From Cyclobacterium sp. SYSU L10401 (lineage in GTDB: Bacteria > Bacteroidota > Bacteroidia > Cytophagales > Cyclobacteriaceae): 64,000 bases of DNA. The stretch is from NCBI RefSeq assembly GCF_010993705.1, contig NZ_WOFO01000002.1:186001-250000 (forward strand). The letters are read 5' to 3'. This document shows, piece after piece, positions 1-64,000 of the stretch (the stretch's first letter is position 1; every line of letters starts with the position of its first letter). Position numbers and translations under genes: made by a program. Under the pieces are notes generated by a model. It did not search any database. It was given only the letters and a program-made list of their open reading frames with translations, and was not told the origin of the DNA.

Positions 1-55
1 ACAAAAAAATAATCATCCAGTTAGCCCAAAAAATAGCGGCATTTTTTAAGGTCAG
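1..55 (-). pseudogene. Fragment of a second DUF4407 gene, cut off at about position 55
   Basis: Read on the minus strand, positions 55 to 2 encode LTLKNAAIFWANWMIIFL. This matches, with two substitutions, the last transmembrane segment of the intact DUF4407 protein encoded at 6668-7741 (LTLKNTAIYWANWMIIFL). DNA identity is also obvious over about 50 bases and stops abruptly near 55, just before the stop codon of the glycosyltransferase gene at 61-63. Only the 3-prime part of this copy can exist, and it continues out of the window to the left. The N-terminal two thirds are absent here, so this is a truncated copy. How much of the C-terminal part survives cannot be seen. Confidence 0.8.
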
Positions 56-60
56 ACAAA

Positions 61-1275
61 TTATTCGTCTAAAACTTTCCGATAGGTTTCGCAAAGTTTG
101 CCTACCAATTTCCTGTTGTCGAACCGTTGAGTAACGAAATCTATACCATTTTTGCCCATCTCGTCACGTAAAAGCTGGTTGTTTACCAAATGTTCGATTT
201 TTTCAGCAAGTGCCTCAATATCCCTTTCAGGTACTAAAATCCCGGTTTGATTAACCAATATGCTCTCAGGAATTCCATTGTGAAAAGTGGAAATCACCGG
301 AAGCCCCATTATCTGAGCTTCCTGAAGTACCAAGCCTTGCCCTTCTGTATTGCCGTCGGAAGCTGTTATACTTGGTAAAACGAAAATATCGGATACGGCA
401 TAGAATTGCATTATTTCTTTCTGATCCCTGGGCCCGTGAAGAAAAACCCTGTCGGTTAAACCAAGTTCGTCAATTAATTCAACCAAATTATTGTACAATT
501 CCCCACCACCGATAATATGGTATTCCAATCCGTGATTCACTGCCTGAGCTTTGCTAAATGCCATGATACTGTAATAAATTCCTTTTTTTTCTACCAGCCG
601 GGCTACCGTTAATAGTTTTAGTCCGGACTTTTTTTCAGTATTTCTTTGCTGGGCCCAATCTTCCAGGTTTACACCAATGGGAATGGTACTTATTTTTTCC
701 GCCGGAAAACCAAGCATTATGATCTTTTCTCTAAGGTAATTTGAAATGGTTATAAAATGGTCAAATTGGGGAATGATATTTTCATAATACCCTGCATCCA
801 ACCTCTACCTGGTAGCATCGTAGCCATAAAAGGACAATATCATTTTTCCCGTGAAAATATCTAAACTTTTTCCATATACGGCTATTTTACCCATGGTGCC
901 AAAATGGCAATGGATAATATCAAACGGTGGTCTATTAAGAAATGGAAGCAGCCTGAAAAACAGGTTAATTCTAAATCGGACAGGAATTTTTAAGGAAAGA
1001 ATCTTGCTGATTACTTCAATTTTTCCTGCATTTTTAAGAATATAGAATATGCATTTCAATTTGGCAACCAATTTATTTTCAGGCAGGTTTGGGGGTGAAA
1101 AAGTACGGCTTAATAACCCGTATTTTTTCACCTTTGGATGCACTTTACTTTCCCGGACTCTGCGGGAGGGAAATATTTCCACCTCATGTCCCTGATCAAT
1201 CAATCCCGTCACCTGATTCAGAATAAAGGTTTCGGATAGCTTGGGAAAAACCTCCACTATAAATGCAATCCTCAT
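61..1275 (-). pseudogene. GT4-type glycosyltransferase interrupted by an in-frame amber codon
   Basis: Two open frames, 805-1275 and 61-801, lie in the same reading frame and are separated only by a TAG at 805-807. Read through, they give one protein of about 404 residues. The N-terminal domain starts MRIAFIVEVFPKLSETFI, typical of exopolysaccharide GT4 enzymes. The C-terminal GT-B domain has the donor-binding signature EGQGLVLQEAQIMGLPV. The sequence around the stop (FYGYDATR, stop, RLDAGYYENI) reads as continuous family sequence, so a single substitution to TAG is the simplest explanation. The enzyme would add a sugar to a cell-surface polysaccharide at the cytoplasmic face of the membrane. 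It is the last gene of the locus before the DUF4407 junction. A sequencing error is the main alternative. Confidence 0.85.
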
Positions 1276-1294
1276 GAGCAGGTTGTTTTGGATT

Positions 1295-2062
1295 TTATGA
1301 ATATGAATTTTTTGGATAATTCTTCCGCAAAAATTTCAAATCCTTTGGAGTCAAAAAATGTTTCTGGCGGTGAAAGCAAATGAAATCATTCTTAAATCTG
1401 AACAATTCATACTTGTCCGATAAATGATCTATAGAGCTGGCTATTTCGGTATTTTTCAAATGCTTGTGTTCATACAAAATTATCGTCGGCTGGTATTTCC
1501 CCAGATCCAATTGGCATAGTATTTTCCAGTCATATCCCTCAGTATCTACATGCAGCAAGTCCACCTGGCTTAATGCGAAATTGGACATCAATGCAGGTAA
1601 AGTAATCCCTGTTATTTTAATAGATTTGATAAATGGCTCCAAAATGCCATCCATGTGAGTGATAATATGTTCTTTGTTAAAAGATCCTATCTGATCGTAC
1701 CATTCGGGTAAATTCGATATGACATACTTTGCGTGCTCATCCACAAAATAAAAATCCTGATTTATACCTTCATTTACTGCACCGTTAAAAAACAGAAAAC
1801 GATCCGGATGGCCAAGGGACAAATAATTTTTCTTTAGTCGCTCAAATAAATAGGGTACTGGCTCTACAAATATGCCTCTCCATTTTTTATTCTTACTGAT
1901 CAGGTCAAATATAGGATCTCTTGTCTTTCCATCATTGGAACCGATTTGTAGAATGATTACCGATTTATTTCCTAGTACCTTAGTGATCCATTTAGTTAAA
2001 AATGAAACGCTATCGGGTTTGCCACGCTGCATTGCATTTTTATAAAGTGCGTGAAGATTCAT
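1295..2062 (-). CDS. FkbM family SAM-dependent methyltransferase
   Basis: The product (255 residues from the chosen ATG) carries a class I methyltransferase SAM-binding region, LQIGSNDGKTRDPIFDLI, followed by GIFVEPVPYLFERLKKNY and a later LLHVDTEGYDWKIL. These are the signatures of the FkbM family, whose members O-methylate sugars and other polar substrates. An in-frame ATG at 2116 would add 18 residues but would lie 77 bases inside the upstream glycosyltransferase gene. The ATG at 2060-2062 leaves a 23-base overlap and the following sequence (MNLHALYKNAMQ) looks like a natural start. Its position among glycosyltransferases suggests that it methylates a glycan made by this locus. The substrate is unknown. 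Confidence 0.8.
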   Translation of the reverse strand: MNLHALYKNAMQRGKPDSVSFLTKWITKVLGNKSVIILQIGSNDGKTRDPIFDLISKNKKWRGIFVEPVPYLFERLKKNYLSLGHPDRFLFFNGAVNEGINQDFYFVDEHAKYVISNLPEWYDQIGSFNKEHIITHMDGILEPFIKSIKITGITLPALMSNFALSQVDLLHVDTEGYDWKILCQLDLGKYQPTIILYEHKHLKNTEIASSIDHLSDKYELFRFKNDFICFHRQKHFLTPKDLKFLRKNYPKNSYS

Positions 2063-3428
2063 GGCGGATAGTTGGGTTTTTAATATAGTCTTCAATAAAT
2101 GCGATGCCCTTATCAAAATCCCCAGAGTCTAGCATTTTTTCTTTTAATTTTTTAATGTTACTTACAAAGTAGTTCCTATTGTTAATAAGCTGATCAATTT
2201 TTAATTCTATGGATTTAGGATTTTCCTTTTTAAGATTCCCCCGAAGTCCCACTTTATGGTATACTACCCTGGCAGCATTACCCTTTTGGTCCAAATCGGG
2301 ATTCAGAGGAAATACCAACATGGGTACCTCGAGCATGATACACTCCGTTACGGACTGCATTCCTCCATGGTTGATCATCAGGGCAGTCTTTTCTAAAACA
2401 GAAATTTGAGGGACATCATTAAAAAAATAAATATTATTAAAACCTGATTTAAGTGAAGAAATACCCCTTCCAAAAGACAGTATTAAAATAAAATCATTTC
2501 GCTTTGAAATAATAGAGATTAATTTCCTGAAAATTAAAAACCTAGATTTATTATATTTAAAATCATAGGATCCAAATGAACAAAACAAAATTTTTGAATT
2601 AGAATTAAGATCGGAATCTAAAATACTTTTTAATCTATCTAAATTAGAATCATTGCAGAAATAATGACTCCTATTAAAATCAACTACTGGACCAACATGT
2701 GTTTGATTTTTGTTATATTGTCTAGGGAAATCAAAATATTTAGGAGATAAAATTATTTCCGGAACAAATTTCCAACCGAAATGAGTACATCTTTTAGTAT
2801 TAATAATTGAATTAAAATTTAGGTTATACAATTTACAATATTCTCTTACTAAATAAAGATGGGAAATACTATAAATAGATAATTGTTGATATTTATTAAT
2901 AGCATACTGGTATAATAACCTTTTTGCCCAAATAAATAAAATAATAATTTTATCTTTAAAATTTCTGCGAAAAAACTTTGGAATTACATTAGATGTGAAA
3001 GGTGGGATAATTTTGTCAAAATTAAGACTTACTTTCGTACATGTTATTATAAATGGAATATTCTTTTCCCATAAAATAATGGAATAAAAAATTAATGACA
3101 AATCCACTATAAATAATGAAGGATTATACTTACGAATAATAGAATTGAAAATTGAACCTGATAAAAATTCCCTTTTAAAATCAGATTTAGCTTGATAAAA
3201 TAAAAGTAAATTAGAACGAGAAAAAAAATTATTGGTTCTATTTCTCGAAATATTAAAATCTTTTATAAACTCATATTTAAAACCTTCATTTGATAATAGT
3301 TCTAAATATTTATTAGAAAAAATTATATATATAATCTCATATCCTTTAGACCTTAAGGATTTAGCAATTAGGAAACTAGAATTTAAATGACTTGGAGTTT
3401 CAAGGATAAAAAAAATAATATACTTCAT
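2040..3428 (-). CDS. GT1/MGT-like glycosyltransferase
   Basis: This 462-residue protein has a GT-B layout. Its C-terminal donor-binding motif (NHGGMQSVTECIMLEVPML, then DLDQKGNAARV) matches the nucleotide-sugar site of UDP-glucuronosyl and macrolide glycosyltransferases (family GT1). The N-terminus MKYIIFFILETPSHLNSSF fits the acceptor domain of that family. No signal peptide is seen, so it should act in the cytosol. The gene is extremely rich in A and T, with AAT, ATT and TTA codons dominating, unlike genes beyond 6.7 kb. It starts one base after the end of the frameshifted thioredoxin-like gene and overlaps the FkbM gene, so the set is probably co-transcribed. The acceptor is unknown. A role in modifying a lipid, peptide or glycan made by the same island is inference. 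Confidence 0.78.
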   Translation of the reverse strand: MKYIIFFILETPSHLNSSFLIAKSLRSKGYEIIYIIFSNKYLELLSNEGFKYEFIKDFNISRNRTNNFFSRSNLLLFYQAKSDFKREFLSGSIFNSIIRKYNPSLFIVDLSLIFYSIILWEKNIPFIITCTKVSLNFDKIIPPFTSNVIPKFFRRNFKDKIIILFIWAKRLLYQYAINKYQQLSIYSISHLYLVREYCKLYNLNFNSIINTKRCTHFGWKFVPEIILSPKYFDFPRQYNKNQTHVGPVVDFNRSHYFCNDSNLDRLKSILDSDLNSNSKILFCSFGSYDFKYNKSRFLIFRKLISIISKRNDFILILSFGRGISSLKSGFNNIYFFNDVPQISVLEKTALMINHGGMQSVTECIMLEVPMLVFPLNPDLDQKGNAARVVYHKVGLRGNLKKENPKSIELKIDQLINNRNYFVSNIKKLKEKMLDSGDFDKGIAFIEDYIKNPTIRHESSRTL

Positions 3429-3429
3429 A

Positions 3430-3905
3430 TCAAAATGAATTATTTAACAAATAATAATTAATTTCTGAAAATACCAAATTAATTTTCCCTGGTTCTAAGT
3501 AATCAATATTAGCAATTTCTCCAGAATTCAAATATAAGACTGATGGGTAAATTGTTCTTAAACCATTTTGAAAAAGTATATTTTTTCATCTATCAATATA
3601 TTTTTCTTTTTATCTATATCTATTCCAAGTCTCAGATTAACATCTTTTTTTGAAACAACATTTGTAAGTATATAAAAAATATTTTCGTTTGAATCAACAT
3701 TTTCCAATAAATATTGATCTGCAGCATTTATACACCCAGTGCATCCTGAATTTGGTATAACGAACAGAATATTAACATCATTAAATTCTGTAGAATGAAT
3801 TTTACTTAAAGATTTGTTTAACTTATTATATTGAATATCTTTTTCTTTACAAGAATACATAATAAAAATTAATAATAAAACATTAAATAAACTAGTTTTA
3901 TTCAT
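3430..3905 (-). pseudogene. Thioredoxin-like lipoprotein with CxxC, frameshifted in a T run
   Basis: The gene starts at 3905 with a lipoprotein signal (lipobox ending in Cys19) and a thioredoxin-type active site, SGCTGC with Cys55 and Cys58. The frame closes at 3558 after EKIYFFKMV. If one T is restored in the minus-strand run of five Ts (3571-3575), the frame instead continues as YFFQNGLRTIYPSVLYLN and ends at a TGA at 3430-3432, two bases before the next gene. The extension contains the Tyr-Pro-Ser stretch expected for the cis-Pro loop of a thioredoxin fold. The original product would be about 157 residues, periplasm-facing and membrane-anchored, with a likely disulfide or redox role. It overlaps the DUF4221 gene upstream by eight bases. 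A base-calling error in the homopolymer is possible. Confidence 0.75.
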
Positions 3906-5055
3906 CTTTACTTAATTTAAATATATCGAATACCAAATTATCTTCATCTTCAATTGCAAGCTTCATTATATGAATTCCGTTTTTATTATAAAATTGATAA
4001 TTAGGATGATAGACATATTTTCCTAAGTTAACTTCTCCAATTTTTTTCAATTTTGAATTTAATACGATTATAGATGCGTCCCTAAATCTACTTTTAATAA
4101 GATCTCCAGAATAAAAATCTTCCTCATTCATTGAATTATAAGCGACTCTATAATACATTTGACTAAATTCATCAAAGTGAATTGAACTATAAGTTGGCTG
4201 AGATCTTAAAAAGTAAGATTCTTCAACTGTAGGCGGGGGGTCGATCTTATTTGCAGTTGAAAGTGGTTTAACTTTATCAATAAAGCTGCTTTTTGCCAAA
4301 TATTTTTCAGATTTTCTATTTTTTCCAATCAAATAAATATTATTGTCAATAGGAAAGCTTACGATAAATTTTTTTTCAATTGGGTTATAAGAATTATACA
4401 TAAAATGTAATGCTGTACCCCAAATACCTGTAGAATACATTTTTGGATATTCAAAAAAATAGTTTACTGATCTATCATACAAATCTAGTTCTAAGATTAA
4501 TTTTTCATTACTATCGCTTGATTTTGAATATTTTAATCTTGAACCAAATGAGTTAAGTAATAACTTATTACCAATTTTAACCATTGGAGTGGTATTAGAA
4601 ATATAAGGCCTTACTTGATACCTATGGCCATCAGAGATTAAATTATATTTATTTTTAATCTTGCCTGAGCTATCAATTATATGTAATAAACCATTATTGT
4701 AAGAATATATAAAGATAGAATCAAGAGAGTGAACGAGCAGCCCAGAAACATCACCAACGCCATTTGGTCCATTTTTCTCCATATTAATATAAAACTGGCT
4801 ATTTCCAGTTTCATAATCATAAAATATTAAATCATTATTAAACTTATTCATTAAAACAAAATATTTTGACGTATCATTTTCAAAATATTGAAAATAATTT
4901 CCCATTTTTGATGTTAATGAGTCTAAAGGAAATATTTTTTCACCAATTTTTTTAAATTTTATTTCATTTTCCGGTTCAATATTTGAGCCATTTTTATTCA
5001 TTGAATCACAGCTCCATATCAAAAATATACTAAAGTATAAAAATCTAATTCGCAT
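3898..5055 (-). CDS. DUF4221-family lipoprotein, probably beta-propeller
   Basis: The 385-residue product begins with a short lipoprotein signal (LIWSCDSMN, lipidated Cys16). It continues with repeated strand-rich segments of the type YFQYFENDTSKYFVLMNKF and DYETGNSQFYINMEKNGPNG, which I recognise as the DUF4221 family common in Cytophagales. The family is uncharacterised and resembles six-bladed propeller lipoproteins that sit next to small secreted peptides in Bacteroidota. It should be anchored in the outer or inner membrane facing the periplasm or the outside. The gene follows the Cys-rich peptide gene with a strong hairpin between them and overlaps the thioredoxin-like gene by eight bases. 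Codon use is very AT-rich. Function is unknown. A sensor or partner of the upstream peptide is inference. Confidence 0.65.
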   Translation of the reverse strand: MRIRFLYFSIFLIWSCDSMNKNGSNIEPENEIKFKKIGEKIFPLDSLTSKMGNYFQYFENDTSKYFVLMNKFNNDLIFYDYETGNSQFYINMEKNGPNGVGDVSGLLVHSLDSIFIYSYNNGLLHIIDSSGKIKNKYNLISDGHRYQVRPYISNTTPMVKIGNKLLLNSFGSRLKYSKSSDSNEKLILELDLYDRSVNYFFEYPKMYSTGIWGTALHFMYNSYNPIEKKFIVSFPIDNNIYLIGKNRKSEKYLAKSSFIDKVKPLSTANKIDPPPTVEESYFLRSQPTYSSIHFDEFSQMYYRVAYNSMNEEDFYSGDLIKSRFRDASIIVLNSKLKKIGEVNLGKYVYHPNYQFYNKNGIHIMKLAIEDEDNLVFDIFKLSKDE

Positions 5056-5105
5056 ATTTTTTAAAGGTAAATTTTTATTTAATAGATATTTTAGTTAGTT
5101 ATTAT

Positions 5106-5141
5106 AAGATATGGTTACAATGATAATTGTAACCATATCTT
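5106..5141. terminator. Perfect 16-bp stem hairpin between peptide and DUF4221 genes
   Basis: Positions 5106-5121 and 5126-5141 are perfect inverted repeats (AAGATATGGTTACAAT and its complement) around a four-base loop. There is no long U tract on either side, only a short AU-rich stretch. The hairpin lies just after the stop codon of the peptide gene and about 50 bases before the DUF4221 gene. It could be a weak terminator or an mRNA-stabilising structure that keeps peptide transcript above lipoprotein transcript. The structure is seen; the role is inferred. Confidence 0.6.
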
Positions 5142-5148
5142 CCATAGA

Positions 5149-5355
5149 TTAACATCCTCCCCCACTAATAAAACAATGAGGTTTATTCAGATCCTCAAGG
5201 CAAATGTAATCATTAAGGTCATCTGGCAATACGCATCTGCCATTTACTCCCTCTGCTGTAGTCTGAGTACATTGCGCATCCAGTTTAGGGACGGACAACC
5301 CTGCTACTGCTATAAGTGAAAACACAATAGCAGTCATTTTTTTTAGAATTTTCAT
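5149..5355 (-). CDS. Small secreted Cys-rich peptide (68 residues)
   Basis: The product starts MKILKKMTAIVFSLIAVAGL, a clear Sec signal peptide, with probable cleavage after LDA or LDAQ. The mature part is about 40 residues with five cysteines, is acidic, and ends in SGGGC at the C-terminus. Q before the first Cys argues against a lipobox. It resembles in size and context the NVEALA-type peptides that precede propeller lipoproteins in Bacteroidota, but it lacks the NVEALA motif. The gene heads the AT-rich set (peptide, DUF4221, thioredoxin-like, GT1, FkbM). A secreted signal, adhesive or antimicrobial peptide, or a modified peptide, are all possible. I do not recognise the family. Confidence 0.6.
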   Translation of the reverse strand: MKILKKMTAIVFSLIAVAGLSVPKLDAQCTQTTAEGVNGRCVLPDDLNDYICLEDLNKPHCFISGGGC

Positions 5356-5992
5356 AATAAAATAATTTAGTTGAAATTAAATTTAGATTGAAGAAAATAA
5401 TAAATTATAAAATTTCCAAATTTATTTAAATAAAATTCCTAACAAATACTTTTAATAGAAAATTTTAAACAAATACTTTTAATAGAAAATTTTGTTTTAA
5501 ACTAAAATTTAATTTAAGTACCGAAATAAATAATAATTTAAAATTAAATAGCAGATTATTATTTAGTAATCTTATTTTATAAAATATTTCAGAAATAAAT
5601 TAGGTTTTGACAGAAAAAAATGAAAGCAAACTGTAAAAATGCGATTTAAATAGGCTATTGGTCGATAATTCAAGAGTAAATGTTGGCTATACAAATTTTC
5701 ATTGGGTTCGGGAATCAAAAATTTCAAATAATATATTGGATTTGATTAGCACTGAAAGCAAGAAGCGGGTCATAGGGGAAAAAATATAACAGGAAGTATG
5801 GAGCAGTTTTGGTGAAATCTGGATTCGTGCAATCTATACTCCCATAACCCATATTGCCTGCTAATCATAGTATCAGAGGTATGCTTTGCCCCATTGGTGG
5901 TAAATTCCTGAGTTTTGGAGTATATGTAGGGAAATGCTTCAACCCGGTACCAGCTCCAGAAACCGCTACGAATCACCGGTCGCTTTCGTTGT
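5356..5992. other. AT-rich intergenic region, no convincing gene
   Basis: This stretch holds the upstream region of the peptide gene, a 27-base tandem duplication at 5441-5493, and from about 5700 onward more GC-balanced sequence that looks like decayed coding DNA. The open frame at 5770-5976 on the minus strand has no recognisable motif and no partner, so it is not called. The change in base composition near 5650 marks the right edge of the AT-rich island. Confidence 0.5.
5441..5493. repeat. Two tandem copies of a 27-base AT-rich unit
   Basis: The unit AACAAATACTTTTAATAGAA plus AAATTTTA occurs at 5441-5467 and again from 5468 to 5493, essentially without mismatch. It lies upstream of the peptide gene start (5355), about 90 bases away, so it falls within its promoter region. 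A perfect tandem duplication in such sequence is most simply a recent slippage event. Confidence 0.8.
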
Positions 5993-6041
5993 CAGGGTTG
6001 CAAACCCTGTTTATCTGGATTCGACATGGCAAATGTCGAAT
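5993..6041. repeat. Two-hairpin REP-like repeat, copy 1
   Basis: The 49-base element consists of an inverted repeat CAGGGTT-GCA-AACCCTG (5993-6009) and a second one ATTCGACAT-N5-ATGTCGAAT (6019-6041), joined by a nine-base spacer. A copy with 46 of 49 matches lies at 6601-6649 in the same orientation. It sits 12 bases past the end of the VapC remnant. Paired hairpins of this kind resemble REP/BIME elements mobilised by RAYT-type transposases, but no transposase is present in the window. Confidence 0.75.
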
Positions 6042-6052
6042 AGCACGTTATT

Positions 6053-6212
6053 TTACCAGAACAAAATCTTTAAATCAGGCAAATACTTAAAATGGGCATC
6101 ACGGGTAACTAATGGTAAACCGTGTTCTTGGGCCATTGCAGCTATCCAAATATCATTTTCTGGAATAGGTGTAAACCAATAACGATATTTGTATCGAGCA
6201 AGCAGGGATCAT
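6053..6212 (-). pseudogene. Remnant of a VapC-type PIN-domain toxin
   Basis: Directly after the antitoxin gene, with an overlapping ATGA, the minus strand encodes CLLDTNIVIGLHL in one frame, which is the N-terminal signature of VapC PIN domains with the first catalytic Asp. In another frame it gives PIPENDIWIAAMAQEHGLPL followed by VTRDAHF, which is the C-terminal part with the last acidic residues. About half of a normal 130-residue toxin is missing between these, and the ATG is one base out of frame with the N-terminal piece. The toxin is therefore internally deleted and frameshifted and should be inactive. Such toxins are RNases that are neutralised by the cognate antitoxin. Confidence 0.8.
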
Positions 6213-6436
6213 TTCCAGTCTTCTTCATGGATGTTTTCACAACAGGATGCTATTGTTTTCTCCATTTCTTCCCCTTCTTCTTTAGTCAGTACCCCCAAAA
6301 GATCATAAACAGATGGCTGTTGGGCTTCTTTCTGCTTTTCCTTTTTCAATAAAGTTTCCAGCTTACCAATGATCTTTTCATCACTAATCGATAACAGGTT
6401 CTGTATAAAATTTAATTTTCTGGTAGTTATATCCAT
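6209..6436 (-). CDS. Orphan antitoxin-like protein (VapB position)
   Basis: This 75-residue acidic, Lys-rich protein (MDITTRKLNFIQNLLSISDE at the start) has the size, composition and location of the small antitoxins that precede PIN-domain toxins in Bacteroidota. Its TGA stop overlaps the ATG of the toxin remnant, as in an intact TA operon. It has a predicted helical middle with KKEKQKEAQQPS and an acidic tail likely to have contacted the toxin. With its toxin broken it may persist only as an orphan regulator. Family assignment rests mainly on context. Confidence 0.65.
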   Translation of the reverse strand: MDITTRKLNFIQNLLSISDEKIIGKLETLLKKEKQKEAQQPSVYDLLGVLTKEEGEEMEKTIASCCENIHEEDWK

Positions 6437-6600
6437 TCTTTTAACAGATTTGTTCTAATGATGTAAATATAACGTTTTTATGGTAATACTTAGTTTCTTT
6501 AATTTGTTCGCTCCTGCCTAATGGATTCCCGATCGCCGTCGGAAAGCCAGGGTAATTTGTTTTCCACAAGAAAATTAGCTCCAATTTGCTGTATGTATAT

Positions 6601-6649
6601 CAGGCTTGCAAACCCTGATTATCCGGATTCGACATGGCAAATGTCGAAT
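6601..6649. repeat. Two-hairpin REP-like repeat, copy 2
   Basis: This is the second copy of the element at 5993-6041, in direct orientation, with three differences, one of which breaks a pair in the first hairpin (CAGGCTT against AACCCTG). The second hairpin is identical. It ends 18 bases before the 3-prime end of the DUF4407 gene and could also act as a transcription-end structure for it. The two copies bracket the TA remnant. Confidence 0.75.
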
Positions 6650-6667
6650 AGCGTATTATCTGCTGTT

Positions 6668-7741
6668 TTATTTTTCCCCAAGCAATCCCAGTTCAAAATC
6701 GACACGATGCGCCTTCCTTTTATCATACACGTCATCAAAAACTTCCTTTCTCAATGCGCTATCCCCGGATTTTTTGTACCATTGCTCCTCTCCTGCAAGG
6801 TTAATGCCTGATTCATGGAAATCCAGCAACTGGTCATAAGGTCCTCTGCTTCCCATCAGCTTGACCAGGATGGGTGCCATCTCGATCATGACAAACAAAA
6901 AAATAATCATCCAGTTGGCCCAATAAATGGCCGTATTTTTTAGCGTCAAATCCCTGAAAGCCTGTAACCGGGCTGCCAATCCATCATAAGCATCCAGGGA
7001 CACCATTTGGTTTTGAAATTCCTGTTCCTTCAATACATTGATTCTCCTAATTTCCGCTTCCAGATCCTGAATCCTGGCTTCATTTAGCTTTTGGGTATAT
7101 TGGTAATCCTGCTCTGCCTGATCCAGTTGCCTTTCTTTCTTCTCAGCATTTACGCCAATGCCCGCAAGCCCGGTGGTCCCTTCCGTTTTTACGCCAAATC
7201 TCTCCTGATCATATTCCTTTTGCTTTTGGTTTCGAAAATCCTCTTTAGCGGCAATCCCAGCCCTGAGACCCTCAATTTTACTTTCCAAATCATTGATTTC
7301 CGGATACCCTTCTGCAATTTTTTCCCGGCTTTTTTCTATCGTAGCCAGACGCTGTTCATCCAGTTCTCTGTTGATTTCCTTTTCAAAAATCCTTAGCTCC
7401 AATGGTTTGGCAATAACCAGCGCGATCAGCAAAGCCAATACCAGGCGGGGAAGGGCTTGTTTGAATTCCGGAAGAAATTGATCCTGCTTTTTTAAGGTGG
7501 AAACAATATACCGGTCCAAATTAAAAATCATCAAGGCCCAGATCAAAGCAATGACCAAAATTGCCCATAAAGAGGAAAAAATGGTAGACAAGGCATAGCT
7601 TACAGATAGTCCTGCAAAAACTGCCGTAAAAAGGACCGTTGCCCCAATCCCTATAAACCTGTTTGTACTTGCAGGACACCTCCTGACCAATGGCAGGTAA
7701 GCACCGGAACAAAATATCAGGAATTTTTCGAAATTATTCAT
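6668..7741 (-). CDS. DUF4407 membrane protein
   Basis: The 357-residue protein starts MNNFEKFLIFCSGAYLPLV and fits the DUF4407 family. It has two close transmembrane helices at about residues 28-75, a third at about 100-120 (LVLALLIALVIAKPLEL), a long charged coiled coil at about 125-255, and a fourth helix near 268-292 (IYWANWMIIFLFVMIEMAPI). The family sits in the inner membrane and has no established function. The gene appears monocistronic. The last helix is duplicated at the left edge of the window, showing that this gene family took part in a rearrangement here. Confidence 0.85.
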   Translation of the reverse strand: MNNFEKFLIFCSGAYLPLVRRCPASTNRFIGIGATVLFTAVFAGLSVSYALSTIFSSLWAILVIALIWALMIFNLDRYIVSTLKKQDQFLPEFKQALPRLVLALLIALVIAKPLELRIFEKEINRELDEQRLATIEKSREKIAEGYPEINDLESKIEGLRAGIAAKEDFRNQKQKEYDQERFGVKTEGTTGLAGIGVNAEKKERQLDQAEQDYQYTQKLNEARIQDLEAEIRRINVLKEQEFQNQMVSLDAYDGLAARLQAFRDLTLKNTAIYWANWMIIFLFVMIEMAPILVKLMGSRGPYDQLLDFHESGINLAGEEQWYKKSGDSALRKEVFDDVYDKRKAHRVDFELGLLGEK

Positions 7742-8063
7742 GAATAGGTTAATGTTTAGCGGAATTCATTTCAAAACGCATACCATGCCTGCTTGTGTAT
7801 AGATGTGAGAAAAACAATTGTCATCCAAAAACGGATTTAAACCATAACTAATTAAAAATCAATTTATTATAAATATTTTTTCTAATAAATGTATGGAATT
7901 TCCGGATTGAATCATGCTATGGATGGTTGAAGTTTATCACCAAACCGATTCAAAACTCAGTTTTGTCCGCTTATTGTGTCCGCTTTTGAGACGGTACATG
8001 TTGCTATCTGGTTTTAATATTCAAATTATTATAGTAGTTTAGACCTGAATTATAAACCAAGCC
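7742..8063. other. Intergenic region between divergent genes
   Basis: This region of about 320 bases separates the DUF4407 gene and the SGNH hydrolase gene, which point away from each other, so it must hold both promoters. It is AT-rich in the middle (7850-7900). I see no convincing operator, repeat or small gene. Confidence 0.5.
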
Positions 8064-8714
8064 ATGAAAAATTTCTTCTACCTATCCCTGCTGTTTATTA
8101 TCAGCAGTTCCCTGGCGTTTGCCCAGGATCCTACCCGCTTTTCTGATCAGGTAAGCCAGATCTCCAAAGATTATCCGGCCTCCGATTACCAATCTTCAGT
8201 AGTTTTTACCGGTAGCTCCACTATCCGGATGTGGAAAAGTTTGCAGCAGGATTTTCCGGGAGAAAGAATTGTAAATGCTGGTTTTGGGGGATCTCAGGCA
8301 AGTGACTTGCTGCATTATCTGGATGAGCTTGTGTTGGACTACAAGCCGGAAAAGGTATTTATATATGAGGGAGATAACGACATATCTGCAGGTAAGTCCA
8401 CAGAAGAAATCATCACTACTTATAACCTGATCGTAGAACAAATTGAAAATGAATCGCCAAATACCGAAATCGTCCTGATCAGCGCCAAGCCCAGCGTGGC
8501 CAGGTGGAATCTGGCTGATGAATACATTGCACTTAATGCAGCCATGAAAAAGTATGCCCGTGGAAAGAAAAAAGTAAAGTATGCTGATCTGTGGAAGCCG
8601 ATGTTGAATTCAGAAAAGAAACCAATGGAAGATATTTTTTTAAAGGACAACCTGCACATGAACGAGAAAGGATACGCCATCTGGGCCAAGACCATCAGCA
8701 AATTTTTGAAATAA
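8064..8714 (+). CDS. GDSL/SGNH-family hydrolase, secreted
   Basis: The 216-residue product has a signal peptide cleaved after LAFA (residue 20). SGNH blocks follow in order: FTGSSTIRMW with the likely nucleophile Ser52, NAGFGGSQ with the oxyanion Gly, YEGDNDI with the block III Asn105, and DNLHMNEKG with Asp195 and His198. It should be a periplasmic or secreted esterase of the acetylhydrolase type, possibly de-acetylating glycans. It is a single gene, with repeats downstream. The exact substrate cannot be read from sequence. Confidence 0.88.
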   Translation: MKNFFYLSLLFIISSSLAFAQDPTRFSDQVSQISKDYPASDYQSSVVFTGSSTIRMWKSLQQDFPGERIVNAGFGGSQASDLLHYLDELVLDYKPEKVFIYEGDNDISAGKSTEEIITTYNLIVEQIENESPNTEIVLISAKPSVARWNLADEYIALNAAMKKYARGKKKVKYADLWKPMLNSEKKPMEDIFLKDNLHMNEKGYAIWAKTISKFLK

Positions 8715-8774
8715 AACGTGAATTCTATTAAAGAACGTCCTTAAATACCGGCTATGTTGTCCCTGCGATACCTA

Positions 8775-8809
8775 CCGTCATCGCGAGCACAGCGAAGCGA
8801 TCTGAATCG
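8775..8809. repeat. Interspersed GTCATCGCGAG repeat, copy 1
   Basis: CCGTCATCGCGAGCACAGCG followed by AAGCGATCTGAATCG is one of two near-identical copies in this intergenic stretch (second at 8950-8985, three mismatches). This type of GCGAGC-AGCGA-GCGATCT repeat is known to be scattered through many Bacteroidota genomes. The two copies are in direct orientation. Confidence 0.75.
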
Positions 8810-8949
8810 AAGCGAAGGTATAAATCCATCGAGAATAGGGATTAGGATAGTGATTCGATTTACGTACGGCTTTAGACTGCCGCGGGTGCCCAGCGTTTTA
8901 ACGAAATTCGATTATGTTCAGGTTGGCACCCCCGCAGTGACGCTAAACC

Positions 8950-8985
8950 CCGTCATCGCGAGCGCAGCGAGGCGATCTGAATCGG
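8950..8985. repeat. Interspersed GTCATCGCGAG repeat, copy 2
   Basis: This second copy (CCGTCATCGCGAGCGCAGCG, then AGGCGATCTGAATCGG) lies 175 bases from the first in the same orientation. The whole 8715-9580 interval lacks a believable gene, and the open frames there run through these repeats. The sequence between copies may itself be part of a larger composite repeat. Confidence 0.75.
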
Positions 8986-9220
8986 AGCCTGAACATACGG
9001 AAATCGGAAAAAGGACATCAAGATCGGAAACGCATACAGGTATTACAGATGGTGTGTATGTTAAATACCTGTAAATCAACATATTAAAAATCCACATCGC
9101 CACCCCGATTTCTGTGTTTTTTAAAATGTTAATTTTCACTCTGACAGCAATGCCCGGAATCGGTAAAGATTTCAAAATAAGTAACAATTAACGAATTAAT
9201 ATTTAAGATATTACCGAATA

Positions 9221-9276
9221 AATCCCCCCTGACTCTGGTCAGGGCAGGCTGTACCCTCCACTGCGGCGGAGGGATT
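9221..9276. repeat. Palindrome-rich intergenic element
   Basis: Two hairpins, CCCTGAC-N4-GTCAGGG (9227-9244) and CCCTCC-N8-GGAGGG (9254-9273), are enclosed by an outer AATCCC/GGGATT pairing (9221-9226 with 9271-9276). The nested layout suggests a folded RNA or a small non-autonomous mobile element. No terminal duplication was identified. Confidence 0.6.
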
Positions 9277-9414
9277 TTGTGCAATCTGGATTTTTTACTT
9301 TCTTTTTTTGTAAACATTTCTATAAACCTTATCTAGAATCGAGCTCAGGTTATTAAATTAAGTCATCCTCGCCTTATTCATCTTCCTGAAATCCCCTTTC
9401 AACTGCAAAAAACA

Positions 9415-9445
9415 ATTGGTCTTTGATTTTGTATCATTAACTTTG
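9415..9445 (+). promoter_or_regulatory. Candidate Bacteroidota sigma-ABfr promoter of the porin gene
   Basis: ATTG at 9415-9418 (one mismatch to the -33 TTTG), a 19-base spacer and TAACTTTG at 9438-9445 (exact TAnnTTTG) fit the Bacteroidota housekeeping promoter. Transcription would start near 9452, giving a leader of about 130 bases before the porin ATG at 9581. This is prediction by pattern only. Confidence 0.4.
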
Positions 9446-9580
9446 TAGGAAAATTAACAATTAGGTAATATTAAATTAATATATGCTTAATCTTAGAGCT
9501 TCCGTTATTTGCACTTTATTCCTCGATAAGCCCCTTCAAGCCCGATGGGTATCTATGACAACAAATAAATTCCGCCGGGC

Positions 9581-10783
9581 ATGTCTTTAAAATTTTTGAT
9601 GGCATATATTGCCTTGCTGGTTCCTGGTATGACCCATGCATTTCAGGGAGCCAATGATCCTGTTCCCCAATCAAAATATAGCTATGGCTCCAGGGGTTTT
9701 CAATTCTCTTCCACTGATGGCAAATACCAGTTAAACCTGGGCGGAAGGCTTCAATTTCGTTTTGCCACACCGAGCGACCAGGATCCTATTACGTATGATG
9801 ACTTTTTTGAACAAAGACAAAACCTCTTTAAAATCAACAGAGCCAGACTAAAGGTCGGAGGCCACGCCCACCAACCCTGGCTTAAATATTATTTTGAATA
9901 TGAACTAGGGGTCTCCAGGCTACTGGACTTCCGGGTGATGGTTGAAAAATGGCCTTGGCTGAATTTTAAAATCGGACAATGGAAGTCTGAATATTCCAGG
10001 GAAAGGGTAATATCAAGTGGGAACCAGCAAATGATGGAAAGGTCCATTATCAACAGACCCTTTACACTGGACCGGCAGCAGGGAGCCAGCATTTATGGCA
10101 GATTGGACGGAGGAGGGCTGGCTGATTTCAATTATCACCTGATGGTTTTAACGGGAACCGGAATCGGTGCCAGAAATAATGATGACCAAAAATTGATGTA
10201 TTCAGGCAGGCTGCAATGGAATATCCTGGGAGATGGTGTATCAATGAGTGGATCCGCCCTGAACCGTTTTGAAAAACCAGTGGCATCTCTGGCCTGGGCA
10301 GGGACGACCAATACCAGCCAATATACCCGATACTCTTCTCAGGGAGGCGGTCAATTGGTAGGTTTTGAAGGAAATGTCCCGGGACGGTATAACATAGATC
10401 AATTTCTCCTTGAAAGTACCCTGAAATACAAAAACTTTAGCTGGCACAGTGAATTCCACCAGAAAAGTATAAAGGACAACCAACTGAACCAGTTGACGAA
10501 ATTAAATGGTTGGTTTGTCCAGGGTGGTTTATTATTGAATCCCCAATCCATAGAAAAAGAAGCTCCACTCTTGGAATTGGCATCCAGGTATGCCATATAC
10601 CAACCAAATCAACAACTTCAAATGAACAGTGAGGAAGAAATATCATTGGCGGTCAATTGTTTTTTTAATGGACACCAGAATAAGTTAACCGCTGACATTA
10701 CCCATTTTGAATTTGAAGAAAAATCCGTCAACCGGGAGGCCAGCGGTTGGCGTTTCAGGATTCAGTATGATTTTTCATTTTAA
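9581..10783 (+). CDS. Phosphate-selective porin O/P-like outer-membrane protein
   Basis: The 400-residue protein has a signal peptide (MSLKFLMAYIALLVPGMTHA) and then alternating strand-rich sequence ending in an aromatic C-terminus (FRIQYDFSF), as outer-membrane beta barrels do. The N-terminal region YQLNLGGRLQFRF and the stretch INRARLKVGGHAHQPWLKYY followed by FEYELG match the OprO/OprP porin family. Members form channels for phosphate or other anions, but in Bacteroidota specificity is often unknown. It stands alone, with the candidate promoter above and the SAM riboswitch downstream. Confidence 0.85.
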   Translation: MSLKFLMAYIALLVPGMTHAFQGANDPVPQSKYSYGSRGFQFSSTDGKYQLNLGGRLQFRFATPSDQDPITYDDFFEQRQNLFKINRARLKVGGHAHQPWLKYYFEYELGVSRLLDFRVMVEKWPWLNFKIGQWKSEYSRERVISSGNQQMMERSIINRPFTLDRQQGASIYGRLDGGGLADFNYHLMVLTGTGIGARNNDDQKLMYSGRLQWNILGDGVSMSGSALNRFEKPVASLAWAGTTNTSQYTRYSSQGGGQLVGFEGNVPGRYNIDQFLLESTLKYKNFSWHSEFHQKSIKDNQLNQLTKLNGWFVQGGLLLNPQSIEKEAPLLELASRYAIYQPNQQLQMNSEEEISLAVNCFFNGHQNKLTADITHFEFEEKSVNREASGWRFRIQYDFSF

Positions 10784-10854
10784 CTAGTCAAAAGCAGTTT
10801 TGGATTTGGATAAAAGGCCGGCAGTCTGTTTATTTGCATAAAATTCAGGTGACT

Positions 10855-10958
10855 GATTTATAAAGAAGAGGTGAGAGAACAGGCTCCATGAACCTCTGGC
10901 AACCTTCCGGATGTAGGAAAGGTGCCAATACCTGCCCCTAAGGGACCGATAAATTAGC
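10855..10958 (+). promoter_or_regulatory. SAM riboswitch (S-box class)
   Basis: The stretch contains the conserved S-box elements AGAGGTGAGAGAACAGGCTC, GAACCTCTGGCAACC and AAAGGTGCCAATACCTGCC. A P1 helix is formed by TTTAT near 10857 and ATAAA near 10950. It lies 130 bases upstream of metZ on the same strand. Binding of S-adenosylmethionine should lower metZ expression when methionine is plentiful. The folding pattern is clear from sequence. The off-switch mechanism is not. Confidence 0.9.
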
Positions 10959-11023
10959 CTTTATGACGCAACATTCAGCATTCCAGATTTCTTTTACCCT
11001 TATTCATCCAAACAGCTGCATCA

Positions 11024-11049
11024 CCCGTCTGATCATTAAGATAGACGGG
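11024..11049 (+). promoter_or_regulatory. Hairpin between SAM riboswitch and metZ
   Basis: CCCGTCT (11024-11030) and AGACGGG (11043-11049) pair perfectly around a 12-base loop, about 40 bases upstream of the metZ ATG. It has no U tract, so it is not a standard terminator. It may belong to the expression platform of the riboswitch by masking or exposing the translation start region. This role is inference. Confidence 0.45.
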
Positions 11050-11089
11050 AAGAGGATAGCTACATCTTGTCATCCAGAAAAAAATATTC

Positions 11090-12271
11090 ATGCCCGATCA
11101 TAAAAATTTTGAAACCCAGGCCGTTCGTATCAATGCTTCCTCCTCTAATCAAAGGGAACATTCAGCACCCATTTACCTGAGCTCCAGTTTTGTATTTGAC
11201 TCAGCAGAACAGGCCAGACAAATGTTTGCCGATGAGATTCCCGGTAATATCTATTCCAGGTATGCCAATCCCAACACCAGCGATCTGATCGAAAAGGTAT
11301 GCGCTGCAGAAGGAACCGAAAATGGGGTTTGTACGGCATCGGGGATGGCGGCGATGTTTGGAAGCATGGCCGCCTTATTGCAGCAAGGGGATCACATTCT
11401 GGCTGCCAGATCTCTTTTTGGTTCTACCCATCAATTGTTGACCAGGGTTTTTCCAAAATGGGGGATTTCACATACATATGGTGACATATCAGCCATAGGA
11501 GAATGGGAAAAGCTACTCCAGCCCAATACCAAAATGGTATTTATCGAAACCCCTTCCAATCCGGGATTGGAGATTATTGACCTGGAATACATCGCCAATT
11601 TCGCCAATGCCCATAACCTGATCCTGGTGGTAGACAATTGTTTTGCTACCCCCTACCTTCAGCAACCAGCTAAATGGGGAGCACATATCGTTACGCACAG
11701 TGCTACCAAGTTTATCGATGGACAAGGAAGGGTCCTGGGAGGCCTGATATTGGGCAAAAAAGAATTGATTGAGGAGGTACAATTTTTTATGCGGCATACC
11801 GGTCCCTCGCTCTCTCCCTTCAATGCCTGGGTCTTGGCCAAAAGTATGGAAACATTGGCCGTCCGCATGGACCGCCATTGCGAAAGTGCCTTGAAAATCG
11901 CAAAATATTTTGAAGGGAATGCAGAAATAGAAACGGTCAAATACCCCTTTCTTCCCTCCCATCCCCAATACCAGCTGGCAAAAAAACAAATGCGTCATGG
12001 AGGAGGCATCATTACCCTTACTTTAAAAGGTGGCCTGGTCAGAGCCAAAAAGTTTATCGATCAATTGCAAATGATCACGGTCACTGCCAACCTGGGTGAC
12101 AGCCGAAGCATCATTACCCACCCTGCATCCACTACCCATAGCAAATTGACGGAGGAGGAAAGGGAAAGGGTAGGAATACTCAATGGATTGGTAAGGTTAT
12201 CCGTCGGTTTGGAGCATGTAGATGACATCATCCTGGATATTTCAAGAGCCCTGGATCAATCCAAGACCTAA
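11090..12271 (+). CDS. metZ: O-succinylhomoserine sulfhydrylase
   Basis: This 393-residue PLP enzyme belongs to the Cys/Met metabolism family. The PLP lysine is Lys207 in SATKFIDGQGRVLGG, a form typical of MetZ. The tyrosine/arginine pair YSRYANPN (residues 55-62) and the VVDNCFATPYLQ stretch are also family signatures. It makes homocysteine from an activated homoserine and sulfide in methionine synthesis, in the cytosol. The SAM riboswitch directly upstream supports the assignment. An O-acetylhomoserine sulfhydrylase is the nearest alternative. A terminator follows. Confidence 0.9.
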   Translation: MPDHKNFETQAVRINASSSNQREHSAPIYLSSSFVFDSAEQARQMFADEIPGNIYSRYANPNTSDLIEKVCAAEGTENGVCTASGMAAMFGSMAALLQQGDHILAARSLFGSTHQLLTRVFPKWGISHTYGDISAIGEWEKLLQPNTKMVFIETPSNPGLEIIDLEYIANFANAHNLILVVDNCFATPYLQQPAKWGAHIVTHSATKFIDGQGRVLGGLILGKKELIEEVQFFMRHTGPSLSPFNAWVLAKSMETLAVRMDRHCESALKIAKYFEGNAEIETVKYPFLPSHPQYQLAKKQMRHGGGIITLTLKGGLVRAKKFIDQLQMITVTANLGDSRSIITHPASTTHSKLTEEERERVGILNGLVRLSVGLEHVDDIILDISRALDQSKT

Positions 12272-12299
12272 ATCAAAGTACGATAAGAAAACAAAAAAG

Positions 12300-12325
12300 C
12301 CTTCTTTTAATAAGAAGGTTTTTTT
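12300..12325. terminator. Rho-independent terminator after metZ, probably bidirectional
   Basis: CCTTCTT (12300-12306) pairs with AAGAAGG (12312-12318) and is followed by seven Ts. On the other side lies an A-rich run, so it can also end transcription coming from the opposite strand. It separates metZ from the convergent efflux genes. Confidence 0.85.
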
Positions 12326-12397
12326 GTTTTCATGGGCATTATTCAAAATCCATGTGCCCTGATTATCGTTCCAATTATTAATTTTAGTACATTCAAT

Positions 12398-13696
12398 TTA
12401 TGGTGTTGTGCCTTCTGATCTGCTGACCGGTTTTTCATTTTCCAGTTGGGTACTCACCACGAAATAGGGTCCGGTAATCACTTCCTGACCTTCTTGTAGC
12501 CCCTCCAAAATTTCGATGTTCTCGAAGTCAGAAATACCGGTTTTCACTTCCTGAATCCTGGCCACTTCCCCATCCTTCAAAAACACCAGCTCTTTCAAGT
12601 TTCCTTCTTGTTGCCCGGATGAAAAGGTCTGGTCTGCACGGGTAGTCACTGCAGCCAGGGGAATAGAGAGCACATCTGCTTTTCTTTCTGTGATGATTTC
12701 CACACTTGCGGTCATCCCAGGCCTGAATGGAAAAGGATTTTCTTTGGTTACCAATTCTTTATAGGAGTCGTTTAAAATCCTTATCCTCACTTCAAATTCG
12801 GTAACAGCATCGGCACTTGCTTTCTCATTGGCAGAATTGGCTATAGCCGTAACTATTCCCGTAAACTTTTTGCCACTGAATGCATAGGAATCCACATCGA
12901 TTAAGGTAGTGTCCTGCATACTGATACGGACAATATCATTTTCATTAACATTTACCCTGACTTCCATGCGTGACAAATCAGCTATTCTAAGCATTTCCGT
13001 TCCCGCCATTTGCGCCGTACCTACTACCCTCTCACCCTTTTCTACCAAAAGGCTGGAGACCGTACCATCTGTGGGAGAGTACACATTGGTCAAACGCAAG
13101 TTCTCGGAAGCTTCCTCCACCGAAGCCTGCGCACTTTTCACAATATACTCAGCGGCAAGTACTGTCTGTCTTGCAGCCTCCAGATCATTTTCAGCTGTCA
13201 AAAAATCAGCTTTGGCCTGCTCAAAATCAGCATCTGATATGACGCTATCTTCATACAGCTTCAGGTTTCTGTTATAGGCCAATTCGGCCCGGTTGAATTG
13301 GGCTTCAGAACGCTTCAGAGTGGCCCTGGATTGCGCCAAATTGGCCATCTGTTGATTGAGGTTTGCCTGGGACCTGTCCAGGGCTGAAATAAAATTATCG
13401 GGCCGGATTTTTACCAAAAGATCCCCAATCTTAACAGAATCCCCCTCTTCTACATTAAGTTCAATGATTTCACCAGCTACATCAGGACTCATTTTTACCT
13501 CTCTTTCCGGCTGGACCACTCCGGAAGCACTGACCTTTTCTATGATATCCTTTTTGGATACGCTTTCGATTTCCACTGCTATCGGCTTTTCGCCTCCCAC
13601 CCATCCGGCATTCCTGGCGATAATGGTGAAAACTACTAAAACAGCTACTACTGCCAATAAAATAAATATTAATTTATTTGACTTTTTCTTTGCCAT
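12398..13696 (-). CDS. HlyD/MacA-type efflux periplasmic adaptor subunit
   Basis: The 432-residue protein has one N-terminal membrane anchor (LIFILLAVVAVLVVFTIIAR). A first half-lipoyl segment follows (VSASGVVQPEREVKMSPDVA), then a long coiled-coil hairpin at about residues 105-200, the return lipoyl half (VYSPTDGTVSSLLVEKGE), and barrel domains. It would bridge an inner-membrane pump and a TolC-type channel. The gene lies 12 bases downstream of a TolC-like gene, but no ABC or RND pump gene follows: downstream is metZ, convergent. The pump partner must be encoded elsewhere, or export is shared with another system. Confidence 0.88.
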   Translation of the reverse strand: MAKKKSNKLIFILLAVVAVLVVFTIIARNAGWVGGEKPIAVEIESVSKKDIIEKVSASGVVQPEREVKMSPDVAGEIIELNVEEGDSVKIGDLLVKIRPDNFISALDRSQANLNQQMANLAQSRATLKRSEAQFNRAELAYNRNLKLYEDSVISDADFEQAKADFLTAENDLEAARQTVLAAEYIVKSAQASVEEASENLRLTNVYSPTDGTVSSLLVEKGERVVGTAQMAGTEMLRIADLSRMEVRVNVNENDIVRISMQDTTLIDVDSYAFSGKKFTGIVTAIANSANEKASADAVTEFEVRIRILNDSYKELVTKENPFPFRPGMTASVEIITERKADVLSIPLAAVTTRADQTFSSGQQEGNLKELVFLKDGEVARIQEVKTGISDFENIEILEGLQEGQEVITGPYFVVSTQLENEKPVSRSEGTTP

Positions 13697-13708
13697 TATT
13701 TCTTAAAA

Positions 13709-15046
13709 TTAAAGTGAGAGGGGATGTCCTAAATAAAAATCCAGAACCTTTACACGGAATACATATTCGTATTTGGCGGTGACCAAATCTGCCTGGGCAT
13801 TAAAAAGATTGTTTTGGGCAACCTGAAAATCGACTGCATTGATGGCCCCCACCTCGAAGCGTTGTTGGGCCATACGAAAGGCCTCCTGCAAGGATTCTAC
13901 CCGCAATAGCGAGCTTCGGTAAGATTGCTTTGCAGCATAGGCCGATGTATATGCCGTTTCTATATCCTGACGCAGCAGGTTTTTGGTTTCAATCTCCTGA
14001 ATTTCGCTCAAGCGCTTCTGCACCCTGGCTCTTTGGACCCCGGCCCGATTCCTGAAATTTGTAAATACCGGTATGTTCAATTGCAGGTTGGCTGACTGAG
14101 AAAGGTTATTTTCAAATTGACTCAACAATGGATCAGTAGATCCAAAATTGGTTTGATCTACATAGTTTGAAAATACATTGGCACTCAAGTTCAGGCTTGG
14201 CGCAAATGCCCCTTTGGATATGCGCACTCCCAATTCAGCCGCCTCTACCCCCAGTGCTGCTGCTTCAATCTGCGGAAGATTTTGGGATGCTACAGAATAG
14301 ATGTGTTCAACGCCTCTGTTGTCAATTTCCAATCCCTCTACCTCAAGCTCTGGAACTACGATACCAAACTCATCGGTAAAGGGCAATTGAAGCGATTGGG
14401 AAAGATTTAATCTGGCTATCCTAAGGTTATTTTCCGCATTGATAACCTCCAGTTCATTGGTGGCCATTTGAGCTTGCAGGTCCAGTTGATCCCCCATTGG
14501 CAAGGATCCTGCTTGAACCAGACTTGTCGTTCTTTTCAGTTGATCCTTACTGGTTTCTAGTTGGGAAGTGGCAATATTCAACTGCTCTTGTGAAAAAGCC
14601 ACATTGATAAATAAGTTGATGGTGTTTAAAGAGATATCGTTCCGGCTGGTTTCAACATTCAAGCGGCTGGTAGACGTATTAATTTTTGCCTGTTTGATGC
14701 TGTTGCTTATCTGTCCTCCTGCAAATAGGGGTACACTGGAACTACCGGATATATTGACATTACCTATCCTCCTTGTTTCGAAATCATTGGTTACCGGGTT
14801 GATGGACCTTCCCCATCGGAACCCTGAAGAAGCGCCCATTGAAAAAGACGGAAGTTGCTGCCCCTGCGACTCCATTAAATTGGCTTCAGCATTTAAAAGA
14901 TTTAATTCTGCCCTTTTGAGATCCAGATTGTTTTCCAGGGCAATGGCAACACTTTGTTCAAGGGTAAGCTTTCCCGTTGTTGATTGACCAAAAGTGCTGA
15001 AAGAGAAATACCAACAGCAAAAAAATAAAGCCAAAACATATTTCAT
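13709..15046 (-). CDS. TolC family outer-membrane efflux protein
   Basis: The 445-residue protein has a signal peptide (FFCCWYFSFSTFG) and two long helical repeats with the usual TolC spacing: LTLEQSVAIALENNLDLKRA near the start and VEHIYSVASQNLPQIEAA at mid-protein. It also has helix ends such as RFEVGAINAVDFQVAQNNLF. It forms a trimeric tunnel through the outer membrane and periplasm. It is the first gene of a two-gene operon with the adaptor. Substrates are not evident. Confidence 0.88.
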   Translation of the reverse strand: MKYVLALFFCCWYFSFSTFGQSTTGKLTLEQSVAIALENNLDLKRAELNLLNAEANLMESQGQQLPSFSMGASSGFRWGRSINPVTNDFETRRIGNVNISGSSSVPLFAGGQISNSIKQAKINTSTSRLNVETSRNDISLNTINLFINVAFSQEQLNIATSQLETSKDQLKRTTSLVQAGSLPMGDQLDLQAQMATNELEVINAENNLRIARLNLSQSLQLPFTDEFGIVVPELEVEGLEIDNRGVEHIYSVASQNLPQIEAAALGVEAAELGVRISKGAFAPSLNLSANVFSNYVDQTNFGSTDPLLSQFENNLSQSANLQLNIPVFTNFRNRAGVQRARVQKRLSEIQEIETKNLLRQDIETAYTSAYAAKQSYRSSLLRVESLQEAFRMAQQRFEVGAINAVDFQVAQNNLFNAQADLVTAKYEYVFRVKVLDFYLGHPLSL

Positions 15047-15274
15047 GAATAGAACGATTAAATAAGATGAAGGAGTAAAATCTTAAAATAGAATTATAAA
15101 GTTAGTAAATCTTTTATTAACAAATCAAATTTGGTGCTAAAGAATTAATCACATTAAATATCACACCTTACCAGGGAATAATCGCATGTTAACCTGATTT
15201 TTTAAGTAATTTTAACTTCAAGAAGCAATTATCACGGATTAAACATTCAATTACGGACAACTTACTGTACGATT

Positions 15275-16081
15275 ATGATACACTTTTTTTTAAATCCGAA
15301 AGGTATGTATGAACAAGCAGCAACCATTCCTGTCAATAGAGCATTTCTATTTGGTGACGGTATTTTTGAAACCATGGTGTATGCAGATGAAGAAATCCGG
15401 TTTTGGAAAGACCATCAGCAAAGGGTATCGATGGGGATGCGTCAACTGAAAATGCAACCATTTTGGGATCCCGATATACAGCTGGTGGAGCAACTACTCA
15501 ACAACCTGCCTTTAAAGCCAATACCATACAGGGTTCGCTGGAATATCTTCAGAGAGGGCCTGGGTAAATATACCCCGGAAACAACTGGACATGCTGAATG
15601 GCTGACAGTTACGCCTTTTCAGCCTGTACCCAGAATAAAAAAGGAAGCTTATTTTTGCACTTCGATCAAGGTTCATTCCTCTCCATGGGCCAATTGTAAA
15701 ACACTGAATGCCCTACCTTATGTAATGGCCAACCTGGAAAGGAAGGAAAAGGGAATGGACGAGGTGATCCTACTGGATGAAAACGGCCACCTATCAGAGG
15801 CCGGAAGTTCCAATTTATTCTGGGTTAAAAAAGGAGTTTTCTATACACCATCCCTTGAAAATCATTGTGTAGCAGGTGTAGCCAGGAAGCAAATCCTGCA
15901 GCTATTAAAAGACCAGGGGAAAGATTGTCAAATCGGATCTTATTCACCCAGGGACCTGTTGGATGCAGATCAGGTCTTTGTCAGCAATATTGCCGGTGTC
16001 AGCTACATTGAAAATATGGAAAACAGACAATTTGACTGTCAACCCATCCGCGATATAGAATCCATTTTTAAATTTCCCTGA
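15275..16081 (+). CDS. Aminotransferase class IV (PabC/Ilve-like)
   Basis: This 268-residue protein has the class IV fold. It carries LFGDGIFETM (residues 25-34), the PLP lysine Lys142 in NCKTLNALPYVMANLERK, and SEAGSSNLFWV, followed by TPSLENHCVAGVARKQIL for phosphate binding. The size fits 4-amino-4-deoxychorismate lyase (folate synthesis) rather than the larger branched-chain aminotransferases. The neighbouring convergent thyA is also a folate-linked enzyme, which mildly supports a PabC role. Branched-chain or D-amino-acid aminotransferase cannot be excluded. It is probably monocistronic. Confidence 0.8.
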   Translation: MIHFFLNPKGMYEQAATIPVNRAFLFGDGIFETMVYADEEIRFWKDHQQRVSMGMRQLKMQPFWDPDIQLVEQLLNNLPLKPIPYRVRWNIFREGLGKYTPETTGHAEWLTVTPFQPVPRIKKEAYFCTSIKVHSSPWANCKTLNALPYVMANLERKEKGMDEVILLDENGHLSEAGSSNLFWVKKGVFYTPSLENHCVAGVARKQILQLLKDQGKDCQIGSYSPRDLLDADQVFVSNIAGVSYIENMENRQFDCQPIRDIESIFKFP

Positions 16082-16095
16082 CCAAGCTCTGGCGA

Positions 16096-16890
16096 TTATA
16101 CGGATACTTCTGCTTTAATATGCGGATGAGGATCATAATTTGACAATTTGATGTCTTCATAGGTAAAGGAGAATATGTCCCTAACTTCAGGGTTTAGTTC
16201 CAATCGGGGCAAAGGTCTGCATTCCCTGCTCAACTGTAACCTGGCCTGTTCCAGGTGATTGTTATAGAGGTGAGCATCTCCAAAGGTATGGATGAATTCG
16301 CCTGGCTCGAGCTCACAGACCTGAGCTACCATCATTAAAAACAGGGCATAAGAGGCAATATTAAAGGGAACCCCTAAAAACACATCAGCACTTCTTTGGT
16401 AAAGCTGGCAAGAGAGTCTTCCATTGGCAACATAAAACTGGAAAAGCAAATGGCAAGGGGGAAGGGCCATTTGATCCACATCTGCTACATTCCAGGCACT
16501 CACAATCATACGACGGGAATTGGGATTGGTTTTGATTTGATGAATCAGGTTTTGGATCTGATCGATTTCTCCGCCCTTTCCATCGGGCCAATGTCGCCAC
16601 TGATAGCCATAAACCGGGCCAAGATCCCCGGCTTCATTGGCCCACTCATCCCATATAGACACCTTGTTTTCTTTCAGGTAAGCGATATTGGTGTCTCCTT
16701 TGAGAAACCAGAGTAATTCATGAAAAATGGATCGTGTATGACATTTCTTAGTGGTTACCAAAGGAAAACCCTCCGCCAAATCAAAGCGCATTTGATAACC
16801 AAATACGCTTCTTGTGCCAGTACCTGTCCTGTCTCCTTTTTGAATGCCACTGTCCAGGATATGTTGTAACAGCTGATGGTATTGTTTCAT
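16096..16890 (-). CDS. thyA: Thymidylate synthase
   Basis: The protein has the exact length of the Escherichia coli enzyme (264 residues). It has the catalytic Cys146 in [13 protein letters not shown], the phosphate-binding [11 protein letters not shown] (21-31), [10 protein letters not shown] (125-134), and the C-terminal [12 protein letters not shown]. It converts dUMP to dTMP with methylenetetrahydrofolate in the cytosol. It starts 12 bases after rfbB and so is probably read as the last gene of the exopolysaccharide operon, an unusual pairing that may just be read-through. Confidence 0.97.
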
Positions 16891-16901
16891 ATTAAAATCG
16901 A

Positions 16902-17948
16902 TTAACTGTAATGTGCTTCATAATAGTGCAGGTAATCGCCAGATGTCACCCCCTTGAGCCATGATTCATTTTCCAAATACCAATCCACGGTTTTTTCAAT
17001 GCCCACCTCAAAAGTAAGACTTGGCTCCCAACCCAATTCTTTATTGATCTTTTGGGCATCTATGGCATACCTCAGGTCATGGCCCGCTCTGTCCTTCACG
17101 AAGGTGATTAATTTGGCAGATTCCCCTTCTGCCCTGCCCAATTTTCTATCCATGATCTGGCACAGCAATTCGACAATCGCAATGTTTTTCCATTCATTAA
17201 ACCCTCCAATATTGTAGGTTTGGCCAGGTAATCCCTTGTGAAATACCTCATCAATGGCCCTGGCATGGTCCTCCACATACAGCCAATCCCTGACATTTTC
17301 TCCTTTCCCATAAACTGGCAAAGGCTTTCTTTCCTTGATATTATGGATACAAAGTGGAATCAGCTTTTCTGGAAACTGGTTGGGGCCATAGTTATTCGAA
17401 CAATTTGAAATGACTGTTTTCATACCATAAGTATTGGCATAGGCCCTTACGAAATGATCTGAAGATGCCTTTGAAGCAGAATAGGGAGACTGCGGATCAT
17501 AGGGGGTGGTTTCGGTAAAGTACCCTCCGTTATCCAGTGAACCATACACCTCATCAGTGGAAACATGGTAAAAAAGGTGATTATTAAGGTCTTTCCAGAA
17601 ATTCCTTGCTGTATTCAACAGGTTTACTGTTCCCATCACATTTGTTTTGACAAAGGCAAGTGGATCGGATATGGAACGGTCTACATGGGATTCAGCAGCC
17701 AAATGGATCACATCAGTAATCTGATAATCGTTGAAAACCTTTTCCAATAATTTTTCTTCATTGATGTCTACCTTGGAGAACACATAATTGTCCTTGTCTT
17801 CTAAATCCTTCAGGTTTTCCAGGTTTCCGGCGTAGGTAAGACAATCCAGGTTAATGATCCGGTAATCGGGAAACTTGTTAACAAAAAGCCGGACCACATG
17901 CGAGCCTATAAACCCTGCTCCACCGGTGATCAAAATAGATTTTTTCAT
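16902..17948 (-). CDS. rfbB: dTDP-glucose 4,6-dehydratase
   Basis: This 348-residue extended SDR has the NAD-binding [14 protein letters not shown] motif, the substrate motif VSTDEVYG with Asp132 and Glu133, and the catalytic Tyr156 and Lys160 in [11 protein letters not shown]. It also has [16 protein letters not shown] and [10 protein letters not shown], all standard for RfbB/RmlB. It makes dTDP-4-keto-6-deoxyglucose, the branch point to dTDP-rhamnose and related sugars. It sits downstream of the Wzc-like kinase, so it supplies a deoxysugar to the polysaccharide. The other rml genes are not in the window. Confidence 0.95.
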
Positions 17949-18013
17949 AGATTCAAAATTAAAATATCCGGTCTTTACAAAAGTCTTAAAGCTTTAACAA
18001 ATCACAAAGTAAA

Positions 18014-20467
18014 TCAGGCTTTAAATCGATTCAAAAATTTATTCAACCAACCCCTTCTTTGCCGTTGCTCTACTTCATAATATCCTTCCCCATACCTGTT
18101 TTTCTTCATATAGGAATAATTGTAGCCATAGCCATAATTGTATCCTCCAAAATCATAGGTATCGCCGCCGCTCTTCAGACCATTAAAAATAGCATAAAAA
18201 TTTCTGATCTGATCATTGGCATACAGGTCATTGATCATCAGGAGGTGGTTTTTATGGGTGAAATCATGCCTGACAATATACAGGTTGACGTCTGAAAAAC
18301 GTAGCAAATCCATGGTCTCGGAAACCAATCCTACAGGTGGGCAGTCCATGACTATGATGTCAAATTCCTCTTCCAACTTCTCCAAGAAATTTACCATTTT
18401 ATTTTTCAGCAACAATTCTGCCGGGTTTGGGGGTACTGGTCCGGAAGGCACTACTGAAAGGTTTTCATATTTTGTGGCAATGATAATATCTTCCGCCTTA
18501 TCCTTATCCACGAGAAAGGTTGACAGGCCTTTTTTATTGGAAATCTCCAGGTAATTGGAAAGTTTGGGTTTCCGGAGATCAAGTCCTATTATACAAGTCC
18601 GCTTACCACTCAATGCCATGGCTGAAGCCAGGTTAAGGCTGATATAGGTTTTTCCTTCCCCTGATATACTGGATGTAACGAGGATTTTTTTGCATTTTTT
18701 TTCACTGGCAATGTAAAAAAGAGCGGATCTCAGCGACCTGAAAGATTCAGATGAAAGGGATCTGGGATGCTGGGCCACCAACAAATTAGTTTCCTTATCA
18801 CTATAACCTATCGTACCCAAAAGGGGTATTTTGATCATATTTTTCAATTGAATCTGATCCATGATCCGATTGTTCAAGTAATGAAAGATCAGCAAAAAAC
18901 CCAGTGGAAGAAAAAAACCAAGCCCTATGGCATAGGAATAATTTTGTGTTTTCTTAGGAAAAATAAGCACTCCCCTTTTGGCATAGTCAACGATACTGTT
19001 ATCCGGAATATTGGAAGCTTTTGCTATTCCCGCCTCAGCCCGTTTTTCCAATAGATAGGTATACAGGTTTTCCCTCAGCTTAAATTCCCTGAAAATATTG
19101 GAATAACTGGATTCTGCCTGTGGCAATTGGGCAAATTGCCGGTCAAATCCAGCCAGTTTTTTTTGATACTCTCTTTTCTTATTGTTTGTGTTGGCAATTA
19201 AATTTTCTATGTTTTCAAATATATTTTCTTTCATTCGCTCGATCTGCTGGTCGAGAGCCGCTACATCCGGGTGCGTTTCTTTGACAACGGCCAGCAGTTT
19301 CCTCCTTTCCAGAGACAATTCTACCAGGTTTCTAATCAATTCACCTAAAAGACCATCTGCAATACCAATGACAGATGGAGACACGATTTCCTCATAGGTA
19401 CCGGTCTTGTTGACGAGATAAGTTCTCAGGGTATTGTAATAAGCCAATTCAAAATCAATGGATTGAATGCTTTCTTCCAGCTGCTGTATGCTGTTCAGCA
19501 CGCCTCCAAATTCAGCATCTACATCCAGCATTTTATTTTCAACTTTAAAATACTGCATGCGTCTCTCCACCGAATTCAGGGAGTCCTCCACAATGTAGAG
19601 CTGCTCCTCAATAAATTTCAGCGCATTCTCTGATATCCGGTTTTTTTCCTTTAAGTCATACTCCAGAAAAGCATCCATCAAAGCATTGACATAGTCGCTT
19701 CCCTTATCCACTATTTTGGTATTCATGCTTACCTCCAGTACCGACCCGTAATTGACCAGGGGCCTTACCTGAACCGCTCCGGCATATTGATCTATCAAAG
19801 CCTGAGGAGGATGTAGTAGAAATTCATATTCATCGTATTGCCTTGAAATATGCTCCAAATGAATGGTAAACCTGGCCTTTCCTTCATTGACTTCCTTACC
19901 GAAAAAATAGGGTTTCCTGAAAAATTCCTCCTCTTCTTCTGCATAAGGATAACTCATAAAAAATTGATCCAAAAACATGTTTTCTCCAGGTAATAGCTGA
20001 AAGGTGGAATCCGAAAGAATATTGATTCTTATTTTCCTATTGGTCAGTTGGGGATGATTCCAATCCACCTCCACCCTAATCGGACTATTATTATAGAGCT
20101 CAATTTCCTTGATATTGGTAGATGCAAAATAACTGACATCAAAGTGAAGCTTGCTTAATGCCTCTGCCGCAAGGTTTTTTGAAGAAAAAAGTAAAATATC
20201 ATTCGTCAGATTTTCTGTTCCGGAAAAAATATTGGAACGGTCCAGGATCCTTACCTCAGGAGAGGCATTACTTTTGATCATCATGCTGCCTTTTACTTCA
20301 TACCTTTCGACTGTATACCGGTGAAAGAGAAATACGGCTACCAATCCAAATACAATACAAAACAAATACAGCGGCCAATACCTGAAGTATTTGATGATAT
20401 AATACTTGATATCAATCGGTTTTTCCTGTTCCTCAAATTGAGATAAATCCAAATTTTCCATTGTCAA
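18014..20467 (-). CDS. Wzc-like polysaccharide co-polymerase with tyrosine autokinase
   Basis: The 817-residue protein has an N-terminal Wzz domain with a first membrane helix (YLFCIVFGLVAVFLF), a periplasmic coiled-coil region (about 260-450), a second helix near 510-530, and a C-terminal BY-kinase. The Walker A is SSISGEGKT (about 600), Walker A-prime is IIGLDLRKP and Walker B is FDIIVMDCPP. A Tyr-rich tail (YDFGGYNYGYGYNYSY) is the autophosphorylation cluster. It controls chain length and export across the inner membrane with the Wza-like protein, whose gene overlaps it by four bases. Phosphorylation of the tail should regulate assembly. Confidence 0.93.
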   Translation of the reverse strand: MTMENLDLSQFEEQEKPIDIKYYIIKYFRYWPLYLFCIVFGLVAVFLFHRYTVERYEVKGSMMIKSNASPEVRILDRSNIFSGTENLTNDILLFSSKNLAAEALSKLHFDVSYFASTNIKEIELYNNSPIRVEVDWNHPQLTNRKIRINILSDSTFQLLPGENMFLDQFFMSYPYAEEEEEFFRKPYFFGKEVNEGKARFTIHLEHISRQYDEYEFLLHPPQALIDQYAGAVQVRPLVNYGSVLEVSMNTKIVDKGSDYVNALMDAFLEYDLKEKNRISENALKFIEEQLYIVEDSLNSVERRMQYFKVENKMLDVDAEFGGVLNSIQQLEESIQSIDFELAYYNTLRTYLVNKTGTYEEIVSPSVIGIADGLLGELIRNLVELSLERRKLLAVVKETHPDVAALDQQIERMKENIFENIENLIANTNNKKREYQKKLAGFDRQFAQLPQAESSYSNIFREFKLRENLYTYLLEKRAEAGIAKASNIPDNSIVDYAKRGVLIFPKKTQNYSYAIGLGFFLPLGFLLIFHYLNNRIMDQIQLKNMIKIPLLGTIGYSDKETNLLVAQHPRSLSSESFRSLRSALFYIASEKKCKKILVTSSISGEGKTYISLNLASAMALSGKRTCIIGLDLRKPKLSNYLEISNKKGLSTFLVDKDKAEDIIIATKYENLSVVPSGPVPPNPAELLLKNKMVNFLEKLEEEFDIIVMDCPPVGLVSETMDLLRFSDVNLYIVRHDFTHKNHLLMINDLYANDQIRNFYAIFNGLKSGGDTYDFGGYNYGYGYNYSYMKKNRYGEGYYEVEQRQRRGWLNKFLNRFKA

Positions 20468-21309
20468 AAAATTCCTGAAGTAATTCCATAAATAAACATC
20501 ATCGCCGTAATAATGGATATACCCAATTGAAGACTGGAAGAGAGGTTCTCTCCTGAGCCGATTTGCCGGATTTGCATGGGTTGCAAATATAAAACATCAT
20601 TTGGTTGAATGAAAAAATAAGGAGAAGCCAATAGCTGCCTGTCATTCAAATCAATTTGGTGAATTTTCATTCCTCCATCGTATTGCCGGATCAGGAACAA
20701 CTCATTTTTCCTTGCCAAAATATTGGATTCACCTGCCATAGAAATGGCATCAAAAATGGTAGCTCTGTTTTTAAGGATGACTTTTGGCCCTACACTTTGA
20801 AATTCACCCAAGGTAGTAAACCGGATACCTCCTATCCTTAAACGTACGTCTACATCTTCCTTAAAATAAACATTGATCGCTTCCTGTACTTTTTCTCTGG
20901 CTACTTCCTCTGTCAAACCAGACAATTTAATCAATCCCAATACGGGTATTCTCACAAAGCCATCCTTATCCAAAGAATAACCGGAAAAATAAAAAATATC
21001 CATGGCTCCTCCTCCGCCACCACCGCCCCTGCCTCCTCTGGCTGCGGTTGCTCCCTGGTATTCAAATGCACGTAATAATTCTCCATTGGGAGAGGCGAAA
21101 TCAATATCTACGATGTCGAAGGGTTGTAATACGTATTCATAATCCACCTCTGCATAAGGAATAAATTCATCCAATGCGATGGGGTCATTGCCCTTAATAT
21201 TCTGAAGGTAGTTGATCCTCTTATTACTGATACAAGAAGTCATCCATATAGAAAACGCCATCATGGCGATCACCCTCGTCATACAAAAATTCAGTTTAAA
21301 TGCGCTCAA
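20464..21309 (-). CDS. Wza-like polysaccharide export lipoprotein
   Basis: The 281-residue protein has a lipoprotein signal (SIWMTSCISNK). A Poly_export domain follows, beginning at YVLQPFDIVDIDFASPNGE, with SLDKDGFVRIPVLGLIKL and a SLBB-type stretch RFTTLGEFQSVGPKVILK. It ends in a C-terminal hydrophobic segment, as seen in Bacteroidota homologues. It forms the outer-membrane exit of the polysaccharide secretion machine. A Gly-rich insertion (GGRGGGGGGGA near residue 92) is odd and may be a flexible loop. The 4-base ATGA overlap with the kinase gene shows translational coupling. Confidence 0.9.
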   Translation of the reverse strand: MSAFKLNFCMTRVIAMMAFSIWMTSCISNKRINYLQNIKGNDPIALDEFIPYAEVDYEYVLQPFDIVDIDFASPNGELLRAFEYQGATAARGGRGGGGGGGAMDIFYFSGYSLDKDGFVRIPVLGLIKLSGLTEEVAREKVQEAINVYFKEDVDVRLRIGGIRFTTLGEFQSVGPKVILKNRATIFDAISMAGESNILARKNELFLIRQYDGGMKIHQIDLNDRQLLASPYFFIQPNDVLYLQPMQIRQIGSGENLSSSLQLGISIITAMMFIYGITSGIF

Positions 21310-21365
21310 AATTAATTAAATATGAACGTTTAGGAAATTAAAGCTTGTAATTAATTTAATCGACA

Positions 21366-22523
21366 TTATTCTTTATCCAACAAGCGCTTATATGCCTTCA
21401 AAATTTCATTATGAACCTTTTTCCGGTCAAAATCTTGTCTAACCCGCTCAAACATTCTTTCTGCATAACCTTGCATTTCAGTCCTTTTTACAAAAGCAAA
21501 CTCCATGGCTTCCTTTAAAGCCGGCACCTGACCAACAGGAAATACCAACGCGGTTTTTTTATGAACGGCCAATTCTTTGTTACCCGCTATATCGGAACAA
21601 ATTACCGGACAACACATGGCGCCCGCTTCCAGTAAAACATTGGGGAATCCCTCCCTGTGGGAAGCGTGTACAAGGACATCACATAAAGCCAGGTAATAGG
21701 CCACATGATCCGTCCACGGAACATGTACTATTCTCGGATGATCACCGATTTGATTGATGGTTTTCTTTTCCAATGGATTAAGATCCTGCTCAAAATCCCC
21801 CAATAACACCAATTTGGATCGATTAACAATTTTTGATTGAATAAAGGCTTCTACCAGGTTGGCTATTCCCTTATCTTTCACCATTCTTCCAACTGCCAGA
21901 ATCAAAAATTCATCCTCCCCTGGAGTAAGCCTCATGGTCGCAGCGACCAAATGATTTTCCTGGAGGTTTTCACGATTAAAAAGATCCAAATCCACGCCGT
22001 TGGAAGAGCCATTGCCAATTACTTTGACCTTATCTGGATTTACCAATTTCTCCTCAATAATGAACTTTTTGAGGGATTTTGCATTGGCCCAAACTTCATG
22101 GGCAAAACGAAAGGTCAGCTTTTCCATAGCCACAAGTAGCTTTTGCTTGCCTTTTGTTTTTGATACATATGGCAATCCGGCCAATGTATGGATACGCACC
22201 GGAACCCTGGCCATCCATGCCGCAATCATGGATAATAATCCAGCCTTGGGAGTATGACTGTGCACAATATCCGGTTTTTCCTTTTTAAATAATTGATACA
22301 ACAGCCATAGGCAATACAAGTCCTTTAATGGAGTGATTCTACGGGTAAACGGTATAATCTCTCTGCGGACATTTTTTTCACTTTTCAAAACATCATGCCA
22401 TTCATTTCCCTCCGAACTGACCATCAGCACCTCAAATCCTGCCTCTGACATGTAATGCATCTGGTGCTTAAGTAATAATTTTAGGGAAAGGGGAACGGTA
22501 GTTATCCTGAGTAATTTTGGCAT
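21366..22523 (-). CDS. GT4 glycosyltransferase of the exopolysaccharide operon
   Basis: This 385-residue GT-B enzyme has an acceptor domain with DIVHSHTPKAGLLSMIAAWM and a donor-binding domain with HASHREGFPNVLLEAGAMC, the EX7E-like motif of family GT4. VIGNGSSNGVDLDLFN is the usual inter-domain region. It resembles the enzymes that add an early sugar to undecaprenyl-linked glycans (CapM/PssA-like naming). The gene is 56 bases upstream of the wza-like gene and probably leads the operon. Sugar specificity cannot be read. Confidence 0.88.
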   Translation of the reverse strand: MPKLLRITTVPLSLKLLLKHQMHYMSEAGFEVLMVSSEGNEWHDVLKSEKNVRREIIPFTRRITPLKDLYCLWLLYQLFKKEKPDIVHSHTPKAGLLSMIAAWMARVPVRIHTLAGLPYVSKTKGKQKLLVAMEKLTFRFAHEVWANAKSLKKFIIEEKLVNPDKVKVIGNGSSNGVDLDLFNRENLQENHLVAATMRLTPGEDEFLILAVGRMVKDKGIANLVEAFIQSKIVNRSKLVLLGDFEQDLNPLEKKTINQIGDHPRIVHVPWTDHVAYYLALCDVLVHASHREGFPNVLLEAGAMCCPVICSDIAGNKELAVHKKTALVFPVGQVPALKEAMEFAFVKRTEMQGYAERMFERVRQDFDRKKVHNEILKAYKRLLDKE

Positions 22524-22690
22524 TCAGCTGTATGGTTAATTAAAAGTCCAAATATACCTTTTAAATTGGTATGAAACTTCATTCATACCTGTTTCAAAAG
22601 ATTCTGTTTACCCAGAATAAACGAAGTGGAAAAAACTTAAGTATAGGCTAAAGCCCCTTTAATTGGGGATGAAATTCAGAACTTCCAGCC

Positions 22691-25600
22691 TCAGTCAGCA
22701 AATGGAACCTTCTCTTTTCGCCATTCTCCAGAATAATTCATCACTTCAATTTCCTCAATATCATGGGGTATAGGCAACCACCTGGTAGCCTGGGAAAGGA
22801 ACCCTGAACCATGGTACAGTTCACGCCTGATGGTGTCTCCTTTATTGGTATGGATCAGTACGATGAAGTCATCCGGATGGGGATTAAAGAAGGATTTACT
22901 ACCCCTTGATTTTTCCTGATGTTCAAATACACGTAAACTGTCCCTGTTCTGTCCGGCAATAAATAACATTTGATCTCCTGCCCCCTTTAACTGCACCAAT
23001 GATTTGCCATCCCCACCGACATAAAAACCACTTTCCGCTGGCAAGATAGCCTCGAAATTACCTCGTCCATCCCCCTTCAGCCAAAGCCCAACAAATGCAT
23101 CCAATCTGCCTGAAAAAACTTCATTTCCGTAGTCATTGCCCGTCATCAGGACGTCAAGATGCCCATCTTCATCCAGATCCGTAGTAGTCATGCCATATAC
23201 AGGAGCGATTTGCGCCAATACCGGTAATGGTTTCAGGTTAAATTTTCCATTGCCCAGGTTTTCCAAATAGCTGCTGGACATTTGGTTGGCCACCAGCTTT
23301 TCCGAAGTACTGCGTTCATCCGGAGTCAATACCTCCTGGAGACCAGCCCTGCCATAGGCCTTAAAATTGGGGAAACGTTTTCTGAACAGGGTGCTTTGGC
23401 TGTATAAATCCATCCAAAAATGCACAGGAAACTGCCTGAAGTTTCCATCTTCATCCTTAAAATAGGCAAATAGAATGGGATCAATACTCTGGTTCCGGTC
23501 AAAATCTCCGGCATAGAGGGTAAGGGGTCTACCTTCACTTACCTGATAAAAATTGTTTTGCCCCAAATTTCCTACCAGGTAATCCATATCTCCATCTTGA
23601 TCAAAATCAGCAGCAGCTATGCTGTTCCACCAGCCCACCTGCTTTTCCAGACCGGTATTTTCCAATAATTCCAATTTACCATCCACATTTTTAAAAATGG
23701 TGATTGCCATAAACTCCCCTACCACCATCAGGTCAACCTTCCCGTCATTATCCACATCTGTCCACAAGGCATCCGTTACCATTCCAATCTCTTTTAACCC
23801 CGGAGCGACGGCCTCCGTTACATCAGTCCACTGCTCACCGTCATTCTTCAATAAAAAGCTTTTCCCCGGCAGGGGATACTGCCCCTGCCCTGATCTGCCT
23901 CCCACAAAAAGGTCCAAATACCCATCTCCATCAAAGTCTGCAGCCCTCACCACGGTGCCCACTTCCCGGATTTCAGGAAGTACACCTGATAACAGGCTGA
24001 AATTTCCCTCACCATCATTTTCGTACAGCCTGTCCTGGTATATTTCATTCCCCAGGGCATACTCACTGCTTCCACTGACTGCATACAGGTCCAGATCCCC
24101 ATCCTTATCCCAGTCAAACAGCAATAAGCCCATGTCTTCCATCTGGCTTTCCTCTGACAAGGGAAAAGGTTGGGATCGAAATGTCCCGTCCTCTTTTTGA
24201 AACAACAGCTGCCTGGCATATCCTGCAGCCCCGGCTACAACCAGATCCTCCAATCCATCACCATTAATATCCCCTACCGCCAGGCCCGGTCCATATTGGG
24301 AAAGCTTGTGCGGTAGTGTCCTTTGCACATTAAAATCTACTGCGTCCCGTTCCTGGTGCATGATATCCAAACCAACCTTCTGTCTCGATTCTTTCAATAG
24401 AGAAGATGAAGCAGGACCGGTTAAAAAAGTACGGGTATCTTCTTCAGAGATGGTATTTGCATCCCTGATATCTAAGGATAGCACCTGATTAACAGGAATA
24501 TTTTCCATTTCCTGCCAGCGTCCATCAGGCCAGAGGATTTCCAGACCTTGAATAGCATTGTCCCTACCCAGCCCAAAATGTACGATATCTTCCACTGAAG
24601 ACATGTACCCCCGGCCTGTGTAATGTTCATGAAAGAGGATTTGTCCATTGACAAGGGTGATTTTTATTTTGGCTCCCAAACCTTGTGGATTATTGGGGAG
24701 CCCCTTTAATTTCAATCGCAAAAAATGGGGGCTTTCGTTTTCACGGGTATTGTTCAAAGTGTTTTCAAAAATAAAGGCTTCCTGATTGATATTACTGACG
24801 ACATAATCCAGGTCTCCGTCCATGTCCAGATCTGCAAAGGCTGCCCCATTGGAGAAAGACGGCAGATCCAAGCCCCAGTCCCTGCTGGAATCTTCGAAAG
24901 TAAGATTTCCATTATTTCTAAAGACATAATTGGGGATTTTAACAATGGGAATAGAATCCAAAAGCAACTTTGTGCTGGCCACACTGCCCATATCGGCTCT
25001 GAAATTGGTAAAATCCTTGTCGGTTACATCCCTGGGATACCCATTGGTCACCAGCAGGTCTCTGAACCCATCATTGTCCATGTCTACCAGCAGAGGAGAC
25101 CAACTCCAATCAGTCTGATAGATACCTGCAAGAAACCCAATCTCACTGAAGGGGAAGCCATTTCCATTATTGAGATGAAGCATGTTGCGGACATATTGGT
25201 ACTCAAAGCCCCACCGTTCATTATTGATGTATTTTTGATAGGAATTTTGGCTGATGGTGGTCTTCATCCGGAAATTGCTTTCTGCCAGCATGTCCAGGGT
25301 CAGCAGATCCGGTAATCCATCGTTATTGATATCCGCCATATCCACTCCCATAGAGAAGTGGCTTTGATGCCGGATATAGTCCTCAATGCGGTTAGAAAAG
25401 GTACCATCGCCATTGTTCAGGTACAAAATATCATTCGATAGGTAATCATTGCTTACATAGATATCCGGCCAGCCATCAGCGTTGAAATCGGTAGTGGCAA
25501 GCCCCAAACCATATCCCTCTATCTTTATTCCGGCTTCCTGACTTACATCTGAAAAAGTGCCATCACCATTATTGCGATATAACTTGTCATTGTTTCCGGC

Positions 25601-26251
25601 AGTGCCGTCGGTGATTTTCTCCCTGAACACGCCAGGCAGGGAGGTAACCAAAAGGTTGTTTAGTACATAGAGGTCCAATAATCCATCCCTGTCAAAGTCA
25701 AAAAAAGTAGCCGACATGCTATACCCCATGTCATTGATCCCGTAGGCTGCTGCCATCTCCTCGAAAACAGGGATGCCATGCTCATCTAATCCCTGATGGA
25801 CAAAAAGCAGGTTGGCCCTGTCCAGGGAGTCTTTTTTCATAGCTGTGGCCACATATATATCCAACCGGCCATCACCATTGATATCCACCACTGCCACACC
25901 GGTACACCAGCTATCTGGGGCCGCAATCCCTGAAATGTCAGATACATCCTCAAATACCATTTCTCCCTGATTCAAATAGAGTTTGTTGCCCACTTCATTT
26001 CCTGCAAAAAATAAATCAGGCAAGCCATCCTGATTAAAATCTCCTACCCCCACACCGGCACCATTATAGATAAATTCTTCCGTCATGATGTTGAAAGAGT
26101 CGGATTCCAGAATGGAGTTATTAAAAGCTATCCCCGTTTGCTGAGAAGAAAGCAGGCGAAAGAGTTTTGTTTCCTTTTCCTGACAAGAAAAAAAGGTGCA
26201 GACAAGCAGAAAAATCAATAGCGCTTTAAGGTTTGTTTTACAATTCCCCAT
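22691..26251 (-). CDS. FG-GAP/VCBS repeat lipoprotein with ASPIC/UnbV domain
   Basis: The 1186-residue protein has a lipoprotein signal (Cys23 in TFFSCQEK) and many FG-GAP calcium-binding repeats of the DFNQDGLPDLFFAGN type in two blocks (about 60-510 and 640-1100). Between them lies an ASPIC/UnbV domain (about 520-600) with GRGYMSSVEDIVHFGLG and VEILWPDG-like sequence (LEILWPDGRW). The repeats fold as integrin-like propellers. Genes of this kind are often found next to SusC/SusD pairs in Bacteroidota, as here, and are probably surface lipoproteins that bind glycans or proteins. A terminator separates it from susD, so it may have its own promoter. Confidence 0.85.
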   Translation of the reverse strand: MGNCKTNLKALLIFLLVCTFFSCQEKETKLFRLLSSQQTGIAFNNSILESDSFNIMTEEFIYNGAGVGVGDFNQDGLPDLFFAGNEVGNKLYLNQGEMVFEDVSDISGIAAPDSWCTGVAVVDINGDGRLDIYVATAMKKDSLDRANLLFVHQGLDEHGIPVFEEMAAAYGINDMGYSMSATFFDFDRDGLLDLYVLNNLLVTSLPGVFREKITDGTAGNNDKLYRNNGDGTFSDVSQEAGIKIEGYGLGLATTDFNADGWPDIYVSNDYLSNDILYLNNGDGTFSNRIEDYIRHQSHFSMGVDMADINNDGLPDLLTLDMLAESNFRMKTTISQNSYQKYINNERWGFEYQYVRNMLHLNNGNGFPFSEIGFLAGIYQTDWSWSPLLVDMDNDGFRDLLVTNGYPRDVTDKDFTNFRADMGSVASTKLLLDSIPIVKIPNYVFRNNGNLTFEDSSRDWGLDLPSFSNGAAFADLDMDGDLDYVVSNINQEAFIFENTLNNTRENESPHFLRLKLKGLPNNPQGLGAKIKITLVNGQILFHEHYTGRGYMSSVEDIVHFGLGRDNAIQGLEILWPDGRWQEMENIPVNQVLSLDIRDANTISEEDTRTFLTGPASSSLLKESRQKVGLDIMHQERDAVDFNVQRTLPHKLSQYGPGLAVGDINGDGLEDLVVAGAAGYARQLLFQKEDGTFRSQPFPLSEESQMEDMGLLLFDWDKDGDLDLYAVSGSSEYALGNEIYQDRLYENDGEGNFSLLSGVLPEIREVGTVVRAADFDGDGYLDLFVGGRSGQGQYPLPGKSFLLKNDGEQWTDVTEAVAPGLKEIGMVTDALWTDVDNDGKVDLMVVGEFMAITIFKNVDGKLELLENTGLEKQVGWWNSIAAADFDQDGDMDYLVGNLGQNNFYQVSEGRPLTLYAGDFDRNQSIDPILFAYFKDEDGNFRQFPVHFWMDLYSQSTLFRKRFPNFKAYGRAGLQEVLTPDERSTSEKLVANQMSSSYLENLGNGKFNLKPLPVLAQIAPVYGMTTTDLDEDGHLDVLMTGNDYGNEVFSGRLDAFVGLWLKGDGRGNFEAILPAESGFYVGGDGKSLVQLKGAGDQMLFIAGQNRDSLRVFEHQEKSRGSKSFFNPHPDDFIVLIHTNKGDTIRRELYHGSGFLSQATRWLPIPHDIEEIEVMNYSGEWRKEKVPFAD

Positions 26252-26303
26252 GAATCTAAATTATAACAAATGGCCCTAATGACCTACAATCCGGGGCATA
26301 AAA

Positions 26304-26331
26304 AAAAGGTGAGGAATTAACCTCACCTTTT
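26304..26331 (-). terminator. Rho-independent terminator after susD
   Basis: AAAAGGTGAGG (26304-26314) and CCTCACCTTTT (26321-26331) pair around a six-base loop. On the minus strand the stem is followed by a run of Ts. It closes the SusC-SusD operon. Confidence 0.85.
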
Positions 26332-26356
26332 CTCATTTATTCATTTTAATAGAAAA

Positions 26357-28135
26357 TCAATCAAAAGCGGGATCCTGTGTAAGGGTAGGAGAACCATCCC
26401 TAAAGGACCTTTCTATGGCTTCTAAAGGAACTGGAAAATACTCATGAACACCCTTCTCAAAGGAGGCATTACCCAAGTAAGTTCTTTTAGTAGATTCCTC
26501 TGCCAAATACTCATTCATGGTTTCAGCAGCGATTCCCCAACGTTGTAAATCAAAGAACCTGTGTCCCTCCATGGCAAATTCCAACCTTGTTTCCATTCTT
26601 ACGGCCTTTCTGGCAACATCTTCATCTGTCCAGGGGGCATCATAAGTAGAAATAACATAATTGGCAGCTGGCTCTCCTTCTACAATGGTAAAATCATTTC
26701 TTTCTGAACCCTGAATGGCATCTGGAACAAAGCCTGCAGGATTTGCCGCCCTTTCACGGATCAAATTAACCAGCTCGCGGGCTCTTTCCAGGTTACCCAA
26801 TTCTACTTCCGCTTCAGCAAGCCAAAGCATCACCATACTCAATCTCATGATGCGGTAGTTATTGGCAGAAAGCCTGGGATTGGCACCAATACCGAAAAAC
26901 TCTGGTTCTGCTACATGCTTTTTAGGAGAATACGGACCGGCATAGTTCTGATCCCTTATAAAATCACTTCCATGAATTTTATACCCTTTATAAAGAATAT
27001 CCCTGCGACCTACAGTATGGTCCAACCGTGGATCCAATGGTCCCTCATATGGATCAAAAGGATCACTATAGGATAATCCCTGATCATTGGTTACATCTTC
27101 ATCATTGAAGGTATCCAAAAGCGGTAAACCATCAGCCGACGTTTTGTATGCATTTACCAGATTCTGAGAAGGCTGATAAAATCCACAACATCCCCAGGGA
27201 TCCGTGTAAGGGTAGTTTAGGGTAGTGCCCTCATTGGCTGCCGCCGTAGTAGCACTGGAAATGGAAAACTGAATCTCAAAAATAGATTCTTCATTGTTCC
27301 TTCTACCAACGAGGAAGTTTTCCTCAAAAGTAGGCGTGAGGGTATATGGACCGTTGTTCACAATGTCATCCAAAAGCGTTTTTGCCTCTTGTAAGACGGC
27401 TGTATTCGCCTCTCCAGTGGACTGATCCCATCCTTGAAACATTTTTGCCTTGGCAAGGAAAGCCTGTGCAGCCCATTTGCTGGGTCTTCCAGCTTCTGAT
27501 GCCGTCTCTGGCAAAACATTCATGGCAGCCTCGAAATCGGCCTCAATGTCCGGCCAAATCTCACTATTGTTCGGAACCTTGCTACTTTCTAAATCTGACA
27601 AAACGAAAGTCTCATCTCCAATATAAGGTACAGAACGCCACATTTTTCTTGCTTCCATATGGAAAAAGCCTCTTAAAAACCTGGCTTCTGCAATGATTTG
27701 AGCCCTTCTATCATCCGAAACATCGTCCGCTTCTTTTAGGGTGTTCAGGACATCGTTGGTTCTGGCTACACCTTTATAAACAGCCCTCCACTTGTTTCTG
27801 AGGTGCAGGTTGGTTGGCTGAAAATCAAAAGTTTCAAGAAATGATTGCTCCGGCTGATCACCGGCATCCGTTCCTTTGTAGGCATCATCAGATACCACAC
27901 CACCATAAACCCAGTTGTCTATGGTTCCATTCCAGCCCGATTGGCCGTCCAGCCCATAACCATCTATCATGGCATAAGCTCCCAACAAAAGTCCTTCTAC
28001 CCCTTGGGCATTTTCAAGGCCCACAGTACTAAACTGCCCTTGTGGAACGGTTTCCAGAAATTCCTCCTGGCAGGAAGTCGTAATCGCTCCCATTACCAAA
28101 GCAGCAGTTGCTATTTTAAAATATATTCTTTTCAT
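26357..28135 (-). CDS. SusD/RagB family nutrient-binding lipoprotein
   Basis: The 592-residue protein has a lipobox (TTSCQEEFLETVPQGQFS). TPR-type helices of SusD follow (ARFLRGFFHMEARKMWRSVP; WAAQAFLAKAKMFQGW), then the C-terminal RagB region with RLSMVMLWLAEAEVELGNLE and RLEFAMEGHRFFDLQRWG. It is a surface lipoprotein that captures a glycan or peptide and hands it to SusC. It lies 27 bases downstream of susC in the same operon. The ligand is unknown. No adjacent hydrolase in the same operon reveals it. Confidence 0.95.
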   Translation of the reverse strand: MKRIYFKIATAALVMGAITTSCQEEFLETVPQGQFSTVGLENAQGVEGLLLGAYAMIDGYGLDGQSGWNGTIDNWVYGGVVSDDAYKGTDAGDQPEQSFLETFDFQPTNLHLRNKWRAVYKGVARTNDVLNTLKEADDVSDDRRAQIIAEARFLRGFFHMEARKMWRSVPYIGDETFVLSDLESSKVPNNSEIWPDIEADFEAAMNVLPETASEAGRPSKWAAQAFLAKAKMFQGWDQSTGEANTAVLQEAKTLLDDIVNNGPYTLTPTFEENFLVGRRNNEESIFEIQFSISSATTAAANEGTTLNYPYTDPWGCCGFYQPSQNLVNAYKTSADGLPLLDTFNDEDVTNDQGLSYSDPFDPYEGPLDPRLDHTVGRRDILYKGYKIHGSDFIRDQNYAGPYSPKKHVAEPEFFGIGANPRLSANNYRIMRLSMVMLWLAEAEVELGNLERARELVNLIRERAANPAGFVPDAIQGSERNDFTIVEGEPAANYVISTYDAPWTDEDVARKAVRMETRLEFAMEGHRFFDLQRWGIAAETMNEYLAEESTKRTYLGNASFEKGVHEYFPVPLEAIERSFRDGSPTLTQDPAFD

Positions 28136-28162
28136 AAAATTGCTTCTTTAAGTTGTGGTTGA

Positions 28163-31100
28163 TTAAAACGTCACGTTTACTCCCAAAATCAAGTTTCTGG
28201 ATACAGGCATATAACCACCATCAAATCCAACGGTATTGTTACTTCCAGTTTGTATCTCAGGGTTTGTACCGGTGTATTTGGTCAGCGTAAAGAGATTTTG
28301 TCCCTGAAAATAAATGGAAGCCCTGCTCATCCCCAGGTTACTCAACGTAGCCTCAGGTAAGTTATAGGTTAGCTGTGCATTTCTCATCCTGAAATAAGAA
28401 CCATCTTCTACAAAGTAGCTTGATGGACGGCTACTTACCTGGTCGTTGGCATCCATGATTGGCAGGGTTCCTCCGGTATTATTTGGCTGCCAGGCATCAT
28501 ACAAAGCCGCTTTAGACTTGTTTCCCTGGAATGTATTAAAGTCTGTCCAGTAATTGATGTAGTTAAAGATATCATTCCCTACAGATCCGTTGCCAAATAA
28601 AGTCAGGTCCCAATTTCTGTACCCCAGGTTAAGGTTAATTCCATAAACGAAATCAGGATGGGGATTGCCGATCACCGTTCTGTCACTATCTGTGATGACA
28701 CCATCACCATTCACGTCTTCAACTTTAAACTTACCCACAGCATTGTAATTGCCATAGGGAGGGTGTGCATTTACCTCTTCTTCGGTTTGGAAAATGCCCA
28801 GGTTATTGTATCCGAAAAAGGAAGATATGGGGAAGCCAGATTGGGTAATGGTCACAGAAGGCACCCTGGTAGAGGCTCCAAAAAGAACATTATCATCATT
28901 TTCGGCCAGGTTGTCTACGTTATTTCTGTACATAGAATAATTCGCAGAAACACCATATCTCAGTTCACCGCCCAGGGCTGTATCATTCATACCCAAGTTC
29001 AAATCAATACCTTTATTGGTCATTTGTCCGATATTGAAGAAAGGAGCAGTGGCATCACCATGTCCATAATTGATGGGCGTCTGAAACAACATGTCGGTAG
29101 TTACCCGATTCCAAACATCCAGTTCGAAGAAGTATTTTCCGTCAACAAATTCAACATCCAATCCAAGGTTATTGGAAGTTGTCGCTTCCCATCTTGCATT
29201 TGGATTACCGAATCTCTGCGCATCAAAACCCAAAGCAGGTGTAGAGGTAGAACCATCGATCGGGTAGCCGGCATTGAAAATGTTAGACCTGTAAGTAGTG
29301 TAGGCATTGTAATCTCCAATCAGTTGGTTACCAGTTTTTCCCCAACCATACCTCAATTTCATGTCAGAAACGAATGGAAGCGCTTCCGCAACGACTGCTT
29401 CATCAGACAACCTCCAACCTAAACTGAAAGCAGGGAAAGTGGCATTTCTGGAAGCCGCCAGGAATCTGGATGAGCCATCATTTCTTAAAATGAACTGAAC
29501 CAGATACTTCCCGTCATAAGAATAATTTAACTGACCAAATTGTGAGTACAACCTGTAATCATTGACTACCCTGCCGAAGTTGGTTGCTGTATTCGGATCA
29601 CCTAAATCCAGATAAGAAATGATTGGAACTGTTTCGAAGGCAAAACGCTGTCTTGCCGCACCAAAAATCTCACCAAATTCTTTTATGGATTCTATACCCA
29701 AATAAGCATCAAAAGCATGAACTTCATTAAAGGTCTTGGTATAGCTGATCGTATTGGTCCATACCCACTGATAGGAATATTCGTTCTCAGAGGTTGAACT
29801 GTTTACAAAGTTACCCTCAACGTATTCCGGCTGAGGTCTTCCGATGTACAGGGCACGTCGGTTATTGGCATCTACACCAAAGCTGGACCTGACATTAATA
29901 TTATCTGTCAAATCTATTTGGGCGTAAACATTACCAAATGCTCTCAGGGAAAGGTTCCTGTTATCTCTGGCCCTACCCAAAACCGCAACCGGGTTAAAGT
30001 TATTACCCAAATTGGCTCCCCTACTTCCTGCATAATTTCCCATGATATCATAAACAGGGAGCAATGGATGCTGTAGGGAAGAACTGAATACGGCATTCTG
30101 CTCTGCATTGTTTCCTGCAGAACCGTTTCCGAATCCTCCTTTACGATTTCCTACGGTAACGGATAAGTTTTCACCAATGGTCAAACGATTCTTTAAAGCC
30201 TTGAACTCAGTATTTGCCCTTACGGAATACCGGTCATAACCTATATCCCTGACAATACCGTCCTGACTGAAATAGTTTAAAGAAAGGGCATACCTTCCAT
30301 TTTCAGTACCTCCATTGGCAGTGACCTGGTAACTTTGGATAGGGGCTGACCTTGTGGTTTCTGACCACCAGTCGGTATCGGATGCCCTGGTAATGGGATA
30401 AATATTTCCGGGCTCCAAGGCGTATAAACTGGGGTCTACCTCAGGGTCACCTTCCATACCACGGCTTGGAAATACATAATCTGGAATAGTTACTTCACCG
30501 TTAGGTCCCCAGGAATACTGACCATGGCTAGGCGTTCTACCGGCATAAACATTGGCCAGGTACAGATACTCACCCAATTCTGTTGCATTCAGTGGATCAG
30601 GGCCCCTATCAGCTTTTTGGGTACCATAAAAAACATCAAAAGCAATCGTAGGCTCGCCTACTTTACCTCTTTTGGTCGTAATGATAATTACCCCATTGGC
30701 TGCTCTGGAACCGTAAATAGAGGCTGCAGAAGCATCTTTCAAAATTTGAATGGACTCGATATCATTTGGATTCAAATTACCCTGATTTTGGGTAGGCACA
30801 CCATCAATGACATATAAAGGATCATTGTTGTTAATGGTACCAAAGCCCCTGATCCTTACAGTAGCCCCTCCTCCCGGAGTGGCGTCATTGACGATCGTGA
30901 CTCCGGCTGCTCTACCCTGCAATTGCTGGGCAAAGGTGGTGGCCGGAATAGATAACAATTCTTCTGAATCCACAGAAGTAACAGCACCGGTAATCTCTCT
31001 TCTGGATTGAGAACCATAACCTGTCACGACTACTTCATCCAAACCACTGACTCCCTGTTCTAATTGAACATCAATGGAAGTTCTGTTACCCACCACTTCT

Positions 31101-31357
31101 TCCAAATTGGTGAAACCCAGAAAGGAAAAGACCAAGGTGGCTTCCTGATTGGGTACGGTGATGGTGTATTCACCATCTAAATCTGTCACTGTACCGTTAG
31201 CGGTACCTTTTACCAAAACCGCAGCACCCGGCAGCGGCTCTCCTAAATCATCCGAAACAGTACCTGTCACTTCTATCTGGGCAAAGACGGCAGCCGAATT
31301 TACCATAAGAACCAACAGTGCCATACTGCATAACTTGTAGATTTTTGACATAAGCAA
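28163..31357 (-). CDS. SusC/RagA family TonB-linked outer-membrane transporter
   Basis: The 1064-residue protein has a signal peptide (LCSMALLVLMVNSAAVFAQ), a carboxypeptidase-regulatory-like domain (about 28-115, VTGTVSDDLGEPLPGAAVLV), and the TonB box/plug start GLDEVVVTGYGSQSRREITG. The plug has ILKDASAASIYGSRAANGVI, and the 22-strand barrel ends in LILGVNVTF. It imports oligosaccharides or other nutrients across the outer membrane with its SusD partner, using TonB energy. No anti-sigma or sigma gene is adjacent. Confidence 0.96.
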   Translation of the reverse strand: MLMSKIYKLCSMALLVLMVNSAAVFAQIEVTGTVSDDLGEPLPGAAVLVKGTANGTVTDLDGEYTITVPNQEATLVFSFLGFTNLEEVVGNRTSIDVQLEQGVSGLDEVVVTGYGSQSRREITGAVTSVDSEELLSIPATTFAQQLQGRAAGVTIVNDATPGGGATVRIRGFGTINNNDPLYVIDGVPTQNQGNLNPNDIESIQILKDASAASIYGSRAANGVIIITTKRGKVGEPTIAFDVFYGTQKADRGPDPLNATELGEYLYLANVYAGRTPSHGQYSWGPNGEVTIPDYVFPSRGMEGDPEVDPSLYALEPGNIYPITRASDTDWWSETTRSAPIQSYQVTANGGTENGRYALSLNYFSQDGIVRDIGYDRYSVRANTEFKALKNRLTIGENLSVTVGNRKGGFGNGSAGNNAEQNAVFSSSLQHPLLPVYDIMGNYAGSRGANLGNNFNPVAVLGRARDNRNLSLRAFGNVYAQIDLTDNINVRSSFGVDANNRRALYIGRPQPEYVEGNFVNSSTSENEYSYQWVWTNTISYTKTFNEVHAFDAYLGIESIKEFGEIFGAARQRFAFETVPIISYLDLGDPNTATNFGRVVNDYRLYSQFGQLNYSYDGKYLVQFILRNDGSSRFLAASRNATFPAFSLGWRLSDEAVVAEALPFVSDMKLRYGWGKTGNQLIGDYNAYTTYRSNIFNAGYPIDGSTSTPALGFDAQRFGNPNARWEATTSNNLGLDVEFVDGKYFFELDVWNRVTTDMLFQTPINYGHGDATAPFFNIGQMTNKGIDLNLGMNDTALGGELRYGVSANYSMYRNNVDNLAENDDNVLFGASTRVPSVTITQSGFPISSFFGYNNLGIFQTEEEVNAHPPYGNYNAVGKFKVEDVNGDGVITDSDRTVIGNPHPDFVYGINLNLGYRNWDLTLFGNGSVGNDIFNYINYWTDFNTFQGNKSKAALYDAWQPNNTGGTLPIMDANDQVSSRPSSYFVEDGSYFRMRNAQLTYNLPEATLSNLGMSRASIYFQGQNLFTLTKYTGTNPEIQTGSNNTVGFDGGYMPVSRNLILGVNVTF

Positions 31358-31906
31358 ATTATTGAGTTTAAAGTATAAAATTGAATTATTAATTAAATTT
31401 TTAAGTATTGGTATTGAAGAATAACAAAATGATTATTTTAATAGCGACCGAACCATAACCATTTATAGCATCAGAAAGCATTAAAGCAGATTCAGAATTT
31501 TCAATAAATTTTAATAGGATCTCTATTCCAGCAGGACTGAAATTTTGTGTTCAGGTAGAAAACCAGGGCAGTCCAAAAAAAGGTGAGTAGAAGGATTTTT
31601 CATATTGGTTTAGATTAGGTTTATTAATAGGAGCAACATTTAAAATTTCAAGCTAAATATAAACTTAGATCTTATTTTAAATGTTTGAGCAATTCTACAA
31701 TTTTTTTTCATAAGAAAAAATAATTATTGAATTTAATTCAATCAAAAATAAAATAATCTCTAACTCAAATACTTAGCTCAATAAAAAGCTTTAAAAAAAC
31801 AGTTTATTCAAAAACAATATATTCAAAACTTAAATATTTATTATACATATTAAAATAATAATAATTTATTATTTTGTAAAAAGAAAAATTTAAAAAATAC
31901 AGGAAT
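31358..31906. other. Long AT-rich leader/intergenic region upstream of susC
   Basis: About 550 bases with very high A+T content between susC and the cytochrome-propeller gene, which run in the same direction. It must hold the susC promoter. I saw no clear -33/-7 pair, palindrome or small gene. A long 5-prime leader is possible. Confidence 0.5.
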
Positions 31907-31938
31907 AAAAAAACAGCCCCCAGGCAGGCTGTTTTTTT
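31907..31938. terminator. Rho-independent terminator, bidirectional form
   Basis: AAAAAAACAGCC (31907-31918) pairs with GGCTGTTTTTTT (31927-31938). The run of Ts on either strand suits termination in both directions. It ends the DUF1080/cytochrome operon two bases beyond its last stop codon. Confidence 0.9.
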
Positions 31939-31939
31939 A

Positions 31940-33889
31940 TCATTTGAGTGAATTGATCCATTGGGCTATTTTTAATGCTTCTGTTTCCGGCACGTGAGGC
32001 ATGGGAGGCATGGGAGTAGCATATTCCGGCCAATTTTCAGGCTTTGGGGTATGGATCAAAGCTACAATCTCCTCTGCTTTGTAATTTTTTTTGGCCACCT
32101 CTCTGTAGGCTGGACCAACTTGTTTGGAATCCTTGTTGTGGCAGGCAATGCAAGTGTGCTTGGAAAGCAGTGCACTCACCAGGGCCTCGTCAATATTGTC
32201 TGTGCTTTCCGGTTGCGCTTCTTCATTCTCATCCGAAGATACTGCCTGCGGGCTAACACTAGCTGGTTCGGTACTATCCTTTTGACCGGAAGAATGATAG
32301 GTACTCATGTCTTTGTCTGCCAGCATCTTGCCTTCAGGAATTTCATTCAGTGTGTAATAGGCCGAAGGATGCACCAGGGAATAAAAATTATCTCTTTCTC
32401 TGATCCCATCCAATTGCAGGTGATGTATATGGTATTGGGTCAGGCCGTCAATTTTAATCCTTACCCGCATCAAATCTTCCGAAACCTGTACCCCCTGAAC
32501 TTTAGCCATTTTATTGGCCACCGGGGGACTCCCATAGACAGGATGGTACTTATAGATAAAGGTTTGCACGCTATAAGAGGCAAGGTCTTCAGCCGATTTC
32601 TTGTCCACAGGTTGGGTAAATTCTATCTCAAAACCATCCGGCATGGCTTTGATATTCCTCATTTCAAAAGGAAGCTCCCCATTCCATACCAGGCGCTCCA
32701 ACCCTTCATTGGCATCACCGGCAGAACCCCAACCCCGGTTGGTTTCACCTACAAAAAGGGACCCGTCATGACCCCAGGCCATGCGCAGCACACCAGAACG
32801 GAAATTACTTTTGAAATCAATGGCTGCTCCCTGAAGTACCCCGTTTACTTCTTCCAGTATTACCCGCATAATTTTGCTTTGCCCCTGATCACCTACCAGC
32901 AACTGCCCGGCAAAAGGGCCGAAATATCCCTCTGGAATTTTAATTGGTTCGGAAGTAGAAATTCCGTGAATCCCATAAGGAAACCAAACAGCTGGTAAGG
33001 TTATTTCAGGCAGTTTTTCCTTGGCCTGGTAAAGGGACAGGTAGTCTTCATTGGTCACATTTTCTGGTTTGATGTACCTGCCTTGCTCATTCTTTACCTT
33101 TCTGGGATCCACTACCGCATCAAATGCCTCTGTACTGAGGTCCAGGGGTGAGTCCTTCAAGCCCGTCCACCTCAATCCGGCAGGATGACCCGCGAAAGAA
33201 CCTTTTTTGATGTGCCATAATCCCCCTGATGCCATGTAGTCCCCTTGGTTTTCCGTGTAGAAAAGCCTGCCATCTATGAACCCAAGTCCTGCAGGGGAGC
33301 GCATGCCCGTTGCCCAGGGTTCCATCTTTCCCTGCGGACTGATTTTCATGATCCAACCCCTGTAGGGTACCCGGCTTTCTCCTCTCCACCATTCCTCATT
33401 GCCAAAAGCGACGTTTCCGGAAACATAAAAATTCCCTTCCTCATCCACGACCGGACCATAGCTGTACTCATGGTAGTGCCCGGAAACAGGCCAGTTGTAA
33501 ATCGTTTCGTAATGGTCAGCCACTCCATCCTGGTTGAGGTCTTCCAATTTGGTCAACTCTCCCCTTTGGGAACAATAAAATGCACCATCTCTGTAAACCA
33601 AACCAAGGATTTCGTGTAGCCCGGAGGCGAATTTTCTAAAATAGGGTCTGGGTCCGGTAGGGTTTTCCACCACATACACCTCACCTCTTCTGGTGGCTAC
33701 CCCAAGGTTTCCATTGGGCATGACCGTCAGCCCACCCACTTCCAGTAAAGTACCTTCTGGTGCCTTGACCCTCAGAATTTTGAAATAATCCTCTTCCATC
33801 GGTGACTCCTGGGCATTGGCAGGCTGCAAAACCATGATCCCCATCAGTAGGAGGAATAAAACAGGTATTTGATTGCTATTGAATTTCAT
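31940..33889 (-). CDS. Sorbosone-dehydrogenase-like propeller fused to cytochrome c
   Basis: The 649-residue protein has a signal peptide ending near QPANA and a large propeller domain (about 35-420, with GLTVMPNGNLGVATRRGEVY and ATGMRSPAGLGF) of the membrane-bound dehydrogenase type. A strand-rich linker domain follows, then a C-terminal monohaem cytochrome c domain with CIACH at about 578-582 and a distal Met in TPMPPMPHVP. It should act in the periplasm, perhaps oxidising a sugar and passing electrons through its haem. It is 20 bases downstream of a DUF1080 gene, and both are probably one operon. The catalytic activity of the propeller is not proven. Confidence 0.82.
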   Translation of the reverse strand: MKFNSNQIPVLFLLLMGIMVLQPANAQESPMEEDYFKILRVKAPEGTLLEVGGLTVMPNGNLGVATRRGEVYVVENPTGPRPYFRKFASGLHEILGLVYRDGAFYCSQRGELTKLEDLNQDGVADHYETIYNWPVSGHYHEYSYGPVVDEEGNFYVSGNVAFGNEEWWRGESRVPYRGWIMKISPQGKMEPWATGMRSPAGLGFIDGRLFYTENQGDYMASGGLWHIKKGSFAGHPAGLRWTGLKDSPLDLSTEAFDAVVDPRKVKNEQGRYIKPENVTNEDYLSLYQAKEKLPEITLPAVWFPYGIHGISTSEPIKIPEGYFGPFAGQLLVGDQGQSKIMRVILEEVNGVLQGAAIDFKSNFRSGVLRMAWGHDGSLFVGETNRGWGSAGDANEGLERLVWNGELPFEMRNIKAMPDGFEIEFTQPVDKKSAEDLASYSVQTFIYKYHPVYGSPPVANKMAKVQGVQVSEDLMRVRIKIDGLTQYHIHHLQLDGIRERDNFYSLVHPSAYYTLNEIPEGKMLADKDMSTYHSSGQKDSTEPASVSPQAVSSDENEEAQPESTDNIDEALVSALLSKHTCIACHNKDSKQVGPAYREVAKKNYKAEEIVALIHTPKPENWPEYATPMPPMPHVPETEALKIAQWINSLK

Positions 33890-33909
33890 TTGATCTCTAT
33901 ATCTAGGTA

Positions 33910-35742
33910 TTAAAACAATAAAAGATATTCCATGTTTTCCCGGGCAGGTACCAATAATTCCATTCTCCCATCAATGGACCTGATTTCAGGCTTGGCCTGG
34001 TTTGTTTCCCCCAACTGGATGTAATAGGATTGATCCCCGATTACAAATAACCCTTCTCCCAAATCTTTTATCTGACCATCTTGTGCCAGCCGTACAAAGG
34101 TGTTGGCTTTGGCGTTCTCTATGGTCAGCACCCTTTTTATACCCTGCCCATCGGCCAGGATTTCCAGTTCATCGGATACATTCGCGCCATAGCTTTCAAA
34201 CGTAAATTGGAGGTGATGGCCGTTGGAAAGGATTTTGTATCCCCTGACTTTATAATTACTTCCCAGGGTGTCCGTTGGCCAGGGTTGTTCGATGGTCTGA
34301 AGGTGAGCCAGGGATAAGGCAGGATTGCCAAAATTAGTAACCGATCCCAAAGGCCTGGAAGACCCATCACCCCGGCTATTCCACATGGGAGTTGCGTTCA
34401 AATAGTCTCCCCTCCAAACCTGTACCAAATTCCCCCAATCCATATCATAGGTATAATGGACTTTTTCCGGAGATCCGACAGAAACCGCATGGGTAATCCT
34501 GGGACCATCAGGGATATCCATAAAACTTCTCAATACAGGCCTTTCATTTGGATCGACCAGAATGGGATCGGGTCCGGTTGAACTGCTGAAAGCACCGTCA
34601 GAAAGCTGAAAAGGACGGATACCCGGGCCGGAAACTTCCAAGGCTATGCCAGGTTGGATCCAATCCTGAACTTTAGCATATAAGATTTCTACAGGATATT
34701 TACCTGCTGTCAGTTGGTGTTCTCCTGAAAGATTGCCCATGGAAGCTGCAATCACCTGCTCATCACCCACGGCCAGGCTACCTGCGCCTCCTGGAACGGA
34801 GAGGTTAAACCTGAATTTTCCATCAATTTCCACTTCCAGATTCCCCTGATACCGGATCAAGAACTGTTCATCAGCTCCCCTGATATTTGCTGTCAGCCTA
34901 TCGATTTGTCCACTCCTATCTGCTGTCAATTGAGAAAAATCCGGTACCTTTTCAAATCTTCCCTTGTACAAGTCAAAAGCAATATCACTGAGTACAGGCT
35001 TTGGATTGTCGTAGCTGGTAATTTTTAAATTCCTGAACGCTACTGCTCCATGATCTCCCTGAATCCTGACAGGCCCTCTGGCCATTTCCTCTGTAGCCAT
35101 TGCTCCTCGGGTCGGACCAAAAAGCTCCACTTCTTCATGGATGGTAACCCCATTGAGCACTACCGAAATAATCTTAGCATTTTCAACTTTTTTGTTGTTG
35201 ACATCAAACTTGGGGGCCTGAAAGGACACCTTCAGGTTTTGCCAAAGCCCGGGTGCTTTACTCGCATTTTGCCTGGGAGCATAACCCTGATATCCCTGCT
35301 GACCTTTTGGTCTGGAATCATCCCAGCGTTCGTAAATACCTCCATTATCACCCGAACCGGGTGTTGCCTTGCCCCAGCTGTCCAAAAGTTGGATTTCGTA
35401 CATGCCCTGCAGGTAAATACCTGAATTGGCTCCTTTAGCCATCAAAAAATCCAGCTCCAGGTCCATGTCTCCATAGGAAGCTTTGGTATACAGGTCTTCT
35501 CCTTTATTTTTTTGCGTAGGCACATTGGCCAGGATACCACTTCCTTTGGAAATCCTCAATTGTCCCGTTTCATGGATATCTGCCCGGGCTTCCCCCACTA
35601 TATTCCAGGTTTTACCTGGATTTTCAAATCCATCAAAATTGTCAAAACTGAAAACGGTCTGTGCATGGGCCTGCAGGTTAAAAATGAATAAAACGGTCGT
35701 TAGCCAACCGAAATTTGATTTAAACGCTTTAAATTGATCCAT
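33910..35742 (-). CDS. DUF1080 (3-keto-disaccharide hydrolase-like) protein with extra domains
   Basis: This 610-residue secreted protein (signal about 1-28) begins with a DUF1080 concanavalin-like domain (about 30-245) containing GANSGIYLQGMYEIQLLDSWG and later VRIQGDHGAVAFRNLKI. The family includes 3-keto-glycoside hydrolases. A PA14-like region follows (about 270-375, GEHQLTAGKYPVEILYAKVQ), then a C-terminal beta domain with DWGNLVQVWRGDYLNATPMW. It is the first gene of an operon with the cytochrome-propeller protein, so the two may act on oxidised glycosides together in the periplasm. Confidence 0.8.
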   Translation of the reverse strand: MDQFKAFKSNFGWLTTVLFIFNLQAHAQTVFSFDNFDGFENPGKTWNIVGEARADIHETGQLRISKGSGILANVPTQKNKGEDLYTKASYGDMDLELDFLMAKGANSGIYLQGMYEIQLLDSWGKATPGSGDNGGIYERWDDSRPKGQQGYQGYAPRQNASKAPGLWQNLKVSFQAPKFDVNNKKVENAKIISVVLNGVTIHEEVELFGPTRGAMATEEMARGPVRIQGDHGAVAFRNLKITSYDNPKPVLSDIAFDLYKGRFEKVPDFSQLTADRSGQIDRLTANIRGADEQFLIRYQGNLEVEIDGKFRFNLSVPGGAGSLAVGDEQVIAASMGNLSGEHQLTAGKYPVEILYAKVQDWIQPGIALEVSGPGIRPFQLSDGAFSSSTGPDPILVDPNERPVLRSFMDIPDGPRITHAVSVGSPEKVHYTYDMDWGNLVQVWRGDYLNATPMWNSRGDGSSRPLGSVTNFGNPALSLAHLQTIEQPWPTDTLGSNYKVRGYKILSNGHHLQFTFESYGANVSDELEILADGQGIKRVLTIENAKANTFVRLAQDGQIKDLGEGLFVIGDQSYYIQLGETNQAKPEIRSIDGRMELLVPARENMEYLLLF

Positions 35743-36078
35743 AAGATATGACTGAAAATAAATATTGCCAAGATAGCATTAGACTGGCAAAAATAGTTTT
35801 TTATCGACAACATTTACGGAAAGTCAATATTTTTTACGACTTGATTCCCTTTTCCAAAGGTTCCGGATTTTAACGGCACAGCTTATCATTTGACGATAAA
35901 ATGCTTAACTTTCACACCTGATATAATAGATTAGGCCTGTAAAATTGTTAAACGGGTAAAGTATCAGATGTCAAACCAGCTCATCAATAATTGATTCTGG
36001 TATCCTGCCTTCGGCCTGTTTACTATTCTGGCTGATTGGGCCAATCCACTTAACTTTTAAATAAAACTTAGCTGAAAC
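35743..36078. other. Divergent intergenic region
   Basis: This region of about 336 bases lies between the minus-strand DUF1080 operon and the plus-strand SDR gene and must hold both promoters. No palindrome or small gene is convincing. Confidence 0.5.
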
Positions 36079-36861
36079 ATGAAAGATAATCTCCCGGGAA
36101 TCAAACTATTTGACTTAAGTGGCAAAAAAGCCATTGTTACCGGTGGCTCGAAAGGCCTTGGCCTGGCCATGGCAGCCGGGCTCGCTTCTGCAGGGGCAGA
36201 TTTGCTTATCGTAAACCGGAAGGAAAAGGATGGGCAGGTAAGTGCTGAAGCCATCAAGGAGGCATTTGGTGTTGAGGCCCTCTCATTTGCTGCAGACATT
36301 ACCGATCAGGAACAAACAGCAGCCATGGCTGATTTTGCCATGAAGGCATTCGGACAAATTGATATATTGATCAATAGTGCCGGGATCAATATCCGGGGAA
36401 GCATAGCAGAACTTAGTTTGGAAGATTTTAACCAGGTAATGGCTGTAAACGTGACCGGAACCTGGCTTTGCATCAAATCGGTCGCCCCCCGTATGAAGAC
36501 TGCGGGCTCAGGTAAGATTATCAACCTGGCCAGTACACTTGGACTGGTGGGATTGGCGGACAGGACACCCTATACTTCAAGTAAAGGCGCCGTGGTACAA
36601 ATGACCAGAGCCTTAGGCATAGAACTGGCTCCTTTCAATATCAATGTGAATGGCATTTGTCCCGGACCTTTTTTGACAGAAATGAATATTCCGGTGGCAG
36701 ATGACCCTGCCACTAAAAAATTCATCATTGGAGCAACGGCATTTGGCAGATGGGGGAAATTAAAAGAAATTCAGGGAGCCGCCATATTCCTTGCCAGTGA
36801 AGCCGCCAGCTACATGACTGGATCTATGCTTACCGTAGACGGGGGGTGGACGGCAAAATAA
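36079..36861 (+). CDS. SDR family oxidoreductase (gluconate 5-dehydrogenase-like)
   Basis: The 260-residue classical short-chain dehydrogenase has the cofactor motif TGGSKGLGLA (21-30), NSAG (99-102), catalytic Ser152, Tyr165 and Lys169 in YTSSK, and the C-terminal MTGSMLTVDGGWTAK. Overall sequence is closest to gluconate 5-dehydrogenase/KduD types that act on sugar acids. It is cytosolic and appears monocistronic. Its position next to the DUF1080/cytochrome operon suggests work on a sugar oxidised outside the cell. The exact substrate is not fixed. Confidence 0.88.
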   Translation: MKDNLPGIKLFDLSGKKAIVTGGSKGLGLAMAAGLASAGADLLIVNRKEKDGQVSAEAIKEAFGVEALSFAADITDQEQTAAMADFAMKAFGQIDILINSAGINIRGSIAELSLEDFNQVMAVNVTGTWLCIKSVAPRMKTAGSGKIINLASTLGLVGLADRTPYTSSKGAVVQMTRALGIELAPFNINVNGICPGPFLTEMNIPVADDPATKKFIIGATAFGRWGKLKEIQGAAIFLASEAASYMTGSMLTVDGGWTAK

Positions 36862-37379
36862 ACCATCCCGACACAACACCCATGTTTTGGGTCTTTTTCT
36901 TCATTCTGGACGGTTGCAGGCTTCCACCTGGTCTGGCATTGGTTGTCATGGACCTGAATGGGCTCAAAGTTCGGATGGCTACTTTGTTAGCAAATATGAT
37001 TTCCTATTTATTTCGGTTCACCATAGCGGGCCCTTTCATTCAAAAGACATTAGTAGCGTTTAAAATTCGGCAAACCCAAAAATACAAGGGTCAATATTTC
37101 TTAATAGGCACCAAAAACCGGGCTTTTTTAAACCAAGGTAAAATTGAGAGATCAACCTATGCCAATTTAAAATAATCCCAAAATTTTAGTCTACCACTAA
37201 AGCTTTTAAAAAAAGTTTAGACTTTATTTTTTGATAAAAAACATTTTTTATGATTCAAAAAACCATTTTATATAACCAAATGCAAGCGGTTGAAAATTAG
37301 CATTTTAACCTATTCTAAATGTTAATTTTTTTAATTTATATTTAGCTTTCTTTTAACTAAAACCTTTAGAATAATTATT
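36862..37379. other. Intergenic region without a convincing gene
   Basis: This region of about 518 bases lies between the SDR and the tail-collar gene. The frame at 36846-37175 overlaps the SDR end and has no family signature or start context, so it is not called. The last 150 bases are AT-rich and must carry the promoter of the tail-collar gene. Confidence 0.5.
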
Positions 37380-37922
37380 ATGGAAGAATTAATGGGCACA
37401 ATAAAAATGTTTGCCGGCAACTTCGCTCCCAGAGGTTATGCATTCTGCAACGGACAACTTTTAGCCATCAGCCAGAACCAGGCATTATTTTCGATTTTAG
37501 GGACAACGTATGGAGGAGATGGCAGAACCAATTTTGCTTTACCTGACCTGAGAGGAAGGGTACCCATCGGACCTGCTCAGGGTCCCGGGCTTTCCAACCG
37601 GCAGTTGGGAGAAAAGGGAGGTAAAGAAAGCACCACGCTTACTGTAGCCAATATGCCTCCACACAACCATTCTTTTTCCGCCAATTCAGGAGGAGGAAAC
37701 AGCAATACCCCGCAGAATAATTTCCCTGCCTTAAGTCAGGTGCAATTGGATCGTTCAAGTCCAATGGTACCTGTAAATGCTTATGACAATTCTGCCAACA
37801 CCCAAATGAATGCACAGGCGATTGGAACTGCCGGCCAAGGTCAGGCATTTGATCAGATGCCTCCTTATTCAGGAATAAACTTTATCATCTGTATCGAGGG
37901 AATTTATCCTTCCAGAAGCTAA
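37380..37922 (+). CDS. Phage tail-collar/microcystin-dependent protein family (MdpB-like)
   Basis: The 180-residue protein has MEELMGTIKMFAGNFAPRGY followed by AFCNGQLLAISQNQALFSIL, then GTTYGGDGRTNFALPDLRGRVP, the tail-collar domain signature. The C-terminus is MPPYSGINFIICIEGIYPSRS. Chromosomal homologues in Bacteroidota are usually found in tandem groups without other phage genes, and their role is uncertain. No head, portal or integrase genes are nearby, so it is not evidence for a prophage. It precedes the broken adhesin locus. Confidence 0.88.
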   Translation: MEELMGTIKMFAGNFAPRGYAFCNGQLLAISQNQALFSILGTTYGGDGRTNFALPDLRGRVPIGPAQGPGLSNRQLGEKGGKESTTLTVANMPPHNHSFSANSGGGNSNTPQNNFPALSQVQLDRSSPMVPVNAYDNSANTQMNAQAIGTAGQGQAFDQMPPYSGINFIICIEGIYPSRS

Positions 37923-38115
37923 TCATTTTGAAAGGAATTCTCTGATCATTTTTCGGGGAATTCTTTTCCTTGATTCCAAGACTTTTAATTATATGACATC
38001 GGGCATGACGGAGGCGACAAACCCAGGTATGATTACCATGATGAGATTCATCCCTGACCCTCGGTACGGGTCAAGTTATGGCCGCTTAAAAAATTTTAAA
38101 CAGATGAAATCGACA

Positions 38116-38162
38116 CGATTAAAATCATCATTAAACACACAGGGCAATGATTATTTTAATCG
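38116..38162. repeat. Inverted repeat with 10-bp arms
   Basis: CGATTAAAAT at 38116-38125 and ATTTTAATCG at 38153-38162 are exact inverse complements, with further pairing inside. The sequence AAACAGATGAAAT also occurs twice nearby (38098-38110 and 38198-38210). These lie between the tail-collar gene and the adhesin remnant and may mark a rearrangement point. Confidence 0.6.
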
Positions 38163-38207
38163 TCAAAGATTCCATCTGACCAATAAAAAAAAATTATAAA
38201 CAGATGA

Positions 38208-39118
38208 AATGGCAATCAAAGCAGGCAAACTCAGGAAGTCCTCATTGAAGACCAAACAGTTCCTTTTATTCAGGACCTACCTGGAGACCAAACCTATTAT
38301 TTAGATGGAGCCTATGAATTACCCGATTTTACAGCAGTGGCTTCAGCCGGAGACAACTGCGAAATATCTGGCTTTGTCCAATCGCCTGCTCCGGGAACTG
38401 TCTATACCAATTCCCAGATAATTCAGGTTCAATTTTCAGCGACAGATGTAGGTGGAAATGAGGCCAATGCAGGCTTTGACTGCTGAACCATAATCTTACC
38501 AGTATCGAAAATCCGGATTTGGTTTCCATCCCATGGAACAGTCCATTGGAAAGCCTTTCTTTACCTGAATCGGTAAAAAGTCAGCTCAATAGCGGCGATG
38601 ATGTGCCGCTACCTGTACAATGGGAGATTCCGGTGTTTGACAGCAGGGTTGCAGGATTATACCAGTATTCTGGAAGGCTTGAAATGGGGAACATTCAAAA
38701 CCCGGATCAGTTACAGGTGATGTTAAACATCTTAATTGAAGACAAAGCACTTCCCGAAGCCATTGAGTTTTCCGGACAGGAATTCCCGGCTAATATTGAC
38801 CCAAGTACGCCAATCGGCACCTTCGAAACATTAGACCCCCAGGACAACATTCATAGGTACGCCTTGACAGGCTCCTCAGAGGATAACCGCTACTTTGCCC
38901 TCTCAGGGAATACGCTTTACTGGGACAGCCAGGAGGCATTACCAGGTAAAACTTCGTTTACGGTAGAAGTTAGCAGCACCGATCGTGCGGGAAATACCAT
39001 TTTCGAAACCTTTACGCTAAACAGACTCCGAATGGCCATGGAGGAAATTTTTGTACCCAATACCTTTACTCCAAATGGGGATGGGATCAACGATTTCTGG
39101 GCAGTAAATAGTGCTTAA
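38208..39118 (+). pseudogene. Remnant of a large T9SS-type surface adhesin (HYR, cadherin-like, CHU_C)
   Basis: From 38208 to 38486 one frame encodes an HYR-like repeat (GDNCEISGFVQSPAPGTVY, then FSATDVGGNEANAG) with no start codon. From 38483 to 39118, in a frame shifted by one base, follow an Ig-like segment, a cadherin-like segment (RYFALSGNTLYWDSQ; TFTLNRL), and then VPNTFTPNGDGINDFW. That last piece is the beginning of the gliding-motility/CHU_C C-terminal domain, which stops soon after at AVNSA. An intact protein would be thousands of residues and be exported by type IX secretion. Only the tail survives here, with a frameshift and a truncated sorting domain. Confidence 0.75.
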
Positions 39119-39799
39119 AGCATTAATTTATTGCATGATACCTATGGGGCATTCAAAGAAACAACCTTTCTGGCTTCCTACGCCAGCGGGGTAAGGGTAA
39201 GTGCCAGCCACCAATTAAGGCTGGGTGCCGGTTTGAATTATCAAACCATCCGATTGGATGGCAATGCTTTGACCAGCGAGCAAGCCGGGGATCCGCTGAT
39301 CGGGCAGTATTTGGGTGGATTCTCCGACATGCAGATTTTCGATTTTAATCTGGGATTGGCCTTAACCCATAAATCATACTATTTCTCCTATGCCATGCAC
39401 AATGTAAATAAGGGGCGCATTTCTGGAGGGGAGGATTTTATGGATGGAAAACCTGTTGTTTACCTCATTCAGGGAGGATTCAGGGAAACTTTGTCTCCTC
39501 AAATTTCACTGATTATCAATGGGTTTTATCGTAGTCAGGAAGGTTTACCGGACAATATTGAATTTAATGTAAAAACCCTGTTAATGAATAAACTATGGAT
39601 TGGTGGAGGGCTTCGTTTTGATTATGCCAGTAACCTGCAATTTGGGGTTTTATTTGACAAAATCAGATTAGGTTATATTTATGAATTTCCTTCAACCCGG
39701 AGCTACCTCTTATTTGGCCAAACCCACGAATTTGCGCTGATTGATTACCTGTTCAAAAAAGATAGCAACCCTTCGGCAAATGATTTGAACATGTGGTAA
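39119..39799 (+). pseudogene. PorP/SprF family protein missing its N-terminal part
   Basis: About 220 residues starting near HDTYGAFKETTFLASYASGV match the C-terminal half of PorP/SprF outer-membrane proteins (LRLGAGLNYQTIRLDGNALT; MHNVNKGRISGGEDF; YIYEFPSTRSYLLFGQTHEF). They lack the signal peptide and the first about 100 residues. The frame is continuous with the adhesin remnant across one TAA (39116-39118), so an internal deletion has fused the end of the adhesin to the middle of porP/sprF. Intact partners normally work with T9SS in displaying the upstream adhesin. This copy should not be functional. Confidence 0.75.
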
Positions 39800-39809
39800 T
39801 GACCAATGA

Positions 39810-40523
39810 TCAATCACAGTGGGTAATGTTTCCATCCACCATTTCTGTAGCCTGAGTAGTGGGTAAACCTAAGGTGGGGCTCAAGAAAGGTATCCCCCAA
39901 CCCATACCTCTGATGACAAACAAAACACCGATAAACATCGCAAAATAAGGCAGGAGCCGATTCATCTTCAGCCTGAATCCAAGCGGGAAAATATTTTTTG
40001 ACAGCATTAGAAGAATCATGACCGGAATGGTACCCAATCCAAAAAACAACATGTAAACCATACCGGAAACCGGTCCCTGCATGGCCAGTGATGCGAGCAG
40101 GGCCATATATACCATGCCACATGGCAGCAACCCATTCAACAGACCCGAGAAAAAAAAGGCTTTGGGGCCTCCCCTTTTAATGGAACGGCCTAACTTGGAT
40201 TTCAACCGGATCAAAACTATTGATAGTCCGGATCCGGCTATCCACTTCTCAGATTTCCTGTAAAAAAAAGCCATGCTGATAATCACGGCACCCATCAGAA
40301 TAGAGAGCCACTGCTGTATCCCTGCCATGGCGAGGGAAAACCCTAGCATGCCTACCAATCCGCCTAATACGGTATAGGTAAGGGTACGACCCGAATTGTA
40401 AAGGAGTTTGTTTAACAGGTATTTGTTCCGGTCCTTCCCTGCCAGTGCCAGGGCTATCGGTCCACACATGCCAATACAATGAAAAGACCCTAAAAATCCC
40501 CATAAAAAGGCGGTCCACAGCAT
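39810..40523 (-). CDS. TauE/SafE-DsbD-like membrane protein of the cbb3 cluster
   Basis: This 237-residue polytopic protein has six or seven hydrophobic helices, starting WTAFLWGFLGSFHCIGMCGP. The HC-x-x-MCGP motif is shared with sulfite-exporter TauE/SafE and CcdA/UreH-like proteins that often close cbb3 operons. Cys/Met residues suggest handling of copper or thiols for oxidase assembly. It abuts ccoH (next stop one base away) and so is the last gene of the operon. Its specific substrate is not established. Confidence 0.82.
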   Translation of the reverse strand: MLWTAFLWGFLGSFHCIGMCGPIALALAGKDRNKYLLNKLLYNSGRTLTYTVLGGLVGMLGFSLAMAGIQQWLSILMGAVIISMAFFYRKSEKWIAGSGLSIVLIRLKSKLGRSIKRGGPKAFFFSGLLNGLLPCGMVYMALLASLAMQGPVSGMVYMLFFGLGTIPVMILLMLSKNIFPLGFRLKMNRLLPYFAMFIGVLFVIRGMGWGIPFLSPTLGLPTTQATEMVDGNITHCD

Positions 40524-40949
40524 TTAAATATCTATTTTCTTTTCCTCATAAAAATCAACCCCTTCCCGTGCCCAGCTTAACTTTATCCTCCAATAACCCG
40601 GAGATAAGGTTTTCAGATCTACCGAGTTGACGTTGGCATCCTGGATATTGACTTCCATTTTTTTGTCCAACCTGGCATCCGAAGGCCTGAACAAATGTAA
40701 TTCTCCCTTGGAACCAACTGGAAGATTTAAATTCAGCATTTTATTGTGGGCATCAAAACTCATGGCCTCTTTGGTGGATTCAAGGGAATTACTGACCTTA
40801 TCAATGTGATCCTGGTATTTGATTTCTTCTTCATAATAATTCTCAGTCACCAAATGCAGGTCATCCTGTTTCATGCATATGGTCACCATCGTTGCCATGA
40901 TAGCCACAAAGACAACAAAGACCAATACTATTCCATTTCCCCAATTCAT
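40524..40949 (-). CDS. ccoH: FixH/CcoH family protein
   Basis: This 141-residue protein has one N-terminal membrane helix (IVLVFVVFVAIMATMVTICM) and a periplasmic domain with the FixH-type ending LSPGYWRIKLSWAREGVDFY. CcoH is required for assembly or stability of cbb3 oxidase at the inner membrane. It sits between ccoG and the TauE/SafE-like gene with tight spacing, as in other Bacteroidota. Confidence 0.85.
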   Translation of the reverse strand: MNWGNGIVLVFVVFVAIMATMVTICMKQDDLHLVTENYYEEEIKYQDHIDKVSNSLESTKEAMSFDAHNKMLNLNLPVGSKGELHLFRPSDARLDKKMEVNIQDANVNSVDLKTLSPGYWRIKLSWAREGVDFYEEKKIDI

Positions 40950-40971
40950 ATTTTCTAGATTTAAAGTTCAT

Positions 40972-42387
40972 TTATTTTTTCACGGGTCCCATAAAATTGG
41001 TTTCAATTTTATCAATGGTCTGACCATTTTGCTGCAAAAGCAGCACAATACTTTCCTGAGGCACCTGCATGTCGGCCTGCGCCTTTACCAGGAAAAAACG
41101 TCCTTCAAATTTGGTTTGCCCTTCCAGGTTCCAATCGGTATCTCCTACCCTTTCCAGGGTAATGGTTGGGTCTTCCGGAACCAAATCCACCTCCTGTGGC
41201 TCAAAGGTTTTGTTGATCAGTGTTAGTTCGTACAAATTGCTAATTCTATCGCCTTCCCTTTGCTGGTAGGTCATGCCCCGGAAACGGGTTACTGTGGCCC
41301 CCAGGTCGGTTCGGGTGCTCAATAGGCCCACAAATCCGGTAATCAACAGGAGCAAAATAGCCGAATAAGCCTTTACTCTACCTGTAATTAATTTTGAAGT
41401 TCCTTTTTGTATGCTATTTTCAGATGCATAACGGATCAAACCTTTGGGGCGTTCCACTTTTTCCATCACGTCGTCACAGGCATCCATACAAGCGGTGCAG
41501 TTGACGCATTCCATTTGTACCCCATTACGAATGTCTATACCCGTGGGACAGACTTGAACACAAAGGGTGCAATCGATACAATCTCCCAGTGCCTGGTCCT
41601 CCGTCTTGTTTTTTCTGATGGGGCCCCTGGGTTCTCCCCTTACATAATCATAGCTTACATTGATGGATTGGTTGTCCAGCATGACGCCCTGCAGGCGGCC
41701 GTAAGGACATACTACAATACAGGCTTGCTCCCTAAACCAGGAGAAGACAAAGAGAAATATCCCGGTAAAAGCTATCAAACCTAGAAATCCAGCCAGGTTT
41801 TCAGCAGGGGGTTGCATGACAATTTCCTTCACCTGGTCTATACCGATAAGGTAAGCCATCACCGTATGAGAAATGAGCAGGGAAATCAAAATGAAAATGG
41901 ACATTTTCAAGGTTTTTTTCCTGACCTTTTCTCCATTCCAGGGCATGGCATTGAGTTTCCGCTGTTGATTGGCGTCTCCTTCTATCCAATACTCGATTTT
42001 GCGGAACACCATTTCCATAAACAGGGTTTGCGGACAGGCCCAGCCACAAAATACACGACCGAAAACCACGGTAAACAAAATAATGAAGACCACAAAAATC
42101 AGCAATAAAAAAATCAACAGATAGGTATCCTGAGGCCAGAAAACGGCACCAAAAATAATAAATTTGCGCTCAAATATATTGAATAACAACCAGGGATTGC
42201 CATTTACCTGAATGAAAGGCCCGGCAAATAAAATACCCAGCAACAACCAGGAAAAATACGTTCTCCACTGATAAAATTTACCGGAAACCTTTTTCGGATA
42301 AACCCAATTGCGTCCGCCCTCCTTATTGACAGTACCCAGGGCATCTCTGAACTTCTCCGGATTAAGATTCTCGTTTTTATTGGCCAT
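40972..42387 (-). CDS. ccoG: CcoG (FixG) iron-sulfur protein of cbb3 assembly
   Basis: The 471-residue protein has several membrane helices in the first half, FCGWACPQTLFMEMVFRKIE, CIVVCPYGR, and then two four-cysteine clusters (CIDCTLCVQVCP and CVNCTACMDACD). It ends in a C-terminal Ig-like domain. CcoG reduces copper during delivery to cbb3 oxidase and is membrane-bound with clusters in the cytosol. It lies 73 bases downstream of ccoP with a hairpin in the gap. Confidence 0.93.
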   Translation of the reverse strand: MANKNENLNPEKFRDALGTVNKEGGRNWVYPKKVSGKFYQWRTYFSWLLLGILFAGPFIQVNGNPWLLFNIFERKFIIFGAVFWPQDTYLLIFLLLIFVVFIILFTVVFGRVFCGWACPQTLFMEMVFRKIEYWIEGDANQQRKLNAMPWNGEKVRKKTLKMSIFILISLLISHTVMAYLIGIDQVKEIVMQPPAENLAGFLGLIAFTGIFLFVFSWFREQACIVVCPYGRLQGVMLDNQSINVSYDYVRGEPRGPIRKNKTEDQALGDCIDCTLCVQVCPTGIDIRNGVQMECVNCTACMDACDDVMEKVERPKGLIRYASENSIQKGTSKLITGRVKAYSAILLLLITGFVGLLSTRTDLGATVTRFRGMTYQQREGDRISNLYELTLINKTFEPQEVDLVPEDPTITLERVGDTDWNLEGQTKFEGRFFLVKAQADMQVPQESIVLLLQQNGQTIDKIETNFMGPVKK

Positions 42388-42417
42388 TTTATTTCCTCTA
42401 TTCTTCGTTGAAGATAG

Positions 42418-42452
42418 CCGTTGGATCAGGTTTCGAAATGCTGACCCAACGG
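42418..42452. promoter_or_regulatory. Hairpin between ccoP and ccoG
   Basis: CCGTTGG-A-TCAG (42418-42429) can pair with CTGA-C-CCAACGG (42441-42452), giving an 11-pair stem with one mismatch and an 11-base loop. There is no U tract. It may act as an RNA-stability or processing element that lowers ccoGH relative to the structural genes. The structure is seen; the role is inferred. Confidence 0.5.
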
Positions 42453-42460
42453 TTGACTGA

Positions 42461-43411
42461 TTATTCTACAGGTTCAGCACCCAGTTCATCTCCTCCAAGA
42501 GCATCCAGGGGATCCTCAATCGCCGGTTCAAATTTTTCTCCTTGCGGTTCCTTGGGATTTGCAGGAGTGGTGCCCTGAAGGGTAAGTATATAACTGGATA
42601 CCTGCTGCATCTGCTCGGGGCTCAGCTGGTCTTGCCAGGGAATCATGCCTTTTTCCACTACGCCGTACTTCACCACGGAAAAAATATCCTTGATGTCACC
42701 ACCATGAATCCAATATTCATCTGTCAGGTTAGGACCTACGCCTCCCCCTCCATCCATGGCATGGCAGGCAGCACAATTGCCGGCATACAATTCACCTCCG
42801 GCTTCAATACTGGATTCGGTAGCGTCAAACTGTGCCGAATTTTCATCTATTGCTGCCAGCATGGAAGCTCCTCTATCTTCTTCCTCCATGGCGGCTATTG
42901 CCAATTCTTCTTCGTATTCCTCCATCTGTGTTTTTCCTATACCCAAAACGGAGTAGTTGACAAAATAAACAACAGCAAATGCGATACTCAGGTAAAATAC
43001 ATATTTCAGCCAGGGAGGCATAAAGTTATCCAGCTCCACAATTCCATCGTAACTGTGGTCCAACTGAATATCTGCTTCCTGCTCTATAGGTTTCATTTTG
43101 CCAGTAACAAATTTTTCCTTAAAATTTTCCCACCAGGAAGGTTGGGCCGCCAGTGCAGGATTATCCTGCCGGATGACGGACATTAAAAAGGAAAGCAGAT
43201 ATAGCATGACCCCCATGATGATGACAATCAACAACAACACGATACCTATAATCAATAACAAGGTCAATTGGCTGCTATCAAGTTGCTGCATTTGGGCGGT
43301 CCAACTTTCTTCTGCTTCCTGAGCCAAACCCGGAAAAGTCAACAGTATGCCAACCAGCGTAGCTACAATCAATTTATACGTTTTCATAGGATTCATCTTT
43401 TTGAGTTTCAT
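42461..43411 (-). CDS. ccoP: cbb3 oxidase subunit CcoP, single-haem form
   Basis: This 316-residue protein has two membrane helices (LLLIIGIVLLLIVIIMGVML near 50-70 and YVFYLSIAFAVVYFVNYSVL near 135-155) and a C-terminal cytochrome c domain with one haem motif, GNCAACHAMDGGGGVGPNL. Proteobacterial CcoP has two haems, and only one CxxCH is present here. The first ATG overlaps ccoQ by 38 bases. Later in-frame ATGs at 43396 and 43387 are also possible. Electrons pass from here to the CcoO haem and then to the catalytic site. Confidence 0.9.
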   Translation of the reverse strand: MKLKKMNPMKTYKLIVATLVGILLTFPGLAQEAEESWTAQMQQLDSSQLTLLLIIGIVLLLIVIIMGVMLYLLSFLMSVIRQDNPALAAQPSWWENFKEKFVTGKMKPIEQEADIQLDHSYDGIVELDNFMPPWLKYVFYLSIAFAVVYFVNYSVLGIGKTQMEEYEEELAIAAMEEEDRGASMLAAIDENSAQFDATESSIEAGGELYAGNCAACHAMDGGGGVGPNLTDEYWIHGGDIKDIFSVVKYGVVEKGMIPWQDQLSPEQMQQVSSYILTLQGTTPANPKEPQGEKFEPAIEDPLDALGGDELGAEPVE

Positions 43412-43565
43412 CTTTCAAAGGCATCTCTTTCATTTTGTCTATGTATTGCTTGTCCACGCGGATGACCCACCAAAACATGCAAACAAAGAAAATCACAAAT
43501 ATAAGCAGGGAAATAATGGGATATATTTCAATATTTTCAATCGATCTTAAAATTTCTTTTTGCAT
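43374..43565 (-). CDS. ccoQ: CcoQ-like small subunit
   Basis: This 63-residue protein has one helix (YPIISLLIFVIFFVCMFWWVI) followed by a charged tail. It sits between ccoNO and ccoP, as ccoQ does. Sequence is poorly conserved in this family, so the call leans on position, size and topology. It overlaps ccoP. Confidence 0.75.
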   Translation of the reverse strand: MQKEILRSIENIEIYPIISLLIFVIFFVCMFWWVIRVDKQYIDKMKEMPLKDETQKDESYENV

Positions 43566-43577
43566 AACTGTTAAGAA

Positions 43578-45710
43578 TTAAGGGTTAGTTGCGGTGCTTT
43601 TACTAATATCCGTACCCAAGCGCTGTAAGTAAGCAATAAGGGCCACAATTTCTGAATCAGGCAATACTTCTACCCCGGATTCCTGAAGTCCTGCTACGAT
43701 TTCGCTGGCTTGTGCCTGCAGGTCCTTGATAGCAGTTTCGTCATATCCTTCAGGATAGGGAACACCTAATTTTTGCATGGTCCTTATTTTTGCTCCAATA
43801 TTGCTATGGTCCATGATATTGGTGGTCATCCAGGGATAGGGAGGCATTAAGGAGCCGGGAGACATGGTCCTTGGATCTACCATGTGGTGGTAATGCCAGC
43901 TGTCGGGGTACTTACCTCCAACCCGGTGTAAGTCAGGTCCGGTACGTTTGGATCCCCATAAGAAAGGCCGATCGTATACAAATTCACCTGCTTTGGAGTA
44001 TTCACCATAACGCTCCGTTTCAGAACGAAATGGCCGTATCATTTGGGAATGGCAGCCCACACAACCATTAGAGATATATAAATCCCTTCCCTGCAATTCC
44101 AGTGGTGTATAGGGGGTAACACTGCTAATCGTAGGCACATTGGATTTAATGAGAATGGTAGGAATGATTTCCACCACCCCACCGATCAGGATGGCCACGG
44201 TAGCCAGGATGGTAAAGAAAACAGGTTTCCTTTCCCATGCTCTGTGCCAAAACTCACCCTTGGTAGATACATGTTTGGCCAGGGCTGGTGCCTCATCTGC
44301 CTCTTCCTCCTGGAAAACCCCGGATGCGGCGGTTTTGACCAGGTTATACACCATGATAATGGCTCCGGAGAGATAAAGCAGTCCTCCAAAAGCCCGCAGC
44401 ATGTACATGGGGACAATCTGGATGACGGTTTCCAAAAAATTAGGATAGGCCAACCTGCCTGCATCCCCAAATTCTTTCCACATCAAGCTTTGGGTAAGGG
44501 CCGCCACATACATGGGCAATGCGTAAAACAAGATACCCATGGTACCCAGCCAGAAATGGGTATTGGCCAATTTTACGGAATACAAATTCGTTTTCCACAT
44601 TTTCGGCCACAACCAATACAGCATGGAAAATGTCAAAAAGCCATTCCAACCCAGTCCCCCAATATGAACATGGGCTACTATCCAGTCGGTATAGTGGGCA
44701 ATAGCATTGACATTTTTAAGTGAAAGTAAGGGGCCTTCGAAAGTAGCCATGCCGTAAGCCGTAACGGCCACCACCATAAATTTCAGTACCGGATCTACCC
44801 TTACCTTATCCCAGGCACCTCTAAGGGTCAGAAGTCCATTTACCATTCCTCCCCAGGATGGAGCAATCAGCATAATAGAAAAAGCAACGCCCAACACCTG
44901 GGCCCATTCAGGCAGGGCTGTGTATAACAAATGGTGGGGTCCTGCCCAGATATAGATAAAAATCAGGGACCAGAAGTGGATGATGGATAATTTATAGGAA
45001 TATACCGGCCTGTTGGCCGCCTTGGGCAGGTAATAATACATCAGGCCCAGAAAAGGGGTAGTCAGGAAAAATGCCACCGCATTGTGTCCATACCACCATT
45101 GCACCAAAGCATCCTGAACCCCTGCATAGGCGGAATAACTTTTGAAAAGGGACACGGGTAAAGCAAGGGAATTGAAAATGTGAAGTACTGCTACTGTCAC
45201 AAAGGAGGCCAGGTAAAACCAAATGGCCACATACATGTGCTTTTCCCTGCGCTTGATCAGGGTACCGATCATATTGGCACCAAAAGCTACCCAGACAATG
45301 GTAATGGCGATATCAATGGGCCATTCCAGTTCAGCGTATTCCTTGGAGGAGGTCAGGCCCAAAGGAAGGGTAATGACCGCAGACAGAATGATGGCCTGCC
45401 AGCCCCAAAAATGAAACCAACTCAATGTCTTGTTCCACATCGGCGCCTTCAATAGGCGGGGCATGGAATAATAAACACCGGCAAAAATGGCATTCCCAAC
45501 AAATGCAAAAATGACAGCATTTGTGTGCAATGGCCTGAGCCTGCCAAAAGTTGTGTAAGGATTTCCCAGATTGGCCTCGGGAAGGAATAACTGGGTAGCA
45601 GCAAGTACCCCTATGAGCATTCCGGCCAAACCCCATATAATGGTCGCTGCACCAAAGTATTTTACGATCTTGTTATCGTAACTAAACTGTTCAAGTGTTG
45701 TTCCTGACAT
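43578..45710 (-). CDS. ccoNO: cbb3 oxidase CcoN-CcoO fusion
   Basis: The 710-residue protein fuses the catalytic subunit and the monohaem subunit. The CcoN part has a haem ligand in RPLHTNAVIFAF, copper B and haem ligands in WWYGHNAVAFFL, IWAGPHHLLY and IVAHVHIGGLGWN, and about 12 helices. CcoO begins after about 480, with a helix and then the haem motif GCVGCHSQMIRPF near 553 and axial Met in the MSPGSLMPPYP region. The enzyme reduces O2 with high affinity and pumps protons. Fusion of N and O is normal in Bacteroidota. It begins next to the end of ccoS. Confidence 0.96.
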   Translation of the reverse strand: MSGTTLEQFSYDNKIVKYFGAATIIWGLAGMLIGVLAATQLFLPEANLGNPYTTFGRLRPLHTNAVIFAFVGNAIFAGVYYSMPRLLKAPMWNKTLSWFHFWGWQAIILSAVITLPLGLTSSKEYAELEWPIDIAITIVWVAFGANMIGTLIKRREKHMYVAIWFYLASFVTVAVLHIFNSLALPVSLFKSYSAYAGVQDALVQWWYGHNAVAFFLTTPFLGLMYYYLPKAANRPVYSYKLSIIHFWSLIFIYIWAGPHHLLYTALPEWAQVLGVAFSIMLIAPSWGGMVNGLLTLRGAWDKVRVDPVLKFMVVAVTAYGMATFEGPLLSLKNVNAIAHYTDWIVAHVHIGGLGWNGFLTFSMLYWLWPKMWKTNLYSVKLANTHFWLGTMGILFYALPMYVAALTQSLMWKEFGDAGRLAYPNFLETVIQIVPMYMLRAFGGLLYLSGAIIMVYNLVKTAASGVFQEEEADEAPALAKHVSTKGEFWHRAWERKPVFFTILATVAILIGGVVEIIPTILIKSNVPTISSVTPYTPLELQGRDLYISNGCVGCHSQMIRPFRSETERYGEYSKAGEFVYDRPFLWGSKRTGPDLHRVGGKYPDSWHYHHMVDPRTMSPGSLMPPYPWMTTNIMDHSNIGAKIRTMQKLGVPYPEGYDETAIKDLQAQASEIVAGLQESGVEVLPDSEIVALIAYLQRLGTDISKSTATNP

Positions 45711-45711
45711 A

Positions 45712-45894
45712 TCACTTCGATTTATTAGGTGTTTTTTTATTTGTTTTATTTTTTACTTTTTGCTCAAATAATATTCTGATAGCTGGGGTATGCTGGTCAT
45801 CAAATTGGCCACTTTTCATGGCCTTAAAAAACAACCACAAAAAACCGCCTGCCAACAGTAAACTCACGCCAATCAATACAAAAATTACTTCCAT
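45712..45894 (-). CDS. ccoS: CcoS
   Basis: This 60-residue protein consists of one membrane helix (VIFVLIGVSLLLAGGFLWLFF) and the typical CcoS stretch KSGQFDDQHTPAIRILFE. It is required for cofactor insertion in cbb3 oxidase. It overlaps the end of ccoI by ten bases and is followed directly by ccoNO. Confidence 0.9.
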   Translation of the reverse strand: MEVIFVLIGVSLLLAGGFLWLFFKAMKSGQFDDQHTPAIRILFEQKVKNKTNKKTPNKSK

Positions 45895-48338
45895 GTGTCC
45901 GGGGTTTTATGGTTCAATCCTCTTCTGTAAGCCAGGAAATTGGTAGCCATAGTGGTAAACAAAACCACTGAGATACTACTTGCAGGCATTAAAATAGCAC
46001 ATAATACAGGACTTACCAAACCCTGAACGGCAAAGAAAATTCCTACTGCATTATAAGTAAAACTCAGTGCAAAACTACTTTTGATCACCTTTCTGCCGGC
46101 TTTCGCATAATCCAGAAATTGGGGCAATTGGCTAAGCCTTTCTCCATCCAGAATGGCATCACTGGCCGGACTGAAATGGGATATATTATCGCTGACGGCA
46201 ATGCCTACCTGGCTGACCCTGAGTGCCCCGGCATCATTTAATCCATCCCCTACCATCAAAACCTGCTTACCTGAATGCTGAAGACCCTGGATATGGGTCA
46301 GTTTATCAGCAGGGCTTTGCTGGAAATGCATGCATATTTCATCGCCCAACTCCTTCTCCAAAAACTGCCTTTCATGGTCCAGGTCTCCTGAAAGCAGGTG
46401 AACAGAGAAATTATTTTTTAATTCCTGCACCATCTTACCCATTCCATTCCTGAAACCGCTGTCAATGAAAAACGTCCCCAAATGAACTCCTTCTACGAAA
46501 AAGTAAACTTTATTACCCCTTGAGCTCATTTTATCATCAGGCTGTAAACCTAAAAAAGAAGCTGACCCAAGAGCAATCTTTTGAGATTTATAAACCGCCC
46601 TCAGCCCTTTACCGGGGATTTCCTCCAGTGCGTCCAAATCAGCAAGAGCAACCTGCCCCAACCAGCGGTTTATCCGGTTGCTCAAAGGATGAACCGAATA
46701 ACTCACTAAAGCTTTTAAAACCCTTTGCGTTTCATCTGAAAGCTTTTCCCCTTCATACCTTATTTTGGCATTGGCTGGTGAGGTGAGGGTACCTGTTTTA
46801 TCAAACACCAAGGTATTTACTTCAGCCAGGTTTTCGATTACCTCTGAATTTTTCAGATAGAAGCCACTTTTACCAAATATCCGCATGATATTCCCCAAGG
46901 TAAATGGTGTGGACATGGCCAGCGCACAGGGGCAGGTAATGATCAGGACAGCAGTAAAAGCCTTGATACCCATAGATAGGTCATGCATGCTCCAATAAAG
47001 CAAAGCACTACAAGCAATCAATAAAATGGTAAAGGTAAACTTTCCGCTGATCCGATTGGCCAGAGAGGCCAGAGAATCCTTTTGCTCATTTTTGGAAAAA
47101 GCTTCGTGGTTCCACAGATCCGTCAGGTATCCCTGGGAAGGTGATTTTTGAACCGCAAGGTTGATGGCCGGGCCTTTTTGCCTCCCACCAGCATAAATCA
47201 GCGCGCCTTTTCGGTGGCCAACAGGCACCTCCTCACCAGTCACAAAACTATAATCTATAGCAGCTTCCTGGTCCAATAAAATACTATCTGCAGGCACCAG
47301 TTCTTCATTTCTAACCCTGATGATATCACCTACCTGGACCTTCATTAAAGGAATAACTTCCTCCTGGTCTCTTTTCAATCTGGTCACCGCAATGGGAAAA
47401 TAAGCCGTGTAATCCCTGTCAAAAGAAAGGGTATCAAAAGTCTTTTGCTGATACCACCTGCCCAGTAATAAAAAGAAAAGTAGGCCTCCGAGGGTATCCA
47501 GATAGCCTTCCTGCCCCATTAAAAATATTTCAAACAAGCTGTAAGCAAATAGGGTTACGATTCCAATGGCTATAGGAACATCCATATTTACGGTTCGGTT
47601 TTTCAAAGCCAGCCAAGCCGATTGGTAATAATCGGTAGCAGCATAGAAAAATACCGGTAAGGAAAGCAATACATTCAGGTATTGAAACAACTCTTTGAAA
47701 CCCTGCTCCAATAATTCAGCTTCGGAAAAATATTCAGGAAGGCTGAAAAACATCATGTTTCCAAAGCAGAAACCAGCTACGGCCAATTTGTAGATCAACT
47801 TCCTGTCTGTTTTTGGCTTTATTCTGACATCCAGATCAGACAGGTTGATCCGTGGTTCATATCCTATTCTTGCCATAAGGGCCACAGTATCCCTCAGGCT
47901 GATCAGGTCCTGCTGAAACTTAACCTGAACCTTTTTTTTGAGGAAATCTACCCTGGAGGAGATAATACCTTCGTGCAACCTGTTCAGGTTTTCGAGCAAC
48001 CAAATACAGGAAGCGCAATGGACCATGGGTACGTAAAAAGTGACATGGGTCTGTTCATCGTCCTGGAAATCAACCAATTTCCCTGAAACGTCCTTGTCTT
48101 CCAAATAGTCAAACCGGTTGTTTCTGGTTGACTGATTTTTTTGAGTATTACCCGGTGCATCGGCCAGATCATAGTAATCACACAGGTCATTTTCTGACAA
48201 CACATCATATACCGTACGACATCCGGTACAACAGAAATCTTTTCCCTCATGACGAAGTCCATCTCCCTCGCAGGGTTCACCACAATGATAGCAGGAAGTT
48301 TGCTGCTTTTTTTCCTTTTGGGTAGATGTATTATCCAT
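45885..48338 (-). CDS. ccoI: CcoI/FixI-type copper P1B ATPase
   Basis: The 817-residue protein starts with a Cys-rich zinc-ribbon-like segment (CYHCGEPC, then FCCTGC), a metal-binding HMA-like domain with MVHCASCIW, and then the P1B core. That core has the CPC motif (TCPCALAMSTPF), phosphorylation site DKTGTLT, actuator TGEE, and hinge VGDGLNDAGAL. This is the ATPase that exports copper for cbb3 assembly, not for detoxification. It is the first gene of the oxidase operon and has an FNR-type palindrome 37 bases upstream. Confidence 0.95.
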   Translation of the reverse strand: MDNTSTQKEKKQQTSCYHCGEPCEGDGLRHEGKDFCCTGCRTVYDVLSENDLCDYYDLADAPGNTQKNQSTRNNRFDYLEDKDVSGKLVDFQDDEQTHVTFYVPMVHCASCIWLLENLNRLHEGIISSRVDFLKKKVQVKFQQDLISLRDTVALMARIGYEPRINLSDLDVRIKPKTDRKLIYKLAVAGFCFGNMMFFSLPEYFSEAELLEQGFKELFQYLNVLLSLPVFFYAATDYYQSAWLALKNRTVNMDVPIAIGIVTLFAYSLFEIFLMGQEGYLDTLGGLLFFLLLGRWYQQKTFDTLSFDRDYTAYFPIAVTRLKRDQEEVIPLMKVQVGDIIRVRNEELVPADSILLDQEAAIDYSFVTGEEVPVGHRKGALIYAGGRQKGPAINLAVQKSPSQGYLTDLWNHEAFSKNEQKDSLASLANRISGKFTFTILLIACSALLYWSMHDLSMGIKAFTAVLIITCPCALAMSTPFTLGNIMRIFGKSGFYLKNSEVIENLAEVNTLVFDKTGTLTSPANAKIRYEGEKLSDETQRVLKALVSYSVHPLSNRINRWLGQVALADLDALEEIPGKGLRAVYKSQKIALGSASFLGLQPDDKMSSRGNKVYFFVEGVHLGTFFIDSGFRNGMGKMVQELKNNFSVHLLSGDLDHERQFLEKELGDEICMHFQQSPADKLTHIQGLQHSGKQVLMVGDGLNDAGALRVSQVGIAVSDNISHFSPASDAILDGERLSQLPQFLDYAKAGRKVIKSSFALSFTYNAVGIFFAVQGLVSPVLCAILMPASSISVVLFTTMATNFLAYRRGLNHKTPDTWK

Positions 48339-48374
48339 TTGGCGGCAATTTAATTCACCTTCAAAGCTAAAAAC

Positions 48375-48388
48375 ATGACAAAGATCAT
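48375..48388. promoter_or_regulatory. FNR/CRP-family operator upstream of ccoI
   Basis: ATGACAAAGATCAT fits the TGA-N6-TCA core of the FNR/FixK family (ATGAC-N4-ATCAT) and lies between the Usp-like gene and the ccoI start. Oxygen-responsive or FixK-type regulation of cbb3 operons is well known. This is a pattern match only. Confidence 0.6.
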
Positions 48389-48401
48389 TTAATATAGTGA
48401 T

Positions 48402-49031
48402 TTAATTGGCCAAATAAAATGAAAGCCTGTCATACCACATGCCGCCTTTATAAAAATGGAATAATACTTTGGCCAGGTCCGCCTGGTTATTCTTTGAGGT
48501 AACCAAAATAGTACATTGATGCTTAACAGCATAGGACCAAAAATCCCCGATTCTATTGAAGTTAAATTTGATAAATGAAGTTTCTGCGATATGGCTGCTT
48601 ACTTCCTGTATGATTTCTTGTTCCTCTTTTAATTTGGATCTGGGTATAAATGCAGGTGAAATGATGGTGGCTTTGCTATCCTGAATATTAGGGGCAAAAA
48701 GCGCAAGAAAATGTTTGATGATCCTGGCCGAAGAGGGACTGCCATCATAATGAAAAAGCAGGCGCTCAAAAGATAATTCACGATCGTAAAGGAGCACTGG
48801 TATATCGCAGGGTTCGTTTTCAAGATTTTTGGGATGATCCAGACCATGCAGCCAGTCCAACACTTTAGGCAAATGAGCCGTATACAGTCGTACGGTGGCG
48901 TTCGGTAATAAATTTTTCCCTACAGATTTGCTGCCAACATGTGCACCGAAATCCTGATCCGGGGGGAGATTGGTGTGAGCTGTAATGATGTCACCGGGAA
49001 AAGAAAATTGAGTGTCCAGCTTGGTTTGCAT
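48402..49031 (-). CDS. Universal-stress-protein-like protein
   Basis: This 209-residue protein has Usp-type features in its second half: RLLFHYDGSPSSARIIKHFL resembles the domain start, and a C-terminal region HQCTILVTSKNNQADL follows. It lacks a clear N-terminal ATP-binding copy. It directly precedes ccoI, with FNR-type sites both upstream and downstream. Usp genes are often co-regulated with microaerobic respiration. The family call is moderate, since the N-terminal part is not clearly recognisable. Confidence 0.55.
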   Translation of the reverse strand: MQTKLDTQFSFPGDIITAHTNLPPDQDFGAHVGSKSVGKNLLPNATVRLYTAHLPKVLDWLHGLDHPKNLENEPCDIPVLLYDRELSFERLLFHYDGSPSSARIIKHFLALFAPNIQDSKATIISPAFIPRSKLKEEQEIIQEVSSHIAETSFIKFNFNRIGDFWSYAVKHQCTILVTSKNNQADLAKVLFHFYKGGMWYDRLSFYLAN

Positions 49032-49102
49032 GAGCCTGTCTTTTTTTTACAAATCTAAATCATGGGACTAAGTAGAACAGTGATTTATATTTAGGCTCAA
49101 AT

Positions 49103-49116
49103 ATGATAAAAGTCAT
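49103..49116. promoter_or_regulatory. FNR/CRP-family operator upstream of the Usp-like gene
   Basis: ATGATAAAAGTCAT matches TGA-N6-TCA (TGA-TAAAAG-TCA) in the region between the Usp-like gene and the SIMPL gene, about 73 bases upstream of the former and about 107 upstream of the latter. A second near-match (TGATAAAATCA, spacing five) follows at 49121-49131 and is not counted. Both divergent genes could be controlled. Confidence 0.55.
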
Positions 49117-49222
49117 ATTTTGATAAAATCAGTTTAAAATTCTATCTGCCATTTTATTTGTAGCAAAAAAATTTTAAATGGCTCTGTTTTTAACGAAATT
49201 TACCAACTAACAAGTGCTGAAC

Positions 49223-49954
49223 ATGAAACAACACCTAACTGCGATTATCTTTGCCTTATCCATCCTGGGATCTGCCATTGTTCTGGGTAATGCCTACCGG
49301 AAGAGAAGTCTTGAAGCGACCAAAATTTCCGTTACCGGACTGGGTGAAACTGATTTTATTTCTGATCTGATTGTATGGGAAGGTATATTTGAGAAACAAG
49401 CAAACTCGCTGGGAGAAGCTTATTCAGGTCTCGAAGCCGACCGAAAGGCCGTAACCGAATACCTTAATTCCAAAGGAATTGCTTCTGAGGAAATCGTATT
49501 CAGTGCCGTGCAAACCAGACAAAATACCCGGGCTGAGTATAACAATGAGGGACGATATATGGGGGAGACTTTTTTGGGATATATCTTGAGCCAAACGATC
49601 AGCATAGAATCCAGAGAGGTAGAAAAAGTAGAGAAAATGGCGCGTGAAATTACCGAGTTGCTCAACAAGGAAATTCAATTTTATTCACAGGCCCCCAGGT
49701 ATTATTTCACCCAGCTGGCGGACCTCAAAATTGAACTTATATCCGAGGCCACCGAAGACGCCAGAATCAGAGCTGAAAAAATTGCAGAAAACTCCGGAGC
49801 TACGCTGGGCAAACTGATTACAGCCAATATGGGTATTTTTCAAATTACCGGGCAAAACTCAGGTGAAGACTATTCCTGGGGAGGAACTTTCAATACCTCT
49901 TCAAAAGCAAAGACTGCCTCCATCACCATGAAACTGGATTACCGTATCAAATAG
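49223..49954 (+). CDS. SIMPL (DUF541) domain protein
   Basis: From the ATG at 49223 the product is 243 residues, with an N-terminal membrane anchor or signal (MKQHLTAIIFALSILGSAIV). A SIMPL/DUF541 domain follows: ATKISVTGLGETDFISDLIV near the start, then EDARIRAEKIAENSGATLG and KTASITMKLDYRIK at the end. An upstream GTG at 49214 is possible but less likely. The family is envelope-associated, of unclear function, and also known as OMP28/signalling molecule associated with mouse pelle-like kinase. It is followed two bases later by a small DUF5522 gene. Confidence 0.85.
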   Translation: MKQHLTAIIFALSILGSAIVLGNAYRKRSLEATKISVTGLGETDFISDLIVWEGIFEKQANSLGEAYSGLEADRKAVTEYLNSKGIASEEIVFSAVQTRQNTRAEYNNEGRYMGETFLGYILSQTISIESREVEKVEKMAREITELLNKEIQFYSQAPRYYFTQLADLKIELISEATEDARIRAEKIAENSGATLGKLITANMGIFQITGQNSGEDYSWGGTFNTSSKAKTASITMKLDYRIK

Positions 49955-49956
49955 CC

Positions 49957-50121
49957 ATGAGCAAGAAAAATCAACTTCCTCCGGCCCATTTACTCCAGGA
50001 AGGTATTCATTATTATTATGAAGGGCCTTTAATGGTTTTCACCAAGGCATACCACCTGCTTAGGGGCTATTGTTGCAGCAATGGCTGCAGGCACTGTCCC
50101 TATGGCAGGGAAAAAAGTTAA
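49957..50121 (+). CDS. Small DUF5522-like Cys-rich protein (54 residues)
   Basis: The frame starts with ATG at 49957, two bases after the stop of the SIMPL gene, and ends with TAA at 50121. It encodes HLLQEGIHYYYEGPLMVFTK followed by the motif YCCSNGCRHCPYG, typical of DUF5522 proteins. The four-cysteine pattern suggests metal or Fe-S binding. Its tight spacing implies co-transcription with the SIMPL gene. Function is unknown. Confidence 0.8.
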   Translation: MSKKNQLPPAHLLQEGIHYYYEGPLMVFTKAYHLLRGYCCSNGCRHCPYGREKS

Positions 50122-50128
50122 GTAAGGA

Positions 50129-50980
50129 TTACCTGCCAGATTTAAAGGTTCCCAACTGGGTTATTTCATAGCCCTCCGGATAGGTATCCCGCTTTCTTTG
50201 GGTGCCCAGGCGGGGCAGCTTCCTCTCAGGCAAAACGCTTAAAATAAACGCCCTTGTTTTCAACGCTACCTTCACCAGCAACTGTAAGGATTTCGGTGGA
50301 TCCGGAAACCCCATGGCCTTTCTGAGTGGTACATCCATCAAACAGAAAGCCAGGTACCGCCCCGGTACAAAAAGCCATTCCGGTAAATAAAAACCCAATA
50401 GCAAATCCAAGGTTTTTTGCCCCAGCAGCCGGTTGGATGGGTGAAAAGTTAAATGCTCCCTTTCATATTCCAGGTTAAAGGATTCAAACGATTCAAGAGT
50501 TGTCGGAACCTCCCGAATTCCCATGCTTTTGGCCAACTCCCTGTAGTTAACAAAAATCGCTTCTTTTTCCATCGCTGTAAATGGCCTCCAGCCCCAGCTA
50601 TCCATCCACCTGATGGGTTCAAAAATAAAGGTAGACAGCACATAGAGGTAGTCCTGATTGGGAATTTTAAACCGCCCATGCATGGCATTCATGCGCTCAA
50701 TGGCGGCCCTACCCCGCTGGCTGTCTTTTCCGTGCTCCAATATTTCATAAAGGATCAGCTCTGTATCATCATAGCGCTTCCGGGTCCTATTTGTAAATTC
50801 CCCTGTAGCAGCCAGTAGTCTGGAAATGGAGGGCACGGCAAAAGTCCGGAACAAAGCAAATTCCAGTGCTTTCTCCATATCCCAGGGGAAACAGTGGAAA
50901 GAAAGCAAAAAGGCAATTTTTTCATGGTCCTCTACGGGGTGCAATCGCCTTATTTGTCTGGTAAATGGTTTATTGCTCAT
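50129..50980 (-). CDS. MpaB-prime/DUF2236 family oxygenase-like protein
   Basis: From the ATG at 50980 (MSNKPFTRQIRRLHPVEDHE) the protein has 283 residues. An upstream ATG at 51037 would add 19 residues. It contains the family stretches LLAATGEFTNRTRKRYDDTE, FIFEPIRWMDSWGWRP and VNYRELAKSMGI, matching DUF2236 (oxygenase MpaB family). Such proteins may be haem- or iron-dependent. The end is convergent with the DUF5522 gene. Confidence 0.8.
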   Translation of the reverse strand: MSNKPFTRQIRRLHPVEDHEKIAFLLSFHCFPWDMEKALEFALFRTFAVPSISRLLAATGEFTNRTRKRYDDTELILYEILEHGKDSQRGRAAIERMNAMHGRFKIPNQDYLYVLSTFIFEPIRWMDSWGWRPFTAMEKEAIFVNYRELAKSMGIREVPTTLESFESFNLEYEREHLTFHPSNRLLGQKTLDLLLGFYLPEWLFVPGRYLAFCLMDVPLRKAMGFPDPPKSLQLLVKVALKTRAFILSVLPERKLPRLGTQRKRDTYPEGYEITQLGTFKSGR

Positions 50981-51117
50981 GGCATATTTTCCATTAGGGG
51001 TACAATTTAACCAGGAGAAACCATGCATCAAAACCACCAGATCACTAAAAAGATAAATTGCTTTGGGAAAAATTATTCCACATTGTTTATTTTCGAACCT
51101 TAACTCAGGAACCTGAC

Positions 51118-51987
51118 ATGCAAAAATCGCTCATACTCCTATTCTTTTGTACACTTCCCTATGCCATAAATGCTCGACAGAACACTGTTCACCCATGGAA
51201 AATAGTGGCCGCAGAAACCGGGGAAACCGTAGAACTACCGGCAATTATAGCTGCTATGGATAAAGCCCAAATCCTGGTATTCGGTGAGGAACATGATGAC
51301 AGCATTACCCACGTATTGCAGAAAAAGCTGTACCAGGGCTTGATTGCAAAACATAAGAAGGTGACCTTGAGCCTGGAGATGTTTGAAAGAGATGTTCAGC
51401 TTGTCATGGACGAGTACCTTTCCGGGTTGATTACAGAAGCCAAACTTGTAGAAGAGGGCCGGGCCTGGAGCAATTATCGGGATTATGCACCACTGGTCAA
51501 CCTGGCCCAAGAAAAAGACCAGCTGGTATCGGCTGCCAATGTTCCCGGAAGGTATGCGAATATGGTTAGCAGAAAGGGTTTGGGTGCGTTGGCATTACTG
51601 GACCGAAAGGCCAAAAGTTATTTTGCCTTATTCCAGCCCCCGGGTAAAGAGGATGCCTATTTTATAAAGTTCCATGAGGCTATGGGGGAACATGCCCAGC
51701 ACATGGGACCCCGATATTTTAATGCGCAATTGCTCAGGGATGCTACCATGGCCGAAAGCATTCTTCAATCCTGGCGCAAAAACCGGAAAACCAAAATCCT
51801 GCACGTTACGGGCAGATTCCATAGCGATGAGGGATTAGGAACGGTCAATGAATTAAAGCAAAGAAAAAAAAATCTAAGAATTATTACCATATCCTCCTTC
51901 CCTTCACCGGATTTCCAAAACCCGGATTTCAAAGCGATTCAATCCTTGGCAGATTACATTATCCTGACAAAACCACCGGGAAAATAA
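51118..51987 (+). CDS. ChaN-like haem-binding/iron-regulated protein
   Basis: From the ATG at 51118 the product is 289 residues with a signal peptide (SLILLFFCTLPYAINA). The DUF399/ChaN domain shows ILVFGEEHDDSITHVLQKKL, TLSLEMFERDVQ and TKILHVTGRFHSDEGLGTV. Campylobacter ChaN binds haem on the surface. A longer frame from 51058 has no signal of its own and is not preferred. The gene diverges from the MpaB-like gene. Confidence 0.85.
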   Translation: MQKSLILLFFCTLPYAINARQNTVHPWKIVAAETGETVELPAIIAAMDKAQILVFGEEHDDSITHVLQKKLYQGLIAKHKKVTLSLEMFERDVQLVMDEYLSGLITEAKLVEEGRAWSNYRDYAPLVNLAQEKDQLVSAANVPGRYANMVSRKGLGALALLDRKAKSYFALFQPPGKEDAYFIKFHEAMGEHAQHMGPRYFNAQLLRDATMAESILQSWRKNRKTKILHVTGRFHSDEGLGTVNELKQRKKNLRIITISSFPSPDFQNPDFKAIQSLADYIILTKPPGK

Positions 51988-52276
51988 CATCACGGTTGAA
52001 TTTTTTTTTGTTAATTGAACCATTGAATCAGAGCAAAACTATGGTTAATTCAAATGCTTAACCGTGATTTTAAATTTTATGATAACAATTTTCCTATGAG
52101 GATTGCCGGAAAAAAAACACCTTGTTTGACAGGCAAGCTTTACTACTGGTCCGGGGAGGTATGCCTTGTTTCAAAAATTAAATGTCGGGTGGATGTCGGG
52201 AAAAAATCAAGATTTATTCAAGTCGAATTAAAAAAAACTCTGTTTATTGCCTGAGAAATCAAATCAAAAATCAGCC

Positions 52277-52408
52277 ATGAAACAACCTGCTTTACCCGGT
52301 TTGGTGATATTGACCGTATTTGAAATTTTCTGCCTTTTATTGCTATTCAGGTGTTTTAAAAAAATTACCTCAGAAAGAGAAATCTCCAAATCATTAAAAA
52401 CCACCTGA
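52277..52408 (+). CDS. Small single-helix membrane peptide (43 residues)
   Basis: An ATG at 52277 and TGA at 52408 frame MKQPALPGLVILTVFEIFCL followed by LLLFRCFKK and a charged tail. One transmembrane helix and positive residues after it suggest an inner-membrane micropeptide. It lies between the ChaN-like gene and the ArsC-like gene with no family match I know. A chance frame cannot be excluded. Confidence 0.35.
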   Translation: MKQPALPGLVILTVFEIFCLLLLFRCFKKITSEREISKSLKTT

Positions 52409-52429
52409 CAAAATTGAAAAGGGAGATTG

Positions 52430-52822
52430 CTAATCCTCCTTTATTGCATTGAACACCATGTCTATTTTAATCGTATCCCTCGGGTATTCCAAAACCTCAG
52501 CCTTTTCCTCTGAAATTAAAATGGGTGTTTTCAACGCAGATTTTTCCTTGATCAATAATGTTAAAAGGTCTGATTCTACTATGTTTTTCCCCTGAATCTG
52601 ATCTTTGAAATATTCCGAATCCTTGTCAAAAAGATCAATTATTCTTTTATTCAGTTTATTGGCCAATTCCGAAACCTGTGTTGGGGTCATGTCATTTTTA
52701 GAAATGTCCAATTCGTTGATTACATGTTTGTGCAGGGTTAAAGCATAGGCATAAGCTTCCTTATCCTCCAATTTTTTGCTGTTGTAAAGAAATTTAATTT
52801 CGTTTTTGCCTAATTCAAACAT
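52430..52822 (-). CDS. ArsC/Spx-like protein without the catalytic cysteine
   Basis: This 130-residue protein resembles the arsenate-reductase/Spx thioredoxin fold in its second half: LLTLLIKEKSALKTPILI is the conserved C-terminal helix and strand, with a KRPI-like motif. At the position of the usual N-terminal CxxxxC/Cys loop it has YNSKKLEDKEAYAYA, without any cysteine. It therefore cannot be a standard arsenate reductase. It may be a regulatory or structural relative. No ars operon is nearby. Confidence 0.6.
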   Translation of the reverse strand: MFELGKNEIKFLYNSKKLEDKEAYAYALTLHKHVINELDISKNDMTPTQVSELANKLNKRIIDLFDKDSEYFKDQIQGKNIVESDLLTLLIKEKSALKTPILISEEKAEVLEYPRDTIKIDMVFNAIKED

Positions 52823-53022
52823 GTTTCCGCTAAGTTTAGAAGAATAAAAAATAAGTTAAAATACGATAACCATGGAACATAAATTATGCCATTTGCTTAT
52901 TTTCCTTCAATTTTAATACGTTTACATCTAAAATGAATTAAGTGTTCCAACACAAAACCCTTGTCCAGGGAAACTGATACACTCCATCTGATATTTTGGC
53001 TTCAGTCCGGGGGAACGAGAGG

Positions 53023-54015
53023 TTATACCACCCTGCTATCCGTCTGCCAAAGATCCGCATTTGGGCCAAGCTCTTTTTTCAGAGGGGCCGTAATTTCCTC
53101 AAGTCGATTCACCATATCAGCAGTAAGATTCACCTGCAAAGTGCCCATGTTTCTCCTAACCTGCTCCGCATTTCTTCCTCCAACAATAGGCGCTGCCACG
53201 CCGTTTTGTTTGAGCAGCCAGGCAAGGCTGAGGTTTCCCATAGGAATATTTACCTCTTCAGCAAAGGCCTTTATCTGCCCGATCGTTTGAAAGGTCAGGG
53301 TTTCACATCCCTTATCCTGGTGCCTCGATTGGGACCTCTCTTTGGTAAAATGCCTGGTTCTGGCCCTGTCGTCCGGAACTTCGATTTCTGAGGAAAATTT
53401 ACCGGTAAGCAAGCCTTGCATGATGGGAGAATAACAAAGTATGGGCACTTCATCTGCCACACATTTGGGCAAGATGCTGTATTCTATGGCCCTGAAAAGC
53501 AGGTTATAGGCCATCTGGTTGCTACTGATGGAATATCCGGATGCTTTGCAGGTTTCCAGGCTTTTCACACCAAAATTAGATACCCCATACGCCCTGATCT
53601 TGCCCTGATCCCTGAGTTGTTGCAGTGCCCCCAGGGTATCCTCCAGGGGGATTTCCGGATTGGGCCAATGCAACTGGTACAGGTCTATGAAATCTGTTTT
53701 TAGGTTTTTCAACCCTCTTTCACAGGCACTGATCAGATCCTGAGGCAAAAAATCCCCGGGCCCTACCTTGGAAGCAATTTCTATCCGCTTTCTTTCTTTA
53801 CCAAGAGCTTCGGCTAGCAGGTTTTCGGAAGCACCTGCTCCATAAGCTTCCGCCGTGTCAAAGGTGGTGATCCCCTGGTCATAGGCCTCCTTTAACGCCG
53901 CCAGGGAATCCCTTTTGTCCTGTGGTCCCCAGTTAAAGCCTCCTACTACTGCCCAACAACCAAAAATCAAGCGGGATATTTCCAGCGAACTGTGGGGCAA
54001 TAAGTACTTCTCCAT
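53023..54015 (-). CDS. Aldo/keto reductase
   Basis: This 330-residue TIM-barrel oxidoreductase has the catalytic tetrad Asp53, Tyr58, Lys83 and His116 (TFDTAEAYG, ASKVG, YQLHWPNP) and the C-terminal IVGGRNAEQVRRN cofactor region. It should use NADPH in the cytosol. The gene stands alone. The closest subfamily is the general stress/AKR5-12 type of bacteria, with no substrate evidence. Confidence 0.92.
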   Translation of the reverse strand: MEKYLLPHSSLEISRLIFGCWAVVGGFNWGPQDKRDSLAALKEAYDQGITTFDTAEAYGAGASENLLAEALGKERKRIEIASKVGPGDFLPQDLISACERGLKNLKTDFIDLYQLHWPNPEIPLEDTLGALQQLRDQGKIRAYGVSNFGVKSLETCKASGYSISSNQMAYNLLFRAIEYSILPKCVADEVPILCYSPIMQGLLTGKFSSEIEVPDDRARTRHFTKERSQSRHQDKGCETLTFQTIGQIKAFAEEVNIPMGNLSLAWLLKQNGVAAPIVGGRNAEQVRRNMGTLQVNLTADMVNRLEEITAPLKKELGPNADLWQTDSRVV

Positions 54016-54087
54016 AACTTGTATTTTAATCTTTTATTATTCAAAAAAAGGGATTTTAAAACCAAAATCAAACCCAATGCTAAAAAA

Positions 54088-54513
54088 TCAAACCGGTAGG
54101 CTTACCTCAAAGCTTGCATATTCACCTATTTTGGAATCTATTTTTAGAGAACCCCTCATGCCATCAATCAGGTGTTTTACCAGGGGCAAGCCAAAACCAT
54201 ATCCTTTTTCTCCGGCACTTCCTGCTGTAGTATTGCCTTCCCCTTTCATGATGTCTTCGATTTGCCTTTCGGTCATTCCGGCACCAGTATCGGTTACCTT
54301 TACCACTAATTTCCTATATTGTGATCTTTCAATGAGGTTAAGATTGACGACTACCTGGCCTCCTGCAGGGGTGAACTTGATGGCATTGGAAATCAGATTA
54401 CCTAAAATTTGCAACAGTTTAGCCTTAGGAAAGGGCATCTCATCGTTATCCAGGTCATAATCTGCCAATTGTACTAACCTGTTGCATTCATCCTCGGGAA
54501 TGGGACTGTCCAT
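54088..54513 (-). pseudogene. Histidine kinase ATPase-domain fragment
   Basis: About 141 residues cover only the HATPase_c domain: N box QILGNLISNAIKFTP, G1 DTGAGM and GYGFGLPLVKHLI. There is no sensor, HAMP, HisKA or His phosphorylation site, and no frame upstream supplies one. The first 15 residues do not look like the family. It is a truncated remnant, next to another truncated gene, rather than a stand-alone kinase. Confidence 0.7.
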
Positions 54514-54631
54514 AAAAATTGCTGTTTAATTTTTTTTAAAAGGTAATCCGAAAAATCACCTCATCCTACAATTGATCAAAAATGAAGATCCTGATTTTAT
54601 GTTTAGCCATGAATTTGAAGTGAAGAAAAGG

Positions 54632-55397
54632 TTAAAACCAAACTGCCATTCCCAAAATGCTGTGGATAGTGGAAACCCTGCTTCTACCGCCTGCATTGAC
54701 ATTGATCAGGTTTTGTCCCCAGGGCACCTCCTCCCATGCCACCAAAGAAACCGGTGGCTACATTTCCCACACCCCGGGCGCTGCATTCCTTATTTCCATG
54801 CCCCCTTGTTTCTGTAATCTCGTCGATCAGGGTTAGAGGAATCACAAGTATGGCTGCCAGAGAAGAAGCTACGGCTTTAGTCAATTTAGGCAAAAACTTG
54901 ATAATTGCCATGGTCAACACCACCAATCCCAACATAATATATAAATTATTTCCACTGAGGCATTCAACGGAACCACTGTCGCTCACCACTTTAAACTGGC
55001 TGAATTGAGACATAAAAATGATGATGGCCAGCCCATTTACGAAACCGAAAATTACCGGACGTGGCACCAGGCGAATCAGTTTACCCAATTTAAGCCATCC
55101 CACGAGTATCTGAATCAGCCCCATCAAGTTGGCAGCAGCGAAAAGGTACTCAATACCATGTTCAATCACCAAAGCCACAATGATCACGGCAATGGCGCCT
55201 GTGGCACCCGAGATCATACCAGGCCGGCCTCCCATGATAGAAGTGATCAATCTTATAATAAAAGCAGTATTCAGGTTTAATCCATCCATCTGGTACCTTG
55301 GAAAGCGCCAGACAAGCCGGGTTATCAAAATGCCTGCATTAGGGGTAATGTGATTTAAAACCTCGCATTCAATTGCTTTTTGAAGGCTTAAAAACAA
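54632..55397 (-). pseudogene. SulP anion transporter remnant, both ends missing
   Basis: The frame 54684-55397 contains the SulP core IMGGRPGMISGATGAIAVII, then LVPRPVIFGFVNGLAIIIFM and GFFGGMGGGA. The first about 50 residues are replaced by unrelated sequence. After GGMGGGAL the frame shifts, and the proper continuation (NLINVNAGGRSRVSTIHSIL) is found in another frame and ends at 54632-54634. The C-terminal STAS domain is absent. The start overlaps the MFS gene end by 29 bases. It is a dead sulfate/bicarbonate-type transporter. Confidence 0.78.
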
Positions 55398-56658
55398 TGG
55401 TTTTATCAGGATTAATTTTCAGCCACATGAAAATGGCCATTAGATTTAACACCGCACCGATAATAAAAAATGGGGTGACGGATCCTGTCCAATCCCTGAG
55501 ATAGGGAAAAGCTAAGGCCGTGATAAAGGAACCTATATTTCCCGCCATGTTCATGGTGCCTGATACAGCTCCGGAATGTAATTTCCCAATATCATTGCAT
55601 AAGGTCCAGGAGGGACTGATCGTCATGTCCGCACCAAAAATGGCAATGGACAAAAAGAAGATGGAGGACATGATGTTTCCGGAATACAAACTGGCCAAAA
55701 GTCCCAAAGCAGCCAGGCTAAATCCTATAGATGCCGGAATGACCCTGGACCATTTAAACCTGCCACTTTTATAAATCGTGTCCACCAACCAGCCGGAAAA
55801 CATGTTTCCAAAGGCTCCTGCCACCAATGGCAAGGAAGAATAAAGGCCGGCCTCAATATTATCCAGCATGAATTGCTCCTTGACATGCGGAAACAACCAG
55901 GTGAGACAAAAGAAAAAAGTAAAATTACTGGCAAAATATTGCCCCATGGCCAACCATAAATTCCTGGACTTGACCAAAGGTTTAACTGAGAATGCGGTAT
56001 TTACTTCCTTTTCCTGCCTGGACCTCTGGAGCACAATTTCCTCCTTTTCAAATTCAGACACCATGGGATGATCTTCGGGATTGTCTCTGAACAAAAAATA
56101 CCAAGCCAATGCCCAGACGATTCCCAATAATCCCAAGGTCAAAAAAGTGTTTCTCCAGCCTAAGGAATCAATGACGATCGCTATCAAAGGCAGTGCGAAT
56201 GCAGCCCCAAACCTGCCCCCTGAAAAATTGATACCATTCACGATCCCTCTTTCCCTGATTGGTATCCAATGATATACCGCTTTTGATATGCCAGGATAGG
56301 CGCCGGCCTCCCCTACCCCAAATAAAAACCGGATGAAAAATAAGGTTATGAAATTCGTCACCGCACCGGTCAGGGCCGTGAACAGGGACCATAAACTTAC
56401 CACAGTTGCCAAAGCCTTCCTGGGGCCAAACCTGTCCGATAAAATTCCCAGTGGTGTTTGGAAAAGGGCATAGCCTAATGCAAACATGGACAAAACCCAA
56501 CCAAATTGTTTATCACTTAGCTGAAGGGCTTCTGTCATGGGTTCCTTGGCCACCGAAATACCTATCCGGTCCACATAAACCAACATGGACAAAAGGAATG
56601 TTCCTGCCACCATAAAATACCGGCTGGGGAAAATGGGTTTTTTATTGAGGTTGGGCAC
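55369..56658 (-). CDS. MFS transporter, ACS (sugar-acid) type
   Basis: This 429-residue 12-helix protein has an N-terminal MFS signature, MFALGYALFQTPLGILSDRF, and an ACS-type loop, FGVGEAGAYPGISKAVYHWI followed by PIRERGIVNG. Hexuronate and other organic-acid:H+ symporters of this family share these. It probably imports the substrate of the adjacent catabolic genes. It starts 67 bases after the GntR gene, with a palindrome between, so it is probably expressed with the regulator. Confidence 0.88.
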   Translation of the reverse strand: MPNLNKKPIFPSRYFMVAGTFLLSMLVYVDRIGISVAKEPMTEALQLSDKQFGWVLSMFALGYALFQTPLGILSDRFGPRKALATVVSLWSLFTALTGAVTNFITLFFIRFLFGVGEAGAYPGISKAVYHWIPIRERGIVNGINFSGGRFGAAFALPLIAIVIDSLGWRNTFLTLGLLGIVWALAWYFLFRDNPEDHPMVSEFEKEEIVLQRSRQEKEVNTAFSVKPLVKSRNLWLAMGQYFASNFTFFFCLTWLFPHVKEQFMLDNIEAGLYSSLPLVAGAFGNMFSGWLVDTIYKSGRFKWSRVIPASIGFSLAALGLLASLYSGNIMSSIFFLSIAIFGADMTISPSWTLCNDIGKLHSGAVSGTMNMAGNIGSFITALAFPYLRDWTGSVTPFFIIGAVLNLMAIFMWLKINPDKTIVFKPSKSN

Positions 56659-56701
56659 GCTATTTTGGGTTTTGGTGTAATAAATGGTATCTGATTTATA
56701 T

Positions 56702-56716
56702 CACATATTATATGTG
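56702..56716. promoter_or_regulatory. Palindrome between gntR and the MFS gene
   Basis: CACATA-TTA-TATGTG is a perfect 6-3-6 palindrome in the 67-base gap. It may be an operator for the GntR protein or another dimeric regulator, as such sites are often AT-rich palindromes. The pattern is seen; the role is inferred. Confidence 0.5.
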
Positions 56717-56725
56717 TTATAAAAT

Positions 56726-57370
56726 TTAGGTGAGGTCTTCCCCTTTCATTCGCTCTTCTATAACCTCCTTGGATTTTATCAAATGGGATTTCATGGCTTT
56801 TTCTGCAGCATCCGGATCATGAGCTAAGATCGCGCGGATGATATCCAAATGATCATCAAGTGTGAACTCGGGAGGTCGGATCAATCCGATCCGTTCGATA
56901 TAGGTGATGAGGTTACCTTGTTTAAATAACTTGTATAAATACTTATTCCCACATTTTTCCACAATAAAATCGTGAAATTGGGTATCGGTTTTTTTATAAC
57001 TGTCGTATTCTCCTCCTTTTTTATTTTCATAGGGCTGAAAAAAACGGCTTAGCTTTTGTGCATCAGCAGGGCTTATGTTTTTGGCCAAAATACCGGCAGC
57101 CGTTGATTCCAGGGCTATTCTGCAATCAAAGATTTCCAATATCTCTTTATTGTCTATGGTTTTTACCTTAAATCCTGTTTTGTTTTTGGGTTCTATGAGG
57201 TTTTCAGCTTCAAGCATGTGAAGGGCAACGCGAAGCGGCGTCCTGCTGATTCCCATTTGCGAAGCCAATTTTTCCTGAACAATTTTTTGTCCGGGAGCCA
57301 GCTTCCCATTGATGATCATTTTTCGAAGTTCCCGGTAGGCCTGAATGCCCAATTCATCGTTTTTCAGCAT
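56726..57370 (-). CDS. GntR family transcriptional regulator, FadR subfamily
   Basis: From the ATG at 57370 the protein has 214 residues: an N-terminal winged helix (QAYRELRKMIINGKLAPGQK, then SQMGISRTPLRVALHMLE) and an FCD effector domain with the metal- and ligand-binding residues in FDCRIALESTAAG and later HLDIIRAILAHD. An earlier ATG at 57421 adds 17 residues of unlikely sequence. It should repress the catabolic genes until a sugar acid or related ligand binds. Confidence 0.9.
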   Translation of the reverse strand: MLKNDELGIQAYRELRKMIINGKLAPGQKIVQEKLASQMGISRTPLRVALHMLEAENLIEPKNKTGFKVKTIDNKEILEIFDCRIALESTAAGILAKNISPADAQKLSRFFQPYENKKGGEYDSYKKTDTQFHDFIVEKCGNKYLYKLFKQGNLITYIERIGLIRPPEFTLDDHLDIIRAILAHDPDAAEKAMKSHLIKSKEVIEERMKGEDLT

Positions 57371-57400
57371 TTTATTAAGGTTTTGACAAGCTATAAATGT

Positions 57401-57430
57401 TTTTAGTATACTGTACACCAAATACTAAAA
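57401..57430. promoter_or_regulatory. Inverted repeat upstream of gntR
   Basis: TTTTAGTAT (57401-57409) and ATACTAAAA (57422-57430) are exact inverse complements with a 12-base spacer, right before the gntR start and after the Gfo/Idh gene. Two-turn spacing of this kind suits binding of a dimer. It is a candidate autoregulatory operator or promoter region. Confidence 0.5.
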
Positions 57431-57443
57431 TAGTTATTTATTC

Positions 57444-58481
57444 TCATTTAATATGGCTTATCGGGAAATTAGTTTTTGTACGGTTCGACTGGTAGATAGC
57501 TTCTACCACCTTCAGGGTTTTAAGGTAATCTTCAATGCCTGTTTCAAAAGGTGATTTATTGATAATTCCATTGATAAAATGCTCCTGACAAGCAAAAACA
57601 CTGTCCCCGGAAAAACCAGTCTCTGTAGGTTTAAATGGAAGCTTATACACCGGCATGCCCAATGGTTTGATGGATATTTCACCATTGGTGTGTAGGATAA
57701 TGCTTCCTTGATCCCCTTCCACCAACATTTCACCGAAGGTAAACCTGGCGTTATCATGTAAGGGCTCGTTATAACGATTGGCGTCAAATAGCGCTGTACA
57801 ACCTGATTTGAAACGGAAAAAAACCATTCCGGTATCTTCTCCCTTGATGATGGGATTGAGGGTTTTCAGGTTGGCAAAAACCTCACTCACTTCTCCTTCA
57901 AGAAAACGAAAGGTATCCACAAAATGTACTCCTGTCTCATGGATCAGGAGCCTGGGCATGGTCCGGAAATAGGGTTGTCGGTCCAGGTAGGCATTCTCTC
58001 CCCAGCCGTCGCCAAGCCTCATTTTAAAGGTGTATTGGAATATTTTCTTTCCAATTTTTCCGGCATTTACCAGGTATTTGATTTCCCTGTACCAGGGCTG
58101 AAACCGCCAGTTTTCGTGCACCATAAACCGAACATCAGATGCTTTCACCAGTTTCCTGATTTCCCTGGCTTCTTTATAGGTATCTGCCAGAGGTTTCTGA
58201 CAAATGATATGAATTCCCTTAGATAATGCGATTTCAATGATGGTTTTATGGGTTACCGGAGGGGTCACAATATCAATAAAGTCTGGCTTTTCCCTTTCCA
58301 GCATGGTCACCAAATCAGCGTAGACACCGGGAATATTAAAATTCTTGGCATATAACCTGGCTTTTTGAATGTCCTTGTCTGCGATGGCCCTTATTTCCAC
58401 TTTTTCCATCCTGGACCATGCATCACCGTGAAATTGACTGAAATACCCTGCGCCTACAATTACCCCTTTAAGTTTTTTCAT
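57444..58481 (-). CDS. Gfo/Idh/MocA family oxidoreductase
   Basis: This 345-residue protein has the N-terminal nucleotide-binding domain (LKGVIVGAGYFSQFHGDAW), the EKP-like motif (HIICQKPLADT) with Lys, and a C-terminal beta-sheet domain with PRLLIHETGVHFVDTFRFLE. It is an NAD(P)-dependent sugar or cyclitol dehydrogenase. It overlaps the kinase gene by four bases (ATGA), so the two are translationally coupled. Confidence 0.9.
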   Translation of the reverse strand: MKKLKGVIVGAGYFSQFHGDAWSRMEKVEIRAIADKDIQKARLYAKNFNIPGVYADLVTMLEREKPDFIDIVTPPVTHKTIIEIALSKGIHIICQKPLADTYKEAREIRKLVKASDVRFMVHENWRFQPWYREIKYLVNAGKIGKKIFQYTFKMRLGDGWGENAYLDRQPYFRTMPRLLIHETGVHFVDTFRFLEGEVSEVFANLKTLNPIIKGEDTGMVFFRFKSGCTALFDANRYNEPLHDNARFTFGEMLVEGDQGSIILHTNGEISIKPLGMPVYKLPFKPTETGFSGDSVFACQEHFINGIINKSPFETGIEDYLKTLKVVEAIYQSNRTKTNFPISHIK

Positions 58482-59869
58482 GATTTTGAGGGGTTTGCAG
58501 TAAACAAATCATAAACCCTGGCCAGGCTCTCCGCATCTCCTACATTACCGGGATATACCACATAAGGCATTCCTGGAAACCTGGTCTCCTCCCCCAATTC
58601 CCATACAGGCACCCCAGGGATAATTTGACCCAATACCTTGGCCCTTCTCATATTCAAACCCTTCACGGCAATGTCATTGGAGGTAATGCCTCCCTTTGCG
58701 ATAAAGAATGCCGGTTGTACATGGATATTCCTGACAAGATTCACTAAAAATCCGGTAACCTTTTCTCCTATGGCCAGGCTTTCCTCCGGGCTATCTCCTG
58801 AGATCAGGTTTCGGGAAGTATACACCACCGCATGTATTCCGGCAATTAAACAAGTTTCAATATTTTGAACCATCTCCTCCAGGTAAGCTTCATTTAAAAT
58901 CTCTGTAGCGATAATTTTCTCTACAGAGATGGGAATGGCTTTAATCCCTTTCTTCTTCAGGAGATGTTCAAGCTGCGAAGTAGACTTTTTTACATAGGAC
59001 CCTACTATGATCAAACCTCCCAAACCAGAAGACGAGGAGCTGTTTTGAGGATGCCAGGACAATGGTCCCATACCCGAAAAAGCAGAAACAAAGGATGCTG
59101 CAGTTCTAAAGTTAAACCCCTTGCCTTTTTTGATTAACCAGTGAAGAACCATACAGGTTTTTTCCAGGTGCCGGTAGGTCGTATTGTTGATCACCATCAC
59201 ATCATCCTCACCAAGTGAATCCAACTTATCAAAAATAGCCTCTTCGCCTCGCTCAATATCCGCTATAGACAGGCTTTTCACCGCTTCATGACGTATTCTT
59301 CCGCTGGTTTTTTCCTCTACCCATTTGGTCAGGTCAGCATTCACATATCCGAAGCTTTTATCCTTAGCAAATACCGTCTCAGATACCGGTATTTTAGTGC
59401 CGCCTTCCATAATATAATGAACATTGTCTTCGGTGATCCTTCCTCCTTCAAAAAAAGCCGGAATCAGCAGGGTAGGTAGATTGCCCAATCCTGCACCCTC
59501 ACTCAAGGCCTCAACCTCTGAAGGGAAATACCCTCTGAGGGTGGAGTCACTCCTGCTAATCACCAGAAACCTTCGTCCTGTTCGTTCAGCAGCTTTCAGT
59601 AGATTTTGTCCTATTTCCCTGGCTCTTTCTGAGGCTTTCCGTTGAGTCAAACTCCGGGTATTGGCCAGAACAAAAAACAACGGAGTTTTATTTTTAAATT
59701 CATCGATAAAAGCCTGCTCTGTCCAATGCCCCAGCACTGGCACATCATGAGCCGTTTGGGTGCCCGTTGGATCATCGTCAACAATCACCAGGGTTAATTG
59801 TTGATCAAAAAACAAGCTCCTGATTTCATCTTTAAAAGGCCTTGTAAGGGGATTCTTAATGTCTTCCAT
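58478..59869 (-). CDS. Four-carbon acid sugar kinase (DUF1537 family)
   Basis: This 463-residue protein has LTLVIVDDDPTGTQTAHDVP at the N-terminus, RSDSTLRGYFPSEVEAL, and the C-terminal FFIAKGGITSNDIAVKGLN and YPGNVGDAESLARVYD, matching OtnK/DtnK/LtnK-type kinases. These phosphorylate D-threonate, L-threonate or D-erythronate at O4. The gene is the centre of the operon and the best clue that its substrate is a four-carbon acid sugar or a relative. Confidence 0.9.
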   Translation of the reverse strand: MEDIKNPLTRPFKDEIRSLFFDQQLTLVIVDDDPTGTQTAHDVPVLGHWTEQAFIDEFKNKTPLFFVLANTRSLTQRKASERAREIGQNLLKAAERTGRRFLVISRSDSTLRGYFPSEVEALSEGAGLGNLPTLLIPAFFEGGRITEDNVHYIMEGGTKIPVSETVFAKDKSFGYVNADLTKWVEEKTSGRIRHEAVKSLSIADIERGEEAIFDKLDSLGEDDVMVINNTTYRHLEKTCMVLHWLIKKGKGFNFRTAASFVSAFSGMGPLSWHPQNSSSSSGLGGLIIVGSYVKKSTSQLEHLLKKKGIKAIPISVEKIIATEILNEAYLEEMVQNIETCLIAGIHAVVYTSRNLISGDSPEESLAIGEKVTGFLVNLVRNIHVQPAFFIAKGGITSNDIAVKGLNMRRAKVLGQIIPGVPVWELGEETRFPGMPYVVYPGNVGDAESLARVYDLFTANPSKS

Positions 59870-59872
59870 GCG

Positions 59873-60517
59873 TTAACTATTATGTAATGGCCTGGCCAGC
59901 ACCCGTGCGGGGGCACCGTCACCCCCACCGATTTTTAGTGGCATAACCATCAACTCCACTTCTTCTACTTTGATTTCATCCAGGTTGCAGATGCCTTCTA
60001 CGATGATGACCTGTCCGGAAAACAGAATCCGGTGGATTAAGGTTACCTCCGCTAAATCATTTACGTTAGCAACAGAAGGGGGCTCGACGGCGAGGATTTT
60101 CACCTTCTTTTGGACCAGCCAATGGGCCAGTTTTTCGCTGATCCTGGGCAGCTGATCCCTGTATTTTCCGGGATCAGAAACAGCGTATTTACTCCAACCG
60201 GTCCTTATTATTAAACTATCACCGTCATTCAAAGTTTCCTTTAAGCTTCCCAGGTCCCCTGTATCCATTATCGCACCAGGGGAAATACCCCTCAGGTCCA
60301 GGATTCTGGCCTGGCCCATCAGGCTATCCAGCGGCATCTGGTCAATGGTAGGACCATCCACCCCAAAATGAACTGGCGCATCCATGTGAGTGCCTGCATG
60401 GCTGTATATTTGAATGTTCACAGCATTCCACCCATCTTTCTTCAGGGTTTTGGCTTCACTGATGGCAACACCAGGCATCATTGGATTTATGGTCTGCGTG
60501 AGGTCTATCCAATTCAT
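59873..60517 (-). CDS. Cyclase family protein (kynurenine formamidase-like)
   Basis: This 214-residue protein has the metal-binding motif SHAGTHMDAPVHF (HxGTHxDxPxH) of the cyclase/arylformamidase family, followed by DLRGISPGAI. Members hydrolyse formamides or lactone-like bonds. In this operon it may open a lactone of an oxidised sugar before phosphorylation. It is packed two to three bases from its neighbours on both sides. Confidence 0.85.
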   Translation of the reverse strand: MNWIDLTQTINPMMPGVAISEAKTLKKDGWNAVNIQIYSHAGTHMDAPVHFGVDGPTIDQMPLDSLMGQARILDLRGISPGAIMDTGDLGSLKETLNDGDSLIIRTGWSKYAVSDPGKYRDQLPRISEKLAHWLVQKKVKILAVEPPSVANVNDLAEVTLIHRILFSGQVIIVEGICNLDEIKVEEVELMVMPLKIGGGDGAPARVLARPLHNS

Positions 60518-60519
60518 CT

Positions 60520-61578
60520 TTACTGGTTCAGTACTTTGATTACGCTATCTGCAAATTCCTCCGTTTTGGCCTTACCTCCAAGATCAATGGTTTTCACCCC
60601 TTGTTGAAATACCGCTTCTAAGGCCTTCACTATCTCACCTGCTGCTGCCGTTTCCCCCACGTGCTCCAACAGGAGAGCTCCTGACCAAATCGTACCCACA
60701 GGGTTGGCAATTCCCTTTCCGGCAATATCGGGTGCCGAACCATGAATGGGTTCAAACATGGAAGGATAATCCTTTTCCGGGTTGATATTACCACTTCCTC
60801 CCAGACCAAGGCTTCCCATTATGCCGCCTCCCAGGTCACTCAGAATATCCCCAAACAGGTTGGTGGTGAGGATGACGTCAAAATATTCCGGGTGCAAAAT
60901 AAAATTGGCACTTGCATTGTCAATGTACATTTTTTCCAACTTCACATCCTTGTATTGCTCCCCCACTTCTGCAATTACCTCATCCCAATATTTCAAACTG
61001 TGAATCAATGTATTGGACTTGGTGACATTGGTGACTTTTTTCCTTCTTTTTTGTGCCAGTTTAAATGCAAAGTGGGCTACCCGCTCGATTCCCTTCCGGG
61101 TAAAGATACTGGTATCCGTTGCCAGGCCATCCGGGCTGTCCGGTCTTAAGATGGAACCTGACTGCACAAATTCCCCCTCGTTGTTTTCCCGGATCACCAC
61201 AAAATCTATTTCCCGGGACGTCTTGTTCCTGAGCGGGCTTTCCAATCCCTTAAACAGTTTTACTGGCCTGTAATTGACATACTGCTGAAAAGCAGTTCTT
61301 ACCTTAAACGTATATAACCTGGCGGGAAGGGTGTCGTCCACTTCGGTCAATCCCACGGCACCGAAAAATACAGCATCAAAAGTCTTGAGCGTGGACAAAC
61401 CATCTTCCGGCATAAAAGCACCCTCTTTGAGGTACCTGCCTGCTCCCCAGTCATAAAAGGTATAATCCAGTTTAAAATTGAACTTCCTCGCAGCTGCCTC
61501 CAAAACTTTAAGGGCTGCAGGAATGATTTCATGGCCGATGCCATCACCGGGAACTATTGCTAATCGATACGTTTTCAT
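60520..61578 (-). CDS. Isocitrate/isopropylmalate dehydrogenase family (tartrate/D-malate-like)
   Basis: This 352-residue enzyme has LAIVPGDGIGHEIIPAALKV, VNYRPVKLFKG and IDFVVIRENNEGEF. It also has the metal-binding stretch LFGDILSDLGGGIMGSLG and EPIHGSAPDIAGKGIANPVG, the signature of beta-decarboxylating dehydrogenases. The LYTFKVRTAFQQYVN substrate region suggests tartrate dehydrogenase/D-malate type (TtuC). It needs NAD(P) and a divalent metal. It is the first gene in the four-gene block with cyclase, kinase and Gfo/Idh. Confidence 0.88.
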   Translation of the reverse strand: MKTYRLAIVPGDGIGHEIIPAALKVLEAAARKFNFKLDYTFYDWGAGRYLKEGAFMPEDGLSTLKTFDAVFFGAVGLTEVDDTLPARLYTFKVRTAFQQYVNYRPVKLFKGLESPLRNKTSREIDFVVIRENNEGEFVQSGSILRPDSPDGLATDTSIFTRKGIERVAHFAFKLAQKRRKKVTNVTKSNTLIHSLKYWDEVIAEVGEQYKDVKLEKMYIDNASANFILHPEYFDVILTTNLFGDILSDLGGGIMGSLGLGGSGNINPEKDYPSMFEPIHGSAPDIAGKGIANPVGTIWSGALLLEHVGETAAAGEIVKALEAVFQQGVKTIDLGGKAKTEEFADSVIKVLNQ

Positions 61579-61623
61579 AGTATATTATAATGTGGTTTTA
61601 TAATTAGCCTGATTAATAAAAAA

Positions 61624-62727
61624 TTAATATTTTCCTCCAGTTATTTCTTTCACCAGGTCGAAAAACCCTTGCTTTCGCTCTGAATTGATTCCCCAGTCCA
61701 CTGGCACACTTTGATACCCCTCTTCATAGGGTTCGCCATCCCTTCTGTAATCGAAGTATCCCCAGGAAACATAGTTTTCTACGGCCACGGTAAAATTGTT
61801 TCTTTCCAGATCAAAGTCATAATGATCATCTTCATTCACTACCACCGGCATGGATCGGTACCCTTCCACCTTTCTGGTATTTTTGATCAGGGTCTCCATT
61901 TTTTCCGGGGTATTCACCCCATTGCCATGAATTAAAATATAATCGGAAGATTTCACCACGTTGGGCTTGGGTACTGTATTTCCTCCATAACTGGTGCTAA
62001 CCAGGAGCCGGTATCCATTGCCTTCCATGGTTTTTACCAATTCAATGAGTTCATGTACCCTGTCCGGCATTAGGATTTCGTGCACATAAGCATTGACATT
62101 ACATTCGTTATTCACTTCTATCAACACATTTCTGTACCCTTCCTGCAAAACCCAGTTTACCGAATTTTTTACTGCATTGATTACTGCTTGTTCATCTTCC
62201 AGATTTTGGTCCTGACCAAAGTAGAAAATGCCCAGCATGACCACCATTTCCATTTCATCGGCTTTATCCAGAATTAATTTCAGCCGATCCATGTATTCAG
62301 GCCTTAACTCTCCATCAGGATGAAAAGGTGAATTGTACCATTCCTTATTTCCATATCCGGTAGGGCTGCCTCCCTGCATGTTGATGGTAAAAGAATTCAG
62401 ACCATACTTTTTCCATTCTTCCATTCCTTCCATAAACTCTGCTGTATTCCGGTCAGGGTCCCATTCACCGGTATCCGGATAGCCAAATAATTTCCTGGTT
62501 TCCGGGTTCAGGTCATCAAAGATCCCTTGTACCATGCGGGAGTTCATGAGTAGCCCCTCTATCTTATTCCCTTTCCAGGTCCTGCCTTCGTAGGTAGGTT
62601 TACCATTAACATAAAAGGCATCTCCATTTATAGTGACAACAGTATTTTGAGCCAGAGACGAGCGGGTAAAAAACCCGGTCAAACAGAGTACAATTAGTGT
62701 CAGGGTAAAATAATTTGGTTTTTTCAT
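61624..62727 (-). CDS. Secreted glycoside-hydrolase-like TIM-barrel protein
   Basis: From the ATG at 62727 (MKKPNYFTLTLIVLCLTGFF, a signal peptide cleaved near SLAQ) the product is 367 residues. It carries the features VIEVNNEC-like VLIEVNNECNV, where the Asn-Asn-Glu marks a clan GH-A acid/base, and a likely nucleophile region PVVVNEDDHYDFDLE. The family is close to cellulase-like GH5/39-type proteins but I cannot fix it. It lies 46 bases upstream of the dehydrogenase gene, so the enzyme may release the sugar that the operon uses. Confidence 0.7.
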   Translation of the reverse strand: MKKPNYFTLTLIVLCLTGFFTRSSLAQNTVVTINGDAFYVNGKPTYEGRTWKGNKIEGLLMNSRMVQGIFDDLNPETRKLFGYPDTGEWDPDRNTAEFMEGMEEWKKYGLNSFTINMQGGSPTGYGNKEWYNSPFHPDGELRPEYMDRLKLILDKADEMEMVVMLGIFYFGQDQNLEDEQAVINAVKNSVNWVLQEGYRNVLIEVNNECNVNAYVHEILMPDRVHELIELVKTMEGNGYRLLVSTSYGGNTVPKPNVVKSSDYILIHGNGVNTPEKMETLIKNTRKVEGYRSMPVVVNEDDHYDFDLERNNFTVAVENYVSWGYFDYRRDGEPYEEGYQSVPVDWGINSERKQGFFDLVKEITGGKY

Positions 62728-62834
62728 AATGGTTAAGTTTGTTGAAAATAGAAATTTCAAAAGAAAAGCTCTCAGGTGCTCCTATTGCTATTTTCTGTTT
62801 ATTTTTTAACGATAGTTTAAATTACATGGATGAA

Positions 62835-64000
62835 TTATTTTTTCCTCACCAAAATTACCCAATCTTCCTTCACCTCATCAGGCGGCATGCCCAGATTAAC
62901 CCATCCAGGTCCGGTAACTTCCGTCACATTTCCTCCCTGTATCCTTGGCTTTTTGATATCGGGAAGGGCTGAAAGCACAGAAGCCGGTTCCCTTGAATAA
63001 GTTTGGTTAATTACCATTTCCTTACCTTTTTGAAGACTTCCCCCGGTTCTGGGATTGTACCAATCCACGGTAAAGGTACCGCTATGGCCCTGCAAGTTAA
63101 GTGAAGCACCGCCTCCTGCAGGAAGGTAAATGACATAGAGCTCCCCCTCATCAGTAAAGACAAAATCTTTTTCACTCCGGGTTAAATTATTGGCATTTTC
63201 CATTTCCCAAAAAGGAATATTATGGCTTTTATAAAAATCCATGGCATGTCGGGTATAGTCCCATAGGGCATCTCTGCTTCGCCAATCTTCCATGTTCAGG
63301 TCATTTTGCTCCTCGGAATAACCAAAATACCATTCCACGCCGTCACCTCCTGCGGCGATGGTTGCCCAGTAGGTGGCCCTGGCCTCATCCTGGTTATAAT
63401 TGTCATCATAATCATCGGTGGTGACACCCAATCCTCCTGTTCCGGCTTCATCCATGGAAACATTCCACTTTCTACCCGTTCGACTGGATGCGTTTACCCA
63501 ATAGGAGATTACATCAAAATTATGCCAGGGACGCATGCTATTGGTTTGGATAGAGGGGCCTTCAAAATATTCAAAACCCAATAAGGGAGTATAAGCCTGT
63601 TGGTACTGCCCTGGAAAGGTATGGGTCACCACTGGATGATCGTATGGGTCAAGGCTGTGAATATACTGGGCATCTGATTTGGCATTGAGCTGATCCGGGT
63701 CATTCAATTCCTCCCAAAGGTCATGCTCTTCACCAAGGTTCCAGTTCAAGGCATGATGATGGGCAAATCTGGCGATCAATTCTCTGTAATAGAGTTTTCT
63801 CTCAGGACCCAATTTTCCCCCGTTTAACAGCTGGTCATTTTCATTTTCATGGGTTTTAAAATGAAGAAACATTCCCAGCTTATCTCCATGAGAAAAAACA
63901 ACTTCCCACTGGTCGAGTTTGGAAACATCATACCTATCCACTTCTGTATGGCTGATCCATGGCCAGATATTCTTACCGTCTCCACCGGCAGAAAGAGTCA
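62835..64000 (-). CDS. Glycosidase-like protein with collagen-binding-type C-terminus, 5-prime end outside window
   Basis: The frame is open to the right edge. Upstream of MDRYDV it reads GGDGKNIWPWISHTEV without a stop, so the start lies beyond 64000. The visible 388 residues include RFAHHHALNWNLGEEHDLWE (an acid/base Glu region), NVSMDEAGTGGLGVTTDDYD, and a C-terminal beta domain with LYVIYLPAGGGASLNLQGH and FTVDWYNPRTGG. The latter is like the collagen-binding/DUF5060-DUF4038 group of glycoside hydrolases. It is upstream of the other glycosidase-like gene in the same direction. Exact family and substrate are unknown. Confidence 0.7.
   Translation of the reverse strand, partial: TLSAGGDGKNIWPWISHTEVDRYDVSKLDQWEVVFSHGDKLGMFLHFKTHENENDQLLNGGKLGPERKLYYRELIARFAHHHALNWNLGEEHDLWEELNDPDQLNAKSDAQYIHSLDPYDHPVVTHTFPGQYQQAYTPLLGFEYFEGPSIQTNSMRPWHNFDVISYWVNASSRTGRKWNVSMDEAGTGGLGVTTDDYDDNYNQDEARATYWATIAAGGDGVEWYFGYSEEQNDLNMEDWRSRDALWDYTRHAMDFYKSHNIPFWEMENANNLTRSEKDFVFTDEGELYVIYLPAGGGASLNLQGHSGTFTVDWYNPRTGGSLQKGKEMVINQTYSREPASVLSALPDIKKPRIQGGNVTEVTGPGWVNLGMPPDEVKEDWVILVRKK

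What the first reader, a model, noticed from the sequence alone, without database searches (positions are those of the whole stretch)
2040..5355. AT-rich cassette pairing a secreted Cys-rich peptide with a propeller lipoprotein, a CxxC lipoprotein, a GT1 enzyme and an FkbM methyltransferase
Seen: five tightly spaced genes on one strand with much higher A+T than the DNA right of 5.7 kb. They begin with a 68-residue secreted peptide (five Cys, C-terminal SGGGC) and a DUF4221 lipoprotein, with overlapping junctions among the later genes. Known: in Bacteroidota, small secreted NVEALA-type peptides lie next to propeller lipoproteins of unknown role. Inference: a peptide whose disulfides are set by the CxxC lipoprotein, is recognised by the DUF4221 protein, and may be glycosylated or methylated. 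This would be a new secreted-peptide system, horizontally acquired.
Basis: partly seen in the sequence, partly recalled or inferred. Interest (0 to 1): 0.72.

Follow-up and report, generated by a model that had tools for sequence, protein, structure and literature searches.

The report
Mobile operon for disulfide-bonded secreted peptide
A small block of acquired DNA in a bacterium of the Cyclobacteriaceae carries a recurring gene set that looks made for producing, cross-linking and perhaps sugar-coating a short secreted peptide, a role that would be new for these genes.

Summary
A secreted Cys peptide, a DUF4221 propeller lipoprotein and a thioredoxin-like CxxC lipoprotein form a conserved module. 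In a sample of DUF4221 genes of the family, 18 of 40 of one group (B) have the peptide, against 0 of 49 of the other group (A) and 3 of 126 control genes; 13 of those 18 also have the CxxC gene, against 2 of 22 without a peptide. The full order peptide-DUF4221-CxxC-GT1-FkbM-GT4 recurs in three other genomes of two other genera. The window copy is a 5.6-kb insertion between imperfect direct repeats, with the empty site in sister species; its CxxC and GT4 frames are interrupted. New rule: all 6 peptides in loci with the GT1 tail have five mature Cys, the last C-terminal; all 29 others tested have an even number. This resembles glycocin F (two disulfides plus an S-glycosylated C-terminal Cys). 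Best reading: a Sec-exported, disulfide-bonded peptide, probably S-glycosylated at the extra Cys, with the DUF4221 propeller as its binding partner. Glycosylation and activity are inferred, not shown.

The parts
5149..5355 (-). Precursor of a secreted peptide, 68 aa; hydrophobic signal, likely cut after LDA (by eye); mature about 40 aa with five Cys, last residue Cys
   Evidence: relatives with the same core C-T-x-T..G-x-x-G-R-C..Y-x-C..C-F in G106 (L161) and G130 (L252), both before DUF4221 and CxxC
5106..5141 (-). Hairpin of about 16 pairs between peptide and DUF4221 genes; perhaps an attenuator or mRNA stabiliser favouring the peptide
   Evidence: z -6.5; 18 of 27 such intergenic stretches tested have z < -2
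3898..5055 (-). DUF4221 beta-propeller lipoprotein, 385 aa
3429..3905 (-). Thioredoxin-like CxxC lipoprotein; reading frame interrupted near 3575, the C-terminal part being in another frame
   Evidence: (profile A3, E 2e-16)
2040..3428 (-). GT1 (UDP-glycosyltransferase / macrolide-GT-like), 462 aa, frame open
   Evidence: 44% identical to GT1 in the same place in G143 and G064
1295..2062 (-). FkbM-type methyltransferase, 255 aa, frame open
   Evidence: 53% identical to the one in the same place in G143 and G064
61..1275 (-). GT4 (WcaL-like) glycosyltransferase split by an in-frame stop into 61-801 and 805-1275
   Evidence: one open frame in the cassettes L204, L205, L245
49..5695 (.). Inserted block holding the whole operon
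   Evidence: flanks -294..48 vs 6600..6942 (88%) and -599..-237 vs 5696..6049 (83%); contiguous empty site in G003 (L181) and G006 (L182)
5696..6942 (.). Right-hand repeat region running into the 3' end of the intact DUF4407 gene (6668-7741); a partial copy lies at the left border

Best explanation
A mobile operon that makes a short disulfide-bonded secreted peptide. The precursor goes out by a Sec signal peptide (predicted by eye and by a hydrophobicity rule). Four of its Cys form two disulfides with the help of the operon's own thioredoxin-like lipoprotein (inferred from CxxC, thioredoxin-type profile and linkage). The fifth, C-terminal Cys stays out of the disulfides and is S-glycosylated by the GT1, with the GT4 and FkbM extending or methylating the sugar, as the C-terminal Cys is in glycocin F (inferred from the five-Cys rule). 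The DUF4221 propeller lipoprotein is the cognate binder of the mature peptide, acting as self-protection or as receptor (inferred). The most likely use is antagonism of related bacteria; signalling is next. In this strain the operon is probably no longer fully working, because two frames are interrupted (or the assembly has errors there).
For: Linkage: 18/40 vs 0/49 vs 3/126; peptide x CxxC 13,5,2,20, p 5.5e-5; 16 of 26 class-level CxxC loci read have a DUF4221 match ending within 150 bases upstream. Same six-gene order in L204, L205, L245. Thioredoxin-like: lipobox Cys and CxxC in 25 of 25, Pro in the cis-Pro place in 23 of 25; four of the top five of 23 weak PDB profile matches are thioredoxin or thiol-disulfide proteins (8t4c E 0.0013, DsbC 4fyb 0.035). 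Even mature Cys numbers in 29 of 29 peptides without GT1 and five with a C-terminal Cys in 6 of 6 with it; four core-matched peptides without GT1 lack the extra Cys. Of the 10 genomes with a GT1 at 1e-60, 4 have the cassette and 3 have the GT1 in a locus with a C39 ABC transporter (L249-L251); on named plasmids distant relatives lie with LanC or VKOR and transporter genes. Glycocin F architecture; oxidoreductases in glycocin clusters.
Against: No transporter in the insert and no GG leader, unlike glycocins. The six five-Cys peptides come from 4 loci in 3 genera and 2 peptide families, so about two independent origins. If Cys of the signal part are counted too, only 23 of the 29 others are even. 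Cytoplasmic glycosylation before Sec export would be unusual. GT1, FkbM and GT4 are also common envelope-glycan enzymes (general knowledge). Outside the family the peptide is often replaced by a ~160-aa Cys-pair lipoprotein, so the core triad is not restricted to peptides. No activity or immunity is shown. The CxxC proteins of cassettes L204 and L205 lack the Pro that 23 of 25 have. Three of the 10 GT1 genomes (G437 cut by a contig end, G468, G515) show neither cassette nor C39 transporter.
Confidence: 0.42

Rival explanations
1. The triad makes a disulfide-bonded secreted peptide, but GT1-FkbM-GT4 modify an envelope glycan or lipid, and the extra Cys serves dimerisation, anchoring or a mixed disulfide.
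For: GT4 is WcaL-like; the GT1's PDB matches are UDP-glycosyltransferases and oleandomycin GTs; FkbM enzymes often act on sugars (general knowledge). The triad exists without the tail in most loci.
Against: The tail is found in fixed order behind the triad in 4 genomes of 3 genera, and with it the extra C-terminal Cys.
Confidence: 0.33
2. An envelope redox or assembly system: the CxxC lipoprotein acts on a Cys-pair partner (peptide or 160-aa lipoprotein) and DUF4221 is a scaffold or sensor; the peptide is neither toxin nor signal.
For: In other families of the class the first gene is often a ~160-aa lipoprotein with a Cys pair, followed by DUF4221 and CxxC.
Against: Patchy distribution, tandem diverging peptide-DUF4221 pairs and insertion next to repeats fit a variable accessory trait better.
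Confidence: 0.17
3. Decaying island of unrelated genes; the grouping is accidental.
For: CxxC and GT4 frames are interrupted in the window.
Against: Same order with open frames in L204, L205, L245; association statistics.
Confidence: 0.03

Closest known systems
Glycocins (glycocin F, sublancin)
   Same: Small secreted peptide; in glycocin F two disulfides plus an S-glycosylated C-terminal Cys43 (PMC5890784, passages); own thioredoxin-like oxidoreductases and glycosyltransferase in the cluster (PMC12457901, passages)
   Different: Sec-type signal instead of leader plus peptidase-transporter; GT1 and GT4 instead of the glycocin transferase (GT2 by recall); FkbM and DUF4221 added; glycosylation not shown
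Bacteroidetocins
   Same: Bacteroidota peptide with four Cys and a cluster-borne thiol oxidoreductase whose loss attenuates activity (PMC6671954, passages)
   Different: Bacteroidetocins have a 15-aa GG leader and a peptidase transporter; 'propeller' occurs 0 times in that paper; no glycosyltransferase among the genes named in the passages
NVEALA peptides (PF14055)
   Same: Small exported Cys peptides near propeller lipoproteins (recalled); leaders that look NVEALA-like by eye occur in L025, L092, L093
   Different: Window peptide does not match the model and has no NVEALA motif
BtuG-type surface propeller lipoproteins
   Same: Propeller lipoprotein of Bacteroidota that binds a ligand; among the structural neighbours of the model
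   Different: BtuG binds cobalamin; similarity far below that of 3s9j

Membership tests
DUF4221 (PF13970) | match above the gathering score | tested here: met
   98.3 bits vs 23.4; 3s9j by sequence and structure
NVEALA (PF14055) | match to the family model | tested here: not met
   (no match of the window peptide up to E 1)
Thioredoxin-like oxidoreductase | CxxC in a thioredoxin-type profile with cis-Pro | tested here: inconclusive
   CxxC in 25 of 25, aligned Pro in 23 of 25; weak PDB profile hits to thioredoxin-fold proteins; no consistent Pfam or NCBIfam match
Glycocins | S- or O-glycosylated mature peptide | not testable with these tools
   needs mass spectrometry
Glycocins | four Cys for two disulfides plus one extra Cys (number and placing only) | tested here: met
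   five mature Cys, last C-terminal, 6 of 6; pairing itself not tested
Glycocins | peptidase-domain ABC transporter in the cluster | tested here: not met
   no C39 or ABC match among the insert genes scanned
Glycocins | thioredoxin-like protein in the cluster | tested here: met
   CxxC lipoprotein, frame interrupted in the window, open in L204, L205, L245; fold itself only weakly supported
Bacteroidetocins | double-glycine leader cut by a C39 transporter | tested here: not met
   no GG before the mature part; no C39 match among the insert genes
FkbM methyltransferases (PF05050) | match above the gathering score | tested here: met
   57.2 bits vs 22.7

The most novel reading that the evidence does not exclude
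A Sec-exported glycocin-like peptide class in Bacteroidota: two disulfides set by a dedicated lipoprotein, a C-terminal Cys carrying a (methylated) sugar put on by a GT1-FkbM-GT4 tail that has been swapped between different peptide-DUF4221 pairs, and a propeller lipoprotein as the specificity-matched receptor or immunity protein.
Probability: 0.3. Interest if true: 0.85.

Novelty: new variant of a known kind. Interest (0 to 1): 0.7.

Why it matters
DUF4221 has had a crystal structure since 2011 (3s9j), but the term is in none of the 5.39 million open papers searched. A peptide and an oxidoreductase as steady neighbours give part of the family a testable role. The five-Cys rule predicts the modified atom exactly, so one mass spectrum would decide. 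If right, it adds a Sec-routed, sugar-bearing disulfide peptide class and a new kind of peptide-binding propeller in environmental Bacteroidota.

Tried and rejected
NVEALA membership: no match. GT1 in plasmids: only distant relatives (25-30% identity, 3 records). BtuG-like propellers rank far below 3s9j; other propeller families are not excluded. Papers: NVEALA 0, DUF4221 0; propeller/peptide searches 1 and 0 papers (the one not opened); bacteroidetocin 15 papers, one read in passages; glycocin F search 38 papers, 12 listed, two read in passages; glycocin + Bacteroidetes + glycosyltransferase + disulfide 2 papers, listing only; Cyclobacteriaceae/bacteriocin/propeller 48 papers, 10 listed, none opened. 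PMC10352776 (RiPP mining in Bacteroidales): a find for six terms gave 0 passages.

Results against my reading: in the sample 22 of 40 group-B genes had no peptide by my rule; 5 of 18 with a peptide had no CxxC. The group-B profile was built from mostly peptide-linked proteins, some of which lie in the sample, so the split into A and B is not independent of the peptide. My rule asks for a signal-like start and so does not see GG-leader peptides: a group-A DUF4221 in L023 has such a peptide next to it. Three 'hits' among the controls look spurious, and one hit behind DUF4221 (L146) was a wrong ORF, though a real peptide lies there. The GC difference between peptide-linked DUF4221 and group A is weak (p 0.045). 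Six of the 29 even peptides (L119, L124, L141, L152, L158_2406, L173) have one further Cys within the first 13 residues, and L111 has two in its signal part; these were left out of the count as signal residues. One peptide candidate (L052, 3 Cys, start uncertain) is odd without a GT1 and was outside the test, as were L048, L059, L215 and L235 (4, 4, 2 and 5 Cys by the count; one of the five in L235 lies in the signal part). 'No GT1' for most loci means none in the few kb fetched. G437 has a GT1 at a contig end and cannot be judged.
Full report
1. Observation. The five genes are there, on the minus strand: a 68-aa peptide (5149-5355), DUF4221 (3898-5055; PF13970, 98.3 bits), a small CxxC lipoprotein (3558-3905), a GT1 (2040-3428) and an FkbM methyltransferase (1295-2062). 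DUF4221/CxxC overlap by 8 bases and GT1/FkbM by 23. GC is 21-30% between 2 and 6 kb against 43% from 6 kb on; the peptide gene itself is 39.6%. Two things were missed. The CxxC frame is interrupted: the C-terminal third continues in another frame to about 3429. And a sixth co-directional gene follows, a WcaL-like GT4 split by an in-frame stop (61-801, 805-1275). The genome is of the family Cyclobacteriaceae: a genome called same-family (G072) holds exactly the DUF4221 protein of Indibacter alkaliphilus (L033 = L091; lineage).

2. An insertion. Blast of the region against itself shows imperfect direct repeats around the operon: -294..48 against 6600..6942 (88%) and -599..-237 against 5696..6049 (83%). 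The repeats hold the 3' end of a DUF4407 gene. In G003 (L181) and G006 (L182), same genus, the left flank runs straight into that gene: the empty site. The block is thus about window 49-5695. All 12 genus genomes searched have the DUF4407 gene; none of the 11 others had a close relative of the window DUF4221 (best E 5.6e-32, 29% identity), and none had the GT1 at 1e-60. G008 (L176) carries pieces that look like a DUF4221 gene at the same spot (seen by eye), so it may be a hotspot.

3. The module in other genomes. The own genome has 21 DUF4221 matches. Another locus there (L022) has two 84-aa Cys peptides, three DUF4221 and a CxxC lipoprotein. Searching 99 genomes (own included) with the window DUF4221 gave matches in 25, a good number with a small exported Cys peptide just before and a CxxC lipoprotein just behind. 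A profile of 7 CxxC proteins (A3) found 29 matches in 15 of 60 family genomes (four of the 29 are rows of the profile). By, 22 of the 29 lie behind a DUF4221, overlapping it or within 100 bases; four more have a DUF4221 or fragment within 1 kb upstream; three do not (two of these do not look like the family). A wider profile (25 rows) found the protein in 23 of 295 genomes of the class (34 matches listed); of 26 loci read, 16 have a DUF4221 match ending within 150 bases upstream, and several more have a protein of that size there that my profile did not score.

4. Statistics. From the PF13970 search of 60 family genomes (22 of 60 with matches; the weakest matches not listed) I fetched stretches (72 of the 80 taken, L095-L166, entered the test; the other 8 had been picked for a CxxC or DUF4221 hit and were left out). 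They were aimed at every third of the strongest ~70 places outside the own genome (with near neighbours, about half of these) and at all of the next ~61. With a fixed rule for a small exported peptide with at least two Cys upstream, DUF4221 genes closer to a profile of mostly peptide-linked proteins (B) had it in 18 of 40, those closer to a profile of the common own-genome type (A) in 0 of 49, and other genes of at least 200 aa in 3 of 126 (p 1.7e-10, B against control). Within B, peptide and CxxC go together: 13 both, 5 peptide only, 2 CxxC only, 20 neither (p 5.5e-5) (4 DUF4221 genes too near an end were set aside). The larger, partly biased set gives 21, 8, 3, 24.

5. The six-gene cassette. 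Searching the GT1 led to two genomes with the whole order: G143 (L204) and G064 (L205) both have peptide, DUF4221, CxxC, GT1, FkbM, GT4, frames open. A profile of the three GT1 found 10 of 390 family genomes at 1e-60; one more, G470 (L245), has the full cassette and a second peptide-DUF4221 pair. So the cassette is in 4 genomes of 3 genera. GT1 and FkbM of the window are 44% and 53% identical to those of G143 and G064. Among the 35 sets compared, the DUF4221 of the window is closest to those of G106 and G130, which have the same peptide family but no GT1 tail, not to those of the other cassettes; so the tail seems to have been joined to different peptide-DUF4221 pairs.

6. The peptides. Signal-like N-termini; no double-glycine leader in the window peptide. 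Several core families recur: that of the window is shared with G106 and G130. Similarity of mature parts follows that of DUF4221 (Mantel r 0.25, 0 of 2000 permutations reach it), that of the first 25 residues does not (r 0.0004, 974 of 2000); linked genes share history, so this is not proof of binding. Of 35 peptide-DUF4221 sets, the 29 without the GT1 in the fetched locus all have an even number of mature Cys; the 6 with it (window, G064, G143 twice, G470 twice) all have five and end in Cys. Counting Cys of the signal part as well, 23 of the 29 are even. Four peptides with the same cores (G099, G406, G106, G130) lack the extra Cys, and no GT1 or FkbM is found in the 10.5-13 kb read around them (L252-L255). 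The six are not independent: two core families, four loci. Exceptions and left-out rows are told under Tried and rejected.

8. Mechanism. Shown: conserved module, insertion, interrupted frames, five-Cys rule. Inferred: Sec export; disulfides by the CxxC protein, in line with the argument made for bacteroidetocins that a cluster-borne thiol oxidoreductase likely forms the bonds because Bacteroides lacks general machinery (PMC6671954, passages; whether this holds for Cyclobacteriaceae was not tested); sugar on the extra Cys by analogy with glycocin F, whose Cys43 at the C-terminus bears GlcNAc beside two disulfides (PMC5890784, passages); DUF4221 as cognate binder. Antagonism is favoured over signalling by the patchy, tandem, diverging copies, but nothing here shows it. 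In distant families the first gene is often a ~160-aa lipoprotein with a Cys pair, which keeps a non-toxin role open.

9. Known or new. It works like a glycocin or bacteroidetocin locus, but fails membership tests (no GG leader, no C39 transporter). No paper in the library holds 'DUF4221' or 'NVEALA'. I rate it a new variant of a known kind.

Noticed in passing
L022 (G000:C12:88000-106000), 5179-14892: Second triad locus in the own genome: two near-identical 84-aa Cys peptides, three DUF4221, one CxxC lipoprotein, then an O-antigen-ligase/TPR protein.
   Followed up: partly
L025 (G000:C9:433000-450000), 1081-2539 and 7196-10432: Peptides with a leader that looks NVEALA-like by eye (ALENAVA) before other propeller lipoproteins (PF17170, PF15869) and a DUF4221: the peptide-propeller pairing goes beyond DUF4221.
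   Followed up: partly
L023 (G000:C17:141000-160000), 3413-12221: Two peptides with a GG-like leader, a C39-VKOR-thioredoxin fusion, a group-A DUF4221 and a protein that looks like a C39 ABC exporter: DUF4221 in a classical peptide-export setting.
   Followed up: partly
L256-L259, L262-L267: In other families of the class the peptide is often replaced by a ~160-aa lipoprotein with a Cys pair (such as CVTPAKDC) before DUF4221 and CxxC; no Pfam family above noise for the nine scanned.
   Followed up: partly
window 5992-6044 and 6600-6652: Short repeat (94%) near the insertion border; may have helped recombination.
   Followed up: no
L173 (G090:C89:6000-17000), downstream of the CxxC gene: Two further peptides of 78 and 79 aa with seven Cys each (one of them in the signal part), at +705 and +1178 from the DUF4221 end, followed by another lipoprotein.
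   Followed up: no
L026 (G000:C20:176000-194000) and L094: Arrays of tandem group-A DUF4221 lipoproteins without a peptide by my rule; role unknown.
   Followed up: no
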